In this document: one piece after another, positions 1 to 64,000 of the stretch
Layout: each line of letters starts with the position of its first letter
How positions within the stretch are numbered: the stretch's first letter is position 1
Assembly: GCA_949840935.1 (NCBI GenBank)
Contig: CATKXX010000001.1
Location: forward strand, 1 to 64,000
Source of the DNA: an uncultured Acetatifactor sp.
GTDB lineage: Bacteria > Bacillota > Clostridia > Lachnospirales > Lachnospiraceae
Reading direction: 5' to 3'
Length of the DNA: 64,000 nucleotides
Notes under the pieces: generated by a model
What the model saw: the letters and a program-made list of their open reading frames with translations, nothing else
Told to the model about the DNA's origin: nothing
Databases searched by the model: none
Position numbers and translations under genes: made by a program

Positions 1-104
1 TTTCGGGGATGTTTGTTTGGCGATAGACATTATACCAGAAAAGGGAGGTCAATGCTCTTTTTATTTGCAATCTCCCATAAAATCAAGGTTTGAGTAACAA
101 AAAA

Positions 105-128
105 TAGGGTAGTATTTGACACTACCTA
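105..128 (-). terminator. hairpin upstream of the integrase
   Basis: An inverted repeat TAGGGTAGT / ACTACCTA (one bulged G, 7-nt loop) lies in the gene-free stretch 1-149. Read leftward the stem is followed by a T run, which is the complement of the A run at 99-104, so it would work as a terminator for minus-strand transcription. No minus-strand gene lies to its right, so it may instead belong to the recombinase regulatory region or to an attachment site. A GGAGG at about 138 serves the following gene. Nothing else is recognisable in bases 1-104. Confidence 0.35.
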
Positions 129-149
129 AAATGAAATGGAGGTGGGTTT

Positions 150-1274
150 ATGCCCAGAAAAGGTGAGAATATACGGAAAAGGGCTGACGGGAGATGGGAA
201 GGGCGGTACAGTACGATGAACCGCAGTACTGGAAAGAAACAGTATCATTCGGTCTATGCGCAGACCTACAGGCATGTAAAGGAAAAGCTGATCACAGCCA
301 GGCAGGCACAGCTGGATGCCCCACAGCCGGCAGTATCGGAGGTACCGGCTGGAGAAACGTTTGGAGCCGTAGCCGATATGTGGCTGACAAATGTCAGAGA
401 AAGCTGTAAGTACAGTACCTATGTAAAGTACAGGCAGACATATGAGAAACATATAAAGGATGCCATGGGCGGACTGGCACTTTCCTCAGTTACTGCAGAG
501 CTGATACAGGGGATGCCGGGGATCCGGGAAATATCTTCGGAAAGCCTTGTCAGGAGCATCTACTGCGTTATTAACCAGGTGCTCCTGTTTGCACAGAAAC
601 ATCATTTCCCGGTGACCGGGCCGGTCACAAGAGGCAAAACAGCCAGAACGGTAAAGCCGGTAGAGGTAATGAAACATGCGGAACAGGTTCGGCTGTTTGA
701 GGTATTATATACGGATATGAATCTGAATAAATTTGGAATCCTGCTGTGCCTTTCGACCGGCATGAGGCTTGGAGAGATATGTGCTCTGAAATGGAGCGAT
801 ATTGATATTAACGGGAAACTGCTCTATGTAAACCGGACAGTGCAGAGAATTACTGTGGAGGAAGGGACATCCAGGACAAAATTAATAGAAAGCGAGCCCA
901 AAAGCGCATTTTCAAAGAGGGTCATCCCGCTTTCCGATGAGATAGCCCGGCTGGCGCAGGAATTTTACATGGAAAGCGAATATGTCATTTCAGGGGACAG
1001 GCCCACGGAACCGCGGACTTATCAGAACCGCTTCCATAAGCTTCTCAGCGAGGCCGGTATCCCTGCATACAATTTCCATATTTTGAGGCATACCTTTGCC
1101 ACCAACTGTGTGGACTCGGGAGCCGACATCAAGAGCCTGAGTGAGCTTTTGGGACATTCCAGCGTCAACATCACGTTGAACCGATATGTTCATCCCAGTG
1201 TGCAGACGAAACGTCAGCATCTCAATACTCTGTCAGCTATTTATGGTCAATATCTGGGTCAGCAGTGCTCATAG
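150..1274 (+). CDS. tyrosine recombinase / phage-type integrase
   Basis: A site-specific recombinase of the tyrosine family (374 aa). The N-terminus has an AP2-like arm-binding look (repeated basic and aromatic residues, DGRWEGRY), followed by a SAM-like core-binding region at about 70-160 and a catalytic domain at about 175-365. Visible catalytic positions are Arg206 in STGMRLGE, the HILRHTF box (His and second Arg), LGHSS (His), and the nucleophile Tyr346 in NRYVH. Length is normal for the family and GGAGG precedes the ATG. No other phage or conjugation gene is nearby, so it stands alone at the head of the surface-glycan locus. It may be a relic of how the locus was acquired or may invert or exchange DNA locally. 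No inverted-repeat-flanked promoter was found. Confidence 0.93.
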   Translation: MPRKGENIRKRADGRWEGRYSTMNRSTGKKQYHSVYAQTYRHVKEKLITARQAQLDAPQPAVSEVPAGETFGAVADMWLTNVRESCKYSTYVKYRQTYEKHIKDAMGGLALSSVTAELIQGMPGIREISSESLVRSIYCVINQVLLFAQKHHFPVTGPVTRGKTARTVKPVEVMKHAEQVRLFEVLYTDMNLNKFGILLCLSTGMRLGEICALKWSDIDINGKLLYVNRTVQRITVEEGTSRTKLIESEPKSAFSKRVIPLSDEIARLAQEFYMESEYVISGDRPTEPRTYQNRFHKLLSEAGIPAYNFHILRHTFATNCVDSGADIKSLSELLGHSSVNITLNRYVHPSVQTKRQHLNTLSAIYGQYLGQQCS

Positions 1275-1290
1275 GCTTATAGTTACACGC

Positions 1291-1329
1291 TTTTCACATT
1301 TTTTCGCAGATTATAAAAATCTGTGAAAA
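1291..1329. repeat. nested inverted repeats downstream of the integrase
   Basis: Outer arms TTTTCACA (1291-1298) and TGTGAAAA (1322-1329) enclose inner arms CAGATT and AATCTG around a 5-nt loop. The two pairings overlap by two bases, so they are alternative. Placement directly after a tyrosine recombinase gene makes it a candidate core attachment site, but it could equally be an integrase terminator. This is an inference from position and symmetry only. Confidence 0.4.
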
Positions 1330-1338
1330 CATGCAGGG

Positions 1339-1355
1339 CACATATAGTATATGTG
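1339..1355. repeat. 17-bp perfect palindrome before sortase gene
   Basis: CACATATA-G-TATATGTG is a perfect dyad followed by TTTTG. It lies 57 bp upstream of the sortase start and could be an operator or a weak terminator for the integrase transcript. Confidence 0.4.
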
Positions 1356-1411
1356 TTTTGAGGATTTTTTACACATTTAAAAGGAAATAGGTAGAAAATA
1401 CAGGGGGAAGC

Positions 1412-2335
1412 ATGGAGAGAAATCAACGGCCGGATCAAGACAACAGGATATGGAAGATAATGCTGTGCCTGTTTCTGGCGGTGGCAGCAATTGGCCTGAC
1501 AGTCGCAGGGGTGGGAATTTACAGAAAGAACCAGGCCCAGGCGCGGATGGAGCAGCTGTCTGAAAGCACGTCCGGCGGGGCGGAGGAGGCTTCCCATTCC
1601 GGTGAGGCGTCTGTGGCAGTGTCGGCTGGCACAGCGGAGCGGGAAGGGGGGAGCGTACAGGCTTCCGGGACGGAGGATGCCGCTTCCGGGAGCCCGGCAG
1701 GCGAAGCGGAGGATCCACTGCAGTATCTTAAGGATATGGGAGTTCCAATCCCGGAGAAAGAGATTGACTTTGCGGATCTGCAGGCAAACGTCAATGAGGA
1801 TATCTATGCATGGATTTACATACCTGATACACAGATTGACTATCCGGTGCTGCAGCATCCCACGGATAATTACTATTATCTGAATTACAACCTGGACGGC
1901 AGCAAGGGGTACCCCGGATGCATCTACACAGAGGACTATAACAGGAAGGATTTCTCGGATCCCAACACGGTGATCTACGGGCATAACATGAAGAACGGGA
2001 GCATGTTTGCGGGGCTCCACAAGTTTGAGGACAGCGACTACTTTGCAGAGCATCCCTACGTGTATATTTACACGGAGGAGAGGCTTTATGTCTATGAGAT
2101 TTTTGCTGCCTATGAGAGCGGGAACGAACACATCCTGTACAATAATGATTTTACCAGTGAGTATGTTTACTCGAAATATCTGGAGAAAATTTTCTCTCAA
2201 AGGGCGATGAACAGCAATATAAAGGAGTCTGTGGAGGTCACTGAAGAAGACTGCATCGTGACTCTCTCCACCTGTGTCGCAAATAAAGCTGACAGGCGTT
2301 ATCTGGTACAGGGAGTGCTGCTGAATGAAGAGTAG
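1412..2335 (+). CDS. class B sortase
   Basis: A membrane-anchored cysteine transpeptidase that attaches surface proteins to the cell wall (307 aa). There is one N-terminal membrane segment (about 13-32), a Ser/Glu/Ala-rich low-complexity linker (about 45-105), and a sortase B catalytic domain at about 115-305. Catalytic residues seen are His191 in IYGHNMK, Cys288 in TLSTCV, and an Arg a few residues later in DRRYLV. A good ribosome site (AGGGGGAAG) precedes the ATG. The stop overlaps the next gene by 11 nt, so sortase and LCP protein are co-translated. The probable substrate is the protein at 3494, which has an SPKTAE-type sorting motif. Confidence 0.95.
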   Translation: MERNQRPDQDNRIWKIMLCLFLAVAAIGLTVAGVGIYRKNQAQARMEQLSESTSGGAEEASHSGEASVAVSAGTAEREGGSVQASGTEDAASGSPAGEAEDPLQYLKDMGVPIPEKEIDFADLQANVNEDIYAWIYIPDTQIDYPVLQHPTDNYYYLNYNLDGSKGYPGCIYTEDYNRKDFSDPNTVIYGHNMKNGSMFAGLHKFEDSDYFAEHPYVYIYTEERLYVYEIFAAYESGNEHILYNNDFTSEYVYSKYLEKIFSQRAMNSNIKESVEVTEEDCIVTLSTCVANKADRRYLVQGVLLNEE

Positions 2336-3428
2336 GGCGGGACGTCATAGAAAAGTGAAAGTTTACCGGGCCGTGGCATGGGTGCTGCTGGTGATCGTGA
2401 TCCTGGCGCTGGCGGGTTGTATTGCTTTCCTTGCCATGCAGGTTTCAGGAAGGAACAGGCTCAGCAATACCGGCGACAGTACGGGGCCGGTGCTGAACCT
2501 GGCTGCGGCTGCCGGAAGGATAGAAGATCTGCAGGCTATGGGCCTGGAGGAAATGACGGAGACAGATGAGGACTGGCAGGAGGGCGATGTGCGCTATCAG
2601 GGGGTACATTACCGGTACAATGAGGATATTCTGACATTCCTTTTCATGGGCATCGATAAGGAGACGGAGGTAAAGCCCGTGAAGGACGGCCTGGACGGCG
2701 GCCAGTCGGATGCCATGTTCCTGCTGGTTCTGAATCCGCATATTAAGGAGATTTCTGTGATCAATATTCCCAGGGATACTATGACGGATATTGACGGTTA
2801 CGACGAGAACGGATATTTCATGGCTACGGTAAAGGCCCAGCTGGCGTTGCAGCATGGTTACGGGGACGGGGCGGAGCTGAGCTGCGAGCGTACGGAGAGG
2901 GCGGTTGCGAGGCTGTTTTACGAGCTGCCCATCCACGGATATTGCGCCGTCAATATGGGGGCTGTGCCGATGCTCAACGATGCCGTGGGCGGCGTGGAGA
3001 TCGTGGCCCCGGAGGATGTAATCTATACCGATATCAAGGAGGGAGACAGGGTTCTTCTGAGGGGTGAGACGGCCTATAATTACCTGCACAACAGGGATAC
3101 CACGGTATCCTGGAGCGCGGCAGGCCGCCTGGAGCGTCAGAAGCAGTACCTGGCGGCGTATGCGGCCACTGCCATGGAGGCCATGAAAAGCGATATTACG
3201 CTTCCGGTGACACTTTATAATACATTGAGTAAATATATGGTGACGGATATTTCACTGGACGAGGTCAGTTATCTGGCCGTCCAGGCGTCAGGGTATCATT
3301 TTGATGAAAGCAGTATGTATACCCTGGAGGGAGAGAATGTCAAGGGAGAGCAGTATGAGGAATTCCACGTGGACGAGGCGGCGCTTTATGAGCTGATCCT
3401 CAAGATATTTTATGAAGAAGTGGAATAA
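2325..3428 (+). CDS. LCP (LytR-CpsA-Psr) family glycopolymer ligase
   Basis: LCP enzymes transfer polyprenyl-linked glycopolymers (teichoic acid, capsule) to peptidoglycan on the outer face of the membrane. The protein (367 aa) has a short basic N-terminus, one membrane helix at about 12-36, a linker, and the LCP domain at about 100-330. Seen are the conserved D-x-M-F/L-L-x-L strand, the IPRDTM box with its phosphate-binding Arg-Asp, and HNRDT with a downstream SAAGRLERQ motif. It sits directly before the glycan locus, which fits a role in attaching that locus's polymer to the wall. Translation is coupled to the sortase gene. Confidence 0.93.
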   Translation: MKSRAGRHRKVKVYRAVAWVLLVIVILALAGCIAFLAMQVSGRNRLSNTGDSTGPVLNLAAAAGRIEDLQAMGLEEMTETDEDWQEGDVRYQGVHYRYNEDILTFLFMGIDKETEVKPVKDGLDGGQSDAMFLLVLNPHIKEISVINIPRDTMTDIDGYDENGYFMATVKAQLALQHGYGDGAELSCERTERAVARLFYELPIHGYCAVNMGAVPMLNDAVGGVEIVAPEDVIYTDIKEGDRVLLRGETAYNYLHNRDTTVSWSAAGRLERQKQYLAAYAATAMEAMKSDITLPVTLYNTLSKYMVTDISLDEVSYLAVQASGYHFDESSMYTLEGENVKGEQYEEFHVDEAALYELILKIFYEEVE

Positions 3429-3493
3429 AAAAACGGTATTAGGCCGTGAGGCTTGATATAACCACATGACTATGAAGAAAGGAGGACACGCCA

Positions 3494-4255
3494 ATGAAAA
3501 AATTATCCAGTATGGCAGCTCTCGGGCTTGCGCTGGCTCTTACCTTCGGTATGACTGTAAGCGCAGCGGAGAGCGCTACTACAGCGGGGGTAGCTCCGGA
3601 GATCAAGCAGGAGCAGGTAAAGGAGTATGAGGACAAATCTGCTGCCCTGACCGAGGCGGTAGGCAGTGTAACTGCTACTGTCAACGGCCAGTCCGTAACG
3701 ATGACCAAGGAGCCGGTGAAGCCTGCGACTCTGTTTGAGGCGGAACAGATTGCCACTGATATGGCAAAGGAAAAGGCAGCTGAGCTGAATCTTACTGTTT
3801 CCGACAATCAGAAGATCGAGACAAAGGTAGTCGGCTCTGCAGACATTAAGCTCCCTGAGGGAACCGTGATTCCTGAGGAGGGGATTACGCTGGACATCTC
3901 CATCAGCGGGATTGCGGCAGGTAAGACCTATGTACTGCTGCATCTGACAACCGACGAGAATGGTAAGCCCGTATGGGAAACCATCGTACCTGACGCTGTG
4001 GTAGATGGGAAGGTGACTGCTACTTTCAAGTCATTCTCCCCTGTTATCGCCAACGAAGTAACTCTCGTTGAAGTAGGGGAAGAAGGCGCTCCGGACGAGT
4101 GGCTTGAGCCCCGTCATCCGGAACAGGCACAGTCTGCTCCGGCACCTGGGACTTCCCCCAAGACTGCTGAGACACTTCCTGTAGCGGGTGTCATGGCACT
4201 GATCTGTCTTGCAGGCGCTGCTGTATGCGCGGGCAGGATTCGCTATAACAAGTAA
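3494..4255 (+). CDS. sortase-anchored secreted protein
   Basis: A 253-aa exported protein of unknown exact function. It has a signal peptide at 1-25 (cleavage near VSAAE), a central region that reads as Ig-like beta-strands, and a C-terminal SPKTAETLP motif at about 221-229, followed by a hydrophobic helix and a basic RIRYNK tail. This is the layout of a sortase substrate; SPKTAE replaces the textbook NPKTG/LPXTG. A very strong AAAGGAGG ribosome site precedes the ATG. The gene follows the LCP gene in the same direction and is the likely substrate of the sortase at 1412. Its weak codon bias and small size suggest a well-expressed surface protein, but no binding partner can be inferred. Confidence 0.8.
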   Translation: MKKLSSMAALGLALALTFGMTVSAAESATTAGVAPEIKQEQVKEYEDKSAALTEAVGSVTATVNGQSVTMTKEPVKPATLFEAEQIATDMAKEKAAELNLTVSDNQKIETKVVGSADIKLPEGTVIPEEGITLDISISGIAAGKTYVLLHLTTDENGKPVWETIVPDAVVDGKVTATFKSFSPVIANEVTLVEVGEEGAPDEWLEPRHPEQAQSAPAPGTSPKTAETLPVAGVMALICLAGAAVCAGRIRYNK

Positions 4256-4297
4256 TTTACGTATTAACGCCGTTTTGTACTTCTGAAACATGTGGTT

Positions 4298-4330
4298 GTC
4301 CTGTCTCCCCGGAGCATGGGGAGGCAGGAC
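4298..4330. promoter_or_regulatory. 13-bp stem-loop between surface-protein and glycan genes
   Basis: GTCCTGTCTCCCC and GGGGAGGCAGGAC form a 13-bp stem with one G-T pair and a 7-nt loop. A short A-rich stretch, not a T run, follows on the plus strand, so it is not a classic intrinsic terminator. The right arm contains the GGGGAGG that would be the ribosome site of the glycosyltransferase at 4342, so folding could block translation or act as an attenuator. Function is inferred. Confidence 0.5.
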
Positions 4331-4341
4331 AAAATAAAATC

Positions 4342-5622
4342 ATGAAAGAACCTGATGTGTACATGAAAAAAATATTATATATAACCACTGTAAGCGGATT
4401 TCTGCCACAGTTTGAGAAGAAGGATGTAGAAATCATGCAGGAAATGGGGTATGAGATACATTATGCTTCCAATTTCCATCATCCTGTATATCCCTTTGAT
4501 AAAGGGAAGCTGGAAGAACAGGGGATCATCCTTCACCAGATTGATGTGTCAAAGAGCCCGCTTAAGCTGCGGGAAAACATCAGGGCGGTGAAACAGCTTA
4601 AGCAGATTATCGATCAAGAGCGCATAGATATGCTCCATTGCCACAATCCCATGGGGGGAGTGGCGGGGAGGGCGGCGGCTCATCTGAGCAAGGCGGATCC
4701 ATGTGTGATCTATACGGCTCATGGGCTGCATTTTTATAAGGGCGCGCCCTTGTTGAACTGGCTGCTTTTCTATCCGGTGGAGAAATTTCTGGCAAGGTGG
4801 ACGGATGCCATTGTCACAATCAATCAGGAAGATTATCTCAGGGTAAAGAAAAGCTTTCGCCTGAAACCGCATGGATTTGTGGAACAGATTCATGGAGTGG
4901 GAGTGGATATGGAGCGATTCAGCCCCAGGCCTGAGAGGGCGGCCTGCAAGAGGAAGGAGCTTGGGATTCCCGGGGATGCATTTCACATTGTAACGGCAGC
5001 GGAGCTGAATGACAATAAGAACCAGAAGGTCATCATAGAGGCGATTGCCGGGCTTGACCGAAGGGATATCTGTTACAGCCTGTGCGGCAGGGGGCCCAAT
5101 GAAGCCGTGCTCAGGAAGCTGATTACGGAAAAGCATCTGGAAGGGCAGGTGAGGCTGCTGGGCTTTCGGACGGATATGGAGGAAATCCTGCAGACGGCGG
5201 ATGCATTTGCTTTTCCCTCAATCAGGGAGGGACTGGGGATCGCGGCAGTGGAAGCTCTGGCCTGTGGAGTGCCTCTGATCGTATCCGATAACAGGGGCTC
5301 CAGGGAATATGCGGAAAATGACAGGAACAGCATTGTCTGCGAAGCAGGTGACGTGGATGGCTTCAGGCAGGCAATCCAGCGATTACATAGAGATACTGAG
5401 TACAGGAGGACGCTGGCAGGATATTGCAGGGCATCAGCGGATAAATTCAGCGTCAGTAATACTGTGGATGTCATGCGGACAGTGTACGGGAAAGCGGACG
5501 GGAGGCTTGCACAGAAAAGTCCACAGGCCCGGCCTGCGCAGGAAAAGACGGAAAATCAGATTGTGCATATAAGCACAGGAGCGCGGGCTGTGTGCGGGAA
5601 GGTGGAAGACCGGGCACAGTAG
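4342..5622 (+). CDS. glycosyltransferase family 4
   Basis: A GT-B fold retaining glycosyltransferase (426 aa) that moves a sugar from a nucleotide donor onto the growing surface glycan. The N-terminal acceptor domain includes CHNPMGGV and YTAHGLHFYKGAP. The C-terminal donor domain has ELNDNKNQ, the LLGFRTD segment, and the E-x7-E type motif in REGLGIAAVEALACGVP at about 293-309. The last 40 residues are extra and basic. The start is ambiguous: ATG 4342 has a distant GGGGAGG inside a hairpin, while ATG 4363 (MKKILYITT) matches the usual family N-terminus. It is the first glycan-assembly gene of the locus. Confidence 0.92.
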   Translation: MKEPDVYMKKILYITTVSGFLPQFEKKDVEIMQEMGYEIHYASNFHHPVYPFDKGKLEEQGIILHQIDVSKSPLKLRENIRAVKQLKQIIDQERIDMLHCHNPMGGVAGRAAAHLSKADPCVIYTAHGLHFYKGAPLLNWLLFYPVEKFLARWTDAIVTINQEDYLRVKKSFRLKPHGFVEQIHGVGVDMERFSPRPERAACKRKELGIPGDAFHIVTAAELNDNKNQKVIIEAIAGLDRRDICYSLCGRGPNEAVLRKLITEKHLEGQVRLLGFRTDMEEILQTADAFAFPSIREGLGIAAVEALACGVPLIVSDNRGSREYAENDRNSIVCEAGDVDGFRQAIQRLHRDTEYRRTLAGYCRASADKFSVSNTVDVMRTVYGKADGRLAQKSPQARPAQEKTENQIVHISTGARAVCGKVEDRAQ

Positions 5623-5653
5623 AAAGTGCGCGTTAAGGGAAAAGGGGAGTATT

Positions 5654-6565
5654 ATGCCGGAAATATCTGTTATTATGGGTGTTTATAACCAATTTAATAA
5701 AGAGGTGCTTCTGGCGGCTGTGAATTCCATTTTGAACCAGAGCTTTTCGGATTTTGAATTCATTATTTATGACGACGGCTCCTATCCGGAGGCAGCAGTG
5801 CTTCTTAAGCAGGTGGAGAAGATGGATAGGCGGATCATCTTGATAGGGCAAAAGGAAAATCATGGTCTGGCTTTTTCTTTGAACGCGTGCATCCACAGGG
5901 CGAGGGGAAAATACATAGCGAGAATGGATGCGGATGATATATCCTATCCTGACCGCCTGCAGAAACAGAAGGACTTTCTGGATCGGAATGATGAATTTTC
6001 ATGGGTGGGGTGTAACATAGAAGTCTTTGACGGGGCAGGTGTCTGGGGCAGAAGGCAGATGCCGGAGAGGCCGCAGGAATCCGATTATCTGAAATATTCC
6101 CCCTTTGCTCATCCTACGGTGATGTATCGGGCGGAAATCTTTAATTCCGAACAAAATTATGCAGTTTCCAAGGAGACGCTGCGCTGTGAGGATTATGAAA
6201 TCTTTATGAGGCTGAGCAAGGCAGGACTGAGGGGCGCTAATCTGCAGGAATATCTGTTCTGTTACAGGGAAGACATGGAATCTTATGGTAAGAGAACCTT
6301 TCGGCACCGTATGAATGAGGCCCGGTGCAGGTATCGGAATTTCAAATCCCTGGGAATCCTGTTTCCCAGGGGATGGTTGTACATACTCAGGCCGGTTGCG
6401 GCGTGCCTGGTGCCAGACAGGCTTCTTGCATGGGTCAAGCGCAGGGAATCCCTGATCTCTGAGGGGAAGATGCCAAGGCTGGGCCTGCCAGGACTCGAAG
6501 AACGCCGCGTGGAGCCGCAGTCTCATTATCTGCGCCGTGGAGCTGATTTTTCAAACACGCTCTAG
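5654..6565 (+). CDS. glycosyltransferase family 2
   Basis: A GT-A fold inverting glycosyltransferase (303 aa). It opens with the family signature ISVIMGVYN, continues with NQSFSDFEFIIYDDGS, and carries the metal-binding RMDADDISYPDRL (DxD-type) at about 91-103. The acceptor side includes the CEDYEIFMRLS motif typical of capsule GT2 enzymes. GGGGAG lies 8 bp before the ATG. It follows the GT4 gene by 31 bp and is probably co-transcribed. The sugar specificity cannot be read. Confidence 0.93.
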   Translation: MPEISVIMGVYNQFNKEVLLAAVNSILNQSFSDFEFIIYDDGSYPEAAVLLKQVEKMDRRIILIGQKENHGLAFSLNACIHRARGKYIARMDADDISYPDRLQKQKDFLDRNDEFSWVGCNIEVFDGAGVWGRRQMPERPQESDYLKYSPFAHPTVMYRAEIFNSEQNYAVSKETLRCEDYEIFMRLSKAGLRGANLQEYLFCYREDMESYGKRTFRHRMNEARCRYRNFKSLGILFPRGWLYILRPVAACLVPDRLLAWVKRRESLISEGKMPRLGLPGLEERRVEPQSHYLRRGADFSNTL

Positions 6566-6630
6566 TGCACTGATAACCAGTGCTTCTGACCGGATGGAGT
6601 ATTGGCAGCTGCGGTAATGAGGGAATGATT

Positions 6631-7629
6631 ATGAAAAGCAAACGGAAATATGTGTTGATAAGCCTGTTGGCTGTGAGTCAGCTGACTGTAATCCAGCTGG
6701 CCGGCTGTGGGGCAGATAATGAGACTGCTGTCCAATCGGCGGAGTACGAGCAGCTGGCGGGACTGGATAATGCGATTATTGCCGAGATTGATTTCAGTGC
6801 AGCAGGCCCGGGGGCGGCTTCTGAGTCCGGGGTATCTCAGGAGGGGCAGGACGGCGGACAGCCGGGGACGGAAGGTGCGGGAAGCCAGGAGGATACCGTG
6901 CAGGGAAGTGCCGAAGGCCAGGGCGGCAGTGGAAGCCAGGAGGATACTGTGCAGGGAAATGCCGGAGGCCAGGGCGGCAGTGGAAGCCAGGAAGGCGCCG
7001 TGCAGGGAAATGCCGTGGGCAGGGACAATGGGAGTCAGGGCAATGCAGGGAACAGGCGGAATAATACCGGCGGCCCGCAGCAGGGAGGGAGGCCGGTTTC
7101 CGGCCAGGCATCCGGGGCTGCAGGCCGGGGCGCGGATACTGATGCATCCGGCCAGGATGAGGGACAGCAGGAAGCTCCTGCAGAGACTGACGGCGCTGAC
7201 TCTGACCAGGGAGGAGACGGCCAGGGGGAATCTGGAGGGGAAGATTCCGTGCAGGAAGGAAGTGACCGGGAGGAAGCTGAAGGAGAAGGAGCCGGAGGAG
7301 ACAATGCCGGCGATGGTTCCGTGCCGGGCGGAAGCGGTGAGGAAGGAGCCGGAGGAGACAATGCCGGCGATGGTTCCGTGCCGGGAGGAAACGGTGTAGA
7401 GGGAGCCGGAGGAGACAATGCCGGCGGAAGCGGTTCCGTGCCGGGAGGAAGCGGTGAGGAAGGAGCCGGAGGAGATAATGCTGGCGGAAGCGGTGTAGAG
7501 GGAGCCGGAGGAGACAATGCCGGCGGCGGTTCCGGGCCGGGAGGAAGCGGTGAGGAAGGAGCCGGAGGAGACAATGCCGGCGGCGGTTCCGTGCCGGGAG
7601 GAAGTCCGGGGGACGCCGGCTCAGAGTGA
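6631..7629 (+). CDS. repeat-rich lipoprotein
   Basis: An exported, probably lipid-anchored protein (332 aa from the chosen start). The ATG at 6631 has a GAGGG site 7 bp upstream; an upstream ATG at 6580 lacks one and would place 17 residues before the signal. The N-terminus is basic, then hydrophobic, then a lipobox LAGC, so lipidation of Cys is expected. The mature part is almost entirely low-complexity Gly/Glu/Gln/Ser/Asn with two kinds of tandem repeat: GGSGSQEDTVQGNA-like units near the start and GAGGDNAGDGSVPGG-like units toward the end. No enzymatic domain is seen; a flexible wall-spanning spacer is plausible. A further 45 codons stay open in the same frame after the stop (ATG at 7630). 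Confidence 0.75.
   Translation: MKSKRKYVLISLLAVSQLTVIQLAGCGADNETAVQSAEYEQLAGLDNAIIAEIDFSAAGPGAASESGVSQEGQDGGQPGTEGAGSQEDTVQGSAEGQGGSGSQEDTVQGNAGGQGGSGSQEGAVQGNAVGRDNGSQGNAGNRRNNTGGPQQGGRPVSGQASGAAGRGADTDASGQDEGQQEAPAETDGADSDQGGDGQGESGGEDSVQEGSDREEAEGEGAGGDNAGDGSVPGGSGEEGAGGDNAGDGSVPGGNGVEGAGGDNAGGSGSVPGGSGEEGAGGDNAGGSGVEGAGGDNAGGGSGPGGSGEEGAGGDNAGGGSVPGGSPGDAGSE
7289..7612. repeat. tandem repeats in lipoprotein gene
   Basis: Near-identical units built on GGAGCCGGAGGAGACAATGC recur about seven times with alternating 33-54 bp spacing and encode GAGGDNAGxGSVPGGSGEE variants. The high identity between copies points to recent expansion or contraction by slippage or recombination. Confidence 0.85.
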
Positions 7630-7794
7630 ATGGATTCGGAAGCTCCGGTAAGATGGTTTGGACTTTGGAGAAAGCAGCCGGGGAGGTTCGGGCAGCAGGG
7701 AAATGTCCTGAAAGGGAACGATCAGGAAGGCTCCGGCAGCAGGGAATCAGGGGATTCTGTTGTGTGAAAAGCCGGGCAGGCTGTGGAGGTGAGG

Positions 7795-9216
7795 ATGATA
7801 GGGGATGACAGTGCCAGATATAAAGAGTATTTGGCTATTCTCTCGAGGCGCCCTGCATACAGGCGGGCTTTTGACAGGGCATGTGAGGACTATCTGGCCA
7901 GCTGTGGAAAAGAAATGCCGCTTGACAACAGGCTGTATCTGATGGTATTTGCCCCGGTGCTGACAGGGTTTGTCAGGTGGGCTATGGAACAGGCAGCCAT
8001 GTCAGGAAAGAAAAGGCTGTATTTTTTGAGCCGTGACGGATATCAGATGTACCTGATCGCGCAAAGCCTTGCGGCATATGGCAATTTTCCTGTTGAATGC
8101 AGATATCTCCATGTATCCAGATATTCCATGAGGATACCGGGGTATCATCTGGACATGGAGGGATGCCTGGACAGTATCTGCGTGGGGGGGATTGATGTTA
8201 CGCCCCTGAAAATATTGAGGCGGGGAGCGCTGACAGAGGAAGAATGCAGAGAGGTTTCCGGAGAGCTGCAGCTGGGGGAAATGCAGGATAAGATACTGAA
8301 TTACCGTCAGGTGGTGCAGCTGAAAGGGCTGTTTGCAAAGAGCAGCCTGTTGAAACAATACATCAGGAAGCATTCCATGGAAGCATATGACAACGCGGCA
8401 GGCTATCTGAAGCAGGAGGGGCTCTGCAGGGACGGACGGTTTGCCATAGTGGACAGCGGGTGGATTGGGACACTGCAATGCTCCATTGAGAAACTGGTTC
8501 AGAGTGTGAATCCGGGGATAAAGGTTGAGGGCTATTATTTCGGGATGTATGATTATCCGGGGGGCGCCGCGAAAGAGCAGTTTCACACTTATTATTTTTC
8601 ACCGGAGAACGGGCTGGCCCGAAAGGTGCGCTTCAGCAATTCCCTTTTTGAGACAGTGGTCTCCGCAGAGGAAGGGATGACGTCAGCTTACAGGGCGGAG
8701 GGCGGCCGGTATTTTCCTGTCCTGAAGGAGCAGGGTAATCCCAATTCCGGGCAGCTTTCACGCAATATAGAAGCGCTGGGACGGTATCTGAAGTATTTCC
8801 GGCCCGGGGAGGACGCGTTTAAGAGGGGAATAACGGATATAGAAATCGCTGAAAAGCTGCTGGAAAGATTTATGGCAGTGCCCACGGCGTTGGAATATGG
8901 GTGTTATGGGAGAAACCTGTTTTCGGACGACCTGTCTGACGATGGCCGGAAGGAGGTTGCGGCAGAGCTTACATGGAGCCAGATCAGGGATCAGAGGCTC
9001 CTGAACAAGCTTCTGATCATGTGCGGGTGCCGGAAAGCTGTAATTTGTGAAAGCGCATGGCTGGAAGGCAGCGCCTTTGGAGCCGCATCGCAGTCCTGCA
9101 ATTGCAGCAGGGCCGGGACACAGAGGCGGCTTGCACGTGAATTGCGGCATATAAGGCTTTATAAGCGCTTTGTATATTTGAAAAAGCTTTGGGCGCTGAA
9201 GCACAGGGTACAGTGA
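7795..9216 (+). CDS. HAD-superfamily-like protein (COG5610 type) of glycan loci
   Basis: A cytosolic protein of 473 aa from ATG 7795, which has GGAGG at 7785 in front. An in-frame GTG at 7783 overlaps that ribosome site and is less likely. The segment RLYFLSRDGYQMYLIAQ near 80-96 is the hallmark of the COG5610 predicted-hydrolase family found in polysaccharide clusters, where SRDG replaces the usual HAD DxD. A second hallmark, IVDSGWIGTLQ, lies near 221-231. The C-terminal third is alpha-helical and basic. A run of seven G lies at 8184-8190. The precise reaction is unknown for this family; phosphosugar or lipid-linked intermediate processing is a guess. Confidence 0.7.
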   Translation: MIGDDSARYKEYLAILSRRPAYRRAFDRACEDYLASCGKEMPLDNRLYLMVFAPVLTGFVRWAMEQAAMSGKKRLYFLSRDGYQMYLIAQSLAAYGNFPVECRYLHVSRYSMRIPGYHLDMEGCLDSICVGGIDVTPLKILRRGALTEEECREVSGELQLGEMQDKILNYRQVVQLKGLFAKSSLLKQYIRKHSMEAYDNAAGYLKQEGLCRDGRFAIVDSGWIGTLQCSIEKLVQSVNPGIKVEGYYFGMYDYPGGAAKEQFHTYYFSPENGLARKVRFSNSLFETVVSAEEGMTSAYRAEGGRYFPVLKEQGNPNSGQLSRNIEALGRYLKYFRPGEDAFKRGITDIEIAEKLLERFMAVPTALEYGCYGRNLFSDDLSDDGRKEVAAELTWSQIRDQRLLNKLLIMCGCRKAVICESAWLEGSAFGAASQSCNCSRAGTQRRLARELRHIRLYKRFVYLKKLWALKHRVQ

Positions 9217-9292
9217 TCACCGGGGAGGATGCTTTTGACAGAAGGTTTTTGGAAGGAAAGGACACTGGAAAGGGAAATCGTGGAGACAGAAG

Positions 9293-10756
9293 ATGCTTTT
9301 GGCAGACAGGTATGACGTAGGTGGAAAGAGAATATGGAGCGTTGTGCTGCTTTTGTTCCTGCTGCTTTCAGGGGGGCAGAGGGTATATGCGGCGGAACGG
9401 ATGGAGCTGGATATACCGGTTGCGGGAAGCATCACCAAGGAAGACGGGACTGTTCTCTATGTGGTCGATCTGGCTGACTATGAGCCGGCCGTGGAGCTTT
9501 GGGACTATAAGGTTGTAACAGCCGGTTACGGAGGCCGCAGCCTGACCTTTATCTCTGACCAGGGCCGAAATATAAGGGTCATCCTGACAATGGATGAGAG
9601 AAAAGATTTTTACCTTTTTGCATTTCAGGAGGAGACGGGCAGCTTTTATCCGATCAATAAGCTGATCTATAATGGTACAGTTTATTATTTTATGTCTCCG
9701 CGGGCCTGTGTGAACAGGCCGGAAGGGCTGACCGAGGAGATACTGGGGGAGAATACCATATTTTATGCGGTAGATGCAGGAGGGGCGGGAGGTTATTATC
9801 GGCGTACCACCGACGGAATCCTGGAGGAGTGGATGCCCGGGGCTTCCGGGAAAAAGACGGGGGGAGATCACGCGTTCCTGATCGTGGGGATATTGACTGT
9901 CCTGATCGCAGCGGCGGGCGCCGTGATGATTTTTACTCCTTCTACGACACGGAAGGCTGTCAGGGCCAGGGGAGAGCAGTTTTTACATAATCTGGGCAGT
10001 AAGAAACAGTATTTCTTTGTGATCCAGGAGCTGACGGCGAGAGAGATTAAGCGGAAATATGCCCGCAGCCGTCTGGGGATTCTGTGGAGTGTGCTGAATC
10101 CACTGCTCATGATGATCGTAATGACTATGGTCTTTTCCTATATGTTTAAGAGATCCATAGATAATTTCCCGCTGTACTATCTGACAGGAAGCCTTTTCTG
10201 GAATTTGTTTAACGAGGGGACGAACCATTCCATGTCGGCGCTGGTGGATAATAAGACACTGCTCCTGAGAGCAAAGCTTCCAAGACAGACATTCGTATTA
10301 TCGAGGATGTATACCTCTCTGGCCAATTTTGGATTTTCCTGTGTGCCCTATCTGCTGATGCTGGTCTTTTTCAGGATCAAGCCGTCATGGACAATGCTTC
10401 TGTTTCCGTTGGACGTGCTGCTGATGCTGGCATTTTCCATGGGGATTGGATACCTGCTGTCGATATTGTACGTTTTCTTTGCGGATATCAGGTATCTGTA
10501 TGGCGTATTTCTGAGGATTCTGTTGTACCTGACTGCGGTATTTTATCCGGTGTCCTCCCTGCCGGATGCGTTGCAGAAGGTGGTGGGGCTGAATCCGGTA
10601 TATATGTCCATATACATTGCCAGGGAGTGCATGGTATATGGAAGGGCGCCTCACTATTCGGCATGGCTCAAGCTGTCCCTGGCGGCGCTGGCCAGCTGTG
10701 CCGCTGGCTGGATTGTCTTTAACAGGAAACAGAATGATGTCATGCAGAGGATATAA
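9293..10756 (+). CDS. polysaccharide ABC exporter permease with an extracytoplasmic N-terminal domain
   Basis: The C-terminal part (about 225-487) is an ABC-2 permease of the Wzm/TagG type with about six helices and the typical cytoplasmic segment ELTAREIKRKYARSRLG before the first helix. The N-terminal 220 residues are unusual: a signal-like helix (about 12-33), a predicted extracytoplasmic beta-rich domain (about 35-190) and a further helix (about 195-220). Wzm/TagG permeases normally start just before the ABC-2 domain, so this is a fusion. It is followed after 26 bp by its ATPase. A 28-codon ORF with a GGGGAGG site (9229-9315) overlaps the start and could be a leader. Confidence 0.9.
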   Translation: MLLADRYDVGGKRIWSVVLLLFLLLSGGQRVYAAERMELDIPVAGSITKEDGTVLYVVDLADYEPAVELWDYKVVTAGYGGRSLTFISDQGRNIRVILTMDERKDFYLFAFQEETGSFYPINKLIYNGTVYYFMSPRACVNRPEGLTEEILGENTIFYAVDAGGAGGYYRRTTDGILEEWMPGASGKKTGGDHAFLIVGILTVLIAAAGAVMIFTPSTTRKAVRARGEQFLHNLGSKKQYFFVIQELTAREIKRKYARSRLGILWSVLNPLLMMIVMTMVFSYMFKRSIDNFPLYYLTGSLFWNLFNEGTNHSMSALVDNKTLLLRAKLPRQTFVLSRMYTSLANFGFSCVPYLLMLVFFRIKPSWTMLLFPLDVLLMLAFSMGIGYLLSILYVFFADIRYLYGVFLRILLYLTAVFYPVSSLPDALQKVVGLNPVYMSIYIARECMVYGRAPHYSAWLKLSLAALASCAAGWIVFNRKQNDVMQRI

Positions 10757-10782
10757 GGTATTTCATCGGGCAGGGTGTTGAA

Positions 10783-12207
10783 ATGAACAAGACGGAAAGG
10801 ACTTTGGTAAGTACATATACAGCGGCTGTTTTCGCGGCAATCCTGGCAGCATTTCAGCCGATGACGGTGAATGCTGCGGCAGGGCCGGTGGCTGCCAGCG
10901 GAGGACTGAACCTCTCCGGTATGGTGGTGATCGCAATCATAGTGCTGTTGTGCATTATGTGTATGCTGATTGCTGTGATCTATCTGAGCAGTGAAAAGCA
11001 GCAAGACAAAAGGCACAGAAAATCCAGGGAGGCGGGGAGAGATAAGGGAGCTGCTGATCCCGGGGAGAACCGCCGGGATTGGAAATATGGAGCGGGTGAG
11101 GATGAAGCAGCCGGGTATGATGAAAATACCGGATATGATGAAGCAGCCGGGTATGATGAAAATACCGGATATGATGAGGCAGCCGGGTATGATGAAGATA
11201 CCGGATATGATGAAGCAGCCGGGTATGGAGATACCGGATATGATGAAGCAGCCGGGTATGATGAAGATACCGGATATGATGAGGCAGCCGGGTATGATGA
11301 AGCTGATGGCTATGACTGGGATTCGGAATACGACGACGCGGCGGGGGATGCGCTGGATTACGGATTTGAGGAAGGCATAATACCTGATTCTGAGGCGAGG
11401 GAAGCAAAGGAGGTGGAAGCAGGCGGAGAACAGGAAGGGAATAAGGAACCGGAGAGCGATTTACCTGTTATAAGGGTGGACAATGTTACCATGAAATTCA
11501 AGGTGGCGGCCAGCAGCGCCTCCGGCCTGAAGGATTATCTTATACAGAGGATTAAGAAGCAGATTACCACAAGGGATTTATTGGCGCTGGACGGCGTGAG
11601 CTTCGATATTTTCAAGGGCGAAGTGGTAGGGATCATAGGTACTAACGGCTCCGGAAAGTCAACGCTGCTCAAGATAGTATCGGGAGCGATGGAGCCCACC
11701 GCCGGCCAGGTCGTTGTGGACAAATCCAAAATTCAGCTGCTGACCCTGGGTACGGGATTTGATATGGAATTATCGGCCAGGGAAAATGTGTATCTGAATG
11801 GAGCCATCATCGGATATCCGAAAGAATTTATCGATGGGCATTTCGATGAGATTGTGGCGTTTGCAGAGCTGGAGGGCTTTATGGATACAAAGGTGAAGAA
11901 CTTCTCCAGTGGTATGGTTAGCAGGCTTGGCTTCGCAATCGCTACGGCGGGGGATGCAGCGGAAATCCTGATCCTGGATGAAGTGTTGAGTGTGGGGGAT
12001 GAGTTTTTCCGCCAGAAAAGCCTGAAGCGGATCAAGGAAATGATACATGGAGGTTCCACTGTGGTCATGGTGTCCCACGGAATGGGAACAATCCTGGAAA
12101 ACTGTACGAAGGTGGTGTGGATTGAAAAAGGAGTCCTGCAGATGGTAGGGGATGCCAGGACGGTCTGCAGGGAGTACCAGAAGATGGGAAAGGCGTTGAC
12201 AGTATAA
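10783..12207 (+). CDS. polysaccharide ABC exporter ATPase with membrane-anchor and repeat N-terminus
   Basis: The ABC domain (about 225-474) energises glycan export together with the permease at 9293. Walker A is GTNGSGKST (about 286-294), the signature is FSSGMVSRLG (about 373), Walker B is EILILDEVLSVGDE (about 396), and the switch His lies in VMVSHG. The C-terminal Wzt glycan-binding domain is absent. The first 220 residues are atypical for a soluble ATPase: a signal-like helix (about 12-31), a second helix (about 46-69) with a basic stop-transfer sequence, then an acidic tandem-repeat linker (AAGYDEDTGYDE units). The predicted topology keeps the ATPase inside while tethering it to the membrane. 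GlfT2-like genes follow. Confidence 0.9.
   Translation: MNKTERTLVSTYTAAVFAAILAAFQPMTVNAAAGPVAASGGLNLSGMVVIAIIVLLCIMCMLIAVIYLSSEKQQDKRHRKSREAGRDKGAADPGENRRDWKYGAGEDEAAGYDENTGYDEAAGYDENTGYDEAAGYDEDTGYDEAAGYGDTGYDEAAGYDEDTGYDEAAGYDEADGYDWDSEYDDAAGDALDYGFEEGIIPDSEAREAKEVEAGGEQEGNKEPESDLPVIRVDNVTMKFKVAASSASGLKDYLIQRIKKQITTRDLLALDGVSFDIFKGEVVGIIGTNGSGKSTLLKIVSGAMEPTAGQVVVDKSKIQLLTLGTGFDMELSARENVYLNGAIIGYPKEFIDGHFDEIVAFAELEGFMDTKVKNFSSGMVSRLGFAIATAGDAAEILILDEVLSVGDEFFRQKSLKRIKEMIHGGSTVVMVSHGMGTILENCTKVVWIEKGVLQMVGDARTVCREYQKMGKALTV
11107..11316. repeat. 36-bp tandem repeats in ABC ATPase gene
   Basis: Five 36-bp units (one shortened to 33 bp) plus a partial sixth, beginning GCAGCCGGGTATGATGA, encode AAGYDEDTGYDE. 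All units keep the frame, so copy-number change would lengthen or shorten the linker without inactivating the ATPase. Confidence 0.92.
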
Positions 12208-12275
12208 GCCAGGGGAGAGCAAATTTATAAAGCGTGGAGCAGACTGTAGGATACCTGGATGACAAGGGACGGAAG

Positions 12276-13748
12276 ATGTTGGGAATGATACTTCAAAATA
12301 TGGTATTTCCGCCGGATGAGGCCGGTGAAAACGAAATATATGTAAGATATTCCGCCAGGCCGGGCCGAACCGTCCGGCCATACTGTATCCGGCAGGGGGA
12401 AGCAGTCAGCACGGACACATATATGAACGCCTTTGATATAGGGGCGTGGAGAAAATATACTGATATTTCAGATTTGTCGCTTGTTTGGAGAATCCGGGGA
12501 AAAGGGAGACTGAGGATATTTTGGGAGAGGGAGAATGGAGAAAATATATGCCTTTCGGAAGAAGCTGTCGCAGGGCAGGACAGTGAGCCGGGAAAGGGAA
12601 AATATCATTTCCAGGATTTTCAACAGCAGACAGAGGGAATCCTGTATTTCAGATTTTATGCAGAGACGGATTCCAATATAGAAGCATGGTATGAGACAGA
12701 CAGCCCCGTGAGAAAAGGGATTAAAATTTCAGTCGTAATATGTACATACAAGAGAAAAGAGCAGCTGGAGCAGCTTATAAATGTGCTTCGGAAGGGGATT
12801 CAGGCATCCTGCGGGAATAAAGAGGACTGGCTGCGTATCGTCGTGGTTGACAACGCGTCTGAATTAGAGGATCAGTACGGGGAGGGGATTACGGTTTACC
12901 ATAATCCCAATACGGGAGGCTCCGGCGGCTTCGCCAGAGGGATGAAGGAGACGGTCAGAAATCTGCCCGTATTTCAGGCAAGCCATGTGGTTTTAATGGA
13001 CGACGACGTAGTCCTTCAGATAGAGAGCATTATCCGGTTACATGCGCTACTGTCCTGTGTGCGGCCGGAATATGAGCAGGAAGTCATTGCGGGAAGGATG
13101 TTCCGCCTGGACAGGCCGCACATCCAGTATACCGCGGCGGAAATCTGGAACAGAGGGGACATCAGGCATATTGGCTGGAACCGGGATATGACGGACAGGC
13201 AGCGCCTCTGGGACATGAATGAAAATACAGGAGGGGAGTACAGTGGATGGTGGTTTGCCTGCTTCCCCACAGGATTTGTGAAGGAAAATGAGCCGCTGCC
13301 ATTTTTCCTGCACTGCGATGATGTGGAATATGGATTAAGGCATGGCGGAACGCCTATTATCCTGAACGGGATCCAGGTGTGGCATGAGACGTATGAGTAC
13401 CGTCAGACACCGGTAATCGCATATTATGACCGGAGAAACAGCATGATCGTAAATGAAATATTTGGCTTTACAGAATGGAACCAGACGCAGGCGCTGGATC
13501 AATTCATGAGTATGCTGGACGAATTGGAGGCGCAGGGAAATTATTTGCTGGAATATTATATGATTCGGGCCTTTCGCGATTTTTTGCGGGGACAGAAGTG
13601 GTTTATGAATCAGGATGGACGAAAACTGCATGATTCCTTGAAAAAAGGGATGAAAGCGAGTCAATTCTATAATGTGATAAACAGAAAGATTTTGAAGATA
13701 TCCGTTTTATGGAAGCGGGGAAGAAAACTGTATTTTATGGATCGCTAA
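12276..13748 (+). CDS. GlfT2-like glycosyltransferase (galactofuranosyl type) 1
   Basis: A GT2-superfamily enzyme resembling mycobacterial GlfT2. It has an N-terminal beta-sandwich (about 1-145) and a GT-A domain with ISVVICTYKR, NPNTGGSGGFARGM, the metal-binding LMDDDV, and HCDDVEYGLR. The C-terminal helical part ends in a basic tail. The start is uncertain: GTG 12234 is too far from AGGGGAG, while ATG 12276 has AAGGGA at good spacing and puts LQNMVFP near the N-terminus as in relatives. GlfT2 enzymes extend galactofuranose chains; the sugar here is inferred. No UDP-galactopyranose mutase gene is present in this window. Confidence 0.88.
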   Translation: MLGMILQNMVFPPDEAGENEIYVRYSARPGRTVRPYCIRQGEAVSTDTYMNAFDIGAWRKYTDISDLSLVWRIRGKGRLRIFWERENGENICLSEEAVAGQDSEPGKGKYHFQDFQQQTEGILYFRFYAETDSNIEAWYETDSPVRKGIKISVVICTYKRKEQLEQLINVLRKGIQASCGNKEDWLRIVVVDNASELEDQYGEGITVYHNPNTGGSGGFARGMKETVRNLPVFQASHVVLMDDDVVLQIESIIRLHALLSCVRPEYEQEVIAGRMFRLDRPHIQYTAAEIWNRGDIRHIGWNRDMTDRQRLWDMNENTGGEYSGWWFACFPTGFVKENEPLPFFLHCDDVEYGLRHGGTPIILNGIQVWHETYEYRQTPVIAYYDRRNSMIVNEIFGFTEWNQTQALDQFMSMLDELEAQGNYLLEYYMIRAFRDFLRGQKWFMNQDGRKLHDSLKKGMKASQFYNVINRKILKISVLWKRGRKLYFMDR

Positions 13749-13804
13749 AGGATATGGGGACGGTTCAGGCCTGATATAACTTCAACTGCAACAGGGAGGA
13801 AAAG

Positions 13805-15655
13805 ATGTATTTAGAGTACAGGATACAGAATATACTTATAAAACCTTTTACGGGAAGCGAAATCATAATGAACATGTATTATCGTGGAACCGAATTTATC
13901 CATGAGGACGAAGAAGGGGGAAATGTACTGAAACGGGAGTCGGGATATGATTTCTTTACATATTTTAACAGTCTTTCCCTGGAAAAGTGGAGAAAATATT
14001 CCTGTGCAGAAAATTTCCGTATTGTTCTGGATGGAAAGGGAAAATTTGAGATCAATGTATTTGGTCATTTTTGCAGTGGCAAAAATATTAGAAAAGAATA
14101 CCTGGGCCACTATTTGTTTCATACGCCGGAGCGTAAAAAGCATGTAATTCAGATACCTGCCACAATGAAAAGCCAGGTCATCGGTTTTGAATTGAAAATA
14201 CAGAAGGAAACGGTCATATACGATTCTTATTATGCGGCGGATGTTGAAGAAGCAAATATAAAGAACCCCTATATCGCGCTTACTACGACAACATTTAAAA
14301 AGGAAGATTACATCTGTCATAATATAGAGCTGCTGAAGAAAGAAATATTTGGAAATGAGGAATATGCCGGCCATTTTTGCTGGAATATTGTTGATAATGG
14401 AAGAACGCTGCCGGAACAGAGAGATCCTCTGCAGAAAATACGGATATTCCACAATAAAAATGCAGGAGGGGCGGGAGGCTTTGCGCGGGGAATGATCGAA
14501 GGGCTGACACAGGAAGACAGGCCCACCCACATTTTGCTGATGGATGATGATGTCAATTTCTCTACAGAAAGCTTTATACGGCTATTCAGGCTTTTGAGTA
14601 TTCTCCGACCGGAATATGAGGATCATTTTGTCAGCGGGGCAATGCTTAAAATGAATGAGCCCAACATCCAGCATGAAGATATCGGGAAATTAAACAAGGC
14701 AGGGTATCACGAGGCTGTTAAACCGAATCTGGATCTCAACTTGTGGAATCATGTGCTGATCAATGAACAGATCGATCATGCGGAGGAAGATGAACATAAA
14801 TATGGAGCATGGTGGTTCTGCTGTATTCCTGCCGCTGTAGCCAGTCTGGATAATCTGCCGCTTCCCGTATTTGTCCGGGGAGACGATGTAGAATATTCAC
14901 TCCGCAATAAAGCTAAATTTATCACAATGAATGGAATCTGTATCTGGCATGACGGGTTTGAGGGAAAATTCAGCGCTGCCCTGGAATATTATCAGGTTGA
15001 GAGAAACGAATTGATCTTGACGGCTATGCACCCGGAATTGTCAGACGTGGATGTCATGGGGCATATAGAAGAAATTTTCTGGCAGGAGCTCTACAAATTC
15101 AATTATAGGGGAGCATCATTACTGTCAGATGCGGTAGAGGATTACTTAAAGGGGCCGGAATATTTCTTATCCACAGACCTTTTTGAAAGGCTGCAGGAGA
15201 AACGATGGGAAGATAATCAGCTCTTGGACATTACAGAGGATGTGCGGAAACGATATGACCCTGAAAAGCTATCAGAATATAAAAAGTTATCCGGTATCAG
15301 GAAGCTGGTGTATGACTATTCTTATAATGGACAGGCGAGGACTCCGGGTTTCCTTCCCTTGAGAAGGATCGGTATCATCCCATACGGATGGGGATACTTC
15401 CCGGGAAAGCAATGCCTGGTCAAAAAGATATATGCCGTAGATACCGCCAGGGATAAATATGCGGTCTATACGAAGGATCGAAAAGAATTCAGGCGTTTGA
15501 AAGAGCGGTTTATGAAACTGAAAAATGACTATGCAGACAGACATGAGGAAATAGAAAAGAAATATCAGGAAATTCTGAACAATGTGACCTGCATTCAATT
15601 TTGGAATGAATATTTGAAAGAGGGGCATGGACAGAATGTCAAAGCTGAAAATTGA
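13805..15655 (+). CDS. GlfT2-like glycosyltransferase (galactofuranosyl type) 2
   Basis: A 616-aa paralog of the genes at 12276 and 27729. The N-terminal beta-sandwich contains FFTYFNSLSLEKWRKYS and IVLDGKGKFEINVFGH. The GT-A core shows IALTTTTFKKEDYI, NKNAGGAGGFARGM, LLMDDDVNF and RGDDVEYSLR, then a WHD metal/base region. The C-terminal helical domain includes IIPYGWGYFPGKQC. A GGGAGG site lies 5 bp before the ATG. It is the intact counterpart of the phase-variable gene at 27729. Its end overlaps the following gene, so they are translated together. Base composition looks more AT-rich than the genes upstream. Confidence 0.9.
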   Translation: MYLEYRIQNILIKPFTGSEIIMNMYYRGTEFIHEDEEGGNVLKRESGYDFFTYFNSLSLEKWRKYSCAENFRIVLDGKGKFEINVFGHFCSGKNIRKEYLGHYLFHTPERKKHVIQIPATMKSQVIGFELKIQKETVIYDSYYAADVEEANIKNPYIALTTTTFKKEDYICHNIELLKKEIFGNEEYAGHFCWNIVDNGRTLPEQRDPLQKIRIFHNKNAGGAGGFARGMIEGLTQEDRPTHILLMDDDVNFSTESFIRLFRLLSILRPEYEDHFVSGAMLKMNEPNIQHEDIGKLNKAGYHEAVKPNLDLNLWNHVLINEQIDHAEEDEHKYGAWWFCCIPAAVASLDNLPLPVFVRGDDVEYSLRNKAKFITMNGICIWHDGFEGKFSAALEYYQVERNELILTAMHPELSDVDVMGHIEEIFWQELYKFNYRGASLLSDAVEDYLKGPEYFLSTDLFERLQEKRWEDNQLLDITEDVRKRYDPEKLSEYKKLSGIRKLVYDYSYNGQARTPGFLPLRRIGIIPYGWGYFPGKQCLVKKIYAVDTARDKYAVYTKDRKEFRRLKERFMKLKNDYADRHEEIEKKYQEILNNVTCIQFWNEYLKEGHGQNVKAEN

Positions 15656-17105
15656 CACATTTGGGTGTTGTATATTAAGGGATGTCTTCCGTATTGGCGA
15701 TTCAGAGGAAAACAGGGTGGAATTAAACAGAAATATCGGTTTTATATCGCCGATGACAATGTTTTCCAGGCCCATAACAAAAATGCAAATGGGGGGGGTA
15801 TTATCCGGGAGGAAAGAATATTATAAAGAATCGTTAGGGGAGGTCATCTTACAGGAATTTGACAGGGAAGAGATTGTTAATTTTATAAAGAGGAACTGCT
15901 TTTTAGATTTAAGTAAGAACATATTTGAGTATTTGAGGACGGGGGAGAATACATATCTGTTTATGGATCTGTCCGACCTGCGTTTTCGGAGTATGGTGAA
16001 AGACGGTTATTCCGTGACGATCCGGGAAGACCATTGTAAAGAGGTAAAGGTTATAAAGGCCCTGTTGGAAAAAGAGGGGTTTGAAATAAAAAACATTGAA
16101 GATTATCCCGAGAGAGAAGTATTCAGCGCATTAGACCGACTGGCGGAGAAGCTGCTGGAAATTTATTCCAGGGAACAGATTTTCTTCCTGTATACGACTC
16201 CCACGCCCCTGTATATCAACAAATATGGTGAGTATATCGATGATGATGAGACGATGCATCAAAGATACCGGAACTGCCGGCCTGAAGCTATAGCAAAATA
16301 TAACGACTATTTTTTGAACCGCATTCAGTGTAATGTGATAAAGTTTCCGCGAAAAGAAGAATTAACGGCGAACGCTGACCATCTTTTCGGGCTTTTTTCA
16401 CTGCATTATATGGATGATGTATACAGGTATTATTACTGGGAACTGATGGGCAGGTTAGAGGGAAAACGGGATTCGGATGGTGCAGGTAATCCCTTTATGT
16501 GCCGGATAGAAAAAGAGATAGAAACGTCGCGGGACAGAAATCATTATTCTGACAAATTGCCTGACCGCTTAATAAAGGCTGTCAGCAGGGATGACTTTTG
16601 TGAATATGTAAAAGGGTTGGAAAAGGCGTATTCTTCGTTGATCGTATTATGTGTTAAGGATACCATAGGGTTTCAGGTCTCCCAGCCCATGGAAAAGGCG
16701 CTGCACTCGTTGGGCCTGCGGGCACATTTCCGTAAGCTGCATCAGACAGGGTACATAGCGGTCATTTCAAATGGGATAGTGGTGGAGGAAGTGATTGGGA
16801 CAGAAGAATGCAAGGTTGTAAAAAGCAGTGGTATTTTCCATGGGAATACGCTGCAGGCTGAGTCAAAACCGTTTAAGGATGGCAATTGTGCTTCCATTGT
16901 CTGGAATGGGCATGACTATGCAATTAACAAAAGAGGTATCAACTTTTTTGTATATGATCATCACACAAATACGGTATGCGATACCAGGTGCTATGATACC
17001 CACTCCAAAGAATGTACTTTAACAAAGAATCATGATTTCCTGGACAGAAATACGGCGCTCCTGATATCCATGGAAAAAGTGTTTGGATTACTACGTGAGA
17101 GGTGA
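15636..17105 (+). CDS. DUF6270 (SGNH-like) protein with C-terminal ILEI/FAM3-like domain
   Basis: The ATG at 15636 is preferred because AGGGG lies 10 bp upstream; the ATG at 15627 is almost on the site. The N-terminal domain begins with DTFGCCILRDVF, the GSC-S/T-RD signature of DUF6270, a family related to SGNH hydrolases and found in glycan loci, and ends near NADHLFGLFS. The C-terminal 160 residues (LIVLCVKDTIGF, then FKDGNCASIVWNGHDYAI, KRGINFFVYD and CYDTHSKE) resemble the ILEI/FAM3 lectin-like fold in a permuted order, and recur in the next two proteins. A run of eight G at 15791-15798 falls in codons 52-54; this assembly is in frame. Acyl or other group transfer to the glycan is possible but unproven. 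Confidence 0.7.
   Translation: MSKLKIDTFGCCILRDVFRIGDSEENRVELNRNIGFISPMTMFSRPITKMQMGGVLSGRKEYYKESLGEVILQEFDREEIVNFIKRNCFLDLSKNIFEYLRTGENTYLFMDLSDLRFRSMVKDGYSVTIREDHCKEVKVIKALLEKEGFEIKNIEDYPEREVFSALDRLAEKLLEIYSREQIFFLYTTPTPLYINKYGEYIDDDETMHQRYRNCRPEAIAKYNDYFLNRIQCNVIKFPRKEELTANADHLFGLFSLHYMDDVYRYYYWELMGRLEGKRDSDGAGNPFMCRIEKEIETSRDRNHYSDKLPDRLIKAVSRDDFCEYVKGLEKAYSSLIVLCVKDTIGFQVSQPMEKALHSLGLRAHFRKLHQTGYIAVISNGIVVEEVIGTEECKVVKSSGIFHGNTLQAESKPFKDGNCASIVWNGHDYAINKRGINFFVYDHHTNTVCDTRCYDTHSKECTLTKNHDFLDRNTALLISMEKVFGLLRER
15791..15798 (+). repeat. poly-G tract (8 G), frame ON
   Basis: Eight consecutive G within the DUF6270 domain (MQMGGVLSG). The reading frame continues normally through this length. 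One added or lost base would truncate the protein soon after residue 54. Confidence 0.9.
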
Positions 17106-18812
17106 ATGAATGTGAATGACTTGGAAAGGGACCGAATGACCGGAGAGCTTAGAAGGATAACGGAAATAGACGCATATCTGGATAAGCTTCAGGAATATAA
17201 AAATGATATTCTGATCCTATTGACGGTCAAGGATTCACCGGGACGGCTGATGCCGGATCAGACTCTTAAAAGGGTACGCAGCCTCGGGTGCAGAAATTTC
17301 AAGAATGAGCTCTGGTATACTTATATCGGGATACTTTACCTGGGAGAAGTAAAGGCAGACCTGTGCGGAAGTAACCCGGACGACCCGTCCTATATAGAGC
17401 TTGTGGTGGGCAATGGCATTGTGATCAAGGCAAAGTCTGCATCATGGAATGGGGAAAATATAAATTTTGCTGAGATAAATGGTAAAAATTATACAGGGGA
17501 TTTCCGGGGACTCAATATAGTGACATACGATGTGCGGCGGCGCAGGGTCATTGATTCTGTGGGGTATGACGCACATAACGAAAGAGCGGTGTTCAGGCGG
17601 GCCTTCCTGGCAGATTATTATAAAGAAAAGTATGCATTAAAAAATATTCTTCCCCAAAGGATAAAGATCCGCATCGTATTTTGGGGCGGGGCTTATCTGT
17701 GGAATGTTTTTAAGACGATCGTAGATGAATTCAACAGGGAATGGATGTATGATATCAAGATTGTCCAGTTGAACAAAGTGATGTCCGCCGCTGAATTTTT
17801 TGACAAAAAGGGGCTGAGTCATTGCTTTTACACGGACTATGATATCAGGCAGGATTCACCGGATATTATTCTGTTTGCCACTAATAACAGTACGGATATT
17901 TACAGTGATAAAATACTGACTGAAATGAGGGAAAATGCAAAGCTGTTAATAGCGGTTCCTGTTTCATTGGTTTTTAACTCTTATGACGACACTGATATTT
18001 GTTACAACGGGCTGGTCTGCAGGCTGAAGAAGAAGGGGATAGATTTTGTGATAACAGACCGGCTCATATATGAAACATTATGGCGCGGCAAAAAGGCTGA
18101 CCCCTTTATGAGGGATATCGGGAATGCCAAGTTTGACTCGATTTATTTAAAACTGAAGGAACAGAAGGAGCTGCCGGATACGTGGGCGGAAAAGGTTGAG
18201 AATAAAAAAGTCGTATTGTGGCTGTTGGATCATGACTTTGAAGAAGGCACTAATGTCACCTTTGATTTGTATGCGAAAGCCGTTTTTGAATTTATCCAGC
18301 AGCATGAAAATGTGTGCCTGATCTTCAGGCCCCATCCCTTTTTCCTGACGGACATTAAGCGCCTGGGAATCTGGTCGGAGGATCAGGCGGAGGAATTCAG
18401 GAAGTATATCGAGCATATGCCCGATATGATCTGGGATGAATATCAGGACTATTCCCTGGCATATCAGACAGCGGATCTGATCTTGTCGGATGTGGCATGT
18501 GGGACGACAGTTTCAGCGCTTTCCACGAAAAAGCCAATGGCTGTTTTGTTAAGGAATGATTGTGACGTGGATATTAAACATCCGGAGATCATTGACAATC
18601 TGTATGTATGCAGGAATTCTGGGGAATTGATGAGCTTCCTGGAAAATGTGGATGAGAGAAACGATCCGCTGAGGGAACAGAGATATGCAGCGGCAGAAAA
18701 GTATATCAGTCATTTTGATGGACAGAATGGAAAACGGATTAAGGAGTTTGTAATGGAAAAGTATCAGGAGAAATGCACAGGGAAAAATGCCGGGGGGGGG
18801 GGTAAGACCTGA
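17106..18812 (+). CDS. ILEI/FAM3-like domain fused to CDP-glycerol glycerophosphotransferase-type domain (1)
   Basis: A 568-aa cytosolic or peripheral protein. Residues about 15-170 carry the ILEI/FAM3-like halves (ILLTVKDSPG; then INFAEINGKNYTGDFRGLNIVTYD and YDAHNER). Residues about 185-560 resemble the TagF/TagB polymerase family (Glyphos_transf): KKVVLWLLDHDF, the catalytic-type RPHP, WDEYQDYSLAYQTADLILSD and a late conserved HFDGQNGKRIK. Such enzymes transfer polyol-phosphate from CDP-polyol to the glycan. A G run of 11 sits at codons 563-566, so length changes alter only the C-terminus. The gene follows the DUF6270 gene with a 0-bp gap. Confidence 0.8.
   Translation: MNVNDLERDRMTGELRRITEIDAYLDKLQEYKNDILILLTVKDSPGRLMPDQTLKRVRSLGCRNFKNELWYTYIGILYLGEVKADLCGSNPDDPSYIELVVGNGIVIKAKSASWNGENINFAEINGKNYTGDFRGLNIVTYDVRRRRVIDSVGYDAHNERAVFRRAFLADYYKEKYALKNILPQRIKIRIVFWGGAYLWNVFKTIVDEFNREWMYDIKIVQLNKVMSAAEFFDKKGLSHCFYTDYDIRQDSPDIILFATNNSTDIYSDKILTEMRENAKLLIAVPVSLVFNSYDDTDICYNGLVCRLKKKGIDFVITDRLIYETLWRGKKADPFMRDIGNAKFDSIYLKLKEQKELPDTWAEKVENKKVVLWLLDHDFEEGTNVTFDLYAKAVFEFIQQHENVCLIFRPHPFFLTDIKRLGIWSEDQAEEFRKYIEHMPDMIWDEYQDYSLAYQTADLILSDVACGTTVSALSTKKPMAVLLRNDCDVDIKHPEIIDNLYVCRNSGELMSFLENVDERNDPLREQRYAAAEKYISHFDGQNGKRIKEFVMEKYQEKCTGKNAGGGGKT
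18792..18802 (+). repeat. poly-G tract (11 G) at the 3' end of a transferase gene
   Basis: This is the longest G run in the window. With 11 G the ORF stops at 18812. With 12 G a TAA follows at once. With 10 G it reads on to a TAG at 18880-18882, past the start of the next gene at 18864. The effect would be on the C-terminal tail and on translational coupling to the next gene rather than on the catalytic domain. Confidence 0.9.
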
Positions 18813-18863
18813 AGAGGTTCATTGCCCGGGCTTTGCAGATCTGACGATCGGAGGTGGTCATTT

Positions 18864-20492
18864 ATGGCAAATGGCAGCGTAGAAATCCGTCAGATCAATG
18901 AAATACACGCTTATCTGTATGCGTTACAGAATCTGAAAGACTGCCTGATCGCTGTGGCTGCAAAGGATACGCTGGGGTTCTGCCTGACAGAGGATATCAA
19001 TGCAGAACTGCAGAAGCTGGGATTTACGGTCACTCTGACCAAGATGCACTGGCGGGGCTTTGCAGGGGCGGTACTGGATGGGAAGGCAGTATTTGAAAGA
19101 TTAGGCGAAAAAGACCAGGCAGTCTGCGAGGAAAAGGGTATTGCAGACACCGCGTTAAAAATAGTGAGTAAACCATATAACAATGGTAACCTTGCAGAAA
19201 TCTGTATCAATGGGATCAATTATGCCGTTAACAGGAGAGGGCTGAACATCGTTGTCTATGACCTTAAAAAGAAATGTGTAATGGACGCCGTTGCGTTTGA
19301 CACACACGCGAAGGAGCTGAAAATCACCCGTGAGGATTTGACCAAAATCCTTTACAGAAATAAGGTAAACCTGGATGCAATCCTGCCGTCTAAAATAGAA
19401 GTGCGCATTTTCTGGGAAGGAGAGGTACATTTATGGAATGTGATCAAGTCTGTGGTATATGCATTCCATGCGGATTGCCGTTTTCATACGGCAGTGGTCT
19501 GCTGGATACCGCCGAATTACGGTACTGCACAGGATAAAATTGAGAGGCTGAAGGAGCTCAATATAGAAGGCGTCCTGTACGATCCACAGGATATCGAAAG
19601 CGCGGATATTGTGATCACAATGCCGCGAAACAGGATCATGAAGATCATTACCTGTAAAAAGATGGTGGCTGCCGTCCCTATGAGCCTGGTGGAGGATTTT
19701 ACGAAAGAACTGCTGGATACGCCGGAGAATGTCCATCTGGATTATCTGATATTGGACAAGCTCTTGTATGATCAGGCGGAGAAAAATAATCTGTTATGCC
19801 CGCAGATAAAATTGATCGGCAGCCCCAAGTTTGATGAAATTTACAATAAATTAAAAGAAACGGAATTCCCGGACAAATGGGGAAAAATAAAAGGGAAAAC
19901 AGTTTTCTTATGGACGACAGATCATGTATGGAGAAGCGCGAATGTCACATTTGACTTGTATGCCAGGAAAATATTTGAGTATTTTGAGAGGAACAATGAT
20001 GTTGCGCTGATCTTCAGGCCGCATCCGGTATATATAGCAGAAATGCTGAATGAAAGGTTCTGGACAAAAGAGGATGTTGGCCGTTTACGTACTTATTTTG
20101 AGAATACTGCCAATATGATATGGGATGAGATGCCTGATTATTCCATGGCATATAAAACGGCTGACGCAGTCATCACGGATGTCAATTGTGGAATTGCGGT
20201 TTCCGCACTTGCCCTGCTGAAACCAATGTGTATTCTTCGGAGATTTGACGGCCAGTCCTGCGAGCCTTTGTTCCCGGAGATTACGGATTGTCTGTATAAT
20301 GCCGGAAGTGTGAAAGAATGCATGGACTTCTTTGACAGGGTGCGGGAGGATAAAACATATACCTGTGAGCAGGTAAAAGAGGTCTTTGAGAAGTCAATCC
20401 ATTATTTTGACGGACAGAATGGAAAACGGATAAAGGACTTTGTGGTGGAAGAATATTTCAAAAGATATGGGAGGCAGGATGGTAACAGTTAA
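18864..20492 (+). CDS. ILEI/FAM3-like domain fused to CDP-glycerol glycerophosphotransferase-type domain (2)
   Basis: A paralog of the preceding gene (542 aa). The ATG at 18864 has GGAGG 7 bp upstream; an in-frame upstream start at 18822 lacks a site. The N-terminal domain shows LIAVAAKDTLGF, a gap, then NNGNLAEICINGINYAV, RRGLNIVVYD and AFDTHAKE. The C-terminal part shows KTVFLWTTDHVWRSANVTFDLYAR, FRPHPVYIAEM, WDEMPDYSMAYKTADAVITD and HYFDGQNGKRIK. The two copies share the whole architecture, so they arose by duplication and may act on consecutive polyol-phosphate additions. The 3' end overlaps the next gene by 14 nt. Confidence 0.82.
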   Translation: MANGSVEIRQINEIHAYLYALQNLKDCLIAVAAKDTLGFCLTEDINAELQKLGFTVTLTKMHWRGFAGAVLDGKAVFERLGEKDQAVCEEKGIADTALKIVSKPYNNGNLAEICINGINYAVNRRGLNIVVYDLKKKCVMDAVAFDTHAKELKITREDLTKILYRNKVNLDAILPSKIEVRIFWEGEVHLWNVIKSVVYAFHADCRFHTAVVCWIPPNYGTAQDKIERLKELNIEGVLYDPQDIESADIVITMPRNRIMKIITCKKMVAAVPMSLVEDFTKELLDTPENVHLDYLILDKLLYDQAEKNNLLCPQIKLIGSPKFDEIYNKLKETEFPDKWGKIKGKTVFLWTTDHVWRSANVTFDLYARKIFEYFERNNDVALIFRPHPVYIAEMLNERFWTKEDVGRLRTYFENTANMIWDEMPDYSMAYKTADAVITDVNCGIAVSALALLKPMCILRRFDGQSCEPLFPEITDCLYNAGSVKECMDFFDRVREDKTYTCEQVKEVFEKSIHYFDGQNGKRIKDFVVEEYFKRYGRQDGNS

Positions 20493-21261
20493 TACCGCGG
20501 AGCTTACAACAGAAGACAATCAGTTAGAAGGAAACCGGCTGATATACAAAAACCGGAAATGCCATTGTAAGATTGTATTTAAAGGGACGGGAAGCAGCGT
20601 TGAGATAGGCGAAAATGTCACTTTGCCGAATAACTGCATTCTGACGATCCCGAATAACTGTACGGTCAGAATCTCTGATAATGTTTCTATCGTGGGCGGT
20701 TATATGTTGTTTTCGGATAACTGTGAATTGTTTATTGACAAAAACGTGAGATTTCGCGGGTTGAAAAGGCTTAGGCTATTCCGGTATGCGGAAGCGTTTA
20801 TCGGGGCAAATACCACAATTGGGGGGGGTATCGCATTAGATGTGCACAGTTATTGCAAGCTGGCGGTCGGGAAGGACTGCCTGCTTTCCTGGGACATTGA
20901 AATCCTGTGCGGGGACGGGCACCAGATCATTGACGTCCGGGAAGGGAAACTGATAAACAGCCCTCTGGATAATCCGGAGACAGTTGTGATTGGCGACCAT
21001 GTCTGGATAGGGGGCGAATGCTGCATTATGACAGGCGCGCTTATAGGCACGGGGTCTGTTGTGGGATATAAAAGCACGGTCAATAAGAAATTTCCAAATA
21101 ATGTAGTCCTGGCAGGTATCCCGGCGAGGATTGTGAGAGAGGATGCGGCATGGGTGTCGCGTGAATGGTCGGATGCAGAAGAATATTATCACACAAAATT
21201 ACCGGCGGAATACAAGCAGCTGACGGATCCGGGCTATGCGGAAAAGCTTGCTTCTGAATGA
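20479..21261 (+). CDS. hexapeptide-repeat acyltransferase
   Basis: A left-handed beta-helix O-acyltransferase, probably O-acetyl (260 aa). The ATG at 20479 has GGGAGG in front and overlaps the previous stop; an upstream TTG at 20440 is unlikely. Repeated I/V-G-x-N hexads start at about 35 (VEIGENVTLPNNCILTIPNN) and end with IGDHVWIGGECCIMTGALIGTGSVVG and VLAGIPARIV, the classic acetyl-CoA-binding LbH end. GDGH contains the likely catalytic His. A run of eight G at 20821-20828 falls in codons 115-117, in frame here. It likely decorates the surface polymer and may be switchable. Confidence 0.88.
   Translation: MVTVNTAELTTEDNQLEGNRLIYKNRKCHCKIVFKGTGSSVEIGENVTLPNNCILTIPNNCTVRISDNVSIVGGYMLFSDNCELFIDKNVRFRGLKRLRLFRYAEAFIGANTTIGGGIALDVHSYCKLAVGKDCLLSWDIEILCGDGHQIIDVREGKLINSPLDNPETVVIGDHVWIGGECCIMTGALIGTGSVVGYKSTVNKKFPNNVVLAGIPARIVREDAAWVSREWSDAEEYYHTKLPAEYKQLTDPGYAEKLASE
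20821..20828 (+). repeat. poly-G tract (8 G), frame ON
   Basis: Eight G within the acyltransferase beta-helix (ANTTIGGGIALD). It is in frame at this length; a single-base slip would remove the catalytic C-terminal half. Confidence 0.88.
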
Positions 21262-21309
21262 ATTCGGGATAAGCGGCAGTGGAAACGCTGTCGAAAGAGG
21301 AAAAACAAC

Positions 21310-22152
21310 ATGCTGCTTGACTTACATTTACATACAACTGCTTCTGACGGGCAGTACACACCGTCAGAGACAATTGCTATGGCGAAGGGGAAAAAACTGG
21401 GTATCGCTGCCGTCACAGACCATGACACGGTAAGCGGCATTTCGGAGGCAAGGGAGAAGGCCGCGGAGATAGGGCTTTTCTTTGTACCCGGGATTGAGAT
21501 CAGCACACAGAGGGAAGAAGAAATCCATATACTGGGATATGGGATTGACGAGTCTTACCCGGGGCTTGTGGACAGCTGCCGTGTCTGGGAGGAGGACAGG
21601 CTGAACAGGGGGAGCCGTATCTGTTCCTTTTTTCAAAGGCGCAATATCCCTTTAAAGCTTGATGAGGTAAAGCGGATTGCAGGGGACGGCAGCATGGGAA
21701 GGCCGCACTTTGCACGCTGGCTCCAGGAGCACGGATATGTGGGGGACAGGAGGGAAGCCTTTCACCGTTTCCTGGATACCCCGGAATTCCATGCGGAGAC
21801 AGACCGGGTTAAGCCTGCGCCGGAGGAGGCGATCGCGTTGATCCATGAGGCGGGCGGGAAGGCCGTCCTGGCGCATCCCGGACTGCTGAAGATCACGCTG
21901 CAGGAGCAGGAGCGGCTGATCGCAGAGCTAGCGGAGCAGGGGCTGGACGGCCTGGAATGCTTTTACAGCAGGCATAGTACTGGACAGACGGACATCTATC
22001 TGTCACTGGCGGAAAGAATGCGCTTATGGATATCCTGCGGCTCGGATTTCCATGGGGAGAAGGTGAAGCCTGTGGAGATGGGCATGGAATTATCGCAGGA
22101 GTATGTAGAAAAACTAGTGATCAATGTGATTGACCAGAAAGGCATGGAATGA
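21310..22152 (+). CDS. PHP-family phosphatase, candidate 3',5'-nucleotide bisphosphatase
   Basis: A metal-dependent phosphoesterase of the COG0613 PHP family (280 aa). Metal ligands are visible in LDLHLHTTASDG (His6, His8), VTDHDT (about 39-44), PGIEIS (Glu), AHPG, and SDFHG near the end; MGRPHFARWL is the internal family motif. Characterised relatives (E. coli YciV/RNase AM and Chromobacterium Cv1693) remove the 3' phosphate from 3',5'-nucleotide bisphosphates. Its stop overlaps the start of the glutamine kinase gene (ATGA), so I infer that it recycles the 3'-phospho-CMP released when activated phosphoramidate is transferred. The family assignment is firm; the substrate is inferred from context. 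Confidence 0.88.
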   Translation: MLLDLHLHTTASDGQYTPSETIAMAKGKKLGIAAVTDHDTVSGISEAREKAAEIGLFFVPGIEISTQREEEIHILGYGIDESYPGLVDSCRVWEEDRLNRGSRICSFFQRRNIPLKLDEVKRIAGDGSMGRPHFARWLQEHGYVGDRREAFHRFLDTPEFHAETDRVKPAPEEAIALIHEAGGKAVLAHPGLLKITLQEQERLIAELAEQGLDGLECFYSRHSTGQTDIYLSLAERMRLWISCGSDFHGEKVKPVEMGMELSQEYVEKLVINVIDQKGME

Positions 22153-24485
22153 GGATGGACTATACGAAAGCGGAAATGCTGCAGTATCTGAAAGAAAATA
22201 TCCCAGAGATTCATATTCTTCCGGTATTGATCGTGGACAGCGGGCAGTTTGAGAGCGATCAGGAGCAGGAGACAGACAGGATCATTGACTTTTCACAGGG
22301 GGAAAACCTGATCGTCCGTTCCTCGTCTGCCATGGAGGATACAAAGGGGTATTCCAACGCCGGGAAATTCGAGTCCATCTTAAATGTCGCTCCCGACAGG
22401 GAACATGTCAGTGAGGCGGTACGCCGGGTCTATGAATCCTACGAAACCAGGGAGGCTCAGCAGATACTGGTTCAGCCCATGCTGCGGAATATAAAGAAGT
22501 CGGGGGTCATATTTACGGCGGATATGGATACGCTGGCGGACTATTATATTGCCAATTATTATGAGGGGAATGATTCCGCAGCCGTTACCAGCGGAAGTAC
22601 AGGGGAATTGAAGACCTATGTGCAATATAAAAAGAGCAGCATGGGACAGCTTGACCCGGATATGTCCAATCTGATCCGGTCATGCCGGTATATAGAAGCC
22701 TTTCTGGGAAACAGGGCGCTGGATATCGAATTTGCCATTACTTCCGGGGGGACTGTGTACATCCTCCAGGTAAGGCCTGTTGCAACGGGGAATAAGCAGA
22801 AATATGAATATGTGGATATTGAGCCTGCGCTGAGGCGGATTTATAAAAAAGCGTGCAAGCTGGCAAGGAGGCATCCCTTTTTGCTGGGGGACACCACCTG
22901 CTTTGGCGTAATGCCGGACTGGAATCCGGCGGAGATCCTGGGGGTAAGGCCCAAGAAGCTGGCTGTTTCCCTTTACAAGGAATTGGTCACGGACAGTATA
23001 TGGGCGCATCAGAGGCATAATTACGGGTATCGCGACCTGACGATGCACCCGCTGATGATCTCTTTCTGCGGCATCCCTTACATAGATACCAGGATAACAT
23101 TTAATTCCTTCATCCCGCAGAACCTGAACGAGACGATCGCGGAAAAGCTGGTAAACTTTTATCTGGCCAAGCTGGCCGCATATCCGAAATACCATGACAA
23201 GATAGAGTTTGAGATCGTATATTCCTGCTATTATCTTGGATTACACAATGACCTGAAGGAATTGATGCGGTATGGATTTAATGAAAATGAGATCACAAGG
23301 ATAGAATTCTCCCTGCTGGAATTGACAAACAATATCATAAATCCACATACCGGCCTGTACAAGAAGGACATCGAGAGGATTGAAATCCTGAAAACAAATT
23401 ATGGCAGGATCATGCATTCGGAAATCTCGCTTGTGGATAAGATTTACTGGCTGATTGAGCAGTGCAAGGAGTACGGCACCCTGCCCTTTGCAGGGGTGGC
23501 AAGGGCGGGCTTTATCGCCGTCCAGTTTATGAAGTCTTTTGTCAAAATGGGAATCATTGACAAGGAAGAATACGATCTGTATATGAATTCCCTGGATACG
23601 GTGAATAAGCAGCTGAATCATGATCTGCGCAGCTATTGCAGGAATGAGATGACTAAGGAGCAGTTTTTGGAGAAATACGGGCATATCAGGCCGGGGACAT
23701 ATGATATCCTGTCGAAGCGCTATGATGAGGGTTTTGAAGAATATTTTTCCAGAGACAGCTATCTCCAGGAGGAAGCGGCGGACAGGGAATTCAGCTTTTC
23801 CCAGGCGCAGAGGGAGCGGATCCAGCTGGAGCTGGATCAGAACGGGCTGCTGATAACGACGGATGCGCTGCTGACATTTATAAAGGAGTCCATCGAGGGC
23901 CGGGAGTATCTGAAATTTGTTTTTACCAGATGTGTGAGCGATATCCTGAGACTGATAGAGGAGCTGGGAAAGAGGGCGGAAATCGGGAAGGAGGATATGG
24001 CCCATCTGGATATATCCGTTGTGAAGCAGCTGTATGTGGATTTATTTGCCGGTGAGATGAGAGCTATATTTCTGGAGAATATCAATAATAATAAAATGCA
24101 GTATGAGAATTCTGTGAGGATAAAGCTGCCGGGGATCATTGTGCATCCGGAGGATGTGTATTCTTTCTACCTGTTGAGTGATGAGCCGAATTTTATTACC
24201 CAGAAGTCAGTTACCTCCGAGGCTGCGGTGATCGGGGATAATGAGTATGAGGGGAAGATTGTCTTTATCCAGGCGGCGGATCCGGGCTATGATTTCCTGT
24301 TTTCCAAGAATATTGCGGGGCTGGTAACACAGTTTGGAGGCGCTAATTCCCATATGGCGATCCGGTGCGCCGAGCTGGGAATCCCGGCTGTTATCGGGGC
24401 AGGGGAGGCTAATTTCACCGAATGGTCGAAATACAGCGTGATGACGATTGACTGCCTGAAGAAGCAGGTCATCAAAATCCGGTAA
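22149..24485 (+). CDS. PEP-synthase-like L-glutamine kinase (Cj1418 type)
   Basis: A 778-aa enzyme with the PEP-utiliser plan: an ATP-binding PPDK N-terminal domain (VRSSSAMEDTKGYSNAGKFES near 60, ILQVRPVA near 213), a central helical domain with GVMPDWNPAEILGVRP, and a C-terminal swivelling domain with the phosphohistidine (GGANSHMAIRCAELGIPAVIG, His735). Campylobacter Cj1418 (about 770 aa, catalytic His near 737) phosphorylates the side-chain amide of glutamine, the first step to phosphoramidate. Kinase, hydrolase and cytidylyltransferase partners of that pathway all follow within 5.5 kb, which makes this reading much more likely than true PEP synthase. ATGA overlap couples it to the PHP gene. 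Confidence 0.88.
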   Translation: MRMDYTKAEMLQYLKENIPEIHILPVLIVDSGQFESDQEQETDRIIDFSQGENLIVRSSSAMEDTKGYSNAGKFESILNVAPDREHVSEAVRRVYESYETREAQQILVQPMLRNIKKSGVIFTADMDTLADYYIANYYEGNDSAAVTSGSTGELKTYVQYKKSSMGQLDPDMSNLIRSCRYIEAFLGNRALDIEFAITSGGTVYILQVRPVATGNKQKYEYVDIEPALRRIYKKACKLARRHPFLLGDTTCFGVMPDWNPAEILGVRPKKLAVSLYKELVTDSIWAHQRHNYGYRDLTMHPLMISFCGIPYIDTRITFNSFIPQNLNETIAEKLVNFYLAKLAAYPKYHDKIEFEIVYSCYYLGLHNDLKELMRYGFNENEITRIEFSLLELTNNIINPHTGLYKKDIERIEILKTNYGRIMHSEISLVDKIYWLIEQCKEYGTLPFAGVARAGFIAVQFMKSFVKMGIIDKEEYDLYMNSLDTVNKQLNHDLRSYCRNEMTKEQFLEKYGHIRPGTYDILSKRYDEGFEEYFSRDSYLQEEAADREFSFSQAQRERIQLELDQNGLLITTDALLTFIKESIEGREYLKFVFTRCVSDILRLIEELGKRAEIGKEDMAHLDISVVKQLYVDLFAGEMRAIFLENINNNKMQYENSVRIKLPGIIVHPEDVYSFYLLSDEPNFITQKSVTSEAAVIGDNEYEGKIVFIQAADPGYDFLFSKNIAGLVTQFGGANSHMAIRCAELGIPAVIGAGEANFTEWSKYSVMTIDCLKKQVIKIR

Positions 24486-24494
24486 AGGAGCAGC

Positions 24495-25034
24495 ATGATG
24501 AAAAGATTTATGATTTATATGGTAGGCATCAGCGGAAGCGGTAAAACAACGATTGCCAGGGCGCTGGAGAAAGAGATAGGAAAGAGATCCGGACTGAAGA
24601 TGCAGCTGATAGACGGGGATATTATCCGCGGTGAATTCGGAGGTGTGTTCGGATATACCTATGAGGAAAGGATGAAATGCAACCAGGCAGTGCGCGTTGT
24701 GGTGAAGTATCTGATACAAAATGATATTTCCGTTGTCCTTTCGCAGGTTGGCGCATATGAGGCCATGCGCCGGAATGTCAGGAACGATTTCAGCGGGCTG
24801 TCCGATTATATTGAGATTTATGTGAAATGCTCCGTTGAGGAATGTATGCGGAGGGATGTGAAGGGCTATTACAAAAAGCATGAGCAGGGCGAAATGGAGA
24901 ATTTAAACGGGGTGAGCGATACGTTTGAGATACCGCAGAATGCAGAGCTTGTGATCGATACGGAGAAGGTCACTGTGGAGGAGGCTGTGGGCAGCATCCT
25001 CCGTTACCTGGAGGAAAAGGGTTATGAATTATAA
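24495..25034 (+). CDS. APS-kinase-like CDP-phosphoramidate kinase (Cj1415 type)
   Basis: A small P-loop kinase (179 aa) of the adenylylsulfate kinase fold. Walker A is GISGSGKTT (11-19), followed by LIDGDIIRGEF (the DGD/R acceptor-site motif) and a C-terminal EIYVKCSVEECMRRDVKGYYKK lid. There are no sulfate-assimilation partners here; the flanking genes match the phosphoramidate pathway, in which Cj1415 phosphorylates the ribose 3'-OH of CDP-phosphoramidate. AAAGGAG lies before the ATG, 9 bp after the kinase stop. It overlaps the next gene by 11 nt. Confidence 0.87.
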   Translation: MMKRFMIYMVGISGSGKTTIARALEKEIGKRSGLKMQLIDGDIIRGEFGGVFGYTYEERMKCNQAVRVVVKYLIQNDISVVLSQVGAYEAMRRNVRNDFSGLSDYIEIYVKCSVEECMRRDVKGYYKKHEQGEMENLNGVSDTFEIPQNAELVIDTEKVTVEEAVGSILRYLEEKGYEL

Positions 25035-25559
25035 GTATATTACAGAGGACAATCTGGAGAATAAGCAGACTTACATGTACAGCGAGTATGGAGGGGAGGA
25101 CTTCCTGAAAGCGTATGTGAAATCCCGGGAAGATGTGATAGAGAACATAAATTTCTCCGGGGGGGGGTAAGACATAATACATACGCCGAATTAAAAAAGA
25201 CATGGGAAGAAATGAGAGATGCGGACAATTTGGAAGCGGAAACAAAGCATGTCATTGACCTGTATGTGAAAGCCTTTGAAGTGCGGAAGCGGTTATACAC
25301 AGGATATGATGAGATGTGGAAGCCCTGCAGGAAGGAATTCCGGGATTATGGGAGCTATCTGCTGTTTGGGAACATTCTGGCAGCAGCCTATCGCAGAACG
25401 GAATGTTTGAAGTATGCCAGCTGCCTGATGAAATTGACGGACAGCCTGATTTCTGTCATAACGCTGTTAAGAGAGGCGGAACAATATGAATTGGCGCTTA
25501 TCTTAGGCAGTGAATTAGAGATTTACAGGGATATCAGGAGAACAGGAGGCGCGGGATGA
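25024..25559 (+). CDS. phase-variable gene of unknown function in phosphoramidate operon (OFF in this assembly)
   Basis: The ATG at 25024 overlaps the kinase stop and has upstream purine-rich GGAGGAAAAGGG. The first 48 codons end in a run of nine G followed by TAA. With ten G (or seven) the frame runs on through the segment 25167-25559 to a TGA that overlaps the next ATG by four bases (ATGA), giving about 178 aa. The C-terminal part is helical (ETKHVIDLYVKAFEVRKRL; LAAAYRRTECLKYASCLMKLTD). No family is recognised. Its position among phosphoramidate genes makes it a candidate accessory or transfer factor, switched by the G tract. Confidence 0.72.
25159..25167 (+). repeat. poly-G tract (9 G), frame OFF
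   Basis: Nine G at codons 46-48 of the gene at 25024. Nine G read into TAA; eight G give GGT AAG ACA TAA, also a stop; ten or seven G open the frame into the downstream coding segment. Confidence 0.93.
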
Positions 25560-26323
25560 TACTTTCAGACTTTGCACTTATAGCTTCCAATACGGCGAGG
25601 ACAAAGGCATATATCCAGATCATGGCAGGACGGGGGCTTTTTCCGTCAGCCTGTATCGTTTACGCGGAGGATATGGATGTACTTTACCGGGAGAGCAGGG
25701 ATTATACAGGCTCCATGGACATGGGGGATTATTTTAACCGTGATATCCCATTGCTCACCTTGATGGATCATTTTTCCATGAAGTATATTGTTGTGAAAGA
25801 TAAGGACATCAATTCTGATAGCATGATCGAATGCATTCGGGGGCTTCCGCAGACTTATTTTATTTATTCGGGATATGGAGGAGCCATACTGAAATCGACT
25901 CTGTTTCAGCTGGGAAAGAATTTTCTGCATGTCCATGCGGGAATACTGCCGGAGTACCGGGGGTCTACGACCGCCTATTACAGCATCTTAAAGGAGGGCT
26001 GTCTGGGGGCTACGGCAATCTTCCTGAATGAAAAGATTGACGAGGGCCGGATGATCTGCCGGAAAAGGTTTGCGCTGCCGGAAGAAACGGTAGATATTGA
26101 TTATATTTATGAACCTTATATCAGGGCGCAGGTCCTGCTGATGGCGCTGGAATATTATGTGAAACATGGCAGGTTTGATGTCCAGGGGCAGTCGGATGAA
26201 AATGCGGAGACCTATTACATTATTCATCCTGTTTTAAAGCATCTTGCCCTAAATTATGTCAGGGAGGGGTTTCATGAAGATTGTGTTGTTCACACAGAGA
26301 GTAGAGATAGTAGAAAGCTATAA
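25556..26323 (+). CDS. formyltransferase-fold protein with altered catalytic Asn
   Basis: A 255-aa protein whose residues about 85-200 match the formyl-tetrahydrofolate-dependent transferase domain: FLHVHAGILPEYRGSTTAYYSILKEG and LNEKIDEGRMI. The family triad is Asn-x-His plus Asp. Here His127 and Asp162 are present at normal spacing, but the Asn position is His125. It is coupled to the switchable gene upstream by an ATGA overlap and overlaps the amidotransferase-like gene by about 50 nt. It may formylate an amino sugar of the glycan, or act on the phosphoramidate; the changed residue leaves the chemistry open. No methyltransferase like Cj1419/Cj1420 is in the window. Confidence 0.78.
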   Translation: MILSDFALIASNTARTKAYIQIMAGRGLFPSACIVYAEDMDVLYRESRDYTGSMDMGDYFNRDIPLLTLMDHFSMKYIVVKDKDINSDSMIECIRGLPQTYFIYSGYGGAILKSTLFQLGKNFLHVHAGILPEYRGSTTAYYSILKEGCLGATAIFLNEKIDEGRMICRKRFALPEETVDIDYIYEPYIRAQVLLMALEYYVKHGRFDVQGQSDENAETYYIIHPVLKHLALNYVREGFHEDCVVHTESRDSRKL

Positions 26324-26894
26324 GGAGAGAAGGGACTGTGCGGACCAGCGCATAGCGGAATTTATCAGCGCGGCCGGTTTCCTGCCGGTTCCGGTTCCGA
26401 ACAATGGGGATACAGCGGAAAGCCTTGTGGGGGAATTAAAGCCGGCGGGGATCGTCCTGACAGGCGGTAACAGCCTGGCCGCATACGGAGGAAATGCCCC
26501 GGAGAGGGATCGTGTGGATGAAACGCTGATCAGGGCCGGCATAGAACAGGGAATTCCGGTATATGGGTTCTGCAGGGGGATGCAGTCCATATTGGCGTAT
26601 TTTGGAAATGAGCTGAAGAACGTAACCGGACATGTGGCGGTGAGGCATGATGTCAGCGGTGAGATCAGCAGGAATGTAAACAGCTATCACAACCAGGCGT
26701 GTCTGGAATTAAGGGAAGGCTGCGGGCTTGTGTGTGCGGCGCGGGCGGAAGACGGGATTATTGAGGCGGTAAAGCATACGGATTATCCGATCATGGCGAC
26801 CATGTGGCATCCCGAGAGGGAAGATGGCTTTCATGAGGCGGATCTAAAGATGGTGAGGGATTTATTTTTACAGAAAGGCGGAGTGGAGCGATGA
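26274..26894 (+). CDS. class I glutamine amidotransferase-like gamma-glutamyl-CDP-amidate hydrolase (Cj1417 type)
   Basis: A 206-aa GATase1 enzyme. The ATG at 26274 has AGGGAGGGG in front. The triad is visible: nucleophile Cys100 in YGFCRGMQ, and His179 with Glu181 in MWHPERED. Also seen are the oxyanion-type LTGGNSLAAYGG and the adjacent RDRVDETLIRAG. There is no synthase partner for anthranilate, CTP or GMP. In Campylobacter Cj1417 cleaves gamma-glutamyl-CDP-amidate to glutamate and CDP-phosphoramidate; the neighbours here supply the other steps. It overlaps the cytidylyltransferase gene by ATGA. Confidence 0.87.
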   Translation: MKIVLFTQRVEIVESYKERRDCADQRIAEFISAAGFLPVPVPNNGDTAESLVGELKPAGIVLTGGNSLAAYGGNAPERDRVDETLIRAGIEQGIPVYGFCRGMQSILAYFGNELKNVTGHVAVRHDVSGEISRNVNSYHNQACLELREGCGLVCAARAEDGIIEAVKHTDYPIMATMWHPEREDGFHEADLKMVRDLFLQKGGVER

Positions 26895-27670
26895 AAGCGA
26901 TTATTTTGGCAGCAGGCCAGGGGACAAGGTTAAAGAAGTATACGGAGAATCTGCCGAAGGGGATGCTCTCCTTTGACGGCAAGACGATCATAGAGCGCCA
27001 GATAGAGATGTACAGGGCCCAGGGGCTGGACAAGATCATTGTTGTCAGAGGCTTTGCGGCGGACAGGATTGATTATGACGGCGTCACCTATTATACCAAC
27101 GAAGATTACGCGAATACCAATATGGTGGAGTCCCTTATGGCGGCAAGGGAAGAATTTGATGATGATATTATAGTGAGTTATTCCGATATCCTGTTTGAGG
27201 AGAACATGTTGAAGACAATGCTTTCGTCCAAAGCGGAATTTGGCGTTGCCGTGGATGATAACTGGCAGGCGTATTGGGAAAAGCGCTATGGCAGGGTGGA
27301 CTTTGACACAGAGAGCCTGGCGATTGACGCAAACGACAATATAACGGAGCTTGGCCTGGAAAGCCCTGAGCTTTCAGCGATTGACGCAAGATATATAGGG
27401 CTGCTCAGGTTTTCAAAAGGCGGGCTGTCAAAAATAGAAGCGATTCTGGAGGATGCCTACAAAAACTATCAGGATAAGCCCTGGCAGCAGTCGGGAAAAA
27501 CCGTCAGGAAGGCGTATATGACCGACCTGCTCAATGCGCTGATCGAAGCGGGGGAACAGGTAAAGGCCATACACTTCACCAATGGATGGATTGAGTTTGA
27601 TACTAATGAGGATTACGAGAATGCCTGTGAGTGGGTAAAGGACGGATCGATTCGGGAGCTGATCCGGTAG
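26891..27670 (+). CDS. LicC-like cytidylyltransferase, phosphoglutamine cytidylyltransferase (Cj1416 type)
   Basis: A Rossmann-type nucleotidyltransferase (259 aa). The N-terminus MKAIILAAGQGTRLKK has GxGTR and the following PKGML Lys; SYSDILFEE carries the metal Asp, and GWIEFDTNEDYENA closes the active site as in LicC/Cj1416. LicC itself makes CDP-choline, but no choline kinase, choline transporter or LicD is present, while the phosphoramidate partners are. It would therefore join CTP and L-glutamine phosphate. It is the last enzyme of the coupled operon block and is followed by a switchable GlfT2-like gene. Confidence 0.86.
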   Translation: MKAIILAAGQGTRLKKYTENLPKGMLSFDGKTIIERQIEMYRAQGLDKIIVVRGFAADRIDYDGVTYYTNEDYANTNMVESLMAAREEFDDDIIVSYSDILFEENMLKTMLSSKAEFGVAVDDNWQAYWEKRYGRVDFDTESLAIDANDNITELGLESPELSAIDARYIGLLRFSKGGLSKIEAILEDAYKNYQDKPWQQSGKTVRKAYMTDLLNALIEAGEQVKAIHFTNGWIEFDTNEDYENACEWVKDGSIRELIR

Positions 27671-27728
27671 TATAGCGATGGAAAAGGGAAACCGGAATAC
27701 GCAGGCCGGGGAAGGGGACAGTATTGTT

Positions 27729-29538
27729 ATGTACAAGCTGCAGAAAATTCTGACAAACGGTTTTATTGAAATAGACGATACCCGGCATATGTATTACAGG
27801 AGTTCGGATGCCATTTATAGCGGGGCTTGCGGGGAAAGTGTTCTGCATAAAGACAATCAGTACGAGTTTTTTACATATTTTAATTCTCTTTCCGTGGAAA
27901 AATGGAAGAAATATACTTATGCGGAACGTTTTTACCTGGTGCTGGATGGGGGGGGGCACTTTCACCATAGACCTGTTCGGGCACTATGGCGAAAGGAAAT
28001 CGGATATCAAGAAGGAATGGCTGGGAAGCTATGATTTTGTCCTGCAGGAGAGGACACAGATCGTTTTGCCTTATCCTGTTGAGATGCGGAGTACGGTGGC
28101 AGCTTTTCAGATCAGGACAAGTGAAAAGACTTTTATCTATGACGCTTATTATGCTGCAGAAGTGGAAGAAGATAAAATATCTTCGCCGTACATAGCACTT
28201 ATAACGACTACCTTCAGGAAAGAATCTTACATAAACAGGAATATCAGCTTGTTGAAGAAGCACCTTTTTTCCGATCCCGTGTATGCGCCGTCATTTTTCT
28301 GGGACATTGTGGATAATGGGGGGACACTTCCGGAGCAGACAGACTATGATCAGAATATCAGGGTTTTTCACAACAAGAATACCGGAGGTGCGGGCGGATT
28401 TGCAAGGGGCATGATAGAGGCATTAAAACAACCGGAAAGGCCTACGCATATTTTGTTAATGGATGATGACGTAATATTTTCACCGGAAAGCTTTAAACGC
28501 ATCTATAAGCTGCTGAGTATTATGAGGCCCCAGTATCAAAATTATTTTATCAGCGGAGCCATGTTGAATATGGGACAGCCGAATATTCAGCATGAAGATG
28601 TCGGTATCCTGGATCCGTTTGGAGCACATGGGCCTGCAAAACCGAGATATGACCTGAACAAATGGGACAGTGTCATTTTAAATGAAACCATGCTTCCGGC
28701 AGATGTTCATCAGTATAGCGGATGGTGGTTCTGCTGTATTCCGGGAACGAAAGTGGATATGGATAATCTCCCCATGCCTTTTTTCGTCAGGGGGGATGAT
28801 GTGGAATATTCTATTCGCAGCCATACAGGCTTTCTTACAATGAATGGAATCTGCATCTGGCATGAGGGCTTTGAAAATAAATTTTCCGGCGCCCTGGAAT
28901 TATACCAGGTGCATCGGAACGATCTGGTCATACAGGCAATACATAAAGAAATGTCAGATATCCCGGTGGTTAAGAGGATCCAGGATCTGTTCTGGCAGGA
29001 AATGTATAAGTTTAATTATAAGGGAGCGGCGCTGCTGCTGGACGCTGTGGAGGACTATCTGAAGGGCCCTGAATATATAATGGGGCTGGATGGCCGGCAA
29101 TGTATGCAGGATAAGCGGGAGAAGGATAATCAGCTTTTTGATATTACGGCGGAAGTGGAAAAGCTGATTGATTATGAGAATCTGTATGTCTATAAACCAT
29201 TGGGAAAACTTATAAAATTTTTATATGATTATTCCTGTAACGGGCACAGGATCCCACTGATCTCCTTGAGAAGGAAGAAGGGAATCATACCGTATGGATG
29301 GGGCTATTATCAGAGAAAGCAGTGCTTTACAAGGGTGAATTATGCAATAGACCCTATAAATCATAAATATGCAATCTATCGACGTTCGGACAGGCTGTTC
29401 CGCGAATTGAAGCAGAGGTATAAGCTTGTTATGAAGGAATATGAGGAAAACAACGCCAGGGTCGCGGAATCATATCGCGCGCGGTCAAAAGAAATGAGGA
29501 GCGGGCCGTTCTGGGAAAAATATTTGGAGATTGGCTGA
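27729..29538 (+). CDS. phase-variable GlfT2-like glycosyltransferase 3 (OFF in this assembly)
   Basis: Full-length homolog of the gene at 13805 that is split by a frameshift at a run of nine G. The first 73 codons (MYKLQKILTNGF, then FFTYFNSLSVEKWKKYTYAERFYLVLDG) align with residues 1-80 of the paralog; from 27957 the matching sequence TFTIDLFGHYGERKSDIKKEW continues in another frame through LMDDDVIF, RGDDVEYSIR and IIPYGWGYYQRKQC to 29538. Removing one G (eight G) gives a 602-aa enzyme. ATG 27729 fits the paralog N-terminus better than ATG 27678. As read here the gene would give a truncated peptide ending near 28034. Function: inverting GT-A transferase, galactofuranosyl-like by family. Confidence 0.88.
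27948..27956 (+). repeat. poly-G tract (9 G), frame OFF
   Basis: Nine G at codons 74-76. Upstream frame continues as GGGH then junk; downstream GT frame needs one G fewer. The comparison with the intact paralog (VLDGKGKF) shows that the correct reading is VLDGGGTF, i.e. eight G. Confidence 0.95.
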
Positions 29539-29578
29539 GGGTGGAGACGAATTTTAGAAATATTCAGGAAATCATAAT

Positions 29579-32254
29579 ATGAAGGAGCAAGTATCTATAA
29601 TGCCGAAAAAGTATGATGTAGGAATAATGGGGGTATGGGTCGGTTGCAATTATGGAAGCATTGCGACTTATTATGCATTAAACAGGATAATAACTTCAAT
29701 GGGATATTCTGTTCTTATGATTGACAAACCGAGAGTCACAAGCGGGCAGGACGTTGAACTTACGGAGACTCATTCCAGGAAGTTTGCCCGGGAGCACTAT
29801 AATATCAGCAAATCTTATAAACTTGAGGAATTGAAAGAGCTCAACGATATCTGCGATACCTTTGTCATTGGCTCCGACCAGGTATGGAATTATGGCATAA
29901 ATCAATATTTTGGAAAGAGCTACTACTTTGATTATGTAGAAGAATCAAAGAAGAAAATAGCGTATGCGAGCTCCTTTGGGCATGGCATAGACTTTGCGCC
30001 TGAAAAGGAGATTGCAGCTATTTCAGAATACATGAGGAGATTTGACGCTGTTTCTGTGAGGGAATCGGATGGGGTCAGGCTTTTGCGCGATGTATACGGA
30101 ATCAGGGGACAACAGGTGTTGGATCCGGTTTTCCTGGCAGACAGGGAAATTTTCGATGAGCTGGCGGAGAAAGCGGAATTTTGCGAGACAGAACCGTATA
30201 TAGCAACCTATATCCTCGACCCTACCCCTGCTAAAAGAGCCGCCATGCTGCATGTGGCGGAAAGATCAGGCTATAAGCTGATAAATATGCTCGACGGCCT
30301 TCCCTGGCTTTATGATGAGAACCGGAAAAAGCTGGGAATGGATGCGGCAGAGAATGTTACAGTGAAAGAATGGATTTCCGTTATTAAGAACAGCGAATTC
30401 GTTATAACGGATTCTTGTCACGGGGTCAGTTTTGCCCTGCTTTATGAGAAAAATTTTATCCCCTTCACAAATAAGAAAAGAGGATATTCCCGTTTTAAAT
30501 CATTGGCGGATCTGTTTGGATTTGCAGACCGGCTGATCACTGTCCCTGAAGCTGTTATAAACAATGATGCTGTTCTGGAACCAATGGATTATACAAAGAT
30601 CAATGCCATTATGGCGGAGGAAAAAGCAAGATGCGGTAAATGGCTCAAGCATGCATTGGAAACGCCAAAGGAAAGACTTGAAAGAGTATCCTTTCCGCGC
30701 AATATCACTATTGACCTGAAGAAGACATTCTGTACCGGCTGTGGAGCCTGTGTCAGCGTCTGTCCGCATCATGCACTGTCATTGCAGCCGGACGAGTTTG
30801 GATACTACAGGGCAGAAGTTGATTATGATAAATGTACGGGATGCGGTCTGTGCATAAGGACATGCCCTGCGTTATCACTGCCGGAAAATAATAATTCCAG
30901 GGAGCCCGATCTGTATGAGTTTATAGCAGCTGACGAAAAAATACTGAACGACAGCTCCAGTGGAGGAATCTTCTCACTGCTGGCGGCAGAGGCATTTAAC
31001 AGGAATGGGGTTGTTGCGGGTGCGGCATGGAGAGACGATTTTACGGTAGCGCATATATTGATTGAAAAGGCAGAAGACCTGAATAAGTTACAGAAATCAA
31101 AATATCTGCAGAGTTATATGGGGGATATTTTCCGCAGGGTAAAGGAAAAGCTCGACAATCATGTCTTTGTGCTTTTCAGCGGCTGCCCATGCCAGATTGC
31201 CGGCCTGAAGGCATATCTGGGCAAGGATTACACCAATTTGATCAAGGTGGATCTGCTGTGCGGAAATTCTCCTTCTGCAATGTTTTTCAGAAAGTATATT
31301 GAGGAGGATTTCCCGGAGGGGCTTGAAAAGTATGTTTTTCGCCATAAAGTGCAGGGATGGAACAGCGACTGTGTTACTGTCGCTGTCACTACTGACAGAA
31401 CGGAAGTAAGGCGGGGCGGAAAACAGGATAATTATCAGCGCGTTTACCATAATCACACTATGTGTTCCCCGCATTGTGAGAAGTGTAAGTACCAGTCAGT
31501 CCCGAGATTTGGGGATCTGACCATAGGGGATTTCTGGGGCATCGGGAAAAGGGATGATTCCATAGATACTGCAAAAGGGGTTTCGGCAGTATTATGTAAC
31601 AATGATAAAGGCAGGAGATTCTTTGAAAGTATTTCTTCAGAGAAATCCGCTGTGAAAAAGAAAGTCCCCTTGAGCTGGCTGGGCGGAAATGGTTATGCCA
31701 TAAATGGCAGCCACAATTACTGTTCGCCGAACAGGGACGACTTTTATAAGGCAATTAAGACCATGCCATTTTCAAAGGCCGTAAATTATGCCCTGAAGCC
31801 TGGCCATGGAATATACCCGGAGCAGGGATTTTTCAACTATTCTGCCCCAGGGGTTCATTTCAGCTTCGATCCGGCTGTGTGGGAAGAAAATTACATCAAT
31901 GGCGTTACGGTACTTTCCACAAGAACGGCTCAGCCTAAGACAGGCCAATACTGTACTTTATCATTGCCGGGGATACTGAAAGCGGAGTGCAAATATAAGT
32001 TTAAAATAAAATTCAAAATAAAGACGGATTCGCAGGAGATTAACTTCCATGTAAAGGATTCCGGAAGCAAATATTACCAGGTGATATGTACACACAAGGT
32101 ATCCTCCGGGGACAGGGATGACTGGGTATCCATAGAGAGGGAATTTGTCCCTGACTGCGCGTTTTATGATGAATTTATGATCGGAGCATCCCAGCTCAAA
32201 GGGAATGAGAGGTATATTGCTGTCGAATCCCTGTCCATAGTGGAAAGTGTGTAA
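29579..32254 (+). CDS. polysaccharide pyruvyltransferase - FrhB-type iron-sulfur fusion protein
   Basis: An 891-aa multidomain enzyme. Residues about 10-340 are a polysaccharide pyruvyltransferase domain (CNYGSIATYYAL, VIGSDQVWN, ITDSCHGVSFALLY). At about 380-440 are two 4Fe-4S motifs (FCTGCGACVSVCP and KCTGCGLCIRTCP). At about 455-740 is a coenzyme F420 hydrogenase/dehydrogenase beta-subunit-like domain (SSSGGIFS, FSGCPCQIAGLKAYLG, CSPHCEKCKY). The last 140 residues look like a beta-sandwich. These pairs are usually separate neighbouring genes in capsule loci. Pyruvyl ketal addition with a linked redox step is plausible. An ATG at 29600 with AAGGAG 11 bp before is an alternative start. Confidence 0.88.
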   Translation: MKEQVSIMPKKYDVGIMGVWVGCNYGSIATYYALNRIITSMGYSVLMIDKPRVTSGQDVELTETHSRKFAREHYNISKSYKLEELKELNDICDTFVIGSDQVWNYGINQYFGKSYYFDYVEESKKKIAYASSFGHGIDFAPEKEIAAISEYMRRFDAVSVRESDGVRLLRDVYGIRGQQVLDPVFLADREIFDELAEKAEFCETEPYIATYILDPTPAKRAAMLHVAERSGYKLINMLDGLPWLYDENRKKLGMDAAENVTVKEWISVIKNSEFVITDSCHGVSFALLYEKNFIPFTNKKRGYSRFKSLADLFGFADRLITVPEAVINNDAVLEPMDYTKINAIMAEEKARCGKWLKHALETPKERLERVSFPRNITIDLKKTFCTGCGACVSVCPHHALSLQPDEFGYYRAEVDYDKCTGCGLCIRTCPALSLPENNNSREPDLYEFIAADEKILNDSSSGGIFSLLAAEAFNRNGVVAGAAWRDDFTVAHILIEKAEDLNKLQKSKYLQSYMGDIFRRVKEKLDNHVFVLFSGCPCQIAGLKAYLGKDYTNLIKVDLLCGNSPSAMFFRKYIEEDFPEGLEKYVFRHKVQGWNSDCVTVAVTTDRTEVRRGGKQDNYQRVYHNHTMCSPHCEKCKYQSVPRFGDLTIGDFWGIGKRDDSIDTAKGVSAVLCNNDKGRRFFESISSEKSAVKKKVPLSWLGGNGYAINGSHNYCSPNRDDFYKAIKTMPFSKAVNYALKPGHGIYPEQGFFNYSAPGVHFSFDPAVWEENYINGVTVLSTRTAQPKTGQYCTLSLPGILKAECKYKFKIKFKIKTDSQEINFHVKDSGSKYYQVICTHKVSSGDRDDWVSIEREFVPDCAFYDEFMIGASQLKGNERYIAVESLSIVESV

Positions 32255-32260
32255 AGAGCA

Positions 32261-32682
32261 TCAGGTGGAGGGGCCTTCCTCTTTTAAACGATTAATTTCA
32301 GCTGTGAGGGCGTCCCTTTCAGCCATGAGGGCAGCAATGGTAGCATCCCGCTCCTCCAGCGCTCTTTTCACAGAGCGCTGGATGCGGTAGTATTCTTCGC
32401 GGGCTTCGCACTGAAGGCGGATTTTTTCCTCCTGGGTCAGCTGATAGATAGTGTCGGAAGCGTCTTTGATACAGTTATCATTCTGTGCCAGCATTTTGAT
32501 CTCCTCCCATGTGGTGGATTGAAAGAGGGACGCCCAATAATCGATATGGTATGCCCTGTCTTCTTCCGTTGCCAGATCGGTACGAGTTAAGTTTAACACA
32601 GAAAGGCGCAGTTTGTCACTATATAGCATATGATTTTTAACGTTAAGAAACTGATAGGTTGCGTAAAATTCAGGATATTAGA
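32261..32682 (-). pseudogene. remnant of a PD-(D/E)XK-family transposase/nuclease (PDDEXK_2)
   Basis: A minus-strand fragment in an otherwise plus-strand locus. The readable C-terminal part (YSDKLRLSVLNL, HIDYWASLF, TWEEIKMLAQ and a coiled-coil tail) matches the C-terminal third of Rpn/PDDEXK_2-type transposase-like proteins. The frame is open further upstream (YPEFYATYQFLNVKNH) and stops at about 32683 inside the 5' end of the next gene. The nuclease half with the PD-(D/E)XK residues is gone. It marks an insertion or deletion junction. A product starting at ATG 32629 (122 aa) could still be made. Confidence 0.7.
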
Positions 32683-32691
32683 GAACAGGTA

Positions 32692-34611
32692 ATGCAGATG
32701 AAAACGAATATACGTAGACAGATAAAAAGCTGTCTGACGAGTGGGGGGGGGTATAACCGCCAGAAAGACAGGCCAGTAAGCGACAGCCGTGCATTGCGGG
32801 AGCAGGATGATCAGACGATCATCAGCACCATCGGAATGGCGGAGCTGCCGCTCATCATAGATGTGCTCTACGACAAATATCATGGGAAATATCAGCTGAT
32901 CGATATCGGCGGCGACTGCATGTTCCGCTTTGGCGAGACAAATGTTGCCAACGTGTCTTATCTCGCTACCTATATCCATTTCATTCAGATAGAAAATAAT
33001 GTGCTCAGGATAGAGGGAAATGTTTCATGGCCGGCTGTGCTGAAGGAGCATTTTAAGTTTTATGTGGTGGTAAACGGCAGGGAATACGCCTGCACAATGT
33101 CCGATGCGGGGCTGAATCTGGCCCACGGCGATAGCGGGAGGGTGTATGAGGCCAGGACGGCCTTCCTTTACGAGCAGAGGCTCGACGAGGGGGAAAGCTG
33201 CCAGATTGCCTTCTGCTATGAGTGTGCGGGGATCAGATGCCGGAGCGGTAAGATCAACTCCATGCGCTTTTCCCCTGTGGCGGATGTACTGGAAAATCAA
33301 TATGCGCTGTGCGGAGGCTGGCTTCTACGGGAGGAAGGTAGCCTTATCAGCGTGCGGAAAATTTCAGAGGGGGAGGCGGCGCTCTGCGAGCGCAGGTTCC
33401 GGGGCTCCTTTGCGCCCAGACTGGGGGAGGATGCCATACGCCGTGTCACGGCTGTCCGGGACGGATATTTCCAGAGGAAGGCCGGGCAGGGAAAGGCCGT
33501 CTGGCTGTTTATGGACAGGATTGACAAGGCGGATGACAACGGGGAAGCGTTCTTTGAGTATGTGTGCGGGCGGAAGCCGGAAAATGTGGAATGCTACTTC
33601 GTCATCGACAGGGCTTCCCCCGATTATGAGAGGCTGTCCAGGGTGGGAAACGTAGTCGATGCCCTGTCCACAGAGCACTGCGTATTGCTGCTTTTGGCGG
33701 AGTATATCTTCACGTCCCAGCTGAACGGATGGGTGGAGAATCCCTACGGGGAACTGGAAGAATATTTCCGGGATCTCTGCCACAGGGCGAAAGTGGTCTT
33801 CCTGCAGCACGGGGTTACCAAGGACGATCAGACGAAATGGCTGAACCGGTATTACCAGAACCTTCATGCAGTGGTATGCAGCGCTTCCCTGGAAAAGAAG
33901 GCTTTCCTGGCGGAGCCGTATTTCTATGAGGAGCGGCAGCTCTGGAATACCGGGATGCCGCGGCTGGACAGGCTGTACGACCGCAGTGAGGATTTCATTT
34001 TATTCATGCCTACCTGGCGAAGGGTGCTGATGGAGCAGCGGTGGGATGGGGAAAAGGGTATTTACCGGTGGCATCTGAGGGAGGGCTTTGGGCAGAGCAG
34101 CTATTACCGTTTTTATCATGAGGTGCTTAATGACAGAAAATTCCTGAGAAGGTGCAGAGAGGCGGGATACCGGGTCATCTTTATGCCCCATCCCATTATG
34201 CAGCCATATATCGGGGAATTCCGGCCGGCGGAGGAGGTGCTAGTCCTGCCGTACCATACCAGCTGGCGGGAGCTGATCGCAAAGAGCCGTATCATGGTCA
34301 CAGACTATTCCTCCGCCGCCTTCGACTTTGCGTATCTGAAGAAGCCGGTGGTCTACTGCCAGTTTGACAGGGAGGAATTCTTTGCCTCCCACACGTATAA
34401 AAGAGGCTATTTCGATTATGAGACCATGGGCTTTGGAGAGATTGTGGCCACGAAACGGGAATTCCTCCAGGTGATATTTGATTACCTGGACAACGGATGC
34501 AGAGAAAAGGACAGGTACAGGGAAAGGGTGGAAGCCTTTTACTCCTGGACGGACAAAAGGTGCTGTGAACGGATCTACGGGAGGGTCATGGAAGAAAGAA
34601 ATGGGATATGA
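32692..34611 (+). CDS. CDP-glycerol glycerophosphotransferase family protein (3)
   Basis: A TagF/TagB-type enzyme (about 639 aa). An N-terminal beta-rich region (about 80-215) precedes the catalytic domain (about 270-635): VWLFMDRIDKADDNGEAFFEY, VFLQHGVTKDD with the catalytic His, TWRRVLM, MPHPIMQPY with the second His, and VTDYSSAAFDFAYLKKPVVYC. The start is uncertain: a TTG at 32659 overlaps the transposase remnant, ATG 32692 or 32698 is more likely. A run of nine G at 32743-32751 lies at about codon 18, in frame here. The family transfers glycerol- or ribitol-phosphate from the CDP form to a glycan. The next gene overlaps the 3' end. Confidence 0.88.
   Translation: MQMKTNIRRQIKSCLTSGGGYNRQKDRPVSDSRALREQDDQTIISTIGMAELPLIIDVLYDKYHGKYQLIDIGGDCMFRFGETNVANVSYLATYIHFIQIENNVLRIEGNVSWPAVLKEHFKFYVVVNGREYACTMSDAGLNLAHGDSGRVYEARTAFLYEQRLDEGESCQIAFCYECAGIRCRSGKINSMRFSPVADVLENQYALCGGWLLREEGSLISVRKISEGEAALCERRFRGSFAPRLGEDAIRRVTAVRDGYFQRKAGQGKAVWLFMDRIDKADDNGEAFFEYVCGRKPENVECYFVIDRASPDYERLSRVGNVVDALSTEHCVLLLLAEYIFTSQLNGWVENPYGELEEYFRDLCHRAKVVFLQHGVTKDDQTKWLNRYYQNLHAVVCSASLEKKAFLAEPYFYEERQLWNTGMPRLDRLYDRSEDFILFMPTWRRVLMEQRWDGEKGIYRWHLREGFGQSSYYRFYHEVLNDRKFLRRCREAGYRVIFMPHPIMQPYIGEFRPAEEVLVLPYHTSWRELIAKSRIMVTDYSSAAFDFAYLKKPVVYCQFDREEFFASHTYKRGYFDYETMGFGEIVATKREFLQVIFDYLDNGCREKDRYRERVEAFYSWTDKRCCERIYGRVMEERNGI
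32743..32751 (+). repeat. poly-G tract (9 G), frame ON
   Basis: Nine G encode SGGGY near the N-terminus of the transferase. The frame is open at this length; a slip would abolish translation of the whole catalytic part. Confidence 0.9.
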
Positions 34612-36523
34612 GACGGGGATTGTGGAGGGGCATATTGTCCGGACAAAGTACAGCGGCCGCCGGGGGCAGGAGCAGGTTTGGGATATTTATCTGGAAAACG
34701 TCTTCTGGGGCGGGAGGATTGCTTTCCCAATGCATGTGGAGCCGGGAGTCAGGGACAGGATCCTCTGGATGTATGACCTGAAAGAGGAAGAATTCGCAGC
34801 TACGGGGGAGTATCGGGCCAAGGGGCCTTCCACGGGAGTAGCCTGCGTGTATACAAACAGGAACAGGGAAGAAATGTATTTTATCCTGTTTACGAACCGG
34901 CAGCAGATGTATAAGAGGTTCGTGCATTTCAGCCACAGGGCGGAGCGTGTAAGTCTCAAGGGTAACAAATTCCGGCTGGCTTTTCAGGGATGCCTGTATT
35001 CGGAAAAGCGGCAGGACTTTGCTCTGCGGAGGCTGACCCTGGTGGTGGATCAAAACCACAGGATCGCCATGGGGCAGGGGCTTGAGAAGGGAAAGCGCTA
35101 CAAGAAGACATTCTGTGAAATCCCCCTGGAATCCATTGTCTCGCAGGAGACATGGATTAACAATCCCATCCATGTGGAGGCGGATATCGACGGGGAAATC
35201 CTGGAATTCAATGTGGGGCATAAGTCCAGGAGGCGGAAGCCGGGCAAATTTTATTATGTGCCGGTCACGGCCGCTTACTACGGGGATAAGGCGCTGTTTG
35301 TCCGGGGGAATGTCCATCAGAATTATACCCTTGTGGTGAGGGATAAGGATCCTGCCGAGTATGAGGAGGGATTCCTGGCATTGGAGAAGAAGGCGGTGTC
35401 CGCCATGATGTATTACAGGGGAAGGCTGGCGCGCCGTTTCCGAAAGCATCCGCTGAACCTGTACTATGAAAAAAATTCCATGAAGGCGGAGGAGGGAACC
35501 TTTGAGATTTTCCTGGAAGCATTGAAATCGGAAAGGTCGGAGAATTATTTCATCCTGGATCGGAATTCGCCGCAGTGGGAGGAGCTTTCCGGATACCGGA
35601 ATATGGTGGCAAAGTATTCCGGGAGGTATTACGAGCTGCTCTACAGCGCGGACTGCTTTATCTCCACAGAGACGCCGTCGCATTTAAATGTGCACCGGGC
35701 AGTCAACCGGTATGTCCGCAGGACGCTTCTGGAGAAGAAGTTTGTCTTCCTGCAGCACGGGGTGACCTACATGAAATGCCAGGGAGCCGGCTCGGTCTTC
35801 GGCAAAGGCAAGGAGGGGGAGCCGGATTACTGCATTGTGGGAAGCGAGAAGGAGGCCGGGGCGGTGGCGGGGATGCTGCATATCCCCAGGGAGAGATGCG
35901 TCATTGCGGGGCTTCCGGTATTCAGCACCATAGAGTATGGGCATATCGGCCCGGGCTCGGAGGATATTGTCACCATCATGCTCACCTGGAAGCCGTCGGA
36001 GGAGCATATGCTGGGGCATTTCGAGGATTCCGGTTATTACCGGAATGTCCGGGGGGCATATGGTATGCTTCAGAAATACATTTCCCAGGGGCAGCTGCAG
36101 ATAGTGCCCCATCCCAAGGTGATGGAGCTTTTGCTGCATACAGATCTGGCGGAAGCGGTCTGGAAGGGGACTGTGTCGGAGGCCCTGGAAAGGACGAAGC
36201 TGCTGGTCACGGATTATTCCTCGGTATGCTATAACGCCTTTTATCAGGGGGCGGCTGTGGTGTTCTATCAGCCCGACCTGGAGGAGTACCAGAGGGAGGT
36301 CGGCAGGCTGGTGCCGGAGGACGGGGAATACATCGGGCACAGGGCGTTTGACCTGAAGGAGCTGGAAGACTGCATCCGGCGGGGAATACGTCAGGGCCGT
36401 ATCGACCTGGGGCACCTGCGGACGGAGGAATTTGAGGCCCGGTACAGGACGATCAATCAGTTTTCGGACGGCCGGAATATACACAGGATTGTGGAATTCC
36501 TGACAGAGAAAGGGATCATCTGA
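34601..36523 (+). CDS. CDP-glycerol glycerophosphotransferase family protein (4)
   Basis: A paralog of the previous gene (640 aa). The ATG at 34601 overlaps the previous stop by 11 nt and is preferred over an ORF start 123 nt upstream that would overlap coding sequence. The beta-rich N-terminal part spans about 1-240. The catalytic part shows YYEKNSMKAEEGTFEIF, VFLQHGVTYMK, LTWKPSEEHML, VPHPKVMELLL and VTDYSSVCYNAFYQGAAVVFY. The two histidines (QHG and PHP/PHPK) and SDYSS-type motifs are conserved. It is co-translated with gene 3 and with the cytidylyltransferase that follows, a coherent CDP-polyol module. Confidence 0.88.
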   Translation: MGYETGIVEGHIVRTKYSGRRGQEQVWDIYLENVFWGGRIAFPMHVEPGVRDRILWMYDLKEEEFAATGEYRAKGPSTGVACVYTNRNREEMYFILFTNRQQMYKRFVHFSHRAERVSLKGNKFRLAFQGCLYSEKRQDFALRRLTLVVDQNHRIAMGQGLEKGKRYKKTFCEIPLESIVSQETWINNPIHVEADIDGEILEFNVGHKSRRRKPGKFYYVPVTAAYYGDKALFVRGNVHQNYTLVVRDKDPAEYEEGFLALEKKAVSAMMYYRGRLARRFRKHPLNLYYEKNSMKAEEGTFEIFLEALKSERSENYFILDRNSPQWEELSGYRNMVAKYSGRYYELLYSADCFISTETPSHLNVHRAVNRYVRRTLLEKKFVFLQHGVTYMKCQGAGSVFGKGKEGEPDYCIVGSEKEAGAVAGMLHIPRERCVIAGLPVFSTIEYGHIGPGSEDIVTIMLTWKPSEEHMLGHFEDSGYYRNVRGAYGMLQKYISQGQLQIVPHPKVMELLLHTDLAEAVWKGTVSEALERTKLLVTDYSSVCYNAFYQGAAVVFYQPDLEEYQREVGRLVPEDGEYIGHRAFDLKELEDCIRRGIRQGRIDLGHLRTEEFEARYRTINQFSDGRNIHRIVEFLTEKGII

Positions 36524-36542
36524 CCGGAGGGAGGAGAGACAA

Positions 36543-37274
36543 ATGGCAAACGCGCTTATATTTGCCGGCGGGGTCGGCAGAAGGATGAAATCGGAGGATG
36601 TGCCGAAGCAGTTCCTGAGAGTGGACGGGATTCCCATTATAATCAGGACAATCCAATATTTTGAGAAACACGAGCAGGTGGCCCGCATTGTCGTAGTGTG
36701 CTACGAGCCCTGGATCGATGAGCTGAGACAGGAGCTTGGGGAATACGGGATCCGGAAGGTGACGGAAATACTGCCGGGGGGACAGACAGGCTTTCAGTCA
36801 ATCCACATAGGCCTGAATTACCTGAATGGGATCATGTCCGGGGAGGAGGCGGTGCTGATCTGCGACGGCGTGCGGCCCTGCCTGAGCCGGGAGCTGATCA
36901 CAGAGTGCATCAGGAACGCGGAGCTTTACGGTTCCGCCGTCCCTGTGACACCCAGCATCGATTCTGTGCTGTACAGCGAGGACGGGGAGCAGTGCGGGAA
37001 GAACATTTCGCGGAAGAAGATATTTATCACCCAGGCGCCCCAGGGATATCTGTTTAAGGAGATTGTGAGTGCCCACGAGGAGGCAGTCCAGGGAGGCATG
37101 GAGCCTATTTCGTCTGCCGACCTGATGATCGAGCTGGGCCGGAAGGTGCACCTGTTCCCGGGGATACGGGAAAACATCAAGGTTACTACCGCGGAGGATC
37201 TGAACGCCCTGCGGGCGACGCATTACTATGAGCATTTTAAGAATTTTTCCAGGGAAGAATTGAATATTGAGTAA
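36543..37274 (+). CDS. IspD/TarI-like cytidylyltransferase
   Basis: A nucleotidyltransferase (243 aa) that makes a CDP-alcohol from CTP. It has LIFAGGVGRRMKSEDVPKQFL (loop with GxGxR and the PKQF Lys), CDGVRP (IspD D-A-V-R position), the S-x-DSV segment, QAPQGY and IKVTTAEDL. IspD and TarI share this fold. Location directly between glycerophosphotransferase-family genes favours TarI-like ribitol-5-phosphate (or another polyol phosphate) activation for the polymer. ispF lies 10 kb away in the housekeeping block, so a role as the cell's IspD is not excluded. No TarJ-like reductase is in the window. The ribosome site GGAGGGAGGAG is strong. Confidence 0.85.
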   Translation: MANALIFAGGVGRRMKSEDVPKQFLRVDGIPIIIRTIQYFEKHEQVARIVVVCYEPWIDELRQELGEYGIRKVTEILPGGQTGFQSIHIGLNYLNGIMSGEEAVLICDGVRPCLSRELITECIRNAELYGSAVPVTPSIDSVLYSEDGEQCGKNISRKKIFITQAPQGYLFKEIVSAHEEAVQGGMEPISSADLMIELGRKVHLFPGIRENIKVTTAEDLNALRATHYYEHFKNFSREELNIE

Positions 37275-37342
37275 CTGTTTTAGATTGTACATACGGGCGG
37301 GACGTACAGGAAGGGCCCGGGAGGAAGGGGACAGGCGCAGGG

Positions 37343-40216
37343 ATGGAAGAAATATATTTTTCAATCATTGTATATATTGACGACGAATACGGAGTGGAGA
37401 GGTGCATCAGGAGCATCCTGTCTTCGTCAGCGGAAACGCGCAGAGTGACCAGGATCATTGTGGTGGATCCTGTCTGCTCCGGGCATACGCTGGAATGGGG
37501 GATGGAATATCAGAAAAGGCTTGGGGGGGAGCGCTTTGTATATCTCAAGGTCTTAAACGGTAAGATGGCATCGGCCTTCAATGCAGCCATTCCCGAGATA
37601 AAGGGGAGGTATGCTAATTTTATCTGTTCCAGCATGTACTTTTCCCCTACGGCAGTGGAGATGATCCGTACCGTCGCGGAGAGGGAGGGAAGGCCCAAGC
37701 TGTTGACAATTGCGCCGTGGACAGAAAACGAAAAGAAGGAAAAGATCCAGTACCTGATGTCCCCCAGATGCAGGCCCGACGCCTATGTGGAGCATATCAA
37801 GCTCCAGAGCGAACCGGAGAACCTGAATCTGATGCTGCATTCCTATTTCATCCGCTGCTACCTGATAAACAGTAAGGAACGCCATATGTGGTTTGAGGAG
37901 GAGACGGAGGAGGATTGCGCAGTGGAATTCCTTCTGCGTCTGATCGCGGAATTCCCCAACCAGTACTATCTTCCGAAGCAGGCCATTCATTACAGCTATC
38001 AGCTGGAAGATAATTTCAGCGCGTATAAATGCCAGCGCTGCGAATGGTGGTATCTGAGATCGATCCGGGGCTGGATGCTTCCGTTTCTACAGAAATGGGA
38101 GGCGGAAAGGGGGATTCTGCCGAAATATTTAAAGGCCGCCATACTCTACCTGATCTATGTCAGGTACAGGGCAAATTCAAACTATTCGGATAAAAAGGTG
38201 CTGGATGACAGCCAGGTGGAGGAATTTAAGCAGCAGACGGGCCGGGCGCTCCAGTATATTGATAACAGGATGATCTTTGATAAAAATGTATTTGCCAACC
38301 TTACGATTCCCAGGCGTATGCGGGTATGGCTCCTGGAATTAAAGGCGGGGGCGGCGGGAAAGATGTGCGAGCCTGTCCTGTACGGCAGGAAACTGTGCCT
38401 GTGGACTCATGAGGCGGATGCAGTACAGCCTGAGACAGGGATCATAAAGGCTTCGTTTGACCAGCAGGTAACGTTCGCGCTGAATGGCCGGGAACCGTCT
38501 TCCCTTCCCAGTGTGGTGGAGGTGAGTGAAAATGAGACGCTGATCAACCTGTGTGAGCTGGATCAGGAGCATGTTGTTTTACAGGCGGTCAATTACATCA
38601 ATGGCAATCTGGAGATAGACGGGATCCTGAGCCTGGGCAATTTCCTGCCGGATGAAAAGATCAGGCTGTACGCGGTGAAGGACGGAAGCCTGATAGAGAC
38701 AAAGCGGACAGAGGTATACGGATACAGCAAGATGTTCGGGCGTGTCTATGAAGAAAAGTATATGTTCCATGTACAGATATATGTCTCCGCGTATGGCGGT
38801 AAGTCAAGGATCGGGTTTGCGGTGGAGATAAACGGGAACCTGACAGAGATCGGTATCCGCACGGGGAAGCCCTATACCCACGTTCAACAGGGGATTGCCG
38901 GGCAGTACTGGCATTTCGGGCAGGAATGGTGCTTAAGCTTCTGCGATGAGAATACGCTGCTCTTGGAGGAAATGACAGATTTACAGGCGGGCGCAAGGGA
39001 AAAGAAATACCAGCAGGAGCTTATGAAGCTGGCAAAGGCAAAGGACGAATACCCGGCAGAGGCTGTGGAGATTCGCAAAGAATATTTTGCAGAGAAGGAA
39101 GAAATGGCAGGAAGGCGGATATGGGTAACCTTTGACAAGCTGTATAAGGCGGGGGATAACGGGGAATACATTTTCCACTATGTGGATCGGAATGTGGAAG
39201 ACATAGACATTTATTACCTGATCAACGAGGACGCCCCGGATTATGAAAGGCTGAAGGAAAATGCCAATGTGCTGGTATGGGGCAGGAGCGGCACCATAGC
39301 AAGGGTACTGCAGGCCGAGGCCATACTGACCACCCACGGGGACATAGCCCAGTATATCGGGCTGAATCCCAGGCTGGCCCCTTATCTGTGCGACCTGCTC
39401 AATTCCGTAAATGTGTGCATCCAGCATGGTCTTACCGTACAGGATATCGCAAAATTCCAGAACAGGCTGTTTACGAACCTTCATCTGTATCTGTGCGCTT
39501 CTCCAAATGAGATCCGAAATGTGAGCAGGCCCGTCTTCGGATATGATGCAGGACAGCTTAAGCTGGTGGGGATGGCCCGGTACGACGGCCTTAAGAATCA
39601 AGACAGGCATCAGATACTCATCACCCCGTCATGGCGCAGGAATGTGACGAATACCAATATAGTCCATGCGACCAATCTGTACAATGTGGATTTTAAAAAC
39701 AGCGACTATTACAGGATATACAACAGGCTGATAAACGACAGGAAGCTGATAAGCTGCGCGCGCAAAAGGGGATATAAACTCATCTATCTCATCCACCCTG
39801 CGCTGAGCGCGCAGATAGACGATTTTGACCGGAATGATTATGTGGAGATCATTGCGGCCACGGGAAATATGAATTATGAGAAAATATTGACCGAGTCCAG
39901 CCTGATGGTAACGGATTACTCCGGGGTGCAGTTTGACTTTGCCTATATGAGGAAACCCCTGCTGTACTATCATCCGTCCGAGCTGCCCCCGCATTACGAT
40001 GAGAGCATCGGGTATTCTTATGAGCGGGATGCTTTCGGGCCGTTGATAAAGGGGCATGACGAGCTGGTAACACAGCTGTGTGAATATATGGGCAATGGCT
40101 GCAAAATGAAAGAGGAGTATGTGGAGAGGGCAAACCGGTTCTTTGCATATGACGATTTCAATAACTGCGAGAGGATTTACCATTCCACCAGGGAATATAT
40201 AGCCGAGATACAGTGA
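37343..40216 (+). CDS. GT2-CDP-glycerol glycerophosphotransferase fusion (5)
   Basis: A 957-aa bifunctional-looking protein. The N-terminal domain (about 1-250) is a diverged family 2 glycosyltransferase (FSIIVYIDDEYGVERCIRS, NGKMASAFNAAIPEIKGRY). A helical/beta-rich middle region (about 330-570) follows, and the C-terminal part (about 580-955) is TagF-like: VTFDKLYKAGDNGEYIFHY, CIQHGLTVQDIAKFQ, TPSWRRNV, YLIHPALSAQ and VTDYSGVQFDFAYMRKP. Such GT-TagF fusions make polymers with alternating sugar and polyol-phosphate. A seven-G run lies at 37523-37529. It starts 68 bp after the cytidylyltransferase and its stop overlaps the region of the next gene. Confidence 0.88.
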   Translation: MEEIYFSIIVYIDDEYGVERCIRSILSSSAETRRVTRIIVVDPVCSGHTLEWGMEYQKRLGGERFVYLKVLNGKMASAFNAAIPEIKGRYANFICSSMYFSPTAVEMIRTVAEREGRPKLLTIAPWTENEKKEKIQYLMSPRCRPDAYVEHIKLQSEPENLNLMLHSYFIRCYLINSKERHMWFEEETEEDCAVEFLLRLIAEFPNQYYLPKQAIHYSYQLEDNFSAYKCQRCEWWYLRSIRGWMLPFLQKWEAERGILPKYLKAAILYLIYVRYRANSNYSDKKVLDDSQVEEFKQQTGRALQYIDNRMIFDKNVFANLTIPRRMRVWLLELKAGAAGKMCEPVLYGRKLCLWTHEADAVQPETGIIKASFDQQVTFALNGREPSSLPSVVEVSENETLINLCELDQEHVVLQAVNYINGNLEIDGILSLGNFLPDEKIRLYAVKDGSLIETKRTEVYGYSKMFGRVYEEKYMFHVQIYVSAYGGKSRIGFAVEINGNLTEIGIRTGKPYTHVQQGIAGQYWHFGQEWCLSFCDENTLLLEEMTDLQAGAREKKYQQELMKLAKAKDEYPAEAVEIRKEYFAEKEEMAGRRIWVTFDKLYKAGDNGEYIFHYVDRNVEDIDIYYLINEDAPDYERLKENANVLVWGRSGTIARVLQAEAILTTHGDIAQYIGLNPRLAPYLCDLLNSVNVCIQHGLTVQDIAKFQNRLFTNLHLYLCASPNEIRNVSRPVFGYDAGQLKLVGMARYDGLKNQDRHQILITPSWRRNVTNTNIVHATNLYNVDFKNSDYYRIYNRLINDRKLISCARKRGYKLIYLIHPALSAQIDDFDRNDYVEIIAATGNMNYEKILTESSLMVTDYSGVQFDFAYMRKPLLYYHPSELPPHYDESIGYSYERDAFGPLIKGHDELVTQLCEYMGNGCKMKEEYVERANRFFAYDDFNNCERIYHSTREYIAEIQ

Positions 40217-40224
40217 GGTTGATC

Positions 40225-40578
40225 ATGACGAATATAGTAGAAGGACAATTAAAGGAAATTGCGCAGCTCCATGAAAAGAATGTGGAACTGTATCAACAGA
40301 TAGGCCGGCTGGAGGAGGCGCTGGAGGAGGCCCGGGAATCGGCCCGCCGGCACAGAGAGCTGGAGGAGGAATACAGAGCCTGCAGCGAGAGGCAGCTCCG
40401 GGAGCTGGAGAGGCAGAAGGGCGAGATCGGAAGGCTTGAAAAAGAGCTGGAGATGAGCAGGGAGAATGAGAGAAGGCTGGGGGACAGCGTCCGTTCCATG
40501 GAGAAATCGGTGTCATGGAGGCTGACCAGGCCTCTGCGCTATCTGAGATGGATACAGCTGAAGGGAAAGAAAGCGTAG
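40225..40578 (+). CDS. small coiled-coil protein with SWRLTRPLR tail
   Basis: A 117-aa protein, nearly all predicted coiled coil from 5 to 95 (heptads rich in Glu, Leu, Arg). The C-terminus SVSWRLTRPLRYLRW is a motif often found at the end of glycan glycosyltransferases and methyltransferases, where it follows a coiled coil. Here it stands alone as a separate gene. The ATG at 40225 has GAGG 6 bp before it. It may tether or order the large transferases on either side as a scaffold or length-control factor; this is inference. No enzymatic domain is present. Confidence 0.75.
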   Translation: MTNIVEGQLKEIAQLHEKNVELYQQIGRLEEALEEARESARRHRELEEEYRACSERQLRELERQKGEIGRLEKELEMSRENERRLGDSVRSMEKSVSWRLTRPLRYLRWIQLKGKKA

Positions 40579-40619
40579 CAGGGCGTTTCCCTGAGAATGA
40601 GTGAAGGGGGTTTTGGAGG

Positions 40620-43178
40620 ATGAAAGCGCTTCTGATCGGTTCCGCTTTTATGGAAGAATTATATGATTACCTGGACTTTTTTGACACCAGGGTATTGATC
40701 AAGGGGGAATCCCCGCTGGCGGATGATTTTCCCCTTCTTCTGGATCATGTGGAGGAGGGTGTTGACTGTGCGCTGGTGGACTTAATGGTCTGCGCATCGT
40801 GGCTGTACAGACAGTCAGGGAAATTAAAAACGCTGCATGACAGGGACAACCCCAAGGAGGTATATGACCCCTCCGTCTTTAAGTGCACGCAGTTTGACAA
40901 GAATTTTTCCGCTTTTATGGCAGCTTTAGCAGATCGCTTTCCGGCTGACAGAGTGTTCCTGATCGCAGCGTCGCTGCCGCCCTATTATGCAGCTCAGTCG
41001 CAATTGAGAAATATCAACAAGGCGGAACATATTGCGGAATGGAAGCAGTCGTATAAGTATATCAGGAAGCTGGAAGACAGATTTATTAAGAAGACGGGTG
41101 CGTCAGTGATCCAGCTGGCACAATATTATTTTGTGAAAAAACACAAGGGATATGAGGTGTCCTTTGTCCGGTATGAGGAAACACTGTACAGGGATATCAA
41201 CCAGTGGTTTTATGAGCGTGAGCAGGGGATGGTAAGGGAACAGCCCCTTTTCCGGTTTAAGCTGGACAGGTATGTCAGGTATCAGTATAAAACGGTTCAC
41301 TATAAAGGCTTTTACCGGTTTTTAAAGGAAGAAAACATGGTGGACAGGCTGATATTGTCTTCGCCGGGAGAATTTGTGATGGATTATTACAATGACTTTC
41401 TGAGGCTGAACACATTGGAGGAACAGCTGCATGACGAGAGCCTGTATGAGGCCGTACAAAGGGATGCCGGCCTTTCGGAGGAATTCCGGAAGGTGGTTCT
41501 GGGCTTCCTGCTTTTACAGGATTCGGAAGCCGCCGGACAGTCCCCGGATATGTTCCGGCAGATGTTTAAAAACACCATTGTGCCCGATGGGGTAAAGAAG
41601 AAGCTCAGGGATTACTGGAGTAAGCGGGGGGTAAATCCCAAAAAGATCACAAACCATAACGCAGGCTATTATTATGCAAAAATGGCCTGGGGGGCAGGGG
41701 AAAAAGAGGCAAAACAATTTGTTTCCGACCATGCGGTGATCGAGCCGGTGCTGGTAGACGTCTACGGTTCATGTATTGCGTGCCAGCCGATCAACGAGCA
41801 TATTTCCGGCGCCACAGGGGTGGTGCACAATCATTATTACATACATGTGCCCGTGTATGAGGGGTCTGAAATGCCGGTAGAACATCCGGAGGTCGTCTGG
41901 CAGGGTGAGCCCGCCGATGAGTTTGAGAAGAATGTGAGGCTGCAGTTTGAGCACCGGATTGAGGACGACCTGAAAAGCTCCGAGGCGGAGTGGTGCCTGG
42001 TCGATCTGTTTTCCCTGGCAGCGCCGAGAACCTTCCTGTACGGGGATTTCTGTTTTACGGATTTCGGCAATAAAACCTGGCAGGGCTTAGGCGCGCAGAA
42101 CATCCACCCCTGGAACGGTTATTATCAGGAACTGCTTCAGAAGCCGGAATTCCTCGAAAGAATACATAAATGGGCCGGCTGGATCAGGGAAAAGTACGGC
42201 GATAAGGTCATACTGGTGGATTTCAAGGTGTCCCAGTACAAGATAGGGGACGATGGCCGCCTGTATAACGCCTACAAAAACGCCGGGCGGAAAAACGAGA
42301 TCATTGACAAAGTATACAGCCTTGTCAAAGAATGGCTGGACTGCTATTGCATTGAATTCGGCAGGGAATTCCTGGCGGATGATATAGGATATGCATCCAG
42401 CTCGTCGGTTCATTATGAGCTGGACTTTTATGAGGCCGAGGCGGATGTGATTCAGAAGATCATTGCTGACAGGCCGGCACAGAAGATATATGCAACATAC
42501 TCAAACGAAATGAGGGTGGAAAGGATCCTCCGCCTGGCAGGGAAGAACCCGCCGGAGCTTTTAAGACAGGTTTTCACAGGGAAGCTGGACGGGCTGATCG
42601 TGGCTTTGCCTGCGGAGACCATCGCAATCTATAAAAGGGAGATCGCGGCTTTTTATGATCAGGGGATTGACAGCAGAGAGGCTTTGCTGAAGGCGGTTTC
42701 CCGGCTGGAGGAGAGGGAGCCTTCCCGTTATTATAAACTGAAAAGGGCAGTGTTTGAGGCGGAAGCACCCGGGGGTACGCCCTCTGTGAAGATGGGCACA
42801 GGCTATGGTTGGCTGCCGGAAATGGCCTTCTATATTAAATATAAGGGAAGGATGGCAAAGAACACATCGTACACCATAGAATTTTACGATGGGGACGAGT
42901 ACCTTTTTGCGCAGAAGGTCATATACGGGGTAAAGTCTCAACTGCAGCCGGCCCCGGAAAGGCAGGGCGCCTTTTCCGGCTGGAAGGCGTACCGGACGTC
43001 GGACGGCACGGTATGCTGTGTACAAGAGGACGGGAAGCGGGTGTTTATCAGTGAGGAAGAATCAGACGAAGATCATACATTATATTTATTCCCCGACAGG
43101 GCCAGTGTAGCTAAAAATTCAAAGATTGACGGGGACGTCATTAAAATGTATGGTGTGTGGGAGGGACAGGATGCATAG
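40620..43178 (+). CDS. large DUF6270/SGNH-like protein with tandem domains
   Basis: An 852-aa protein. Two DUF6270-like modules are suggested: an N-terminal one beginning ALLIGSAFMEEL and a second from about 378 beginning VDVYGSCIACQPINEH with SEAEWCLVDLFSL and DDIGYASSSSVHYE. A C-terminal segment (about 700-850) is beta-rich. DUF6270 proteins are related to SGNH esterases/acyltransferases and sit in surface-glycan loci; no biochemical role is established. It lies between the glycerophosphotransferases and the epimerases. Hypotheses include O-acylation or transfer of an activated phospho group, including phosphoramidate. Confidence 0.6.
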   Translation: MKALLIGSAFMEELYDYLDFFDTRVLIKGESPLADDFPLLLDHVEEGVDCALVDLMVCASWLYRQSGKLKTLHDRDNPKEVYDPSVFKCTQFDKNFSAFMAALADRFPADRVFLIAASLPPYYAAQSQLRNINKAEHIAEWKQSYKYIRKLEDRFIKKTGASVIQLAQYYFVKKHKGYEVSFVRYEETLYRDINQWFYEREQGMVREQPLFRFKLDRYVRYQYKTVHYKGFYRFLKEENMVDRLILSSPGEFVMDYYNDFLRLNTLEEQLHDESLYEAVQRDAGLSEEFRKVVLGFLLLQDSEAAGQSPDMFRQMFKNTIVPDGVKKKLRDYWSKRGVNPKKITNHNAGYYYAKMAWGAGEKEAKQFVSDHAVIEPVLVDVYGSCIACQPINEHISGATGVVHNHYYIHVPVYEGSEMPVEHPEVVWQGEPADEFEKNVRLQFEHRIEDDLKSSEAEWCLVDLFSLAAPRTFLYGDFCFTDFGNKTWQGLGAQNIHPWNGYYQELLQKPEFLERIHKWAGWIREKYGDKVILVDFKVSQYKIGDDGRLYNAYKNAGRKNEIIDKVYSLVKEWLDCYCIEFGREFLADDIGYASSSSVHYELDFYEAEADVIQKIIADRPAQKIYATYSNEMRVERILRLAGKNPPELLRQVFTGKLDGLIVALPAETIAIYKREIAAFYDQGIDSREALLKAVSRLEEREPSRYYKLKRAVFEAEAPGGTPSVKMGTGYGWLPEMAFYIKYKGRMAKNTSYTIEFYDGDEYLFAQKVIYGVKSQLQPAPERQGAFSGWKAYRTSDGTVCCVQEDGKRVFISEEESDEDHTLYLFPDRASVAKNSKIDGDVIKMYGVWEGQDA

Positions 43179-43199
43179 TAAAACGAAAGGGGACATACA

Positions 43200-44203
43200 A
43201 TGACGCAGCAAATGGATTTACAGGAAATGTCCGGCAGGACGATATTGATAACCGGCGCCACCGGCCTGATCGGCTCCTGCCTCATAAAGGCGCTCATAAA
43301 ACAGAATGAGATGGAGAAGCTGGATATCAGGATTTTAGCCCTGATCCGCTCCCGGGAAAAGGCGGAAGCGGTATTCGGGGAAGCTTATCATTCCGGTGCA
43401 GTAAAATTTATCGGGGGGGGGTGGAGCAACTCCCTGAGATAGAGGAGGATATTGACTATATCGTCCATGGGGCACACCCTACTTCCAGCCGGTATTTCAT
43501 AGAGCATCCGGTGGAGACGCTGCATACCGCGGTCTACGGCACGGACAGGCTGCTTGCGCTGGCAAGGGAAAAGCAGGTCAGGAGCTTTGTGTTCCTCTCC
43601 ACAATGGAAGTATACGGCAGGCCCCGGAGGGGGAGCCGGATTACGGAGGAATGCTGCGGGCAGTTTGATCCCGCCGTCGTCCGCAGCTGCTATCCGCTCG
43701 GGAAGCTGCTCGGCGAAAGCCTCTGCTGTTCTTACTGTTCCGAATACGGTGTACCGGTAAAGATTGCCCGCCTGACACAGACCTTCGGGCCGGGAGTGGG
43801 GTACGAGGACGGGAGAGTGTTTGCGGAATTTGCCCGCTGTGCCATTGAGCGCAGGAACATAGTCCTCAAGACCAGAGGGGAGACGGAGCGCGCCTACCTG
43901 TATACGGAGGATGCGGTGTGGGCAATCCTGGCCATATTGCTGAAGGGGGAGAACGGGCAGGCTTACACCGCTGCCAATGAGGAAACCTACTGCTCCATCC
44001 ATGAAATGGCGTCCATGGTAGCGGGGAAGTATGGCATCCAGGTGGAGATCCGGGAGCAGGATACGGCATCGCAGGGCTACGCGGATACTCTGTATATGGA
44101 TCTGGATACGTCAAAGCTGCAGAAGCTGGGGTGGAGGCCCGAGACGGGCCTGGAGGAAATGTATGACCGCATGATCCGTTCCATGAAGAAAGAAATGGTA
44201 TAG
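43200..44203 (+). CDS. phase-variable NAD-dependent epimerase/dehydratase (OFF in this assembly)
   Basis: An extended SDR (about 334 aa when in frame) interrupted by a run of nine G. The 5' part (ITGATGLIGSCLIKALIKQ, the Gly-rich NAD site) ends out of frame soon after the tract, at 43442. The 3' part continues from 43421 in another frame: DIDYIVHGAHPTSS, STMEVYG, YPLGKLLGE (catalytic Tyr-x3-Lys) and LGWRPETGLEEMYDRMI. One extra G (ten) or two fewer (seven) restores one protein that aligns end to end with the intact paralog at 44240. The reaction is a nucleotide-sugar epimerase, dehydratase or reductase; substrate unknown. Its ribosome site AAAGGGG is intact. Confidence 0.88.
43413..43421 (+). 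repeat. poly-G tract (9 G), frame OFF
   Basis: Nine G at codons 72-74 of the epimerase. Nine G read into a stop at 43440-43442; ten or seven G restore the frame (FIGG-VEQLPEIEED). Confidence 0.95.
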
Positions 44204-44239
44204 TCTGATATCTGTGATCGGGGTGTTTGCGAGAACACT

Positions 44240-45310
44240 ATGACAGAGAATAGAGACAGCATCTTAAAGGCTGATATCGAGAATATCGTGGGGAGTGACA
44301 GTGTCCCGTGGGATTTGCTGCAAAAGTCCACTGTCCTGGTAACCGGCGCCACCGGCCTGATCGGTTCCCTCCTCTGTCGCACGCTGCTTGCGGCGAACGA
44401 TGCCCGGGGCCTGGGTATGCGTATTTGTGGATTCGTCCGCAGTGGGAAAAAGGCGGAGGCGATTCTGGGCGGGCTGATCTGCAGGGAGGATTTTACCCTG
44501 GTTCAGGGGGATATTACGGATCCTGTTCCGGCCGGCTGCGGTGCGGATTATATCTTCCACTGTGCCGGGATTACGGCCTCCCGCATTATGATAGCGAAGC
44601 CGGTGGAGACTCTGATGACCGCTGTGGAGGGGACAAGGAATTTGCTGGAGCTGGCCCGGGCCTGCGGGACAAGGGCTTTCGTATATGCCTCCTCCATGGA
44701 AGTGTACGGTTCCTTCCCTGTCCCGGGGCAGGTGGTGACGGAGGGGGATTCCGGCTACATCGATCCCCTGGCCGTGCGCAGCAATTACCCGGTGAGCAAG
44801 CGCCTGTGTGAGAATATGTGTGCCGCCTATCACGCGGAGTACGGGGTGCCGGCCCGGGTGGCGCGTCTGGCGCAGACCTTCGGCGCAGGCATCCTGCCGG
44901 GCGAGAACCGTGTCTTTGCGCAGTTTGCCAGAAGCGCTATAAGGGGGGAGGACATCGTCCTGCATACAAGGGGGCTGTCCGAGGGAAACTACTGCTACAC
45001 GGCCGATACAATCAGGGGGCTGCTGATCATAGCCCTGGCAGGAAAAGACGGCGAAGCGTATAATGTTTCCAATCCCGATACTCATACTACGATCGGGGCC
45101 ATGGCGGAGATGGTCTGCCGCGACATTGCCCGGGGAGCGGTCAGGGTGGTATATGACATCCCGGAGGGCAAGGATTTCGGGTACGCCGCGGATACAAGGA
45201 TGAAGCTGGACTCCGGTAAGCTGCAGGCGCTGGGCTGGAAGCCGGAGGTGGGCCTGCGGGAAGCGTATGAGAGGATGATAGGAAGCATACGGGAGACGGG
45301 AAATTTCTGA
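44240..45310 (+). CDS. NAD-dependent epimerase/dehydratase (intact paralog)
   Basis: An extended short-chain dehydrogenase (356 aa). It has the NAD-binding VTGATGLIGSLLCRTLL, a TASRIMIAKPVETLMTAVEGTRNLLE segment, active-site YASSMEVYG, and YPVSKRLCEN (Tyr-x3-Lys). The C-terminus LGWKPEVGLREAYERMIGS is typical of UDP-glucuronate decarboxylase/epimerase relatives. It is the intact sister of the switchable gene at 43200 and may act on the same or a second sugar nucleotide, so that switching changes glycan composition. It is the last gene of the glycan locus. The ribosome site is weak. Confidence 0.9.
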   Translation: MTENRDSILKADIENIVGSDSVPWDLLQKSTVLVTGATGLIGSLLCRTLLAANDARGLGMRICGFVRSGKKAEAILGGLICREDFTLVQGDITDPVPAGCGADYIFHCAGITASRIMIAKPVETLMTAVEGTRNLLELARACGTRAFVYASSMEVYGSFPVPGQVVTEGDSGYIDPLAVRSNYPVSKRLCENMCAAYHAEYGVPARVARLAQTFGAGILPGENRVFAQFARSAIRGEDIVLHTRGLSEGNYCYTADTIRGLLIIALAGKDGEAYNVSNPDTHTTIGAMAEMVCRDIARGAVRVVYDIPEGKDFGYAADTRMKLDSGKLQALGWKPEVGLREAYERMIGSIRETGNF

Positions 45311-45326
45311 GACAAGTTTCTGAGAA

Positions 45327-45363
45327 AATTGTATTGTACAATTTAGGCGGTTTCTGTTATAAT
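45327..45363 (+). promoter_or_regulatory. promoter with overlapping dyad for the DEAD-box helicase
   Basis: TATAAT at 45358-45363 with TTGTAC at 45334-45339 (18-bp spacer). The -35 region overlaps a dyad AATTGTA-TTG-TACAATT (45327-45343), a possible operator. Confidence 0.65.
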
Positions 45364-45401
45364 ATCAATATTTGTTGATAAAATATCAGAAGGAGAATAT
45401 A

Positions 45402-47222
45402 GTGGAAGAATTATTTGAAGAATTATTGGATGAACGTATTGTACGTGCGGTAAAGGAGATGGGTTTTGAGAAGCTGTCCCCGATCCAGAGCGAGGCAATC
45501 CCTTACCTCCTGGAGGGGGACGACGTGATCGGACAGGCCCAGACGGGCACCGGGAAAACGGCGGCCTTCGGCATACCGATCCTGCAGAAGGTGGATCCGG
45601 AGCTGCGGAAGCTCCAGGCCGTCATCCTGTGCCCCACCCGGGAGCTTGCCATGCAGGCGGCTGAGGAACTGCGCAAGATGGCAAAATATATGCAGGGCAT
45701 CAAGGTGCTTGCCATATACGGCGGACAGGAGATAGGGAAACAGATCATGGGGCTTAAGGGCGTGCAGATCATTGTGGGCACGCCGGGACGTGTGATGGAT
45801 CATATGCGCCGCCACACGATCAAGCTGGATCATGTCAGCATGGTGGTGCTGGACGAGGCGGATGAGATGCTGAACATGGGCTTCAGGGAGGATATGGAGA
45901 CGATCCTCGGGCAGATTCCCAACGCCCATCAGACGGCGCTCTTTTCCGCTACAATGCCCAAGCCCATCCTGGACATTACCAATCAGTTCCAGAACAATGC
46001 GCGGATGATACGGGTGGCTGCGAAGGAGCTGACGATCCCGCTGGTTTCCCAGAGATATTACAAGATCAAGAACCAGGACAAGGATGCCGCCTGCATCCGC
46101 CTGCTGGAATATTATCAGCCCAGGCTGTGCCTGATATTCTGTAATACCAAGAGGAAGGTGGATGAGCTTGCGGAGGTGCTGAAAAAGGCGGGCTTCCAGG
46201 CGGAAGGGCTTCACGGCGACATGTCCCAGCATCAGAGGGATGTGGCAATGAACCGGTTCCGCAACGGCAGTACCAACATACTGATCGCAACGGATGTGGC
46301 GGCGAGAGGGATTGATGTAGATAACGTGGAGGCGGTCATAAATTACGACATACCGCAGGACAACGAGTACTATGTACACCGCATCGGCAGGACAGGCCGG
46401 GCGGGCAGGACGGGACGTTCCTTCACCTTTGCGGGAGGCAGGGAGATGTACCGCATCCGCGAGATTGAGAGAATCTGCAATACGGTCATAGAGGAAAAGA
46501 AGCTGCCGGGAGCGGCCAAGGTGCTGAAGGCGAAGGCGGACAAGTACCTGAACCGGGCGTGGGAGCTCCATGAGCATGAGGATATGGAGCTGATGAAGAC
46601 CTTTCTCCAGCGCAAGATGGAGGAGGAAGGCTGCGACGCCCTGGAGCTGGCGGCTGTGATGTTAAAGCAGCAGGTCGGGGACAAGGGGCCGGAGATACAG
46701 GCGGATGATTCCGGAAGCCGCAAGGGCCTGCGTTTTGGCCGGGGGCGCGACGGAAAAGAGAATGGCGGCCGGGGAAGAAGAGACAACGGCGGCAGAAAAG
46801 ATTACGGCGGCGGAAAAGAGGAGCGCGGATATGGCAGGCGCGGCCGTGACGGAAGGGACAACGGAAGCGGGAAAGAAGAACGCGGATATGGCAGGCGCGG
46901 CCGTGACGGAAGGGACAACGGCGGAAAAGAAGAACGCGGATACGGCAGGCGCGGCCGTGACGGAAGGGATAACGGCGGAAAAGAGGAGCGCGGATACGGC
47001 AGGCGCGGCCGTGACGGAAGGGATAACGGCGGAAAAGAGGAACGCGGATACGGCAGACGTGGCCATGACGGAGAAGATTACGGCGGAAGCGGGAAAGAGA
47101 ATTGGGATTTCCGCAAGGCTCCTAAAGAGCGCGATGTACGCCGGGACGGCAGTGTGCGCGAGCGCGACGGCCGTCGCAGGGATCAGGAGATTGGCAGCAG
47201 GCTGCCCAAGAAGAAGTGGTAA
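45402..47222 (+). CDS. DEAD-box RNA helicase
   Basis: A CshA/DeaD-type ATP-dependent RNA helicase (606 aa) used in mRNA turnover and ribosome assembly, especially in the cold. GTG 45402 is chosen because AAGGAG lies 6 bp before it. Motifs: F-x9-PIQSEAIP (Q motif), AQTGTGKT (I), PTRELAMQ (Ia), VLDEADEML (II), FSATMP (III), ATDVAARGIDV (V) and YVHRIGRTGRAG (VI). The C-terminal tail has five 18-residue repeats (GGKEERGYGRRGRDGRDN) rich in Arg and Gly, expected to bind RNA. It is monocistronic with its own promoter. Confidence 0.96.
   Translation: MEELFEELLDERIVRAVKEMGFEKLSPIQSEAIPYLLEGDDVIGQAQTGTGKTAAFGIPILQKVDPELRKLQAVILCPTRELAMQAAEELRKMAKYMQGIKVLAIYGGQEIGKQIMGLKGVQIIVGTPGRVMDHMRRHTIKLDHVSMVVLDEADEMLNMGFREDMETILGQIPNAHQTALFSATMPKPILDITNQFQNNARMIRVAAKELTIPLVSQRYYKIKNQDKDAACIRLLEYYQPRLCLIFCNTKRKVDELAEVLKKAGFQAEGLHGDMSQHQRDVAMNRFRNGSTNILIATDVAARGIDVDNVEAVINYDIPQDNEYYVHRIGRTGRAGRTGRSFTFAGGREMYRIREIERICNTVIEEKKLPGAAKVLKAKADKYLNRAWELHEHEDMELMKTFLQRKMEEEGCDALELAAVMLKQQVGDKGPEIQADDSGSRKGLRFGRGRDGKENGGRGRRDNGGRKDYGGGKEERGYGRRGRDGRDNGSGKEERGYGRRGRDGRDNGGKEERGYGRRGRDGRDNGGKEERGYGRRGRDGRDNGGKEERGYGRRGHDGEDYGGSGKENWDFRKAPKERDVRRDGSVRERDGRRRDQEIGSRLPKKKW
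46812..47085. repeat. 54-bp tandem repeats encoding an RG-rich tail
   Basis: Five copies (one of 57 bp) of a 54-bp unit built around CGCGGATACGGCAGGCGCGG. All keep frame and are nearly identical, so copy number is likely variable between strains. Confidence 0.9.
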
Positions 47223-47332
47223 TGAAGAAAGCGGCAATCAAAAGAAGCGGCAGTGAAAAAAAGCAGCAATCAAAAGAAGCAGTAATGAAATGAATCGGCA
47301 ATGAGAAGAAACCGTAATGAAAGAGGAGAGCC

Positions 47333-47869
47333 ATGAGGATTGGAACGGGATATGATGTCCACCGGCTGGTGGAAGACAGAGAGCTGATCATAGGCGGCGT
47401 GAGGATTCCCTGTGAAAAGGGGCTTCTGGGGCATTCGGATGCGGATGTGCTGCTTCATGCCATTATGGACGCTTTGCTGGGGGCCGCCGCGCTGGGGGAT
47501 ATCGGGAAGCACTTTCCGGACAGTGACCCGGCGTACCGGGGGATATCCTCGCTGATCCTGCTGGAGAAGACGGGGCGCCTTCTGGCGGAAAAGGGTTTCC
47601 TCATTGAAAATATTGATTCCACAGTCATCGCCCAGGCGCCGAAGCTGCGCCCGTACATCGACGGCATGAGGGAAAATATCGCCGGGGCACTTGACATGGA
47701 TGTGGAGTATATCAGCGTAAAGGCGACTACCGAGGAGGGGCTGGGCTTTACAGGGGCAGGGGAAGGGATAGCTGCCCAGGCCGTCTGCCTGCTCACGAGC
47801 CCCTATGACCTGACGGCTCAGCAGATTGCCGGAGGCTGCGAGGGCTGCAGCGGCTGTAAGAGGGGTTGA
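47333..47869 (+). CDS. ispF: 2-C-methyl-D-erythritol 2,4-cyclodiphosphate synthase
   Basis: The MEP-pathway enzyme that cyclises CDP-ME-2-phosphate to MEcPP with release of CMP (178 aa). The N-terminus [11 protein letters not shown] has the Zn-binding Asp and His; [33 protein letters not shown] and [14 protein letters not shown] and [13 protein letters not shown] are all canonical. GAGGAG precedes the ATG. The last 20 residues ([12 protein letters not shown]) form an extra Cys/Gly-rich tail. The short gap to the helicase (47223-47332) holds only imperfect direct repeats GCAATCAAAAGAAGC. Confidence 0.97.
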
Positions 47870-47899
47870 CAAAACCATAGTTTTTGCATATCCTATTAT
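47866..47899 (+). promoter_or_regulatory. putative promoter of the cys T-box transcript
   Basis: TTGACA at 47866-47871 overlaps the ispF stop. TATCCT lies at a 17-bp spacing and TATTAT at 22 bp. The placement just before the T-box leader supports a transcription start near 47905. Confidence 0.5.
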
Positions 47900-48140
47900 A
47901 GAAGAAAAGGAAAATGCTATGAACGGGGAGAGTAGCTTTCTGCAACGTGCCAGAGAGGAGCCGCCGAAGGGCTGTGAGCGGCTTTCACGGGAGGGAAGGG
48001 AAGTGCACCCGGGAGCAGATCCGTTGAAAGGCGGGTACGCAGGCGGGCGTTAAGCGCTTTGAGGGAGAGGCATGTGCCTTTAAGTAGAGTGGAACCGCGG
48101 ATAAATCCGTCTCTGGCAGAGAGGGATTATCCGCGGTAAT
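47900..48140 (+). ncRNA. T-box riboswitch leader, Cys specifier
   Basis: A tRNA-sensing leader for the cysE-cysS operon. The T-box core AGAGTGGAACCGCGG (48086-48100) is near-consensus and its right side is part of a terminator hairpin: CCGCGGATAAATCC pairs with GGATTATCCGCGG (48095-48136), followed by a weak U stretch. Upstream, an AGAGTAGC element near 47930 and a long Stem I region are present. On the 3' side of Stem I, TGC (48004-48006, followed by A) is the best specifier, a Cys codon. Uncharged tRNA-Cys should stabilise the antiterminator and raise expression of Cys biosynthesis and Cys-tRNA charging. Confidence 0.92.
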
Positions 48141-48224
48141 TTGTTGTGGCGGGAAGCCTGGACTGTTGTGGACGGCAGCCCGCTGCTCCGCGGACATCCG
48201 CCAGAGCGTACAAGAGGTATGGCT

Positions 48225-48905
48225 ATGGGAATGATGAGCAGTATAAAAGAAGAAATCAGGATCATCCGGGAGAGGGATCCGGCAATCCATTCTTCCATGG
48301 AGGTCTTTCTTTACCCCAGTTTTAAGGTAATGCTGCATTACCGCCTGGCCCACAGGCTGTATGAGGGCGGGCACTATTTCTGGGCCAGATGGGTCTCCCA
48401 GCGGGGGGTGAGGAAGACCGGCATTGAGATCCATCCCGGCGCCAGGATTGGCAGAGGCTTTTTCATAGATCATGGGAACGGCGTTATCATCGGGGAGACG
48501 ACGATCATCGGCGACAGCGTCACCCTGTACCAGGGAGTGACCCTGGGAGGTACCGGCAAGGAGCATGGCAAGCGCCATCCAACCCTGGGCAGCAATATTA
48601 TGATCGGCGCGGGGGCCAAGGTGCTGGGCTCCTGTACCATCGGGGACAACTGTAAGATCGGCGCGGGAAGCGTGGTGCTCTGTGATGTGCCGCCGAATTC
48701 CACGGTAGTGGGTGTGCCGGGCCGGGTGGTGAAGCGCTGTAATATGGCGCTGCCCCAGGAGACCATGAACCAGACTGACCTTCCGGATCCGGTGCGGGAG
48801 GATATCGCAGATCTCCAGAGGGCCAATTCGGAGCTGATCAACCGCATCCTGGAGCTGGAACGGCAGGTGAAGCAGATGCGGAAAAACAGCACAGTTGATT
48901 TTTAA
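48225..48905 (+). CDS. cysE: serine O-acetyltransferase
   Basis: Acetylates L-serine with acetyl-CoA, the first step of cysteine synthesis (226 aa). The start is chosen at ATG 48225, 7 bp after AAGAGG; ATG at 48219 abuts the site. Residues about 60-165 hold the LbH repeats with IHPGARIGRGFFIDHGNGVIIG (active His), TIIGDSVTLYQGVTLGG, IGAGAKVLGSC and VVGVPGRVV. The C-terminal tail has a Leu/Glu coiled-coil. Controlled by the upstream Cys T-box and followed by cysS. Confidence 0.95.
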   Translation: MGMMSSIKEEIRIIRERDPAIHSSMEVFLYPSFKVMLHYRLAHRLYEGGHYFWARWVSQRGVRKTGIEIHPGARIGRGFFIDHGNGVIIGETTIIGDSVTLYQGVTLGGTGKEHGKRHPTLGSNIMIGAGAKVLGSCTIGDNCKIGAGSVVLCDVPPNSTVVGVPGRVVKRCNMALPQETMNQTDLPDPVREDIADLQRANSELINRILELERQVKQMRKNSTVDF

Positions 48906-48944
48906 CGCAGAAACAAGTGCCCGCGGCGGGCAGGAGGTATGACA

Positions 48945-50366
48945 ATGGAAAACAGATTACAAATGTATAACACCTTAACGAGACAGGTGGAACAGTTCAT
49001 CCCCAATGAGGACGGTAAAGTGGCAATGTACACCTGCGGCCCGACAGTATATCATTTCGCCCACATCGGGAACCTGAGAAGCTATATTATGGAAGATCTG
49101 CTGGAGAAGACGCTGCGCTATCTCGGCTATGATGTGAAGCGCGTCATGAATATCACGGATGTGGGCCATCTCTCCAGCGACGCGGATACCGGTGAGGATA
49201 AGATGCTGAAGGGGGCAAAGAGAGAGCATAAGACCGTAATGGAAATTGCGAAATTCTACACGGACGCTTTCTTCAGTGACTGCAGAAAGCTGAACATCAA
49301 GACTCCTGACGTGGTGGAGCCCGCTACCAACTGCATCGATGATTTTATCCGGGTGATCCAGGGGCTTCTGGAAAAAGGGTATGCCTACGAGAGCGGCGGG
49401 AATATTTACTTTGACACCTCCAGGCTGGAGGACTATCATGTATTTTCTAACCAGAGCGAGAAGGAGCTGCTGGTGGGGGTGAGGGACGATGTGGACGAAG
49501 ACCGGAACAAGAGGAACAAGAGCGACTTTGTGTTGTGGTTTACCAAGTCCAAGTTTGACGACCAGGAGCTGAAATGGGAGAGCCCCTGGGGAATCGGATA
49601 TCCCGGCTGGCACATCGAATGCTCCTGCATCAGCATGAAACATCTGGGGGAGTACATGGACATCCACTGCGGCGGCGTGGACAATATCTTCCCTCACCAT
49701 ACCAACGAGATAGCCCAGAGCGAGGCATATCTGGGGCATAAGTGGTGCAATTACTGGTTCCATGTGCATCATTTAAACGATAAGGCGGGTAAGATGAGTA
49801 AGTCCAAGGGGGATTTCCTGACAGTGTCCCTGCTGGAGGAGAAGGGCTACGACCCGGTCGTATACCGGCTGTTCTGCTTACAGTCCCATTACCGTAAGCC
49901 TCTGGAATTCTCCTTTGAGAACCTGGATAATATGGTGGCTGCTTATGATAAGCTGGTCAAGAGGATCGGAAGCCTGCAGAGGGACGGCCGGTTGGAGCAG
50001 GAAAAATTTGCGGAGTACAGGGAGCAGTTCGAGGCGGCCCTCTGCAATGACCTGAATTCCTCCATGGCCATCACGGTACTCTATGATATGTTGAAGGCAG
50101 ATATGACGGACGCCACCAAATACGCCCTGGCGGAGAGCTTTGATCAGGTGCTGTCCTTGAACCTGACCACCGCCCATGCGGCCAGGGAAGCGGAAAACGG
50201 CGTGGATGCCGAAACGGAAAGCTATATCCTGGCAAAGATCGAGGAGCGGAAAGCGGCAAAGAAAGAGAAGGATTTTGCCAGGGCCGATGCGATCAGAAGC
50301 GAGCTGCTGGAAAAAGGCATTGTGCTGGAGGATACGCGAGAGGGTGTCAAATGGAAGAAAGCGTAA
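48945..50366 (+). CDS. cysS: cysteinyl-tRNA synthetase
   Basis: Class I synthetase that charges tRNA-Cys (473 aa). Seen are CGPTVYHFAHIGNLRS (HIGH motif and first Zn Cys), the Zn ligands (Cys and His in GWHIECSCISM, NIFPHHTNE), and the KMSKSKGD (KMSKS) motif. The start ATG 48945 is 7 bp after AGGAGG; ATG 48939 is too close. The C-terminal helical anticodon-binding part ends EDTREGVKWKK. It overlaps mrnC by 16 nt and is in the T-box controlled operon. Confidence 0.97.
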   Translation: MENRLQMYNTLTRQVEQFIPNEDGKVAMYTCGPTVYHFAHIGNLRSYIMEDLLEKTLRYLGYDVKRVMNITDVGHLSSDADTGEDKMLKGAKREHKTVMEIAKFYTDAFFSDCRKLNIKTPDVVEPATNCIDDFIRVIQGLLEKGYAYESGGNIYFDTSRLEDYHVFSNQSEKELLVGVRDDVDEDRNKRNKSDFVLWFTKSKFDDQELKWESPWGIGYPGWHIECSCISMKHLGEYMDIHCGGVDNIFPHHTNEIAQSEAYLGHKWCNYWFHVHHLNDKAGKMSKSKGDFLTVSLLEEKGYDPVVYRLFCLQSHYRKPLEFSFENLDNMVAAYDKLVKRIGSLQRDGRLEQEKFAEYREQFEAALCNDLNSSMAITVLYDMLKADMTDATKYALAESFDQVLSLNLTTAHAAREAENGVDAETESYILAKIEERKAAKKEKDFARADAIRSELLEKGIVLEDTREGVKWKKA

Positions 50367-50827
50367 GGGAGAGGGAAAACCCGGGGAAGGGCCCTGCGGA
50401 TGGCTTCCTGGAGGAAATCCTGGAGACTTTCCCCGGAAAGAGGACGGATATCAAAACCTATTCACCTCTGGCGCTGGCCTATATCGGGGACGGGGTTTAC
50501 GATCTCATCATCCGTACTGTGGTGGTGGAGCGGGCGAACCGCCCGGCGAACGCGTTGCACCATGCAACCGTGAAATATGTCAGCGCCAACGCCCAGTCCC
50601 GGATCGTGCAGGCGCTGATGGATCAGCTCACAGAAGAAGAATTATCCGTGTACCGGAGGGGGAAAAATTCAAAGCCACACACCACGGCGAAGAACGCGAC
50701 CCTGGCGGATTACCTGAAGGCCACCGGGTTTGAGGCGGTGCTCGGCTACCTCTACCTGGCAGGCCGCATGGACAGGGCGCTGGAGCTTGTGCGGAAGGGG
50801 ATTGCGCTGGCGGGTATGAAACTATGA
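50351..50827 (+). CDS. mrnC: mini-ribonuclease III
   Basis: An RNase III catalytic domain without the dsRNA-binding domain (158 aa), which matures 23S rRNA. Seen are YSPLALAYIGDGVYDLIIR (E/D-rich catalytic helix) and KNATLADYLKATGFEAVLGYLYLAG. The canonical place after cysS is kept. It overlaps the cysS stop, so translation is coupled. Confidence 0.94.
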   Translation: MEESVRERENPGKGPADGFLEEILETFPGKRTDIKTYSPLALAYIGDGVYDLIIRTVVVERANRPANALHHATVKYVSANAQSRIVQALMDQLTEEELSVYRRGKNSKPHTTAKNATLADYLKATGFEAVLGYLYLAGRMDRALELVRKGIALAGMKL

Positions 50828-50869
50828 AATTTAGATGAATTATACTAATGACAGGACAGGGAGAAACAT

Positions 50870-51610
50870 ATGGCATATAAAGAATCTACAATAGAAGGGC
50901 GCAACGCTGTCCTTGAGGCGTTCCGCTCCGGCAGGACAATCGACAGGCTGTATATCCTGGACGGCTGCCAGGACGGCCCGGTCATGACCATTAAGCGCGA
51001 GGCGAAGAAGCAGGACACCCAGGTCAGGTATGTGGCCAGGGAACGGCTGGATCAGCTGTCCGAAACGGGAAAGCACCAGGGGGTCATTGCCGTCTCCGCG
51101 GCTTATGAGTACGCGGAGGTGGAGGATCTTCTGGCCGCGGCGGAGCGAAAGGGGGAAGCGCCCTTTCTGATCCTGCTGGATAATATCGAGGATCCCCACA
51201 ATCTCGGAGCCATCATCCGCACCGCCAACCTGGCGGGAGCCCATGGCGTCATTATCCCCAAAGACCGTGCGGTGGGGCTGACCGCCACAGTGGCGAGGAC
51301 TTCCGCAGGGGCGCTGAATTATACGCCGGTAGCCCGGGTCACGAATCTGGCGAGAACCATTGAAGACCTGAAAAAGAAAGGGCTCTGGTTCGTATGTGCG
51401 GATATGGGCGGCACCGTTATGTACCGGCTGGATCTGAAAGGCCCCATCGGCCTTGTCATAGGCAGCGAGGGGCAGGGCGTGGGCAGGCTGGTCAGGGAGA
51501 GTTGCGATATGGCGGCTGCCATTCCCATGAAGGGGGATATTGATTCCCTGAACGCTTCTGTGGCGGCAGGCGTGCTGGCTTACGAGATCGTGCGTCAGCG
51601 GTTCATGTAA
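50870..51610 (+). CDS. rlmB: 23S rRNA (guanosine-2'-O)-methyltransferase
   Basis: A SPOUT methyltransferase (246 aa) for Gm2251 of 23S rRNA. An N-terminal substrate-binding domain (ESTIEGRNAVLEAFRSGR) is followed by the knotted SPOUT fold with LLDNIEDPHNLGAIIRTA, LVIGSEGQGVGRLV and IPMKGDIDSLNASVAAGVLAYE. GGGAG lies before the ATG. It is part of the cysS-mrnC-rlmB-sigH block. Confidence 0.95.
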   Translation: MAYKESTIEGRNAVLEAFRSGRTIDRLYILDGCQDGPVMTIKREAKKQDTQVRYVARERLDQLSETGKHQGVIAVSAAYEYAEVEDLLAAAERKGEAPFLILLDNIEDPHNLGAIIRTANLAGAHGVIIPKDRAVGLTATVARTSAGALNYTPVARVTNLARTIEDLKKKGLWFVCADMGGTVMYRLDLKGPIGLVIGSEGQGVGRLVRESCDMAAAIPMKGDIDSLNASVAAGVLAYEIVRQRFM

Positions 51611-51629
51611 AAGAGACAGGAGGGCAGAG

Positions 51630-52250
51630 GTGACCTACAGGAAGGAAGATTATGAGCCGTATACGGATGAGGAACTGATCGACCGCCTGCGCCGGGGGGA
51701 AGACCTCATTATGGATCATATCTGCGACAGATATAAGAACCTGGTGCGGAGCAAGGCCAAGTCCATGTTTATACTGGGTGCGGACAGCGACGACCTGATC
51801 CAGGAGGGCATGATCGGCCTGTTCAAGGCAGTGCGCGATTATGATATGGGAAGGGATGCCAGCTTTTTTACCTTTGCGGAGCTGTGTATCAGCAGACAGA
51901 TGTACACGGCGGTGCAGGCGGCAAAGCGGCGGAAGCATTTCCCCCTGAACACTTACATATCCCTGGATTCCGGGAGCACCGGCCAGGAGGGCAGGGAGGA
52001 GAGCACGCTGGCGGAGCTGATTGCCGACAGGGCGGAGCTCAGCCCCGAGGAGCTGATACTGGACAAGGAGCGGGTGGCTTATCTGGAAAAGCTGATACAG
52101 ACGGAGCTCAGCGACTTTGAGAAACAGGTGCTGGATCTCTATATGACGGGTATGAGCTATTCCCAGATCGCCAGGGTGCTGGGAAGGGAGGAAAAGGCAA
52201 CCGATAATGCCCTGCAGAGATTGAAGGCAAAAATTAAAAAATTATTATAA
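51630..52250 (+). CDS. sigH: RNA polymerase sporulation sigma factor SigH
   Basis: A sigma-70-family factor (206 aa) of the early sporulation SigH type. Region 2 shows ADSDDLIQEGMIGLFKAVRDYD and FFTFAELCISRQMYTAVQAAKR; region 4 shows LDLYMTGMSYSQIARVLGREEKATDNALQRLK. Translation likely starts at GTG 51630 after AGGAGGGCAGAG. The position after rlmB is conserved in Clostridia. Its presence supports a spore-forming host. Confidence 0.95.
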   Translation: MTYRKEDYEPYTDEELIDRLRRGEDLIMDHICDRYKNLVRSKAKSMFILGADSDDLIQEGMIGLFKAVRDYDMGRDASFFTFAELCISRQMYTAVQAAKRRKHFPLNTYISLDSGSTGQEGREESTLAELIADRAELSPEELILDKERVAYLEKLIQTELSDFEKQVLDLYMTGMSYSQIARVLGREEKATDNALQRLKAKIKKLL

Positions 52251-52273
52251 ATATGTTAAAATTTGTATGTGCC

Positions 52274-52302
52274 TTGACTTTAAACGGTCAGGGCCATATA
52301 AT
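52274..52302 (+). promoter_or_regulatory. promoter of the RND efflux operon
   Basis: TTGACT (52274-52279), a 17-bp spacer, then a perfect TATAAT (52297-52302). It lies downstream of the sigH stop and 140 bp before the efflux gene. Confidence 0.85.
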
Positions 52303-52359
52303 TTACAGGGTAAAAAACCAAATTGGAAAACGGGACGCGGGTATCCTGCGGCCTGAAAG

Positions 52360-52375
52360 CCGACCGACTGGTCGG
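52360..52375. promoter_or_regulatory. 16-bp palindrome, candidate TetR operator
   Basis: CCGACC-GACT-GGTCGG, a perfect dyad in the 5' leader, about 57 bp after the -10 box and 65 bp before the efflux start codon. The TetR-family gene at 56875 is the obvious candidate ligand. Confidence 0.55.
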
Positions 52376-52439
52376 ACGGAGAGGCCTGACGGATCAGCCC
52401 GGGCTAAATACAGAACCGAAACGCAGAGGAGCAGGTGAG

Positions 52440-55400
52440 ATGATTTCAAAATTCAGCGTAAAAAAACCTTATACGGTGCTGGTGGGCGTTGTACTGGCGA
52501 TCATCCTGGGTGTGGTGTCCTTCACCAGGATGACGGCGGATCTGCTGCCCAGTATCAGTCTGCCATATGTGATCGTCATGACTACATATCCCGGGGCCAG
52601 CCCGGAAACAGTGGAGATGGCAGTGACCCAGCCGGTGGAAGCCAGCATGGCCACAGTCAGCAATATCGAGAGCATCAGCTCCATTTCCGCCGAAAATTAT
52701 TCCATGGTGGTTCTGGAGTTTGCACAGACTGCGGATATGAATGCGGTCTCACTGGAGATCAGGGAGAGCCTGGATCAGATTAAGAGCTACTGGGACGATT
52801 CCGTGGGAAACCCCATCATCATGAAGCTGAACCCTGACATGCTGCCTGTCATGATCGCGGCAGTGGGCGTGGAAGGGATGGATAATGCGGAGATAAGCGC
52901 CTATGTGCAGGACTCTGTTATGCCTGAATTGGAGAGCATAGAGGGGGTTGCCAGCGTAAGCGCTACCGGCCTGCTGGAGGAGAGCGTCCATGTCATCATA
53001 CGGCAGGATAAGGTGAACGAGCTGAATGAGAGGATTTTTGCGGCCATCGACGGTAAGATGGAGGAGGCCGAGGAGGAGCTGGAGGATGGCAGAAAGCAGC
53101 TGGAGGATGGAAGGAAGGAAATCTCCGACGGCTGGAAGGAGCTGAACGACGGGCGGAAGGAGCTTGCGGACGGCAGGCAGGAGCTCGTGGACGGCCAGAA
53201 GGAGCTGGACGAAAACAGGGATAAGCTGGATGAGGGCAGGGAGGCCCTGTCGGAGGGCAGGGAGCAGCTGGAGGCGGCGCAGGCTAAGACCAGTGCGGAG
53301 CTGGCGGCGAAGAAGACAGAGCTCCTCACCGTGAAGGCACAGCTGGATAATATGAAGGGCACCCTGACAACTGCGAAGCAGCTTGCGGACGGTATTGCCC
53401 AGATTGACGCGGGGATGGTTCAGATTGATGCCGGGCTGTCCGAGATCAACGGGGCGGCGGAGCAGATTGATGCAGCCATCAGTCAGGCTGACGCGGCTAT
53501 CAGCGGCCTTACCCTGGCCAGGGATCAGTTTGACGCGGCGGTGGGTGCGGGAAATCCCAATGCCATTGCCCTGCTGCAGGCGGTCATTTCGGCCATACCC
53601 GGCGGAGGTGAAGATATCACGTCCATGATCGACTGGACGGACGAGGCCTCTGTGAGTAGTTCCCTTGGGAGCCTGATTGCCGGCCTGACGGAGCAGAAGG
53701 CGGAGGCGGAAGGGCAGAAAGCGGCGTTAGAAGGGAAGAAGGCAGAATTGACAGGCCAGAAGGAGGAGCTGGCGGCCCAGCGGGAGAACATGGCGGCGGC
53801 GCTCAATGCCCAGACCTCCGGCCTTGGCTACGAGGGCTTTCTCTCCATGATCGACCAGCAGCTGTCCGCAATGGGGATGGCGGATCTGGATACGGCGATT
53901 GCCACAGTGAATGCGGGCCTGTTGGAGCTTGAGAAGGGGGAGATGACCGCCGCGGTCGAATTTGCCAACGGCAAGGCATCCCTCTCCCTGGGAGAGTACC
54001 AGATGGGCGTGGCGGATACCCAGCTGGAGGCGGCCCAGAAGCAGATTGACAGCGGATGGGACGCCATGAAGGATGCGGAGACCCAGCTAAATGACGCGGC
54101 CGATCAGCTGAAGGATGCCCAGGATCAGATGCAGGACGCCGAAGACCAGCTGAAGGACGGGGAAGAACAGCTGGAGGACGCAAGGCAGAGCGCCTATGAT
54201 TCAGCGAACCTGCACGATATCCTGACGGTGGAGACTGTCGAGGGGCTGCTGGCAGCCCAGAATTTCTCCATGCCAGCGGGCTATGTGACGGAGGAAGGCA
54301 TCGATTATATGGTGCGGGTGGGTGATAAGCCCTCCACGGTGGAGGAGCTGCGGGCCATGCCCCTGTTGGAGCTGCATATGGACGGAGTGCCTATGATCAC
54401 TCTGGGAGATGTGGCGGATGTGTTCTACACGGATAATTCCGATGAGATATACGCAAATGTGGATGGGAGCGCCGGGATCATGCTGACGATCCAGAAGCAG
54501 ACGGGGTATTCCACCGGCGAGGTATCCGATCTGCTGGCAGAAAGATTTCAGGAGCTGACGGAGATCAATCCGGATCTTTCCCTGATCACACTGATGGATC
54601 AGGGCATTTACATCGATCTGGTGATGGATTCCATCGTCGGCAATATCCTCTTTGGCGGGGCCCTGGCCATCTTGATCCTGCTGCTGTTTTTAAAGGATCT
54701 CAGGCCTACGGTGGTGGTGGCATTCTCCATCCCCATCAGCCTTGTAACGGCAATCGTGTGCATGTATTTCAGCGGCGTGACGCTGAATATCATATCCCTG
54801 TCCGGCCTGGCGCTGGGCATCGGTATGCTGGTGGATAATTCCATTGTCGTGATCGAGAATATTTACCGGCTTCGGAGCGAGGGCTGCTCCGTCCGGGAGG
54901 CGGCCATGGAAGGCACAAGGGAAGTGTCCGGCGCGATCATGGCTTCCACCCTGACCACCGTCTGCGTATTCCTGCCCATTGTGTTTACGGAAGGGATCAC
55001 CAGGCAGCTGTTTGTGGACATGGGGCTTACCATTGCCTATTCGCTGCTGGCAAGCCTTGTGATTGCCCTGACGGTGGTGCCGGCCATGTCCTCCAAGCTT
55101 CTGGTGCGGACAAAGGAACAGAAGGACAGCAGGTTTTTCAGCGGCCTGGCGAAGGGATATGAGAAGCTGCTGGCAGTGTCCCTGAAGGTCAAGCCGGTAG
55201 TGTTCCTCCTGGTGTTGGTATTGCTTGTGGCCAGTGTGGCGCTGGCATTTACCAACGGTACTGCCTTTATGTCGGATATGGACTCCAATCAGCTCACGGT
55301 CAATGTGCAGCTGCCGGAGGATGCGACGCTGGAGGAGACGGCGGCCCTGACGGATCAGGTGGTGGAATCCATCCTTTCCATCGAGGATGTCCAGAATGTG

Positions 55401-56705
55401 GGCGCTATGACCAGCGGCTCCGACCTGTCCCTTATGGGCGGCAGCAGCAGTGGGGGCGCGGTGAACGCCACAGCTGTCTATGTGGTGACCAGGGAAGACA
55501 AATCCCTGAGCAATGAGGAGATTGCTGATATTATCGAGGAGAAGACCGCGGGCCTGGATGCGGAGATTACCATTGACACTTCCAGCATGGATATGTCGGC
55601 TATGGGCGGAAGCGGTATTTCGATTCAGGTCAGGGGACGCGACCTGGATACCCTGCAGAGAATAGCAGGGGAAGTGGCTGCAATTCTGGAGGGAGTGGAA
55701 GGAACGGCGGATGTCAGCGACGGATTGGAGGAGGCAAAGGAGGAGCTGCGCGTCCTGATCGACAGGGACAAGGCGGTGAATTACGGCCTTACGGTGGCCC
55801 AGGTATTTACCCAGATTTCCGCGAAACTGGCGGAGACCGGCAGCGCCACTACACTTGTGGCGGCGGATAAGGACTACAATGTGTATGTCATGAGCGGCAT
55901 CGATATTGAACTGACCAGGGCCCAGGTGGAGGAGATTGAAATCAAGGGTACGGACGAGGACGGGGAAAGCGTGAAGCTGCCGTTGTCCGAGCTGGCATCC
56001 TTTGAACCTGCCTATGCGCTGAATTCCATCAACCGCGCGGAGCAGACCAGGTATGTGGAGGTCTCCGCGGCCATTGCGGAAGGCTATAATGTGGGGCTGG
56101 TGGCGGACGATGTGGAGAAGGCCCTGGCGGATTATGAGGTTCCCGCCGGATATAAGCTGGTATTCTCGGGCGAAAATGAGATGATCGAGGACGCCATGCA
56201 GCAGATGGTGCTGATGCTGATCCTGGCGGTGGCATTTATGTACCTTATCATGGTGGCACAGTTCCAGTCACTGCTGTCTCCCTTTATCATCATGTTTACC
56301 ATTCCGCTGGCGTTTACGGGCGGATTTATGGGGCTGTTTATCAGCGGGAGTGAGGTCAGCGTTATTGCCATGATCGGCTTCGTCATGCTGGCGGGTATCA
56401 TTGTAAATAACGGTATCGTCCTGATCGACTATATGAACCAGCTCCGGGAGAGCGGCATGGAGAAGCGGGAAGCTATCCTGACTGCGGGACGCACCAGGCT
56501 CCGCCCTGTGCTGATGACGGCGCTGACCACCATACTGGCGCTGTCTACCATGGTGTTCAGCAACGATATGGGCTCCGAGATGGGAAAACCCATGGCGGTG
56601 GTAACGATCGGCGGGCTGCTCTACGGCACGCTGCTGACCCTGGTGGTGATTCCTTGCGTGTATGATATCCTGATCAGGGAAAAGAAGCGGGAGGAGCCTG
56701 TATAG
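52440..56705 (+). CDS. RND-superfamily efflux permease with large coiled-coil insertion
   Basis: A 1421-aa inner-membrane transporter of the HAE1/MmpL-like RND group, starting at ATG 52440 behind a GAGGAG site. It has the N-terminal helix (VLVGVVLAIILGVVSF), the porter-like TTYPGASPETVEMAVTQPVE, a second TM block (LIMGGALAILILLLFLKDLRPTVVVAFSIPISLV, GLALGIGMLVDNSIVVIENI) and a third near the C-terminus (LAGIIVNNGIVLIDYMN). Residues about 200-600 are an extra segment with repeated DGRKELxDGxxEL heptads, a long coiled coil absent from proteobacterial AcrB. Such insertions are typical of Firmicute relatives. Its partner adaptor is not adjacent; TetR follows. Confidence 0.93.
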   Translation: MISKFSVKKPYTVLVGVVLAIILGVVSFTRMTADLLPSISLPYVIVMTTYPGASPETVEMAVTQPVEASMATVSNIESISSISAENYSMVVLEFAQTADMNAVSLEIRESLDQIKSYWDDSVGNPIIMKLNPDMLPVMIAAVGVEGMDNAEISAYVQDSVMPELESIEGVASVSATGLLEESVHVIIRQDKVNELNERIFAAIDGKMEEAEEELEDGRKQLEDGRKEISDGWKELNDGRKELADGRQELVDGQKELDENRDKLDEGREALSEGREQLEAAQAKTSAELAAKKTELLTVKAQLDNMKGTLTTAKQLADGIAQIDAGMVQIDAGLSEINGAAEQIDAAISQADAAISGLTLARDQFDAAVGAGNPNAIALLQAVISAIPGGGEDITSMIDWTDEASVSSSLGSLIAGLTEQKAEAEGQKAALEGKKAELTGQKEELAAQRENMAAALNAQTSGLGYEGFLSMIDQQLSAMGMADLDTAIATVNAGLLELEKGEMTAAVEFANGKASLSLGEYQMGVADTQLEAAQKQIDSGWDAMKDAETQLNDAADQLKDAQDQMQDAEDQLKDGEEQLEDARQSAYDSANLHDILTVETVEGLLAAQNFSMPAGYVTEEGIDYMVRVGDKPSTVEELRAMPLLELHMDGVPMITLGDVADVFYTDNSDEIYANVDGSAGIMLTIQKQTGYSTGEVSDLLAERFQELTEINPDLSLITLMDQGIYIDLVMDSIVGNILFGGALAILILLLFLKDLRPTVVVAFSIPISLVTAIVCMYFSGVTLNIISLSGLALGIGMLVDNSIVVIENIYRLRSEGCSVREAAMEGTREVSGAIMASTLTTVCVFLPIVFTEGITRQLFVDMGLTIAYSLLASLVIALTVVPAMSSKLLVRTKEQKDSRFFSGLAKGYEKLLAVSLKVKPVVFLLVLVLLVASVALAFTNGTAFMSDMDSNQLTVNVQLPEDATLEETAALTDQVVESILSIEDVQNVGAMTSGSDLSLMGGSSSGGAVNATAVYVVTREDKSLSNEEIADIIEEKTAGLDAEITIDTSSMDMSAMGGSGISIQVRGRDLDTLQRIAGEVAAILEGVEGTADVSDGLEEAKEELRVLIDRDKAVNYGLTVAQVFTQISAKLAETGSATTLVAADKDYNVYVMSGIDIELTRAQVEEIEIKGTDEDGESVKLPLSELASFEPAYALNSINRAEQTRYVEVSAAIAEGYNVGLVADDVEKALADYEVPAGYKLVFSGENEMIEDAMQQMVLMLILAVAFMYLIMVAQFQSLLSPFIIMFTIPLAFTGGFMGLFISGSEVSVIAMIGFVMLAGIIVNNGIVLIDYMNQLRESGMEKREAILTAGRTRLRPVLMTALTTILALSTMVFSNDMGSEMGKPMAVVTIGGLLYGTLLTLVVIPCVYDILIREKKREEPV

Positions 56706-56874
56706 GGCGGAATGATCCTTTATTTGTGTGATGACGCTGCAGTGTGAGGGAATGGCATGGAATTGAGTGGGAATATGTGTAAGGAAGGCCTGCGTCCGAG
56801 GAGGAGAAGCTCAAAGGATAGTGCTGGAAGGATGTGCTGCAGTGTGAAAGAATCGTGTAAAATGAGGTGGGACT

Positions 56875-57540
56875 ATGGCTAAGATGACGGGATTGGAGGA
56901 ATTACAGGAAATCCCTCCGAAGGTGTTGCAGATGTATGATGCGGTAATCCGGCTGATCGAGGAGGGCGAGGACGCGTCAGGCATCCGCGTCTCCACGATC
57001 ACTGACCGGGCGGGCATAGGCAAGGGTACGGCATATGATTATTTCGATACTAAGGAAGATATCGTGGCCTGTGCGGTCGTATTTCACATTCGGAAAATGT
57101 TCAGCCTGCTGGAACAGGAGCTGCAGAAGCAGGACAGCTTTGAGAAACAGCTCTTATGGCTGTTGGAGGAGATGGGCCGGGAGAGCAGCAGGAAGTACTG
57201 CTTTACCCGCATGGTGCATATTTTAACGGATAATTCCGAATTCAGTATGCAGGTGCGCCAGAGGATGATGTCGGCTTCCTTTGAAAAATATCATCCCATG
57301 AGAGTGTTTGGAAACATCCTGAAGCGGGGGGTTGACAGGGGGGAAGTCCGCAGCGACCTGCCCATGGAATATATGGTGTACACGATATTTTCCGCGCTTC
57401 TGACCTATATGCTGAGCATCAGCACGGAAGACTGCTTTAAGATCAGCCCGGATAAGGTGAGGCAATTCGTACATTATCAGATTATGCAGGAATTGTGTGA
57501 AAAAAGGGGGCAGGGCAGCTTAACAGGGGCTATATACTGA
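56875..57540 (+). CDS. TetR/AcrR-family transcriptional regulator
   Basis: A one-component repressor (221 aa). The N-terminal HTH spans about 15-65 (VSTITDRAGIGKGTAYDYFDTKEDIV); the ligand-binding region is all helical. GAGGTGGG lies before the ATG. It follows the efflux gene in the same direction after 169 bp, which hold no other gene, so it likely represses the efflux operon, perhaps through the palindrome at 52360. Confidence 0.93.
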   Translation: MAKMTGLEELQEIPPKVLQMYDAVIRLIEEGEDASGIRVSTITDRAGIGKGTAYDYFDTKEDIVACAVVFHIRKMFSLLEQELQKQDSFEKQLLWLLEEMGRESSRKYCFTRMVHILTDNSEFSMQVRQRMMSASFEKYHPMRVFGNILKRGVDRGEVRSDLPMEYMVYTIFSALLTYMLSISTEDCFKISPDKVRQFVHYQIMQELCEKRGQGSLTGAIY

Positions 57541-57631
57541 AACTACCATGTGGTTTTTTATTGAAATTTAAAAAATCTGTAAACCAATGTTGAAAATGTT
57601 GAAAATCGGCTGAAAAAATATGTTATTTTTG

Positions 57632-57660
57632 TTGACAAACAGACAGTTGTCTGGTAGAAT
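57632..57660 (+). promoter_or_regulatory. tRNA-Thr promoter with embedded palindrome
   Basis: TTGACA (57632-57637), 17-bp spacer, TAGAAT (57655-57660). The spacer contains the perfect dyad CAGACAGTTGTCTG (57640-57653), of the kind bound by TetR-type regulators. It lies 47 bp before the tRNA. Confidence 0.75.
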
Positions 57661-57706
57661 AATTCATGGTGATTGCGTCAGGGATGATGTGAAGCAATTA
57701 CGTGAT

Positions 57707-57779
57707 GCTGCTGTGGCTCAGTCGGTAGAGCGTCGCATTGGTAGTGCGGAGGTCACGGGTCCGATTCCCGTCAGCAGCT
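57707..57779 (+). tRNA. tRNA-Thr (GGT anticodon)
   Basis: The 73-nt cloverleaf has acceptor arms GCTGCTG and CAGCAGC, a D arm beginning GCTCAGTCGGTAGAGC, an anticodon arm TCGCA-TTGGTAG-TGCGG with anticodon GGT (one G-T pair at the stem base), and a T arm ACGGG-TCCGATT-CCCGT. CCA is not encoded. It reads Thr ACC/ACT codons. Confidence 0.95.
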
Positions 57780-57795
57780 TTGAAATGGTTGAAGA

Positions 57796-57841
57796 TAAAG
57801 GCTTTTCAAGGAAATCAATCTTTGAAATGCCTTTATTTTTA
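57796..57841 (+). terminator. intrinsic terminator after tRNA-Thr
   Basis: An imperfect stem (AAAGGCTTTTCAAG with CTTTGAAATGCCTTT) followed by ATTTTTAT. It ends the tRNA transcript. The stretch 57842-58030 holds nothing recognisable. Confidence 0.75.
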
Positions 57842-58029
57842 TCATATTGTCCGAATCAATGATTCTTTTCTATCCACTATGCGTTCGTATACTTCCATGA
57901 CTCAATAAGCTCCTCTCTTAAAATTGAATATAAAATGGATGTATCAAAAATGAGATTGAAAAAGAAGAATAAATCTCAAATATGGGTAAGCCAAAGCTGT
58001 TTAAGACCCTGCATGTTTTCTCGGATGCC

Positions 58030-58305
58030 TAGCAGAAGATCGGATACAACGCCGTCATCTATATCTCGGCGCTGGCGGCTTATCCGTTGTCCGTCAAAGA
58101 TTTTGTGGACAGAAAGGTCTTTGCAGCCCTGTTTATTTTTGCTATGATATTTACAGTGCCCCTGATTTTCACATACCTGAATGTGAAGAATCTGTCTCCC
58201 GACACAAAGTTTACTTTGCAGCTGGTACTGCGGAATAGATCGTGCTTTATCCTTTTGTGCAGAAACATTTTGTGAAAGGCGTTATGATCGGTTCCGTGAA
58301 GGGAT
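58030..58305 (+). pseudogene. degraded sugar ABC transporter permease (MalG/LplC-like)
   Basis: Two short homologous pieces survive. The first reads IYISALAAYPLSVKDFVDRK and a following membrane helix (AALFIFAMIFTVPLIFTYLN), matching the usual AYPLSRKDF box before a TM segment. The second, in another frame and behind an in-frame TAG, reads YPFVQKHFVKGVMIGSVKG, the hallmark C-terminus of carbohydrate ABC permeases. The middle of the protein, including the EAA loop, is deleted. It likely once supplied the sugar for the glycosidase gene that follows. A GC-rich stem (58300-58327) lies just after it. Confidence 0.75.
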
Positions 58306-58430
58306 GACCGGGGGAATGATTCCCGCGGTCAATGAGCCTCCGGGAATATTGTTTTGCAGCGCGAAATTCTAAAATTCGCTGACTGAAAGAGTTTAATGAG
58401 CGGAATACAGCGCAGAAATGAGGTAAAGGT

Positions 58431-59741
58431 ATGGAGAAGTTGCGTATAAGTGAGAACGGAAGATATCTGATGCAGGGGGACAGGCCCTTTTTCTGGCTGG
58501 GCGACACGGCCTGGCTGATGCTTCAGAAGCTGGACGAAAGGGATATGGCAGCCTATCTCAGGAACCGGGCGGAAAAGGGATATAATGTCATTCAGACGGT
58601 ATTGGTGCACACCCTGCCCGGCGTGTCGGAGAGCGGCTGTTCCCTGGCGCCCGGCATCAAGAATGTGACAGATAAGGCTTACTGGGAGTTTGTGGACAGG
58701 GCGGTGGATCTGGCGGAAGAGCTGGGATTATATTTGGGGCTCCTGCCCTCCTGGGGCTCCCTGGTCAAGGACGGTATCCTGAACAGGGATAATATTGTGA
58801 AATACGCGGAATTCCTGGGAAAGCGCTACCAGGGGCGGGACAATCTGGTCTGGATCCTGGGCGGCGATGTGAGAGGGGATGACGGCAGGGATGTCTATCC
58901 CCTGGAGGCGGAAATTCTGAAAAGCTATGATCCCGACAGGCTTGTGACGTATCATCCCTTTGGCCGGACTTCTTCTTCCCTGTGGTTCCACGACGAGGAA
59001 TGGCTGGACTTCAATATGTTCCAGTCCGGGCACAGGAGATATGACCAGGCATCCCTGGGCGAATGGGATGACAATGCCGGGAAAGAAACCTTTTTCGGAG
59101 AGGATAACTGGAGATACGTGGAACGGGATCAGGCCCATGATATCGTAAAGCCCACGCTGGATGCGGAACCCTCCTACGAGGGGATCCCCCAGGGCCTGCA
59201 CAATCCCCGGAATCCGTATTGGGAGGAGTGGGATGTGCGCCGTTACGCTTATTGGTCGGTCTTTGCGGGGGCGGCGGGACATACCTATGGCAGCAACGCA
59301 ATCATGCAGTTCTATATGGAGACGGAGGGTAAAGGCGCTTACGGAGTGCGTGAAAACTGGAAGGATGCCATGCATCATCCCGGTTCGGCTCAGATGCGTT
59401 ATCTGAAGGAACTGATGGAAAGCGTGGACTTTGTAAATGGGATGCCCTGTGATAAAATGCTTCTGTACGGCCAGAAGGAGAGATACCACAGGATCAGCGT
59501 GTTTGCCGGGGCGGATTATGTGTTCTGCTACGATTACAGCGGCGATCAGTTCCTGTTGGATCTGCGGGAGTATAGGAATCGCCCCATGGCGGCTTACTGG
59601 ATGAATCCCCAGGATGGTACTTATAGTTATATTGAGACGGTTCAGGGCGTGGAGAAATGGCTGGCAAGCCCGGTGGCCAGGAAGGGCAGGGCCAACGATT
59701 GGGTGCTGGTGCTTAAGGCGGAGCAGGCCAGGGGGGTATGA
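58431..59741 (+). CDS. GH140-like glycoside hydrolase (DUF4038 plus C-terminal beta domain)
   Basis: A cytosolic glycosidase (436 aa, no signal peptide) with a TIM-barrel DUF4038 domain at about 1-340: FFWLGDTAWLMLQKL, GYNVIQTVL, NLVWILGGDVRGDD (catalytic-type Asp/Glu region), PTLDAEPSYEGIP, and SVFAGAAGHTYGSNAIMQF. The small beta domain at about 345-435 is of the collagen-binding type that accompanies this family. Characterised GH140 members are apiosidases acting on pectin side chains, but the family is broad, so the substrate is not claimed. It forms a pair with the amidohydrolase that follows. Confidence 0.85.
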   Translation: MEKLRISENGRYLMQGDRPFFWLGDTAWLMLQKLDERDMAAYLRNRAEKGYNVIQTVLVHTLPGVSESGCSLAPGIKNVTDKAYWEFVDRAVDLAEELGLYLGLLPSWGSLVKDGILNRDNIVKYAEFLGKRYQGRDNLVWILGGDVRGDDGRDVYPLEAEILKSYDPDRLVTYHPFGRTSSSLWFHDEEWLDFNMFQSGHRRYDQASLGEWDDNAGKETFFGEDNWRYVERDQAHDIVKPTLDAEPSYEGIPQGLHNPRNPYWEEWDVRRYAYWSVFAGAAGHTYGSNAIMQFYMETEGKGAYGVRENWKDAMHHPGSAQMRYLKELMESVDFVNGMPCDKMLLYGQKERYHRISVFAGADYVFCYDYSGDQFLLDLREYRNRPMAAYWMNPQDGTYSYIETVQGVEKWLASPVARKGRANDWVLVLKAEQARGV

Positions 59742-59747
59742 CGGGCT

Positions 59748-60539
59748 ATGAAAGAAAATGCAGTGATTGATTTCCATGTGCATCCCTTTGCGGATCCCAG
59801 TTATAATCTGAATCTGTATCCTGGGACTTACGATCTGGATTTGAGAGGAATGAAGGGGCAGCTCGAGGCGGCGGGGATTACCCATATCTGCGGCAGCGTG
59901 CTGAAAAGGGAACCCCTTCGGGAGGGCTTTGAGAGCCTTCGCGCGTTAAACAGGGAGGCTCTGCGGCTTCAGGAGGAATTGGGGGATTTTTATACCCCCG
60001 GTTTCCATGTCCATCCGGCGTATGCCAGGGAATCCTGTGAGGAGATAGCCTATATGCACGGGAAAGGGGTGCGCCTTATGGGAGAGCTGGTTCATTACAT
60101 GCACGGCTGGGGTGATTTCTCAGAGAGGGATTGGGCGGAGATTTTGGACACGGCGCAGCAGTACGGCATGGTCTGCTCCTATCATACTCCCTTTGACTAT
60201 GACATGGGAAAAATGATAAAGGGACATCCCCGGATGACCTTTGTGGCGGCTCATCCAGGGGACAGGCAGCGGGTGGCGGAACATATTGAAATGTTGAAAA
60301 GCTGTCCGAACCTCTGTCTCGACCTTTCCGGTACGGGGCTTCACCGGTTCGGGATGCTGAAGCACCTGGTGGAACAGGTGGGAGCGGAAAGGCTGCTTTT
60401 CGGCACGGATTATCCGATCTGCAATCCCGGGATGTATGTCCGGGCGGTGTACAGGGAGGAAATCGGCAGCCGGGAGCGGGAAATGATCCTTTACGGCAAC
60501 GCGGCGAGAATATTAGAGTGTTCTAAAAGCGTTTCCTGA
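59748..60539 (+). CDS. amidohydrolase-superfamily TIM-barrel enzyme
   Basis: A metal-dependent hydrolase/decarboxylase-type protein of the amidohydrolase 2 family (263 aa). Seen are the first metal motif IDFHVHPF, then GFHVHP, a late AAHPG (metal His), and GTDYPICNPG, the closing Asp ligand. It lies 6 bp after the glycosidase stop in the same operon, perhaps acting on the released sugar lactone or acid; inference only. Confidence 0.85.
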   Translation: MKENAVIDFHVHPFADPSYNLNLYPGTYDLDLRGMKGQLEAAGITHICGSVLKREPLREGFESLRALNREALRLQEELGDFYTPGFHVHPAYARESCEEIAYMHGKGVRLMGELVHYMHGWGDFSERDWAEILDTAQQYGMVCSYHTPFDYDMGKMIKGHPRMTFVAAHPGDRQRVAEHIEMLKSCPNLCLDLSGTGLHRFGMLKHLVEQVGAERLLFGTDYPICNPGMYVRAVYREEIGSREREMILYGNAARILECSKSVS

Positions 60540-60629
60540 TTGAATCAAAAGTATGTAGATACTTTTTTTACAAGGATATTTTTAACGACAGCTTTCATAA
60601 CGGGATACCGCATGAAAAAATCCTGAGTA

Positions 60630-60832
60630 ATATTAAGTGCAAAACAATATTTATGAAAGCACGGACAAATATCAGCGAAGATGGTATTTTGATGGCGGCA
60701 TTAAGTGAAGAAGATTTGAAAAGGGTTTCGGAGCTTATTGCTGATATACAAATTGTTCGTTTTGACTGCGGTCATGGCATACACATAGAGAAGCCAAAGG
60801 AGTTTATTAAATGTCTGGAAAATTTGGAATGA
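60630..60832 (+). pseudogene. alpha/beta-hydrolase C-terminal remnant
   Basis: A short open stretch (from ATG 60653, 59 codons) reads ISEDGILMAALSEEDLKRVS and FDCGHGIHIEKPKEFIKCLE. CGHGIHIEKPKEF is the catalytic-His C-terminal motif of alpha/beta hydrolases, with the acid-bearing and nucleophile halves missing. It lies in the 530-bp gap between the amidohydrolase and the small-protein cluster. Confidence 0.65.
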
Positions 60833-60980
60833 AAACAGAACGGGTACGCTGCACCATCTACGAAACCCGTACCGGGAGAACAGCATTATAATTGTGACAT
60901 AGTGTAAGAAAATAAAATTTTTAGACAGCTTGACCGAATTGCTTGAATAGAAAGAATTAAAGTGCAACATAGCTTTTGTA

Positions 60981-61009
60981 TTGACGTTAAGTCAAAATTA
61001 TATTATTAT
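60981..61009 (+). promoter_or_regulatory. promoter of the leader-peptide/ABC cluster
   Basis: TTGACG, 17-bp spacer, TATTAT. The start of the spacer forms the dyad TTGAC-GTTAA-GTCAA (60981-60995), which overlaps the -35 box and suggests repression. It lies 64 bp before the first small gene. Confidence 0.8.
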
Positions 61010-61072
61010 GAAAGGGAAGAAAACGTGATGATTGCGGCATTTTTTATGCTACATTAAGAGAGGGGGTATGGC

Positions 61073-61459
61073 ATGGGAAGGTACGAAAGGCCGGTGGTGT
61101 TAGCGAATGAGGAACTGGCCGAGGGAGTGTATGCTGCCAGCGGCAGCAGCGCTGTAGAGGTAGATGAAATAGAACTGACTGGTGCAGGAAATCCCTATTA
61201 CCAGGTAAATACCTATAAGGTGGTTTTAAGGAATAATGAGGATCAGGAAATAACAGATTGGAGTGCTTCATTGTCAGTTACAGAGGGCACTGCCACTGGT
61301 GTGGGGACTTACAGCGGGTGGTTTGCCAATGTTGCATTGAATGGGAATCAGATTGTGATCAGCCCCAGCGGCAATGGAAGCTTTGCTGCCGGAGGTAAGG
61401 TAGAGGTTCAGATTACTGTCAACTATGACGGTGATTCTGTAAAAGTAAACGGTTTTTAG
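61073..61459 (+). CDS. small protein with conserved leader and CBM2-like beta-sandwich (1)
   Basis: A 128-aa product. The first 21 residues (ending ANEELAEGVYAASG) are shared with the gene at 61625, while the remainder differs, the usual plan of leader-guided exported or modified peptides. The body (TYKVVLRNNEDQEITDWSA, GWFANVALNGNQIVISPSGNGSFAAGG) has the Trp, Gly and strand spacing of cellulose-binding (CBM2-type) beta-sandwiches. No classic signal peptide is seen, so export probably uses the neighbouring ABC transporter. Function unknown. Confidence 0.7.
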   Translation: MGRYERPVVLANEELAEGVYAASGSSAVEVDEIELTGAGNPYYQVNTYKVVLRNNEDQEITDWSASLSVTEGTATGVGTYSGWFANVALNGNQIVISPSGNGSFAAGGKVEVQITVNYDGDSVKVNGF

Positions 61460-61469
61460 TTGGGGCCGA

Positions 61470-61607
61470 ATGACAGCAGATTTGTTGAATGACAGGATAT
61501 ATGTCGATGACGGCGTGTTCAAATATTCAGAGGAGCTTATGTATAATGTATATGGGGCTTGTGTCTGCACTGCATCCGCAGGCTCCGGCAGACGAAAAGC
61601 AGTGTAG
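61470..61607 (+). CDS. candidate 45-aa leader-type peptide
   Basis: A short ORF (ATG 61470, upstream GGGG) between the two leader-bearing genes. Residues about 20-40 read SEELMYNVYGACVCTASAGS, an apparent relative of the EELAEGVYAASG leader with two Cys, CVC, after it. It is too short for most gene finders. It could be a RiPP-like precursor or a decayed copy of its neighbours. Confidence 0.4.
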   Translation: MTADLLNDRIYVDDGVFKYSEELMYNVYGACVCTASAGSGRRKAV

Positions 61608-61624
61608 GAATGGGGGAATCGGAA

Positions 61625-62062
61625 ATGAAAATTTATGAGAGACCGATTGTGCTTGCGAATGAGGAGCTGGCAGAGGGGGTTTATGCGGCATCAGGCGCAG
61701 CAGCTGGAGGCGATTGTTATACGGTTACGGCGAATATCCATCAGACGCCGGAAGGCGGCAGGGAAGACTACCGCATTCAGGTGAATGCTCAGCATAATGC
61801 GACTCATCACAGTACCGCGCAGGAGCTGACGATTTCCTTTAATCAGCCGGTAAATTACAGCTTCTGTAATGGGAATGGGGCTTCGTTAAAGAGCGGGGAT
61901 GGGACTGCGACCCTTGTCATTTCGCTGAGCTACCATAACAATGATACAGACAATATTGGCTTTGGCGATCTGGCAGTTACATCGGGGCCTGGCCTGGCGA
62001 TCACGAGTGTTGCAATGTCTTCCTGTAACCGTACCTGTGCGCAGCATGATGGATTGAATTAG
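61625..62062 (+). CDS. small protein with conserved leader (2)
   Basis: A 145-aa product starting at ATG 61625; an ORF start 66 nt upstream lacks support. The leader (YERPIVLANEELAEGVYAAS) repeats that of the gene at 61073 almost residue for residue. The body is beta-rich (YTVTANIHQ, DYRIQVNAQHN, LTISFNQPVNYSF) and ends SSCNRTCAQHDG with two Cys. The shared leader with unrelated body suggests leader recognition by common export or modification machinery. Confidence 0.7.
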   Translation: MKIYERPIVLANEELAEGVYAASGAAAGGDCYTVTANIHQTPEGGREDYRIQVNAQHNATHHSTAQELTISFNQPVNYSFCNGNGASLKSGDGTATLVISLSYHNNDTDNIGFGDLAVTSGPGLAITSVAMSSCNRTCAQHDGLN

Positions 62063-62190
62063 GCTGTACTGGTAAATTGAAAATGGGACATCCATCGATG
62101 TGTCTGCACTTTTGATCTTGAAAAATGTGTCCATGGGCGTGCGGGCAGAAGGATGATTTCTGAACATGTTCTGGCAGAAGAATGTAAGAC

Positions 62191-62228
62191 AGCTCCGCAG
62201 AATTCTTAAGAATTCTGCGGAGCTTTTT
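62191..62228 (+). terminator. strong intrinsic terminator before the ABC gene
   Basis: A 34-bp perfect palindrome (arms AGCTCCGCAGAATTCTT and its complement) followed by TTTT. It ends or attenuates the small-protein transcript before the transporter gene, so the two may be expressed unequally. Confidence 0.85.
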
Positions 62229-62296
62229 AAAGCATGAGAGAATAAATTGCATTGCAGGGAATCCCTGAATGCTTTTCATAAAAGGAACATAGCAAA

Positions 62297-64000
62297 ATGA
62301 AAGAGAGACTGCTTTTTTATATAAACCGTATCAAAGCCGGACGCCTGCAGGAAATGTGGGTACAGACAAGATGGATTTACCAGTATGTGAGGAGATATTG
62401 GTTAGTTATGATCTTTTATACGGTGCTGGGTATGTTTTCGACAGTGGTTTCCCTGTTTTCAAGCATGGTTTCACGCGATCTCGTTGATATCATCACAGGT
62501 CATCAGACCGGAATGGTCATTCAGACCTTCTGCATCATGATAGGGCTGGGTATTGGAAACACTTTTCTGGCACAGATTTCCGGATATGCCTCCAGTTATC
62601 TCAGCATGAAGGTGGATGCGGAGATTAAGTCGGATATTTTTTCAAAGATCCTGGTGACGGACTGGGAATCCCTGACCAACTATCATACGGGAGACCTGCT
62701 GACCAGATGGGGATCTGATGCGTCTAATATTTCAGATGGTGTGTTGAGTTTTATTCCGAATCTGGTCATTTATATTTTCCGGTTTATCAGTGCCTTTTCC
62801 ATGGTTATCTATTACGACGCGTCTTTTGCGCTGTTCGCTTTTTTGGGGATGCCTGTCAGCCTGATCCTGTCTAAGACGTTGATGAACCGTATGGTAAATA
62901 ATAATAAGAAAAGCGCGGCGATGGGGGCAAAAATGTCAGGGTTTAACCAGGAGACATTTTCTAATATCCAGACGATCAAAGCCTTTGACCTGATCCGGCT
63001 CTATGTGGATAAGTTGAAATCCTATCAGAAGGAATATATCAGTATGCGGCTGAGTTTTCAGAGAATGTCCATGGGAACCTCCCTTTTGCTGTCCGCGGTT
63101 GGGATGATGGTGTCCTATGCCGCCTATGGATGGGGGATATACAGAGTGTGGAGCGGGGCAATCAGCTATGGTACTATGACAATGTTTTTGAGCCTGTCGG
63201 GAACTCTCACGGGAACTTTGCACAATCTTACCTCCCTGGTTCCCACGGCGATAAGCCTGACTACTTCAGCCGGCCGTCTTATGGATATTGTGGAGATGCC
63301 CAGGGAGGATTACAGCCAGGAGGACGAGGTAAATGCGTTCCTGAAAAAATACAGGGATCAGGGGATCGGACTGCAGGTAACAGAGGTGGATTATACTTAC
63401 ATGACCGGGACAGAGGTGTTTTCCCATGCTTCCTTAGAGGCTTATCCCCATGAAATCGTGGCTCTGGTAGGCCCCTCCGGGGAGGGAAAGACTACTATGA
63501 TACGTGTGATCCTGTCCCTAATGCGGACGCAGGGGGGGCAGGCGGCAGTCTGCGGCGGCAGGAAAAATGAAGCATGGACGGAGAAGCTGCCGTTGACGCC
63601 CTCCACGAGAAAGCTGTTTTCCTATGTCCCCCAGGGAAATACCATGTTTTCCGGAACGATAGCGGAAAATATGCGCAATGTGAAGCAGGATGCCACAGAC
63701 GCGGAGATTGTGGAAGCGCTGAAAATGGCGTGTGCCTGGGACTTTGTGGAAAGGCTTCCGGATGGGATAGACAGTGAGATTAAGGAAAGGGGAGGCGGTT
63801 TCTCAGAGGGCCAGGCCCAGCGCCTGTCCATTGCGCGGGCAATCCTCAGGAAATCACCGCTTCTTTTGCTGGATGAGGCTACCTCTGCGCTGGATGTGGC
63901 CACGGAGAGGAAGGTATTGAGGAATATCATGCAGGACAGCTATCCCAGGACCTGTATTGTCACCACTCACAGACCTACGGTGCTGGAAGCCTGCACCCGT
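62297..64000 (+). CDS. ABC exporter, TM plus ATPase half-transporter (partial)
   Basis: Open from ATG 62297 (AAAGGA site) to the window edge, 568 codons without a stop. The N-terminal ABC_membrane domain (about 30-310) has six helices and no C39 peptidase domain in front. The ATPase domain (about 355-568) has Walker A GPSGEGKTT, Q-loop VPQGN, signature FSEGQAQRLSIARA, Walker B LLLLDEATSALD and switch THRP. A 7-G run lies at 63532-63538. It most likely exports the leader-bearing small proteins upstream; the partner or the maturation enzyme may lie beyond the edge. Confidence 0.93.
   Translation, partial: MKERLLFYINRIKAGRLQEMWVQTRWIYQYVRRYWLVMIFYTVLGMFSTVVSLFSSMVSRDLVDIITGHQTGMVIQTFCIMIGLGIGNTFLAQISGYASSYLSMKVDAEIKSDIFSKILVTDWESLTNYHTGDLLTRWGSDASNISDGVLSFIPNLVIYIFRFISAFSMVIYYDASFALFAFLGMPVSLILSKTLMNRMVNNNKKSAAMGAKMSGFNQETFSNIQTIKAFDLIRLYVDKLKSYQKEYISMRLSFQRMSMGTSLLLSAVGMMVSYAAYGWGIYRVWSGAISYGTMTMFLSLSGTLTGTLHNLTSLVPTAISLTTSAGRLMDIVEMPREDYSQEDEVNAFLKKYRDQGIGLQVTEVDYTYMTGTEVFSHASLEAYPHEIVALVGPSGEGKTTMIRVILSLMRTQGGQAAVCGGRKNEAWTEKLPLTPSTRKLFSYVPQGNTMFSGTIAENMRNVKQDATDAEIVEALKMACAWDFVERLPDGIDSEIKERGGGFSEGQAQRLSIARAILRKSPLLLLDEATSALDVATERKVLRNIMQDSYPRTCIVTTHRPTVLEACTR

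What the first reader, a model, noticed from the sequence alone, without database searches (positions are those of the whole stretch)
21310..27670. Phosphoramidate (Campylobacter MeOPN-type) activation pathway in a Gram-positive glycopolymer locus
Four consecutive-operon genes match the four activation enzymes of the C. jejuni capsule phosphoramidate route by fold, size and motifs: glutamine kinase (PEP-synthase-like, His735), APS-kinase-like CDP-NH2 kinase, GATase1-type hydrolase (Cys100/His179/Glu181), and LicC-like cytidylyltransferase. None of their usual alternative partners (sulfate, choline or gluconeogenesis genes) is nearby. I know this route from Campylobacter and other Gram-negative capsules; I am not aware of an experimental description in Lachnospiraceae.
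Basis: partly seen in the sequence, partly recalled or inferred. Interest (0 to 1): 0.93.

Follow-up and report, generated by a model that had tools for sequence, protein, structure and literature searches.

The report
Gram-positive phosphoramidate sugar-tag operon
Inside a surface-sugar gene cluster of a bacterium that is probably a Lachnospiraceae lie relatives of the four enzymes with which Campylobacter activates a rare phosphorus-nitrogen tag, plus a predicted by-product phosphatase and a likely on/off switch, so Gram-positive bacteria would make such tags too, apparently by a variant route.

Summary
The operon 21310-27670 encodes a glutamine-kinase homologue (49% identical to C. jejuni over 760 aa), an APS-kinase-fold enzyme, a gamma-glutamyl-CDP-amidate-hydrolase homologue and a cytidylyltransferase. 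In 80 named relative loci from many phyla, 62 have hydrolase and cytidylyltransferase within 3 kb of the kinase; in three same-family genomes a divergent kinase is fused to the hydrolase. ATP sulfurylase, sulfotransferase and CysQ were not found in this genome (64% complete) or in two near-complete genomes with the same six-gene core, arguing against sulfate use of the APS-kinase-like protein, although its sequence is closer to APS kinases than to the C. jejuni enzyme. I infer synthesis of 3'-phospho-CDP-amidate.

Beyond Campylobacter: (1) a PHP phosphatase, predicted to recycle the 3'-phosphonucleotide, where other lineages carry CysQ; (2) an uncharacterised pair, SMALL plus a formyltransferase-fold protein with His for the catalytic Asn, found with the pathway in three kinase lineages, in loci without the usual methyltransferase beside the kinase; (3) SMALL is frameshifted at a G9 tract, one of five G>=9 tracts in 25 kb out of eleven in the genome, suggesting phase variation. 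Transferase and final chemistry are not established. New variant of a known kind.

The parts
18822..20492 (+). Weak CDP-glycerol glycerophosphotransferase-like protein; one of several candidates for the unidentified phosphoramidate transferase
   Evidence: PF04464 E 2.6e-6; candidate role is inference only
20440..21261 (+). Left-handed beta-helix (hexapeptide) acyltransferase-like gene upstream of the operon
   Evidence: PF00132 E 1.9e-8
21310..22152 (+). PHP-family phosphoesterase, predicted to dephosphorylate the 3',5'-bisphosphonucleotide released on transfer
   Evidence: NF041577 3',5'-nucleoside bisphosphate phosphatase 189.6 bits and RNase RNM 190.4 bits, both under cut-off; PHP motifs present; closest to kinase-linked PHPs of L087/L089
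22149..24485 (+). Glutamine kinase homologue (PPDK_N + PEP-utiliser His domain, His735)
   Evidence: 49% identity over 760 aa to C. jejuni L055; NF004508 963 bits
24495..25034 (+). APS-kinase-fold protein, predicted CDP-amidate 3'-kinase
   Evidence: PF01583 E 6.4e-36; context and failure to find sulfate-activation genes
25024..25559 (+). SMALL: uncharacterised helical protein gene, split into 25024-25170 and a downstream part ending at 25559 by a frameshift at the G9 tract
   Evidence: both halves match one intact protein in relatives
25159..25167 (+). G9 tract at the frameshift point of SMALL; predicted phase-variation switch, now OFF
25556..26323 (+). FTF: formyltransferase-fold protein with His in place of the catalytic Asn (HVH...D)
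   Evidence: PF00551 E 1.5e-7; A3 alignment; Foldseek to ArnA formyltransferase E 2.1e-13
26274..26894 (+). GATase1/peptidase C26-type hydrolase, predicted gamma-glutamyl-CDP-amidate hydrolase (Cys100, His179, Glu181)
   Evidence: best NCBIfam NF045546 107.9 bits; 33% to C. jejuni
26891..27670 (+). LicC-like nucleotidyltransferase, predicted CTP:phosphoglutamine cytidylyltransferase
   Evidence: 36% to C. jejuni over 237 aa; LicC 1jyk E 5.8e-18
27678..29538 (+). Galactofuranosyltransferase-like GT2 gene: the likely 5' part (from 27678, weak Glft2_N match ending at the tract) is out of frame with the rest across a G9 tract at 27948-27956
18792..18802 (+). G11 tract at the 3' end of the 17106-18812 ORF
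32743..32751 (+). G9 tract inside an open CDP-glycerol glycerophosphotransferase-like gene (in frame)
43413..43421 (+). G9 tract separating two halves of an NAD-dependent epimerase gene (43200-43442 matches the start of the Epimerase profile, the downstream ORF positions 63-237)

Best explanation
The operon encodes relatives of the four C. jejuni phosphoramidate-activation enzymes and likely makes 3'-phospho-cytidine-diphosphoramidate, which would be used to put phosphoramidate groups on the teichoic-acid/galactofuranose-like surface polymer that the surrounding genes are predicted to make. Predicted steps, none assayed here: (1) 22149-24485 phosphorylates the amide nitrogen of glutamine with ATP; (2) 26891-27670 joins phosphoglutamine to CTP; (3) the GATase at 26274-26894 removes glutamate, leaving CDP-amidate; (4) the APS-kinase-fold enzyme at 24495-25034 adds a 3'-phosphate; (5) an as yet unidentified transferase moves the phosphoramidate to the polymer; (6) the PHP phosphatase at 21310-22152 strips the 3'-phosphate from the released nucleotide, the job that CysQ does for PAPS-type donors. 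SMALL and the formyltransferase-fold protein (FTF) would modify or deliver the phosphoramidate in place of the Campylobacter methyltransferases, and a G9 tract in SMALL would switch this step on and off. Shown directly: gene content, order, motifs, phylogenetic spread, co-occurrence and the frameshift. Inferred: every activity, and phase variation.
For: Homology: kinase 49% over 760 aa to C. jejuni, GATase 33%, cytidylyltransferase 36%, APS-kinase-fold 33%. Gene-set linkage: of the 80 named loci fetched with the kinase (the best 80 of 525), 72 hold the NTP family, 66 the GATase family, 64 both, 44 the APSK family, 39 all four; within 3 kb and on the kinase's strand: NTP 69, GATase 65, both 62, APSK 37; many loci are cut by contig ends. 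Fusion: three same-family genomes (L005, L006, L007) have a GATase hydrolase domain fused to the C-terminus of a divergent member of the kinase family. Same six-gene order (kinase-APSK-SMALL-FTF-GATase-NTP) in G257, G098 and L101. No sulfate use found: TIGR00339, TIGR02039 and PF13469 match 0 of 3 genomes while controls ring in 5, 10 and 2 of 14. Recycling: CysQ-family genes lie in 14 of 80 loci, all 14 with kinase, GATase and NTP (12 within 3 kb of the kinase); PHP lies in 3 others directly after NTP (L087, L089, L091), never with CysQ; CysQ (TIGR01331) matches 0 of 3 genomes here but rings in 14 of 14 controls; the window PHP scores 268/267/206 bits to these kinase-linked PHPs against at most 196 bits for any PHP in 147 other class genomes. 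SMALL/FTF: in 7 of 80 loci (in L038 with SMALL fused to APSK) plus window, G257 and G098, in three separate kinase lineages; on database contigs 28 of 120 FTF (one is the window's own) and 11 of 73 SMALL homologues share an exact longest-contig length with one of the 120 listed kinases (chance about 0.2 and 0.1).
Against: The APS-kinase-fold protein is closer in sequence to APS kinases (120.6 bits) than to the C. jejuni protein (66 bits). GATase and APSK miss their curated NCBIfam cut-offs. Six of the nine same-family genomes over the kinase-family cut-off hold a long-branch version without NTP or APSK within the stretches fetched, so the kinase family is not always in this pathway. The PHP is not next to the kinase in the nearest relatives L133, L134, L101, and its family models cannot separate nucleotidase from RNase RNM. 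The 14 CysQ and 3 PHP loci are a minority of 80. No transferase is identified. G>=9 matches are not more frequent than in dinucleotide shuffles of the window (15 of 100 shuffles reach the count). The genome is 64% complete, so its own missing genes prove little; the two relatives carry that argument.
Confidence: 0.8

Rival explanations
1. The proteins are a coincidental set of PEP synthase, APS kinase, LicC-type and generic GATase enzymes serving gluconeogenesis, sulfate activation and choline decoration.
For: APSK's closest solved relatives are APS kinases; LicC is the best solved relative of the NTP.
Against: Kinase 739 bits to C. jejuni against at most 34 to PEP synthases; sulfurylase and sulfotransferase not found in three genomes; GATase and NTP within 3 kb of the kinase in 62 of 80 loci; kinase-GATase fusion in relatives.
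Confidence: 0.04
2. The operon makes a P-N activated nucleotide, but for a different end product: the acceptor is a small molecule or protein glycan, or the tag is not a plain phosphoramidate, with FTF acylating the P-N nitrogen or an amino sugar.
For: No hit to the DUF2972 or sulfotransferase-like transferase families in the window; FTF keeps the formyltransferase fold; in the Pseudomonas locus L096 a flagellin gene lies directly upstream of the kinase.
Against: The window is otherwise a polymer locus with ABC transporter, galactofuranosyl- and glycerophosphotransferase-like genes.
Confidence: 0.2
3. The G9 frameshift in SMALL is an assembly error or a fixed pseudogene, not a switch.
For: One draft assembly, no reads; tract count in the window is within dinucleotide shuffles; the four SMALL relatives whose DNA I looked at (L002, L004, L034, L101) have no G>=8 tract in the gene.
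Against: Five of the genome's eleven G>=9 tracts fall in 24.6 kb of this locus, all on the coding strand (P 2e-8 for that stretch, chosen after the fact, 2e-6 for the whole window); at three of them the best-matching reading frame changes at the tract; kinase loci of other Bacillota (L032, L033, L062, L092, L133) also carry G>=9 tracts.
Confidence: 0.35

Closest known systems
Campylobacter jejuni O-methyl phosphoramidate (MeOPN) capsule pathway, cj1415-cj1418 with transferases cj1421/cj1422
   Same: Homologues of all four activation enzymes; surface-glycan locus; poly-G tracts in decoration genes (transferase phase variation: PMC3907429, passages read)
   Different: No hit in the window to the methyltransferase family next to the Campylobacter kinases, nor to the DUF2972 or sulfotransferase-like families; adds PHP phosphatase, SMALL and FTF; Gram-positive host
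Phosphoramidate without O-methyl in lipopolysaccharides of Xanthomonas campestris and Shewanella (named in PMC3907429, passage read)
   Same: Possible non-methylated end group
   Different: Gram-negative LPS; genes not compared here
PAPS cycle: APS kinase, sulfotransferase, CysQ 3'-nucleotidase (scheme recalled)
   Same: Logic: a 3'-phosphorylated nucleotide donor, then a 3'-phosphatase to recycle the product; APS-kinase fold
   Different: Cytidine and phosphoramidate instead of adenosine and sulfate (inferred); PHP instead of CysQ; sulfurylase not found
LicC/LicD phosphocholine decoration
   Same: LicC-like nucleotidyltransferase; LicD gene directly downstream of the NTP in relative L101
   Different: NTP closer to the C. 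jejuni phosphoramidate-locus protein (123 against 69 bits); choline genes were not searched for

Membership tests
C. jejuni-type phosphoramidate activation pathway | Full-length glutamine kinase homologue with the phosphohistidine domain | tested here: met
   49% over 760 aa to C. jejuni, His735 invariant in ten
C. jejuni-type phosphoramidate activation pathway | gamma-Glutamyl-CDP-amidate hydrolase homologue with Cys/His/Glu | tested here: met
   NF045546 is the best family; residues present; 33% to C. jejuni
NF045546 gamma-glutamyl-CDP-amidate hydrolase (curated equivalog) | Score over the curated cut-off of 250 bits | tested here: not met
   107.9 bits; kinase-linked GATases of L101 and L087 also miss it (110.2, 107.4), C. 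jejuni L055 meets it (330.7)
C. jejuni-type phosphoramidate activation pathway | CTP:phosphoglutamine cytidylyltransferase homologue | tested here: met
   36% over 237 aa to C. jejuni; family within 3 kb of the kinase in 69 of 80 loci
C. jejuni-type phosphoramidate activation pathway | CDP-amidate 3'-kinase (APS-kinase fold) | tested here: inconclusive
   Fold met, but sequence nearer to APS kinases; context favours it
C. jejuni-type phosphoramidate activation pathway | Glutamine-dependent P-N bond formation in vitro | not testable with these tools
   no assay possible
MeOPN (O-methylated) decoration | Methyltransferase family of the Campylobacter kinase loci in the locus | tested here: not met
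   family HMM (E <= 0.01) hits 57 of 109 loci, none in the 64 kb window; rest of the genome not searched
MeOPN (O-methylated) decoration | DUF2972 or sulfotransferase-like transferase | tested here: not met
   no hit in the window; PF13469 0 of 3 genomes; PF11186 0 of 3, but its controls did not ring either, so that part proves little
3',5'-nucleoside bisphosphate phosphatase (PHP) | Score over the curated NCBIfam cut-off | tested here: not met
   189.6 bits, cut-off 400; RNase RNM 190.4, cut-off 375. It may still work like one
Formyl-THF N-formyltransferase | Catalytic Asn-x-His...Asp (recalled) | tested here: not met
   Asn replaced by His in all 39 aligned FTF proteins; second His and Asp kept; fold kept
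Poly-G phase-variable (contingency) gene | Tract length varies within a population and toggles the frame | not testable with these tools
   frameshift at the tract shown; no reads or sister strains held

The most novel reading that the evidence does not exclude
Gram-positive bacteria make a new kind of phase-variable P-N glycan tag: 3'-phospho-CDP-amidate is built as in Campylobacter, but instead of O-methylation a repurposed formyltransferase with a His-x-His...Asp site works with the helical partner SMALL to modify or transfer the phosphoramidate, the spent nucleotide is recycled by a PHP phosphatase, and a G9 tract in SMALL switches the tag on and off.
Probability: 0.35. Interest if true: 0.87.

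Novelty: new variant of a known kind. Interest (0 to 1): 0.74.

Why it matters
A 2022 review still calls the glutamine kinase C. jejuni-specific (PMC9561416, passage read). The loci here place it in many phyla, including Gram-positives from animal guts (sheep rectum L033, roe deer rumen L101, record titles), with two different 3'-phosphatase families that would fill a recycling step I found no description of, and with a conserved uncharacterised gene pair that points to end-group chemistry other than methylation. In Campylobacter the tag affects serum resistance and invasion (PMC3907429, passages) and is recognised by a phage (title seen in a reference list); a switchable equivalent in gut bacteria would bear on phage resistance and immune recognition there. 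Every step can be tested with purified proteins.
Full report
What is there. The interval 21310-27670 holds, in order on the + strand, a PHP phosphoesterase (21310-22152), a glutamine-kinase homologue (22149-24485, overlapping it by 4 bases), an APS-kinase-fold gene (24495-25034), a small gene here called SMALL (from 25024, ending at 25559), a formyltransferase-fold gene here called FTF (25556-26323), a GATase-type hydrolase (26274-26894) and a nucleotidyltransferase (26891-27670). The gaps are 10 bases or less, or overlaps, so co-transcription is likely. Around it lie ABC-2 transporter and ATPase genes, GlfT2-like galactofuranosyltransferases, several glycerophosphotransferase-like genes and an IspD-like cytidylyltransferase, i.e. 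a teichoic-acid/galactan-like polymer locus. The kinase groups with Lachnospiraceae and other Bacillota rows (clade of 9, SH-aLRT 100); the genome itself is unnamed.

Identity of the four enzymes. They include C. jejuni and C. coli. Against C. jejuni L055 the window proteins are 49% (kinase, 760 aa), 33% (APSK), 33% (GATase) and 36% (NTP) identical. The kinase scores 739 bits to C. jejuni but no more than 34 bits to solved PEP synthases. By blastp clusters, of 80 loci 77 hold the kinase cluster, 72 NTP, 66 GATase, 64 both of these, 44 APSK and 39 all four; counted only within 3 kb of the kinase and on its strand, NTP is in 69, GATase in 65, both in 62 and APSK in 37. The kinase family hits the PRK05849/NF004508 model, which is named only 'hypothetical protein'. 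In L005, L006 and L007, from other genera of the same family, a divergent kinase (about 34% identical) is fused at its C-terminus to a GATase of the same Pfam family, evidence that these two activities are coupled.

The weak link is the APS-kinase-fold protein, which resembles APS kinases more than the C. jejuni protein (120.6 against 66 bits). I therefore asked whether sulfate activation is possible in the host. Sulfate adenylyltransferase (TIGR00339), CysD (TIGR02039) and Sulfotransfer_3 (PF13469) gave no match in G000 (64% complete), G257 (98%) or G098 (96%), the last two with the same core operon. With no APS source and no PAPS user found, the 3'-kinase role on CDP-amidate is the best reading, but it is inferred.

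Recycling. Transfer from a 3'-phosphorylated donor should release 3'-phospho-CMP (inference from the 3'-phospho-CDP-amidate intermediate named in a PMC6429109 figure legend). A CysQ-family gene (representative L073: TIGR01331 201.5 bits, cut-off 228.8) is present in 14 of the 80 loci, each with kinase, GATase and NTP. In L087, L089 and L091, which lie in a different Bacillota clade of the kinase tree from the window, a PHP gene stands directly after NTP. No locus has both. The window PHP is closer to those kinase-linked PHPs (268, 267, 206 bits) than to any PHP found in a 148-genome class sample that includes its own genome's paralogue (best other 196.4, own paralogue 136.8). CysQ matched none of the three genomes searched, while it rings in 14 of 14 controls. 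I read PHP as a substitute for CysQ; one library search for the step returned no paper.

SMALL and FTF. The APSK-SMALL-FTF order recurs in L034, L096, L097, L098, L101, L106, L133 and L134; in L038 APSK and SMALL are one protein. The kinase tree puts these in three separate lineages: the window's Bacillota clade (6 of its 9 rows: window, L034, L038, L101, L133, L134), Pseudomonas-type, and Verrucomicrobia. SMALL has 73 homologues at E <= 1e-4, none with a Pfam domain, and a confident all-helical model (pLDDT 93.6) without a significant Foldseek match. FTF has 453 homologues (E <= 1e-10, 120 listed), folds like ArnA and Fmt formyltransferases, but in all 39 aligned members the position of the catalytic Asn (recalled) is His (H125), with H127, D162, H224, K228 and H229 invariant. 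This argues against ordinary formyl transfer and would fit a metal site; that is speculation.

Switching. SMALL is broken at G9 25159-25167: the N-terminal part matches the family model from position 1 up to the tract region, and the C-terminal part resumes at 25170 in another frame. Across the 2.89 Mb genome G>=9 occurs at eleven distinct places; five lie between 18792 and 43421, all on the coding strand. At three of the five the matching frame changes at the tract: SMALL (25159); the galactofuranosyltransferase-like gene (27948), where the upstream frame gives a weak Glft2_N match (E 0.0033) that ends at the tract and the downstream frame's own 5' part matches nothing; and the epimerase gene (43413), whose two frames match profile positions 1-32 and 63-237. 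One (32743) is in frame and one (18792) lies at the end of an ORF. The clustering is strong against the genome's own density (P 2e-8 for the stretch, chosen after the fact; 2e-6 for the window) but not against dinucleotide shuffles of the G-rich window (15 of 100 shuffles). C. jejuni transferase genes for the same tag are phase-variable through poly-G tracts (PMC3907429 passages). FTF starts inside the end of SMALL, so the OFF frame may also lower FTF translation; this is inference.

What is not known. The window has no hit to the methyltransferase family, to the DUF2972 cluster or to the sulfotransferase-like cluster that accompany the kinase elsewhere. So the end product is probably not MeOPN, and the transferase is unassigned. 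Kinase-family members without the other genes exist in six of nine same-family genomes over the family cut-off (of 299 searched), so the kinase alone should not be taken as a marker; three of 299 remain with the window-type kinase.

Literature. Searches for phosphoramidate with Lachnospiraceae (3 papers), with capsule + Firmicutes + gene cluster (2), with glutamine kinase + Campylobacter (10), with Gram-positive or cytidine diphosphoramidate (150 at two of three terms, 25 listed), with Cj1422 + transferase (14), and with glutamine kinase + Helicobacter (0) gave no description of this pathway in Gram-positives in the titles and abstract openings listed; homopolymeric tract + phase variation + Lachnospiraceae gave one unrelated paper. 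Of papers I read matching passages only: PMC6429109, PMC6893597, PMC9561416, PMC12409886, PMC10971088, PMC12795558, PMC3907429. The library lacks most subscription journals, so absence from print is not claimed.

Noticed in passing
L135, L136, L137 (fuller stretches of L005-L007); L138-L140: Divergent long-branch glutamine-kinase relatives in other genera of the family, three of them fused to a GATase hydrolase but without NTP or APSK in the stretches fetched; possibly a different P-N or amide pathway.
   Followed up: partly
L096:6028-7704: In a Pseudomonas genome a flagellin gene lies directly upstream of the kinase/GATase/NTP genes, with APSK-SMALL-FTF on the other strand, suggesting flagellin-glycan decoration.
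   Followed up: no
L133:6217-7488, L134:11610-13808, L034:8121-9929, L046:1867-3639, L072:16593-18428: Alkaline-phosphatase-superfamily proteins without a CxPSR-like sulfatase motif in kinase loci; candidate phosphoramidate transferases.
   Followed up: partly
window 27678-29538 and 43200-44203: A galactofuranosyltransferase-like gene and an epimerase gene are also out of frame at G9 tracts, so several polymer genes may switch.
   Followed up: partly
L101:15705-16964: LicD-family gene directly downstream of the NTP in a relative with the same core operon; another transferase candidate.
   Followed up: no
L038:5616-6800: APSK and SMALL fused in one 395-aa protein, linking SMALL to the 3'-kinase step.
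   Followed up: partly
window 40620-43178: 852-aa ORF in the polymer locus with no Pfam match at E <= 0.01.
   Followed up: no
L148:1780-2589: Second PHP phosphoesterase in the window's genome (contig 25), 36% identical to the operon copy; likely the housekeeping one.
   Followed up: yes
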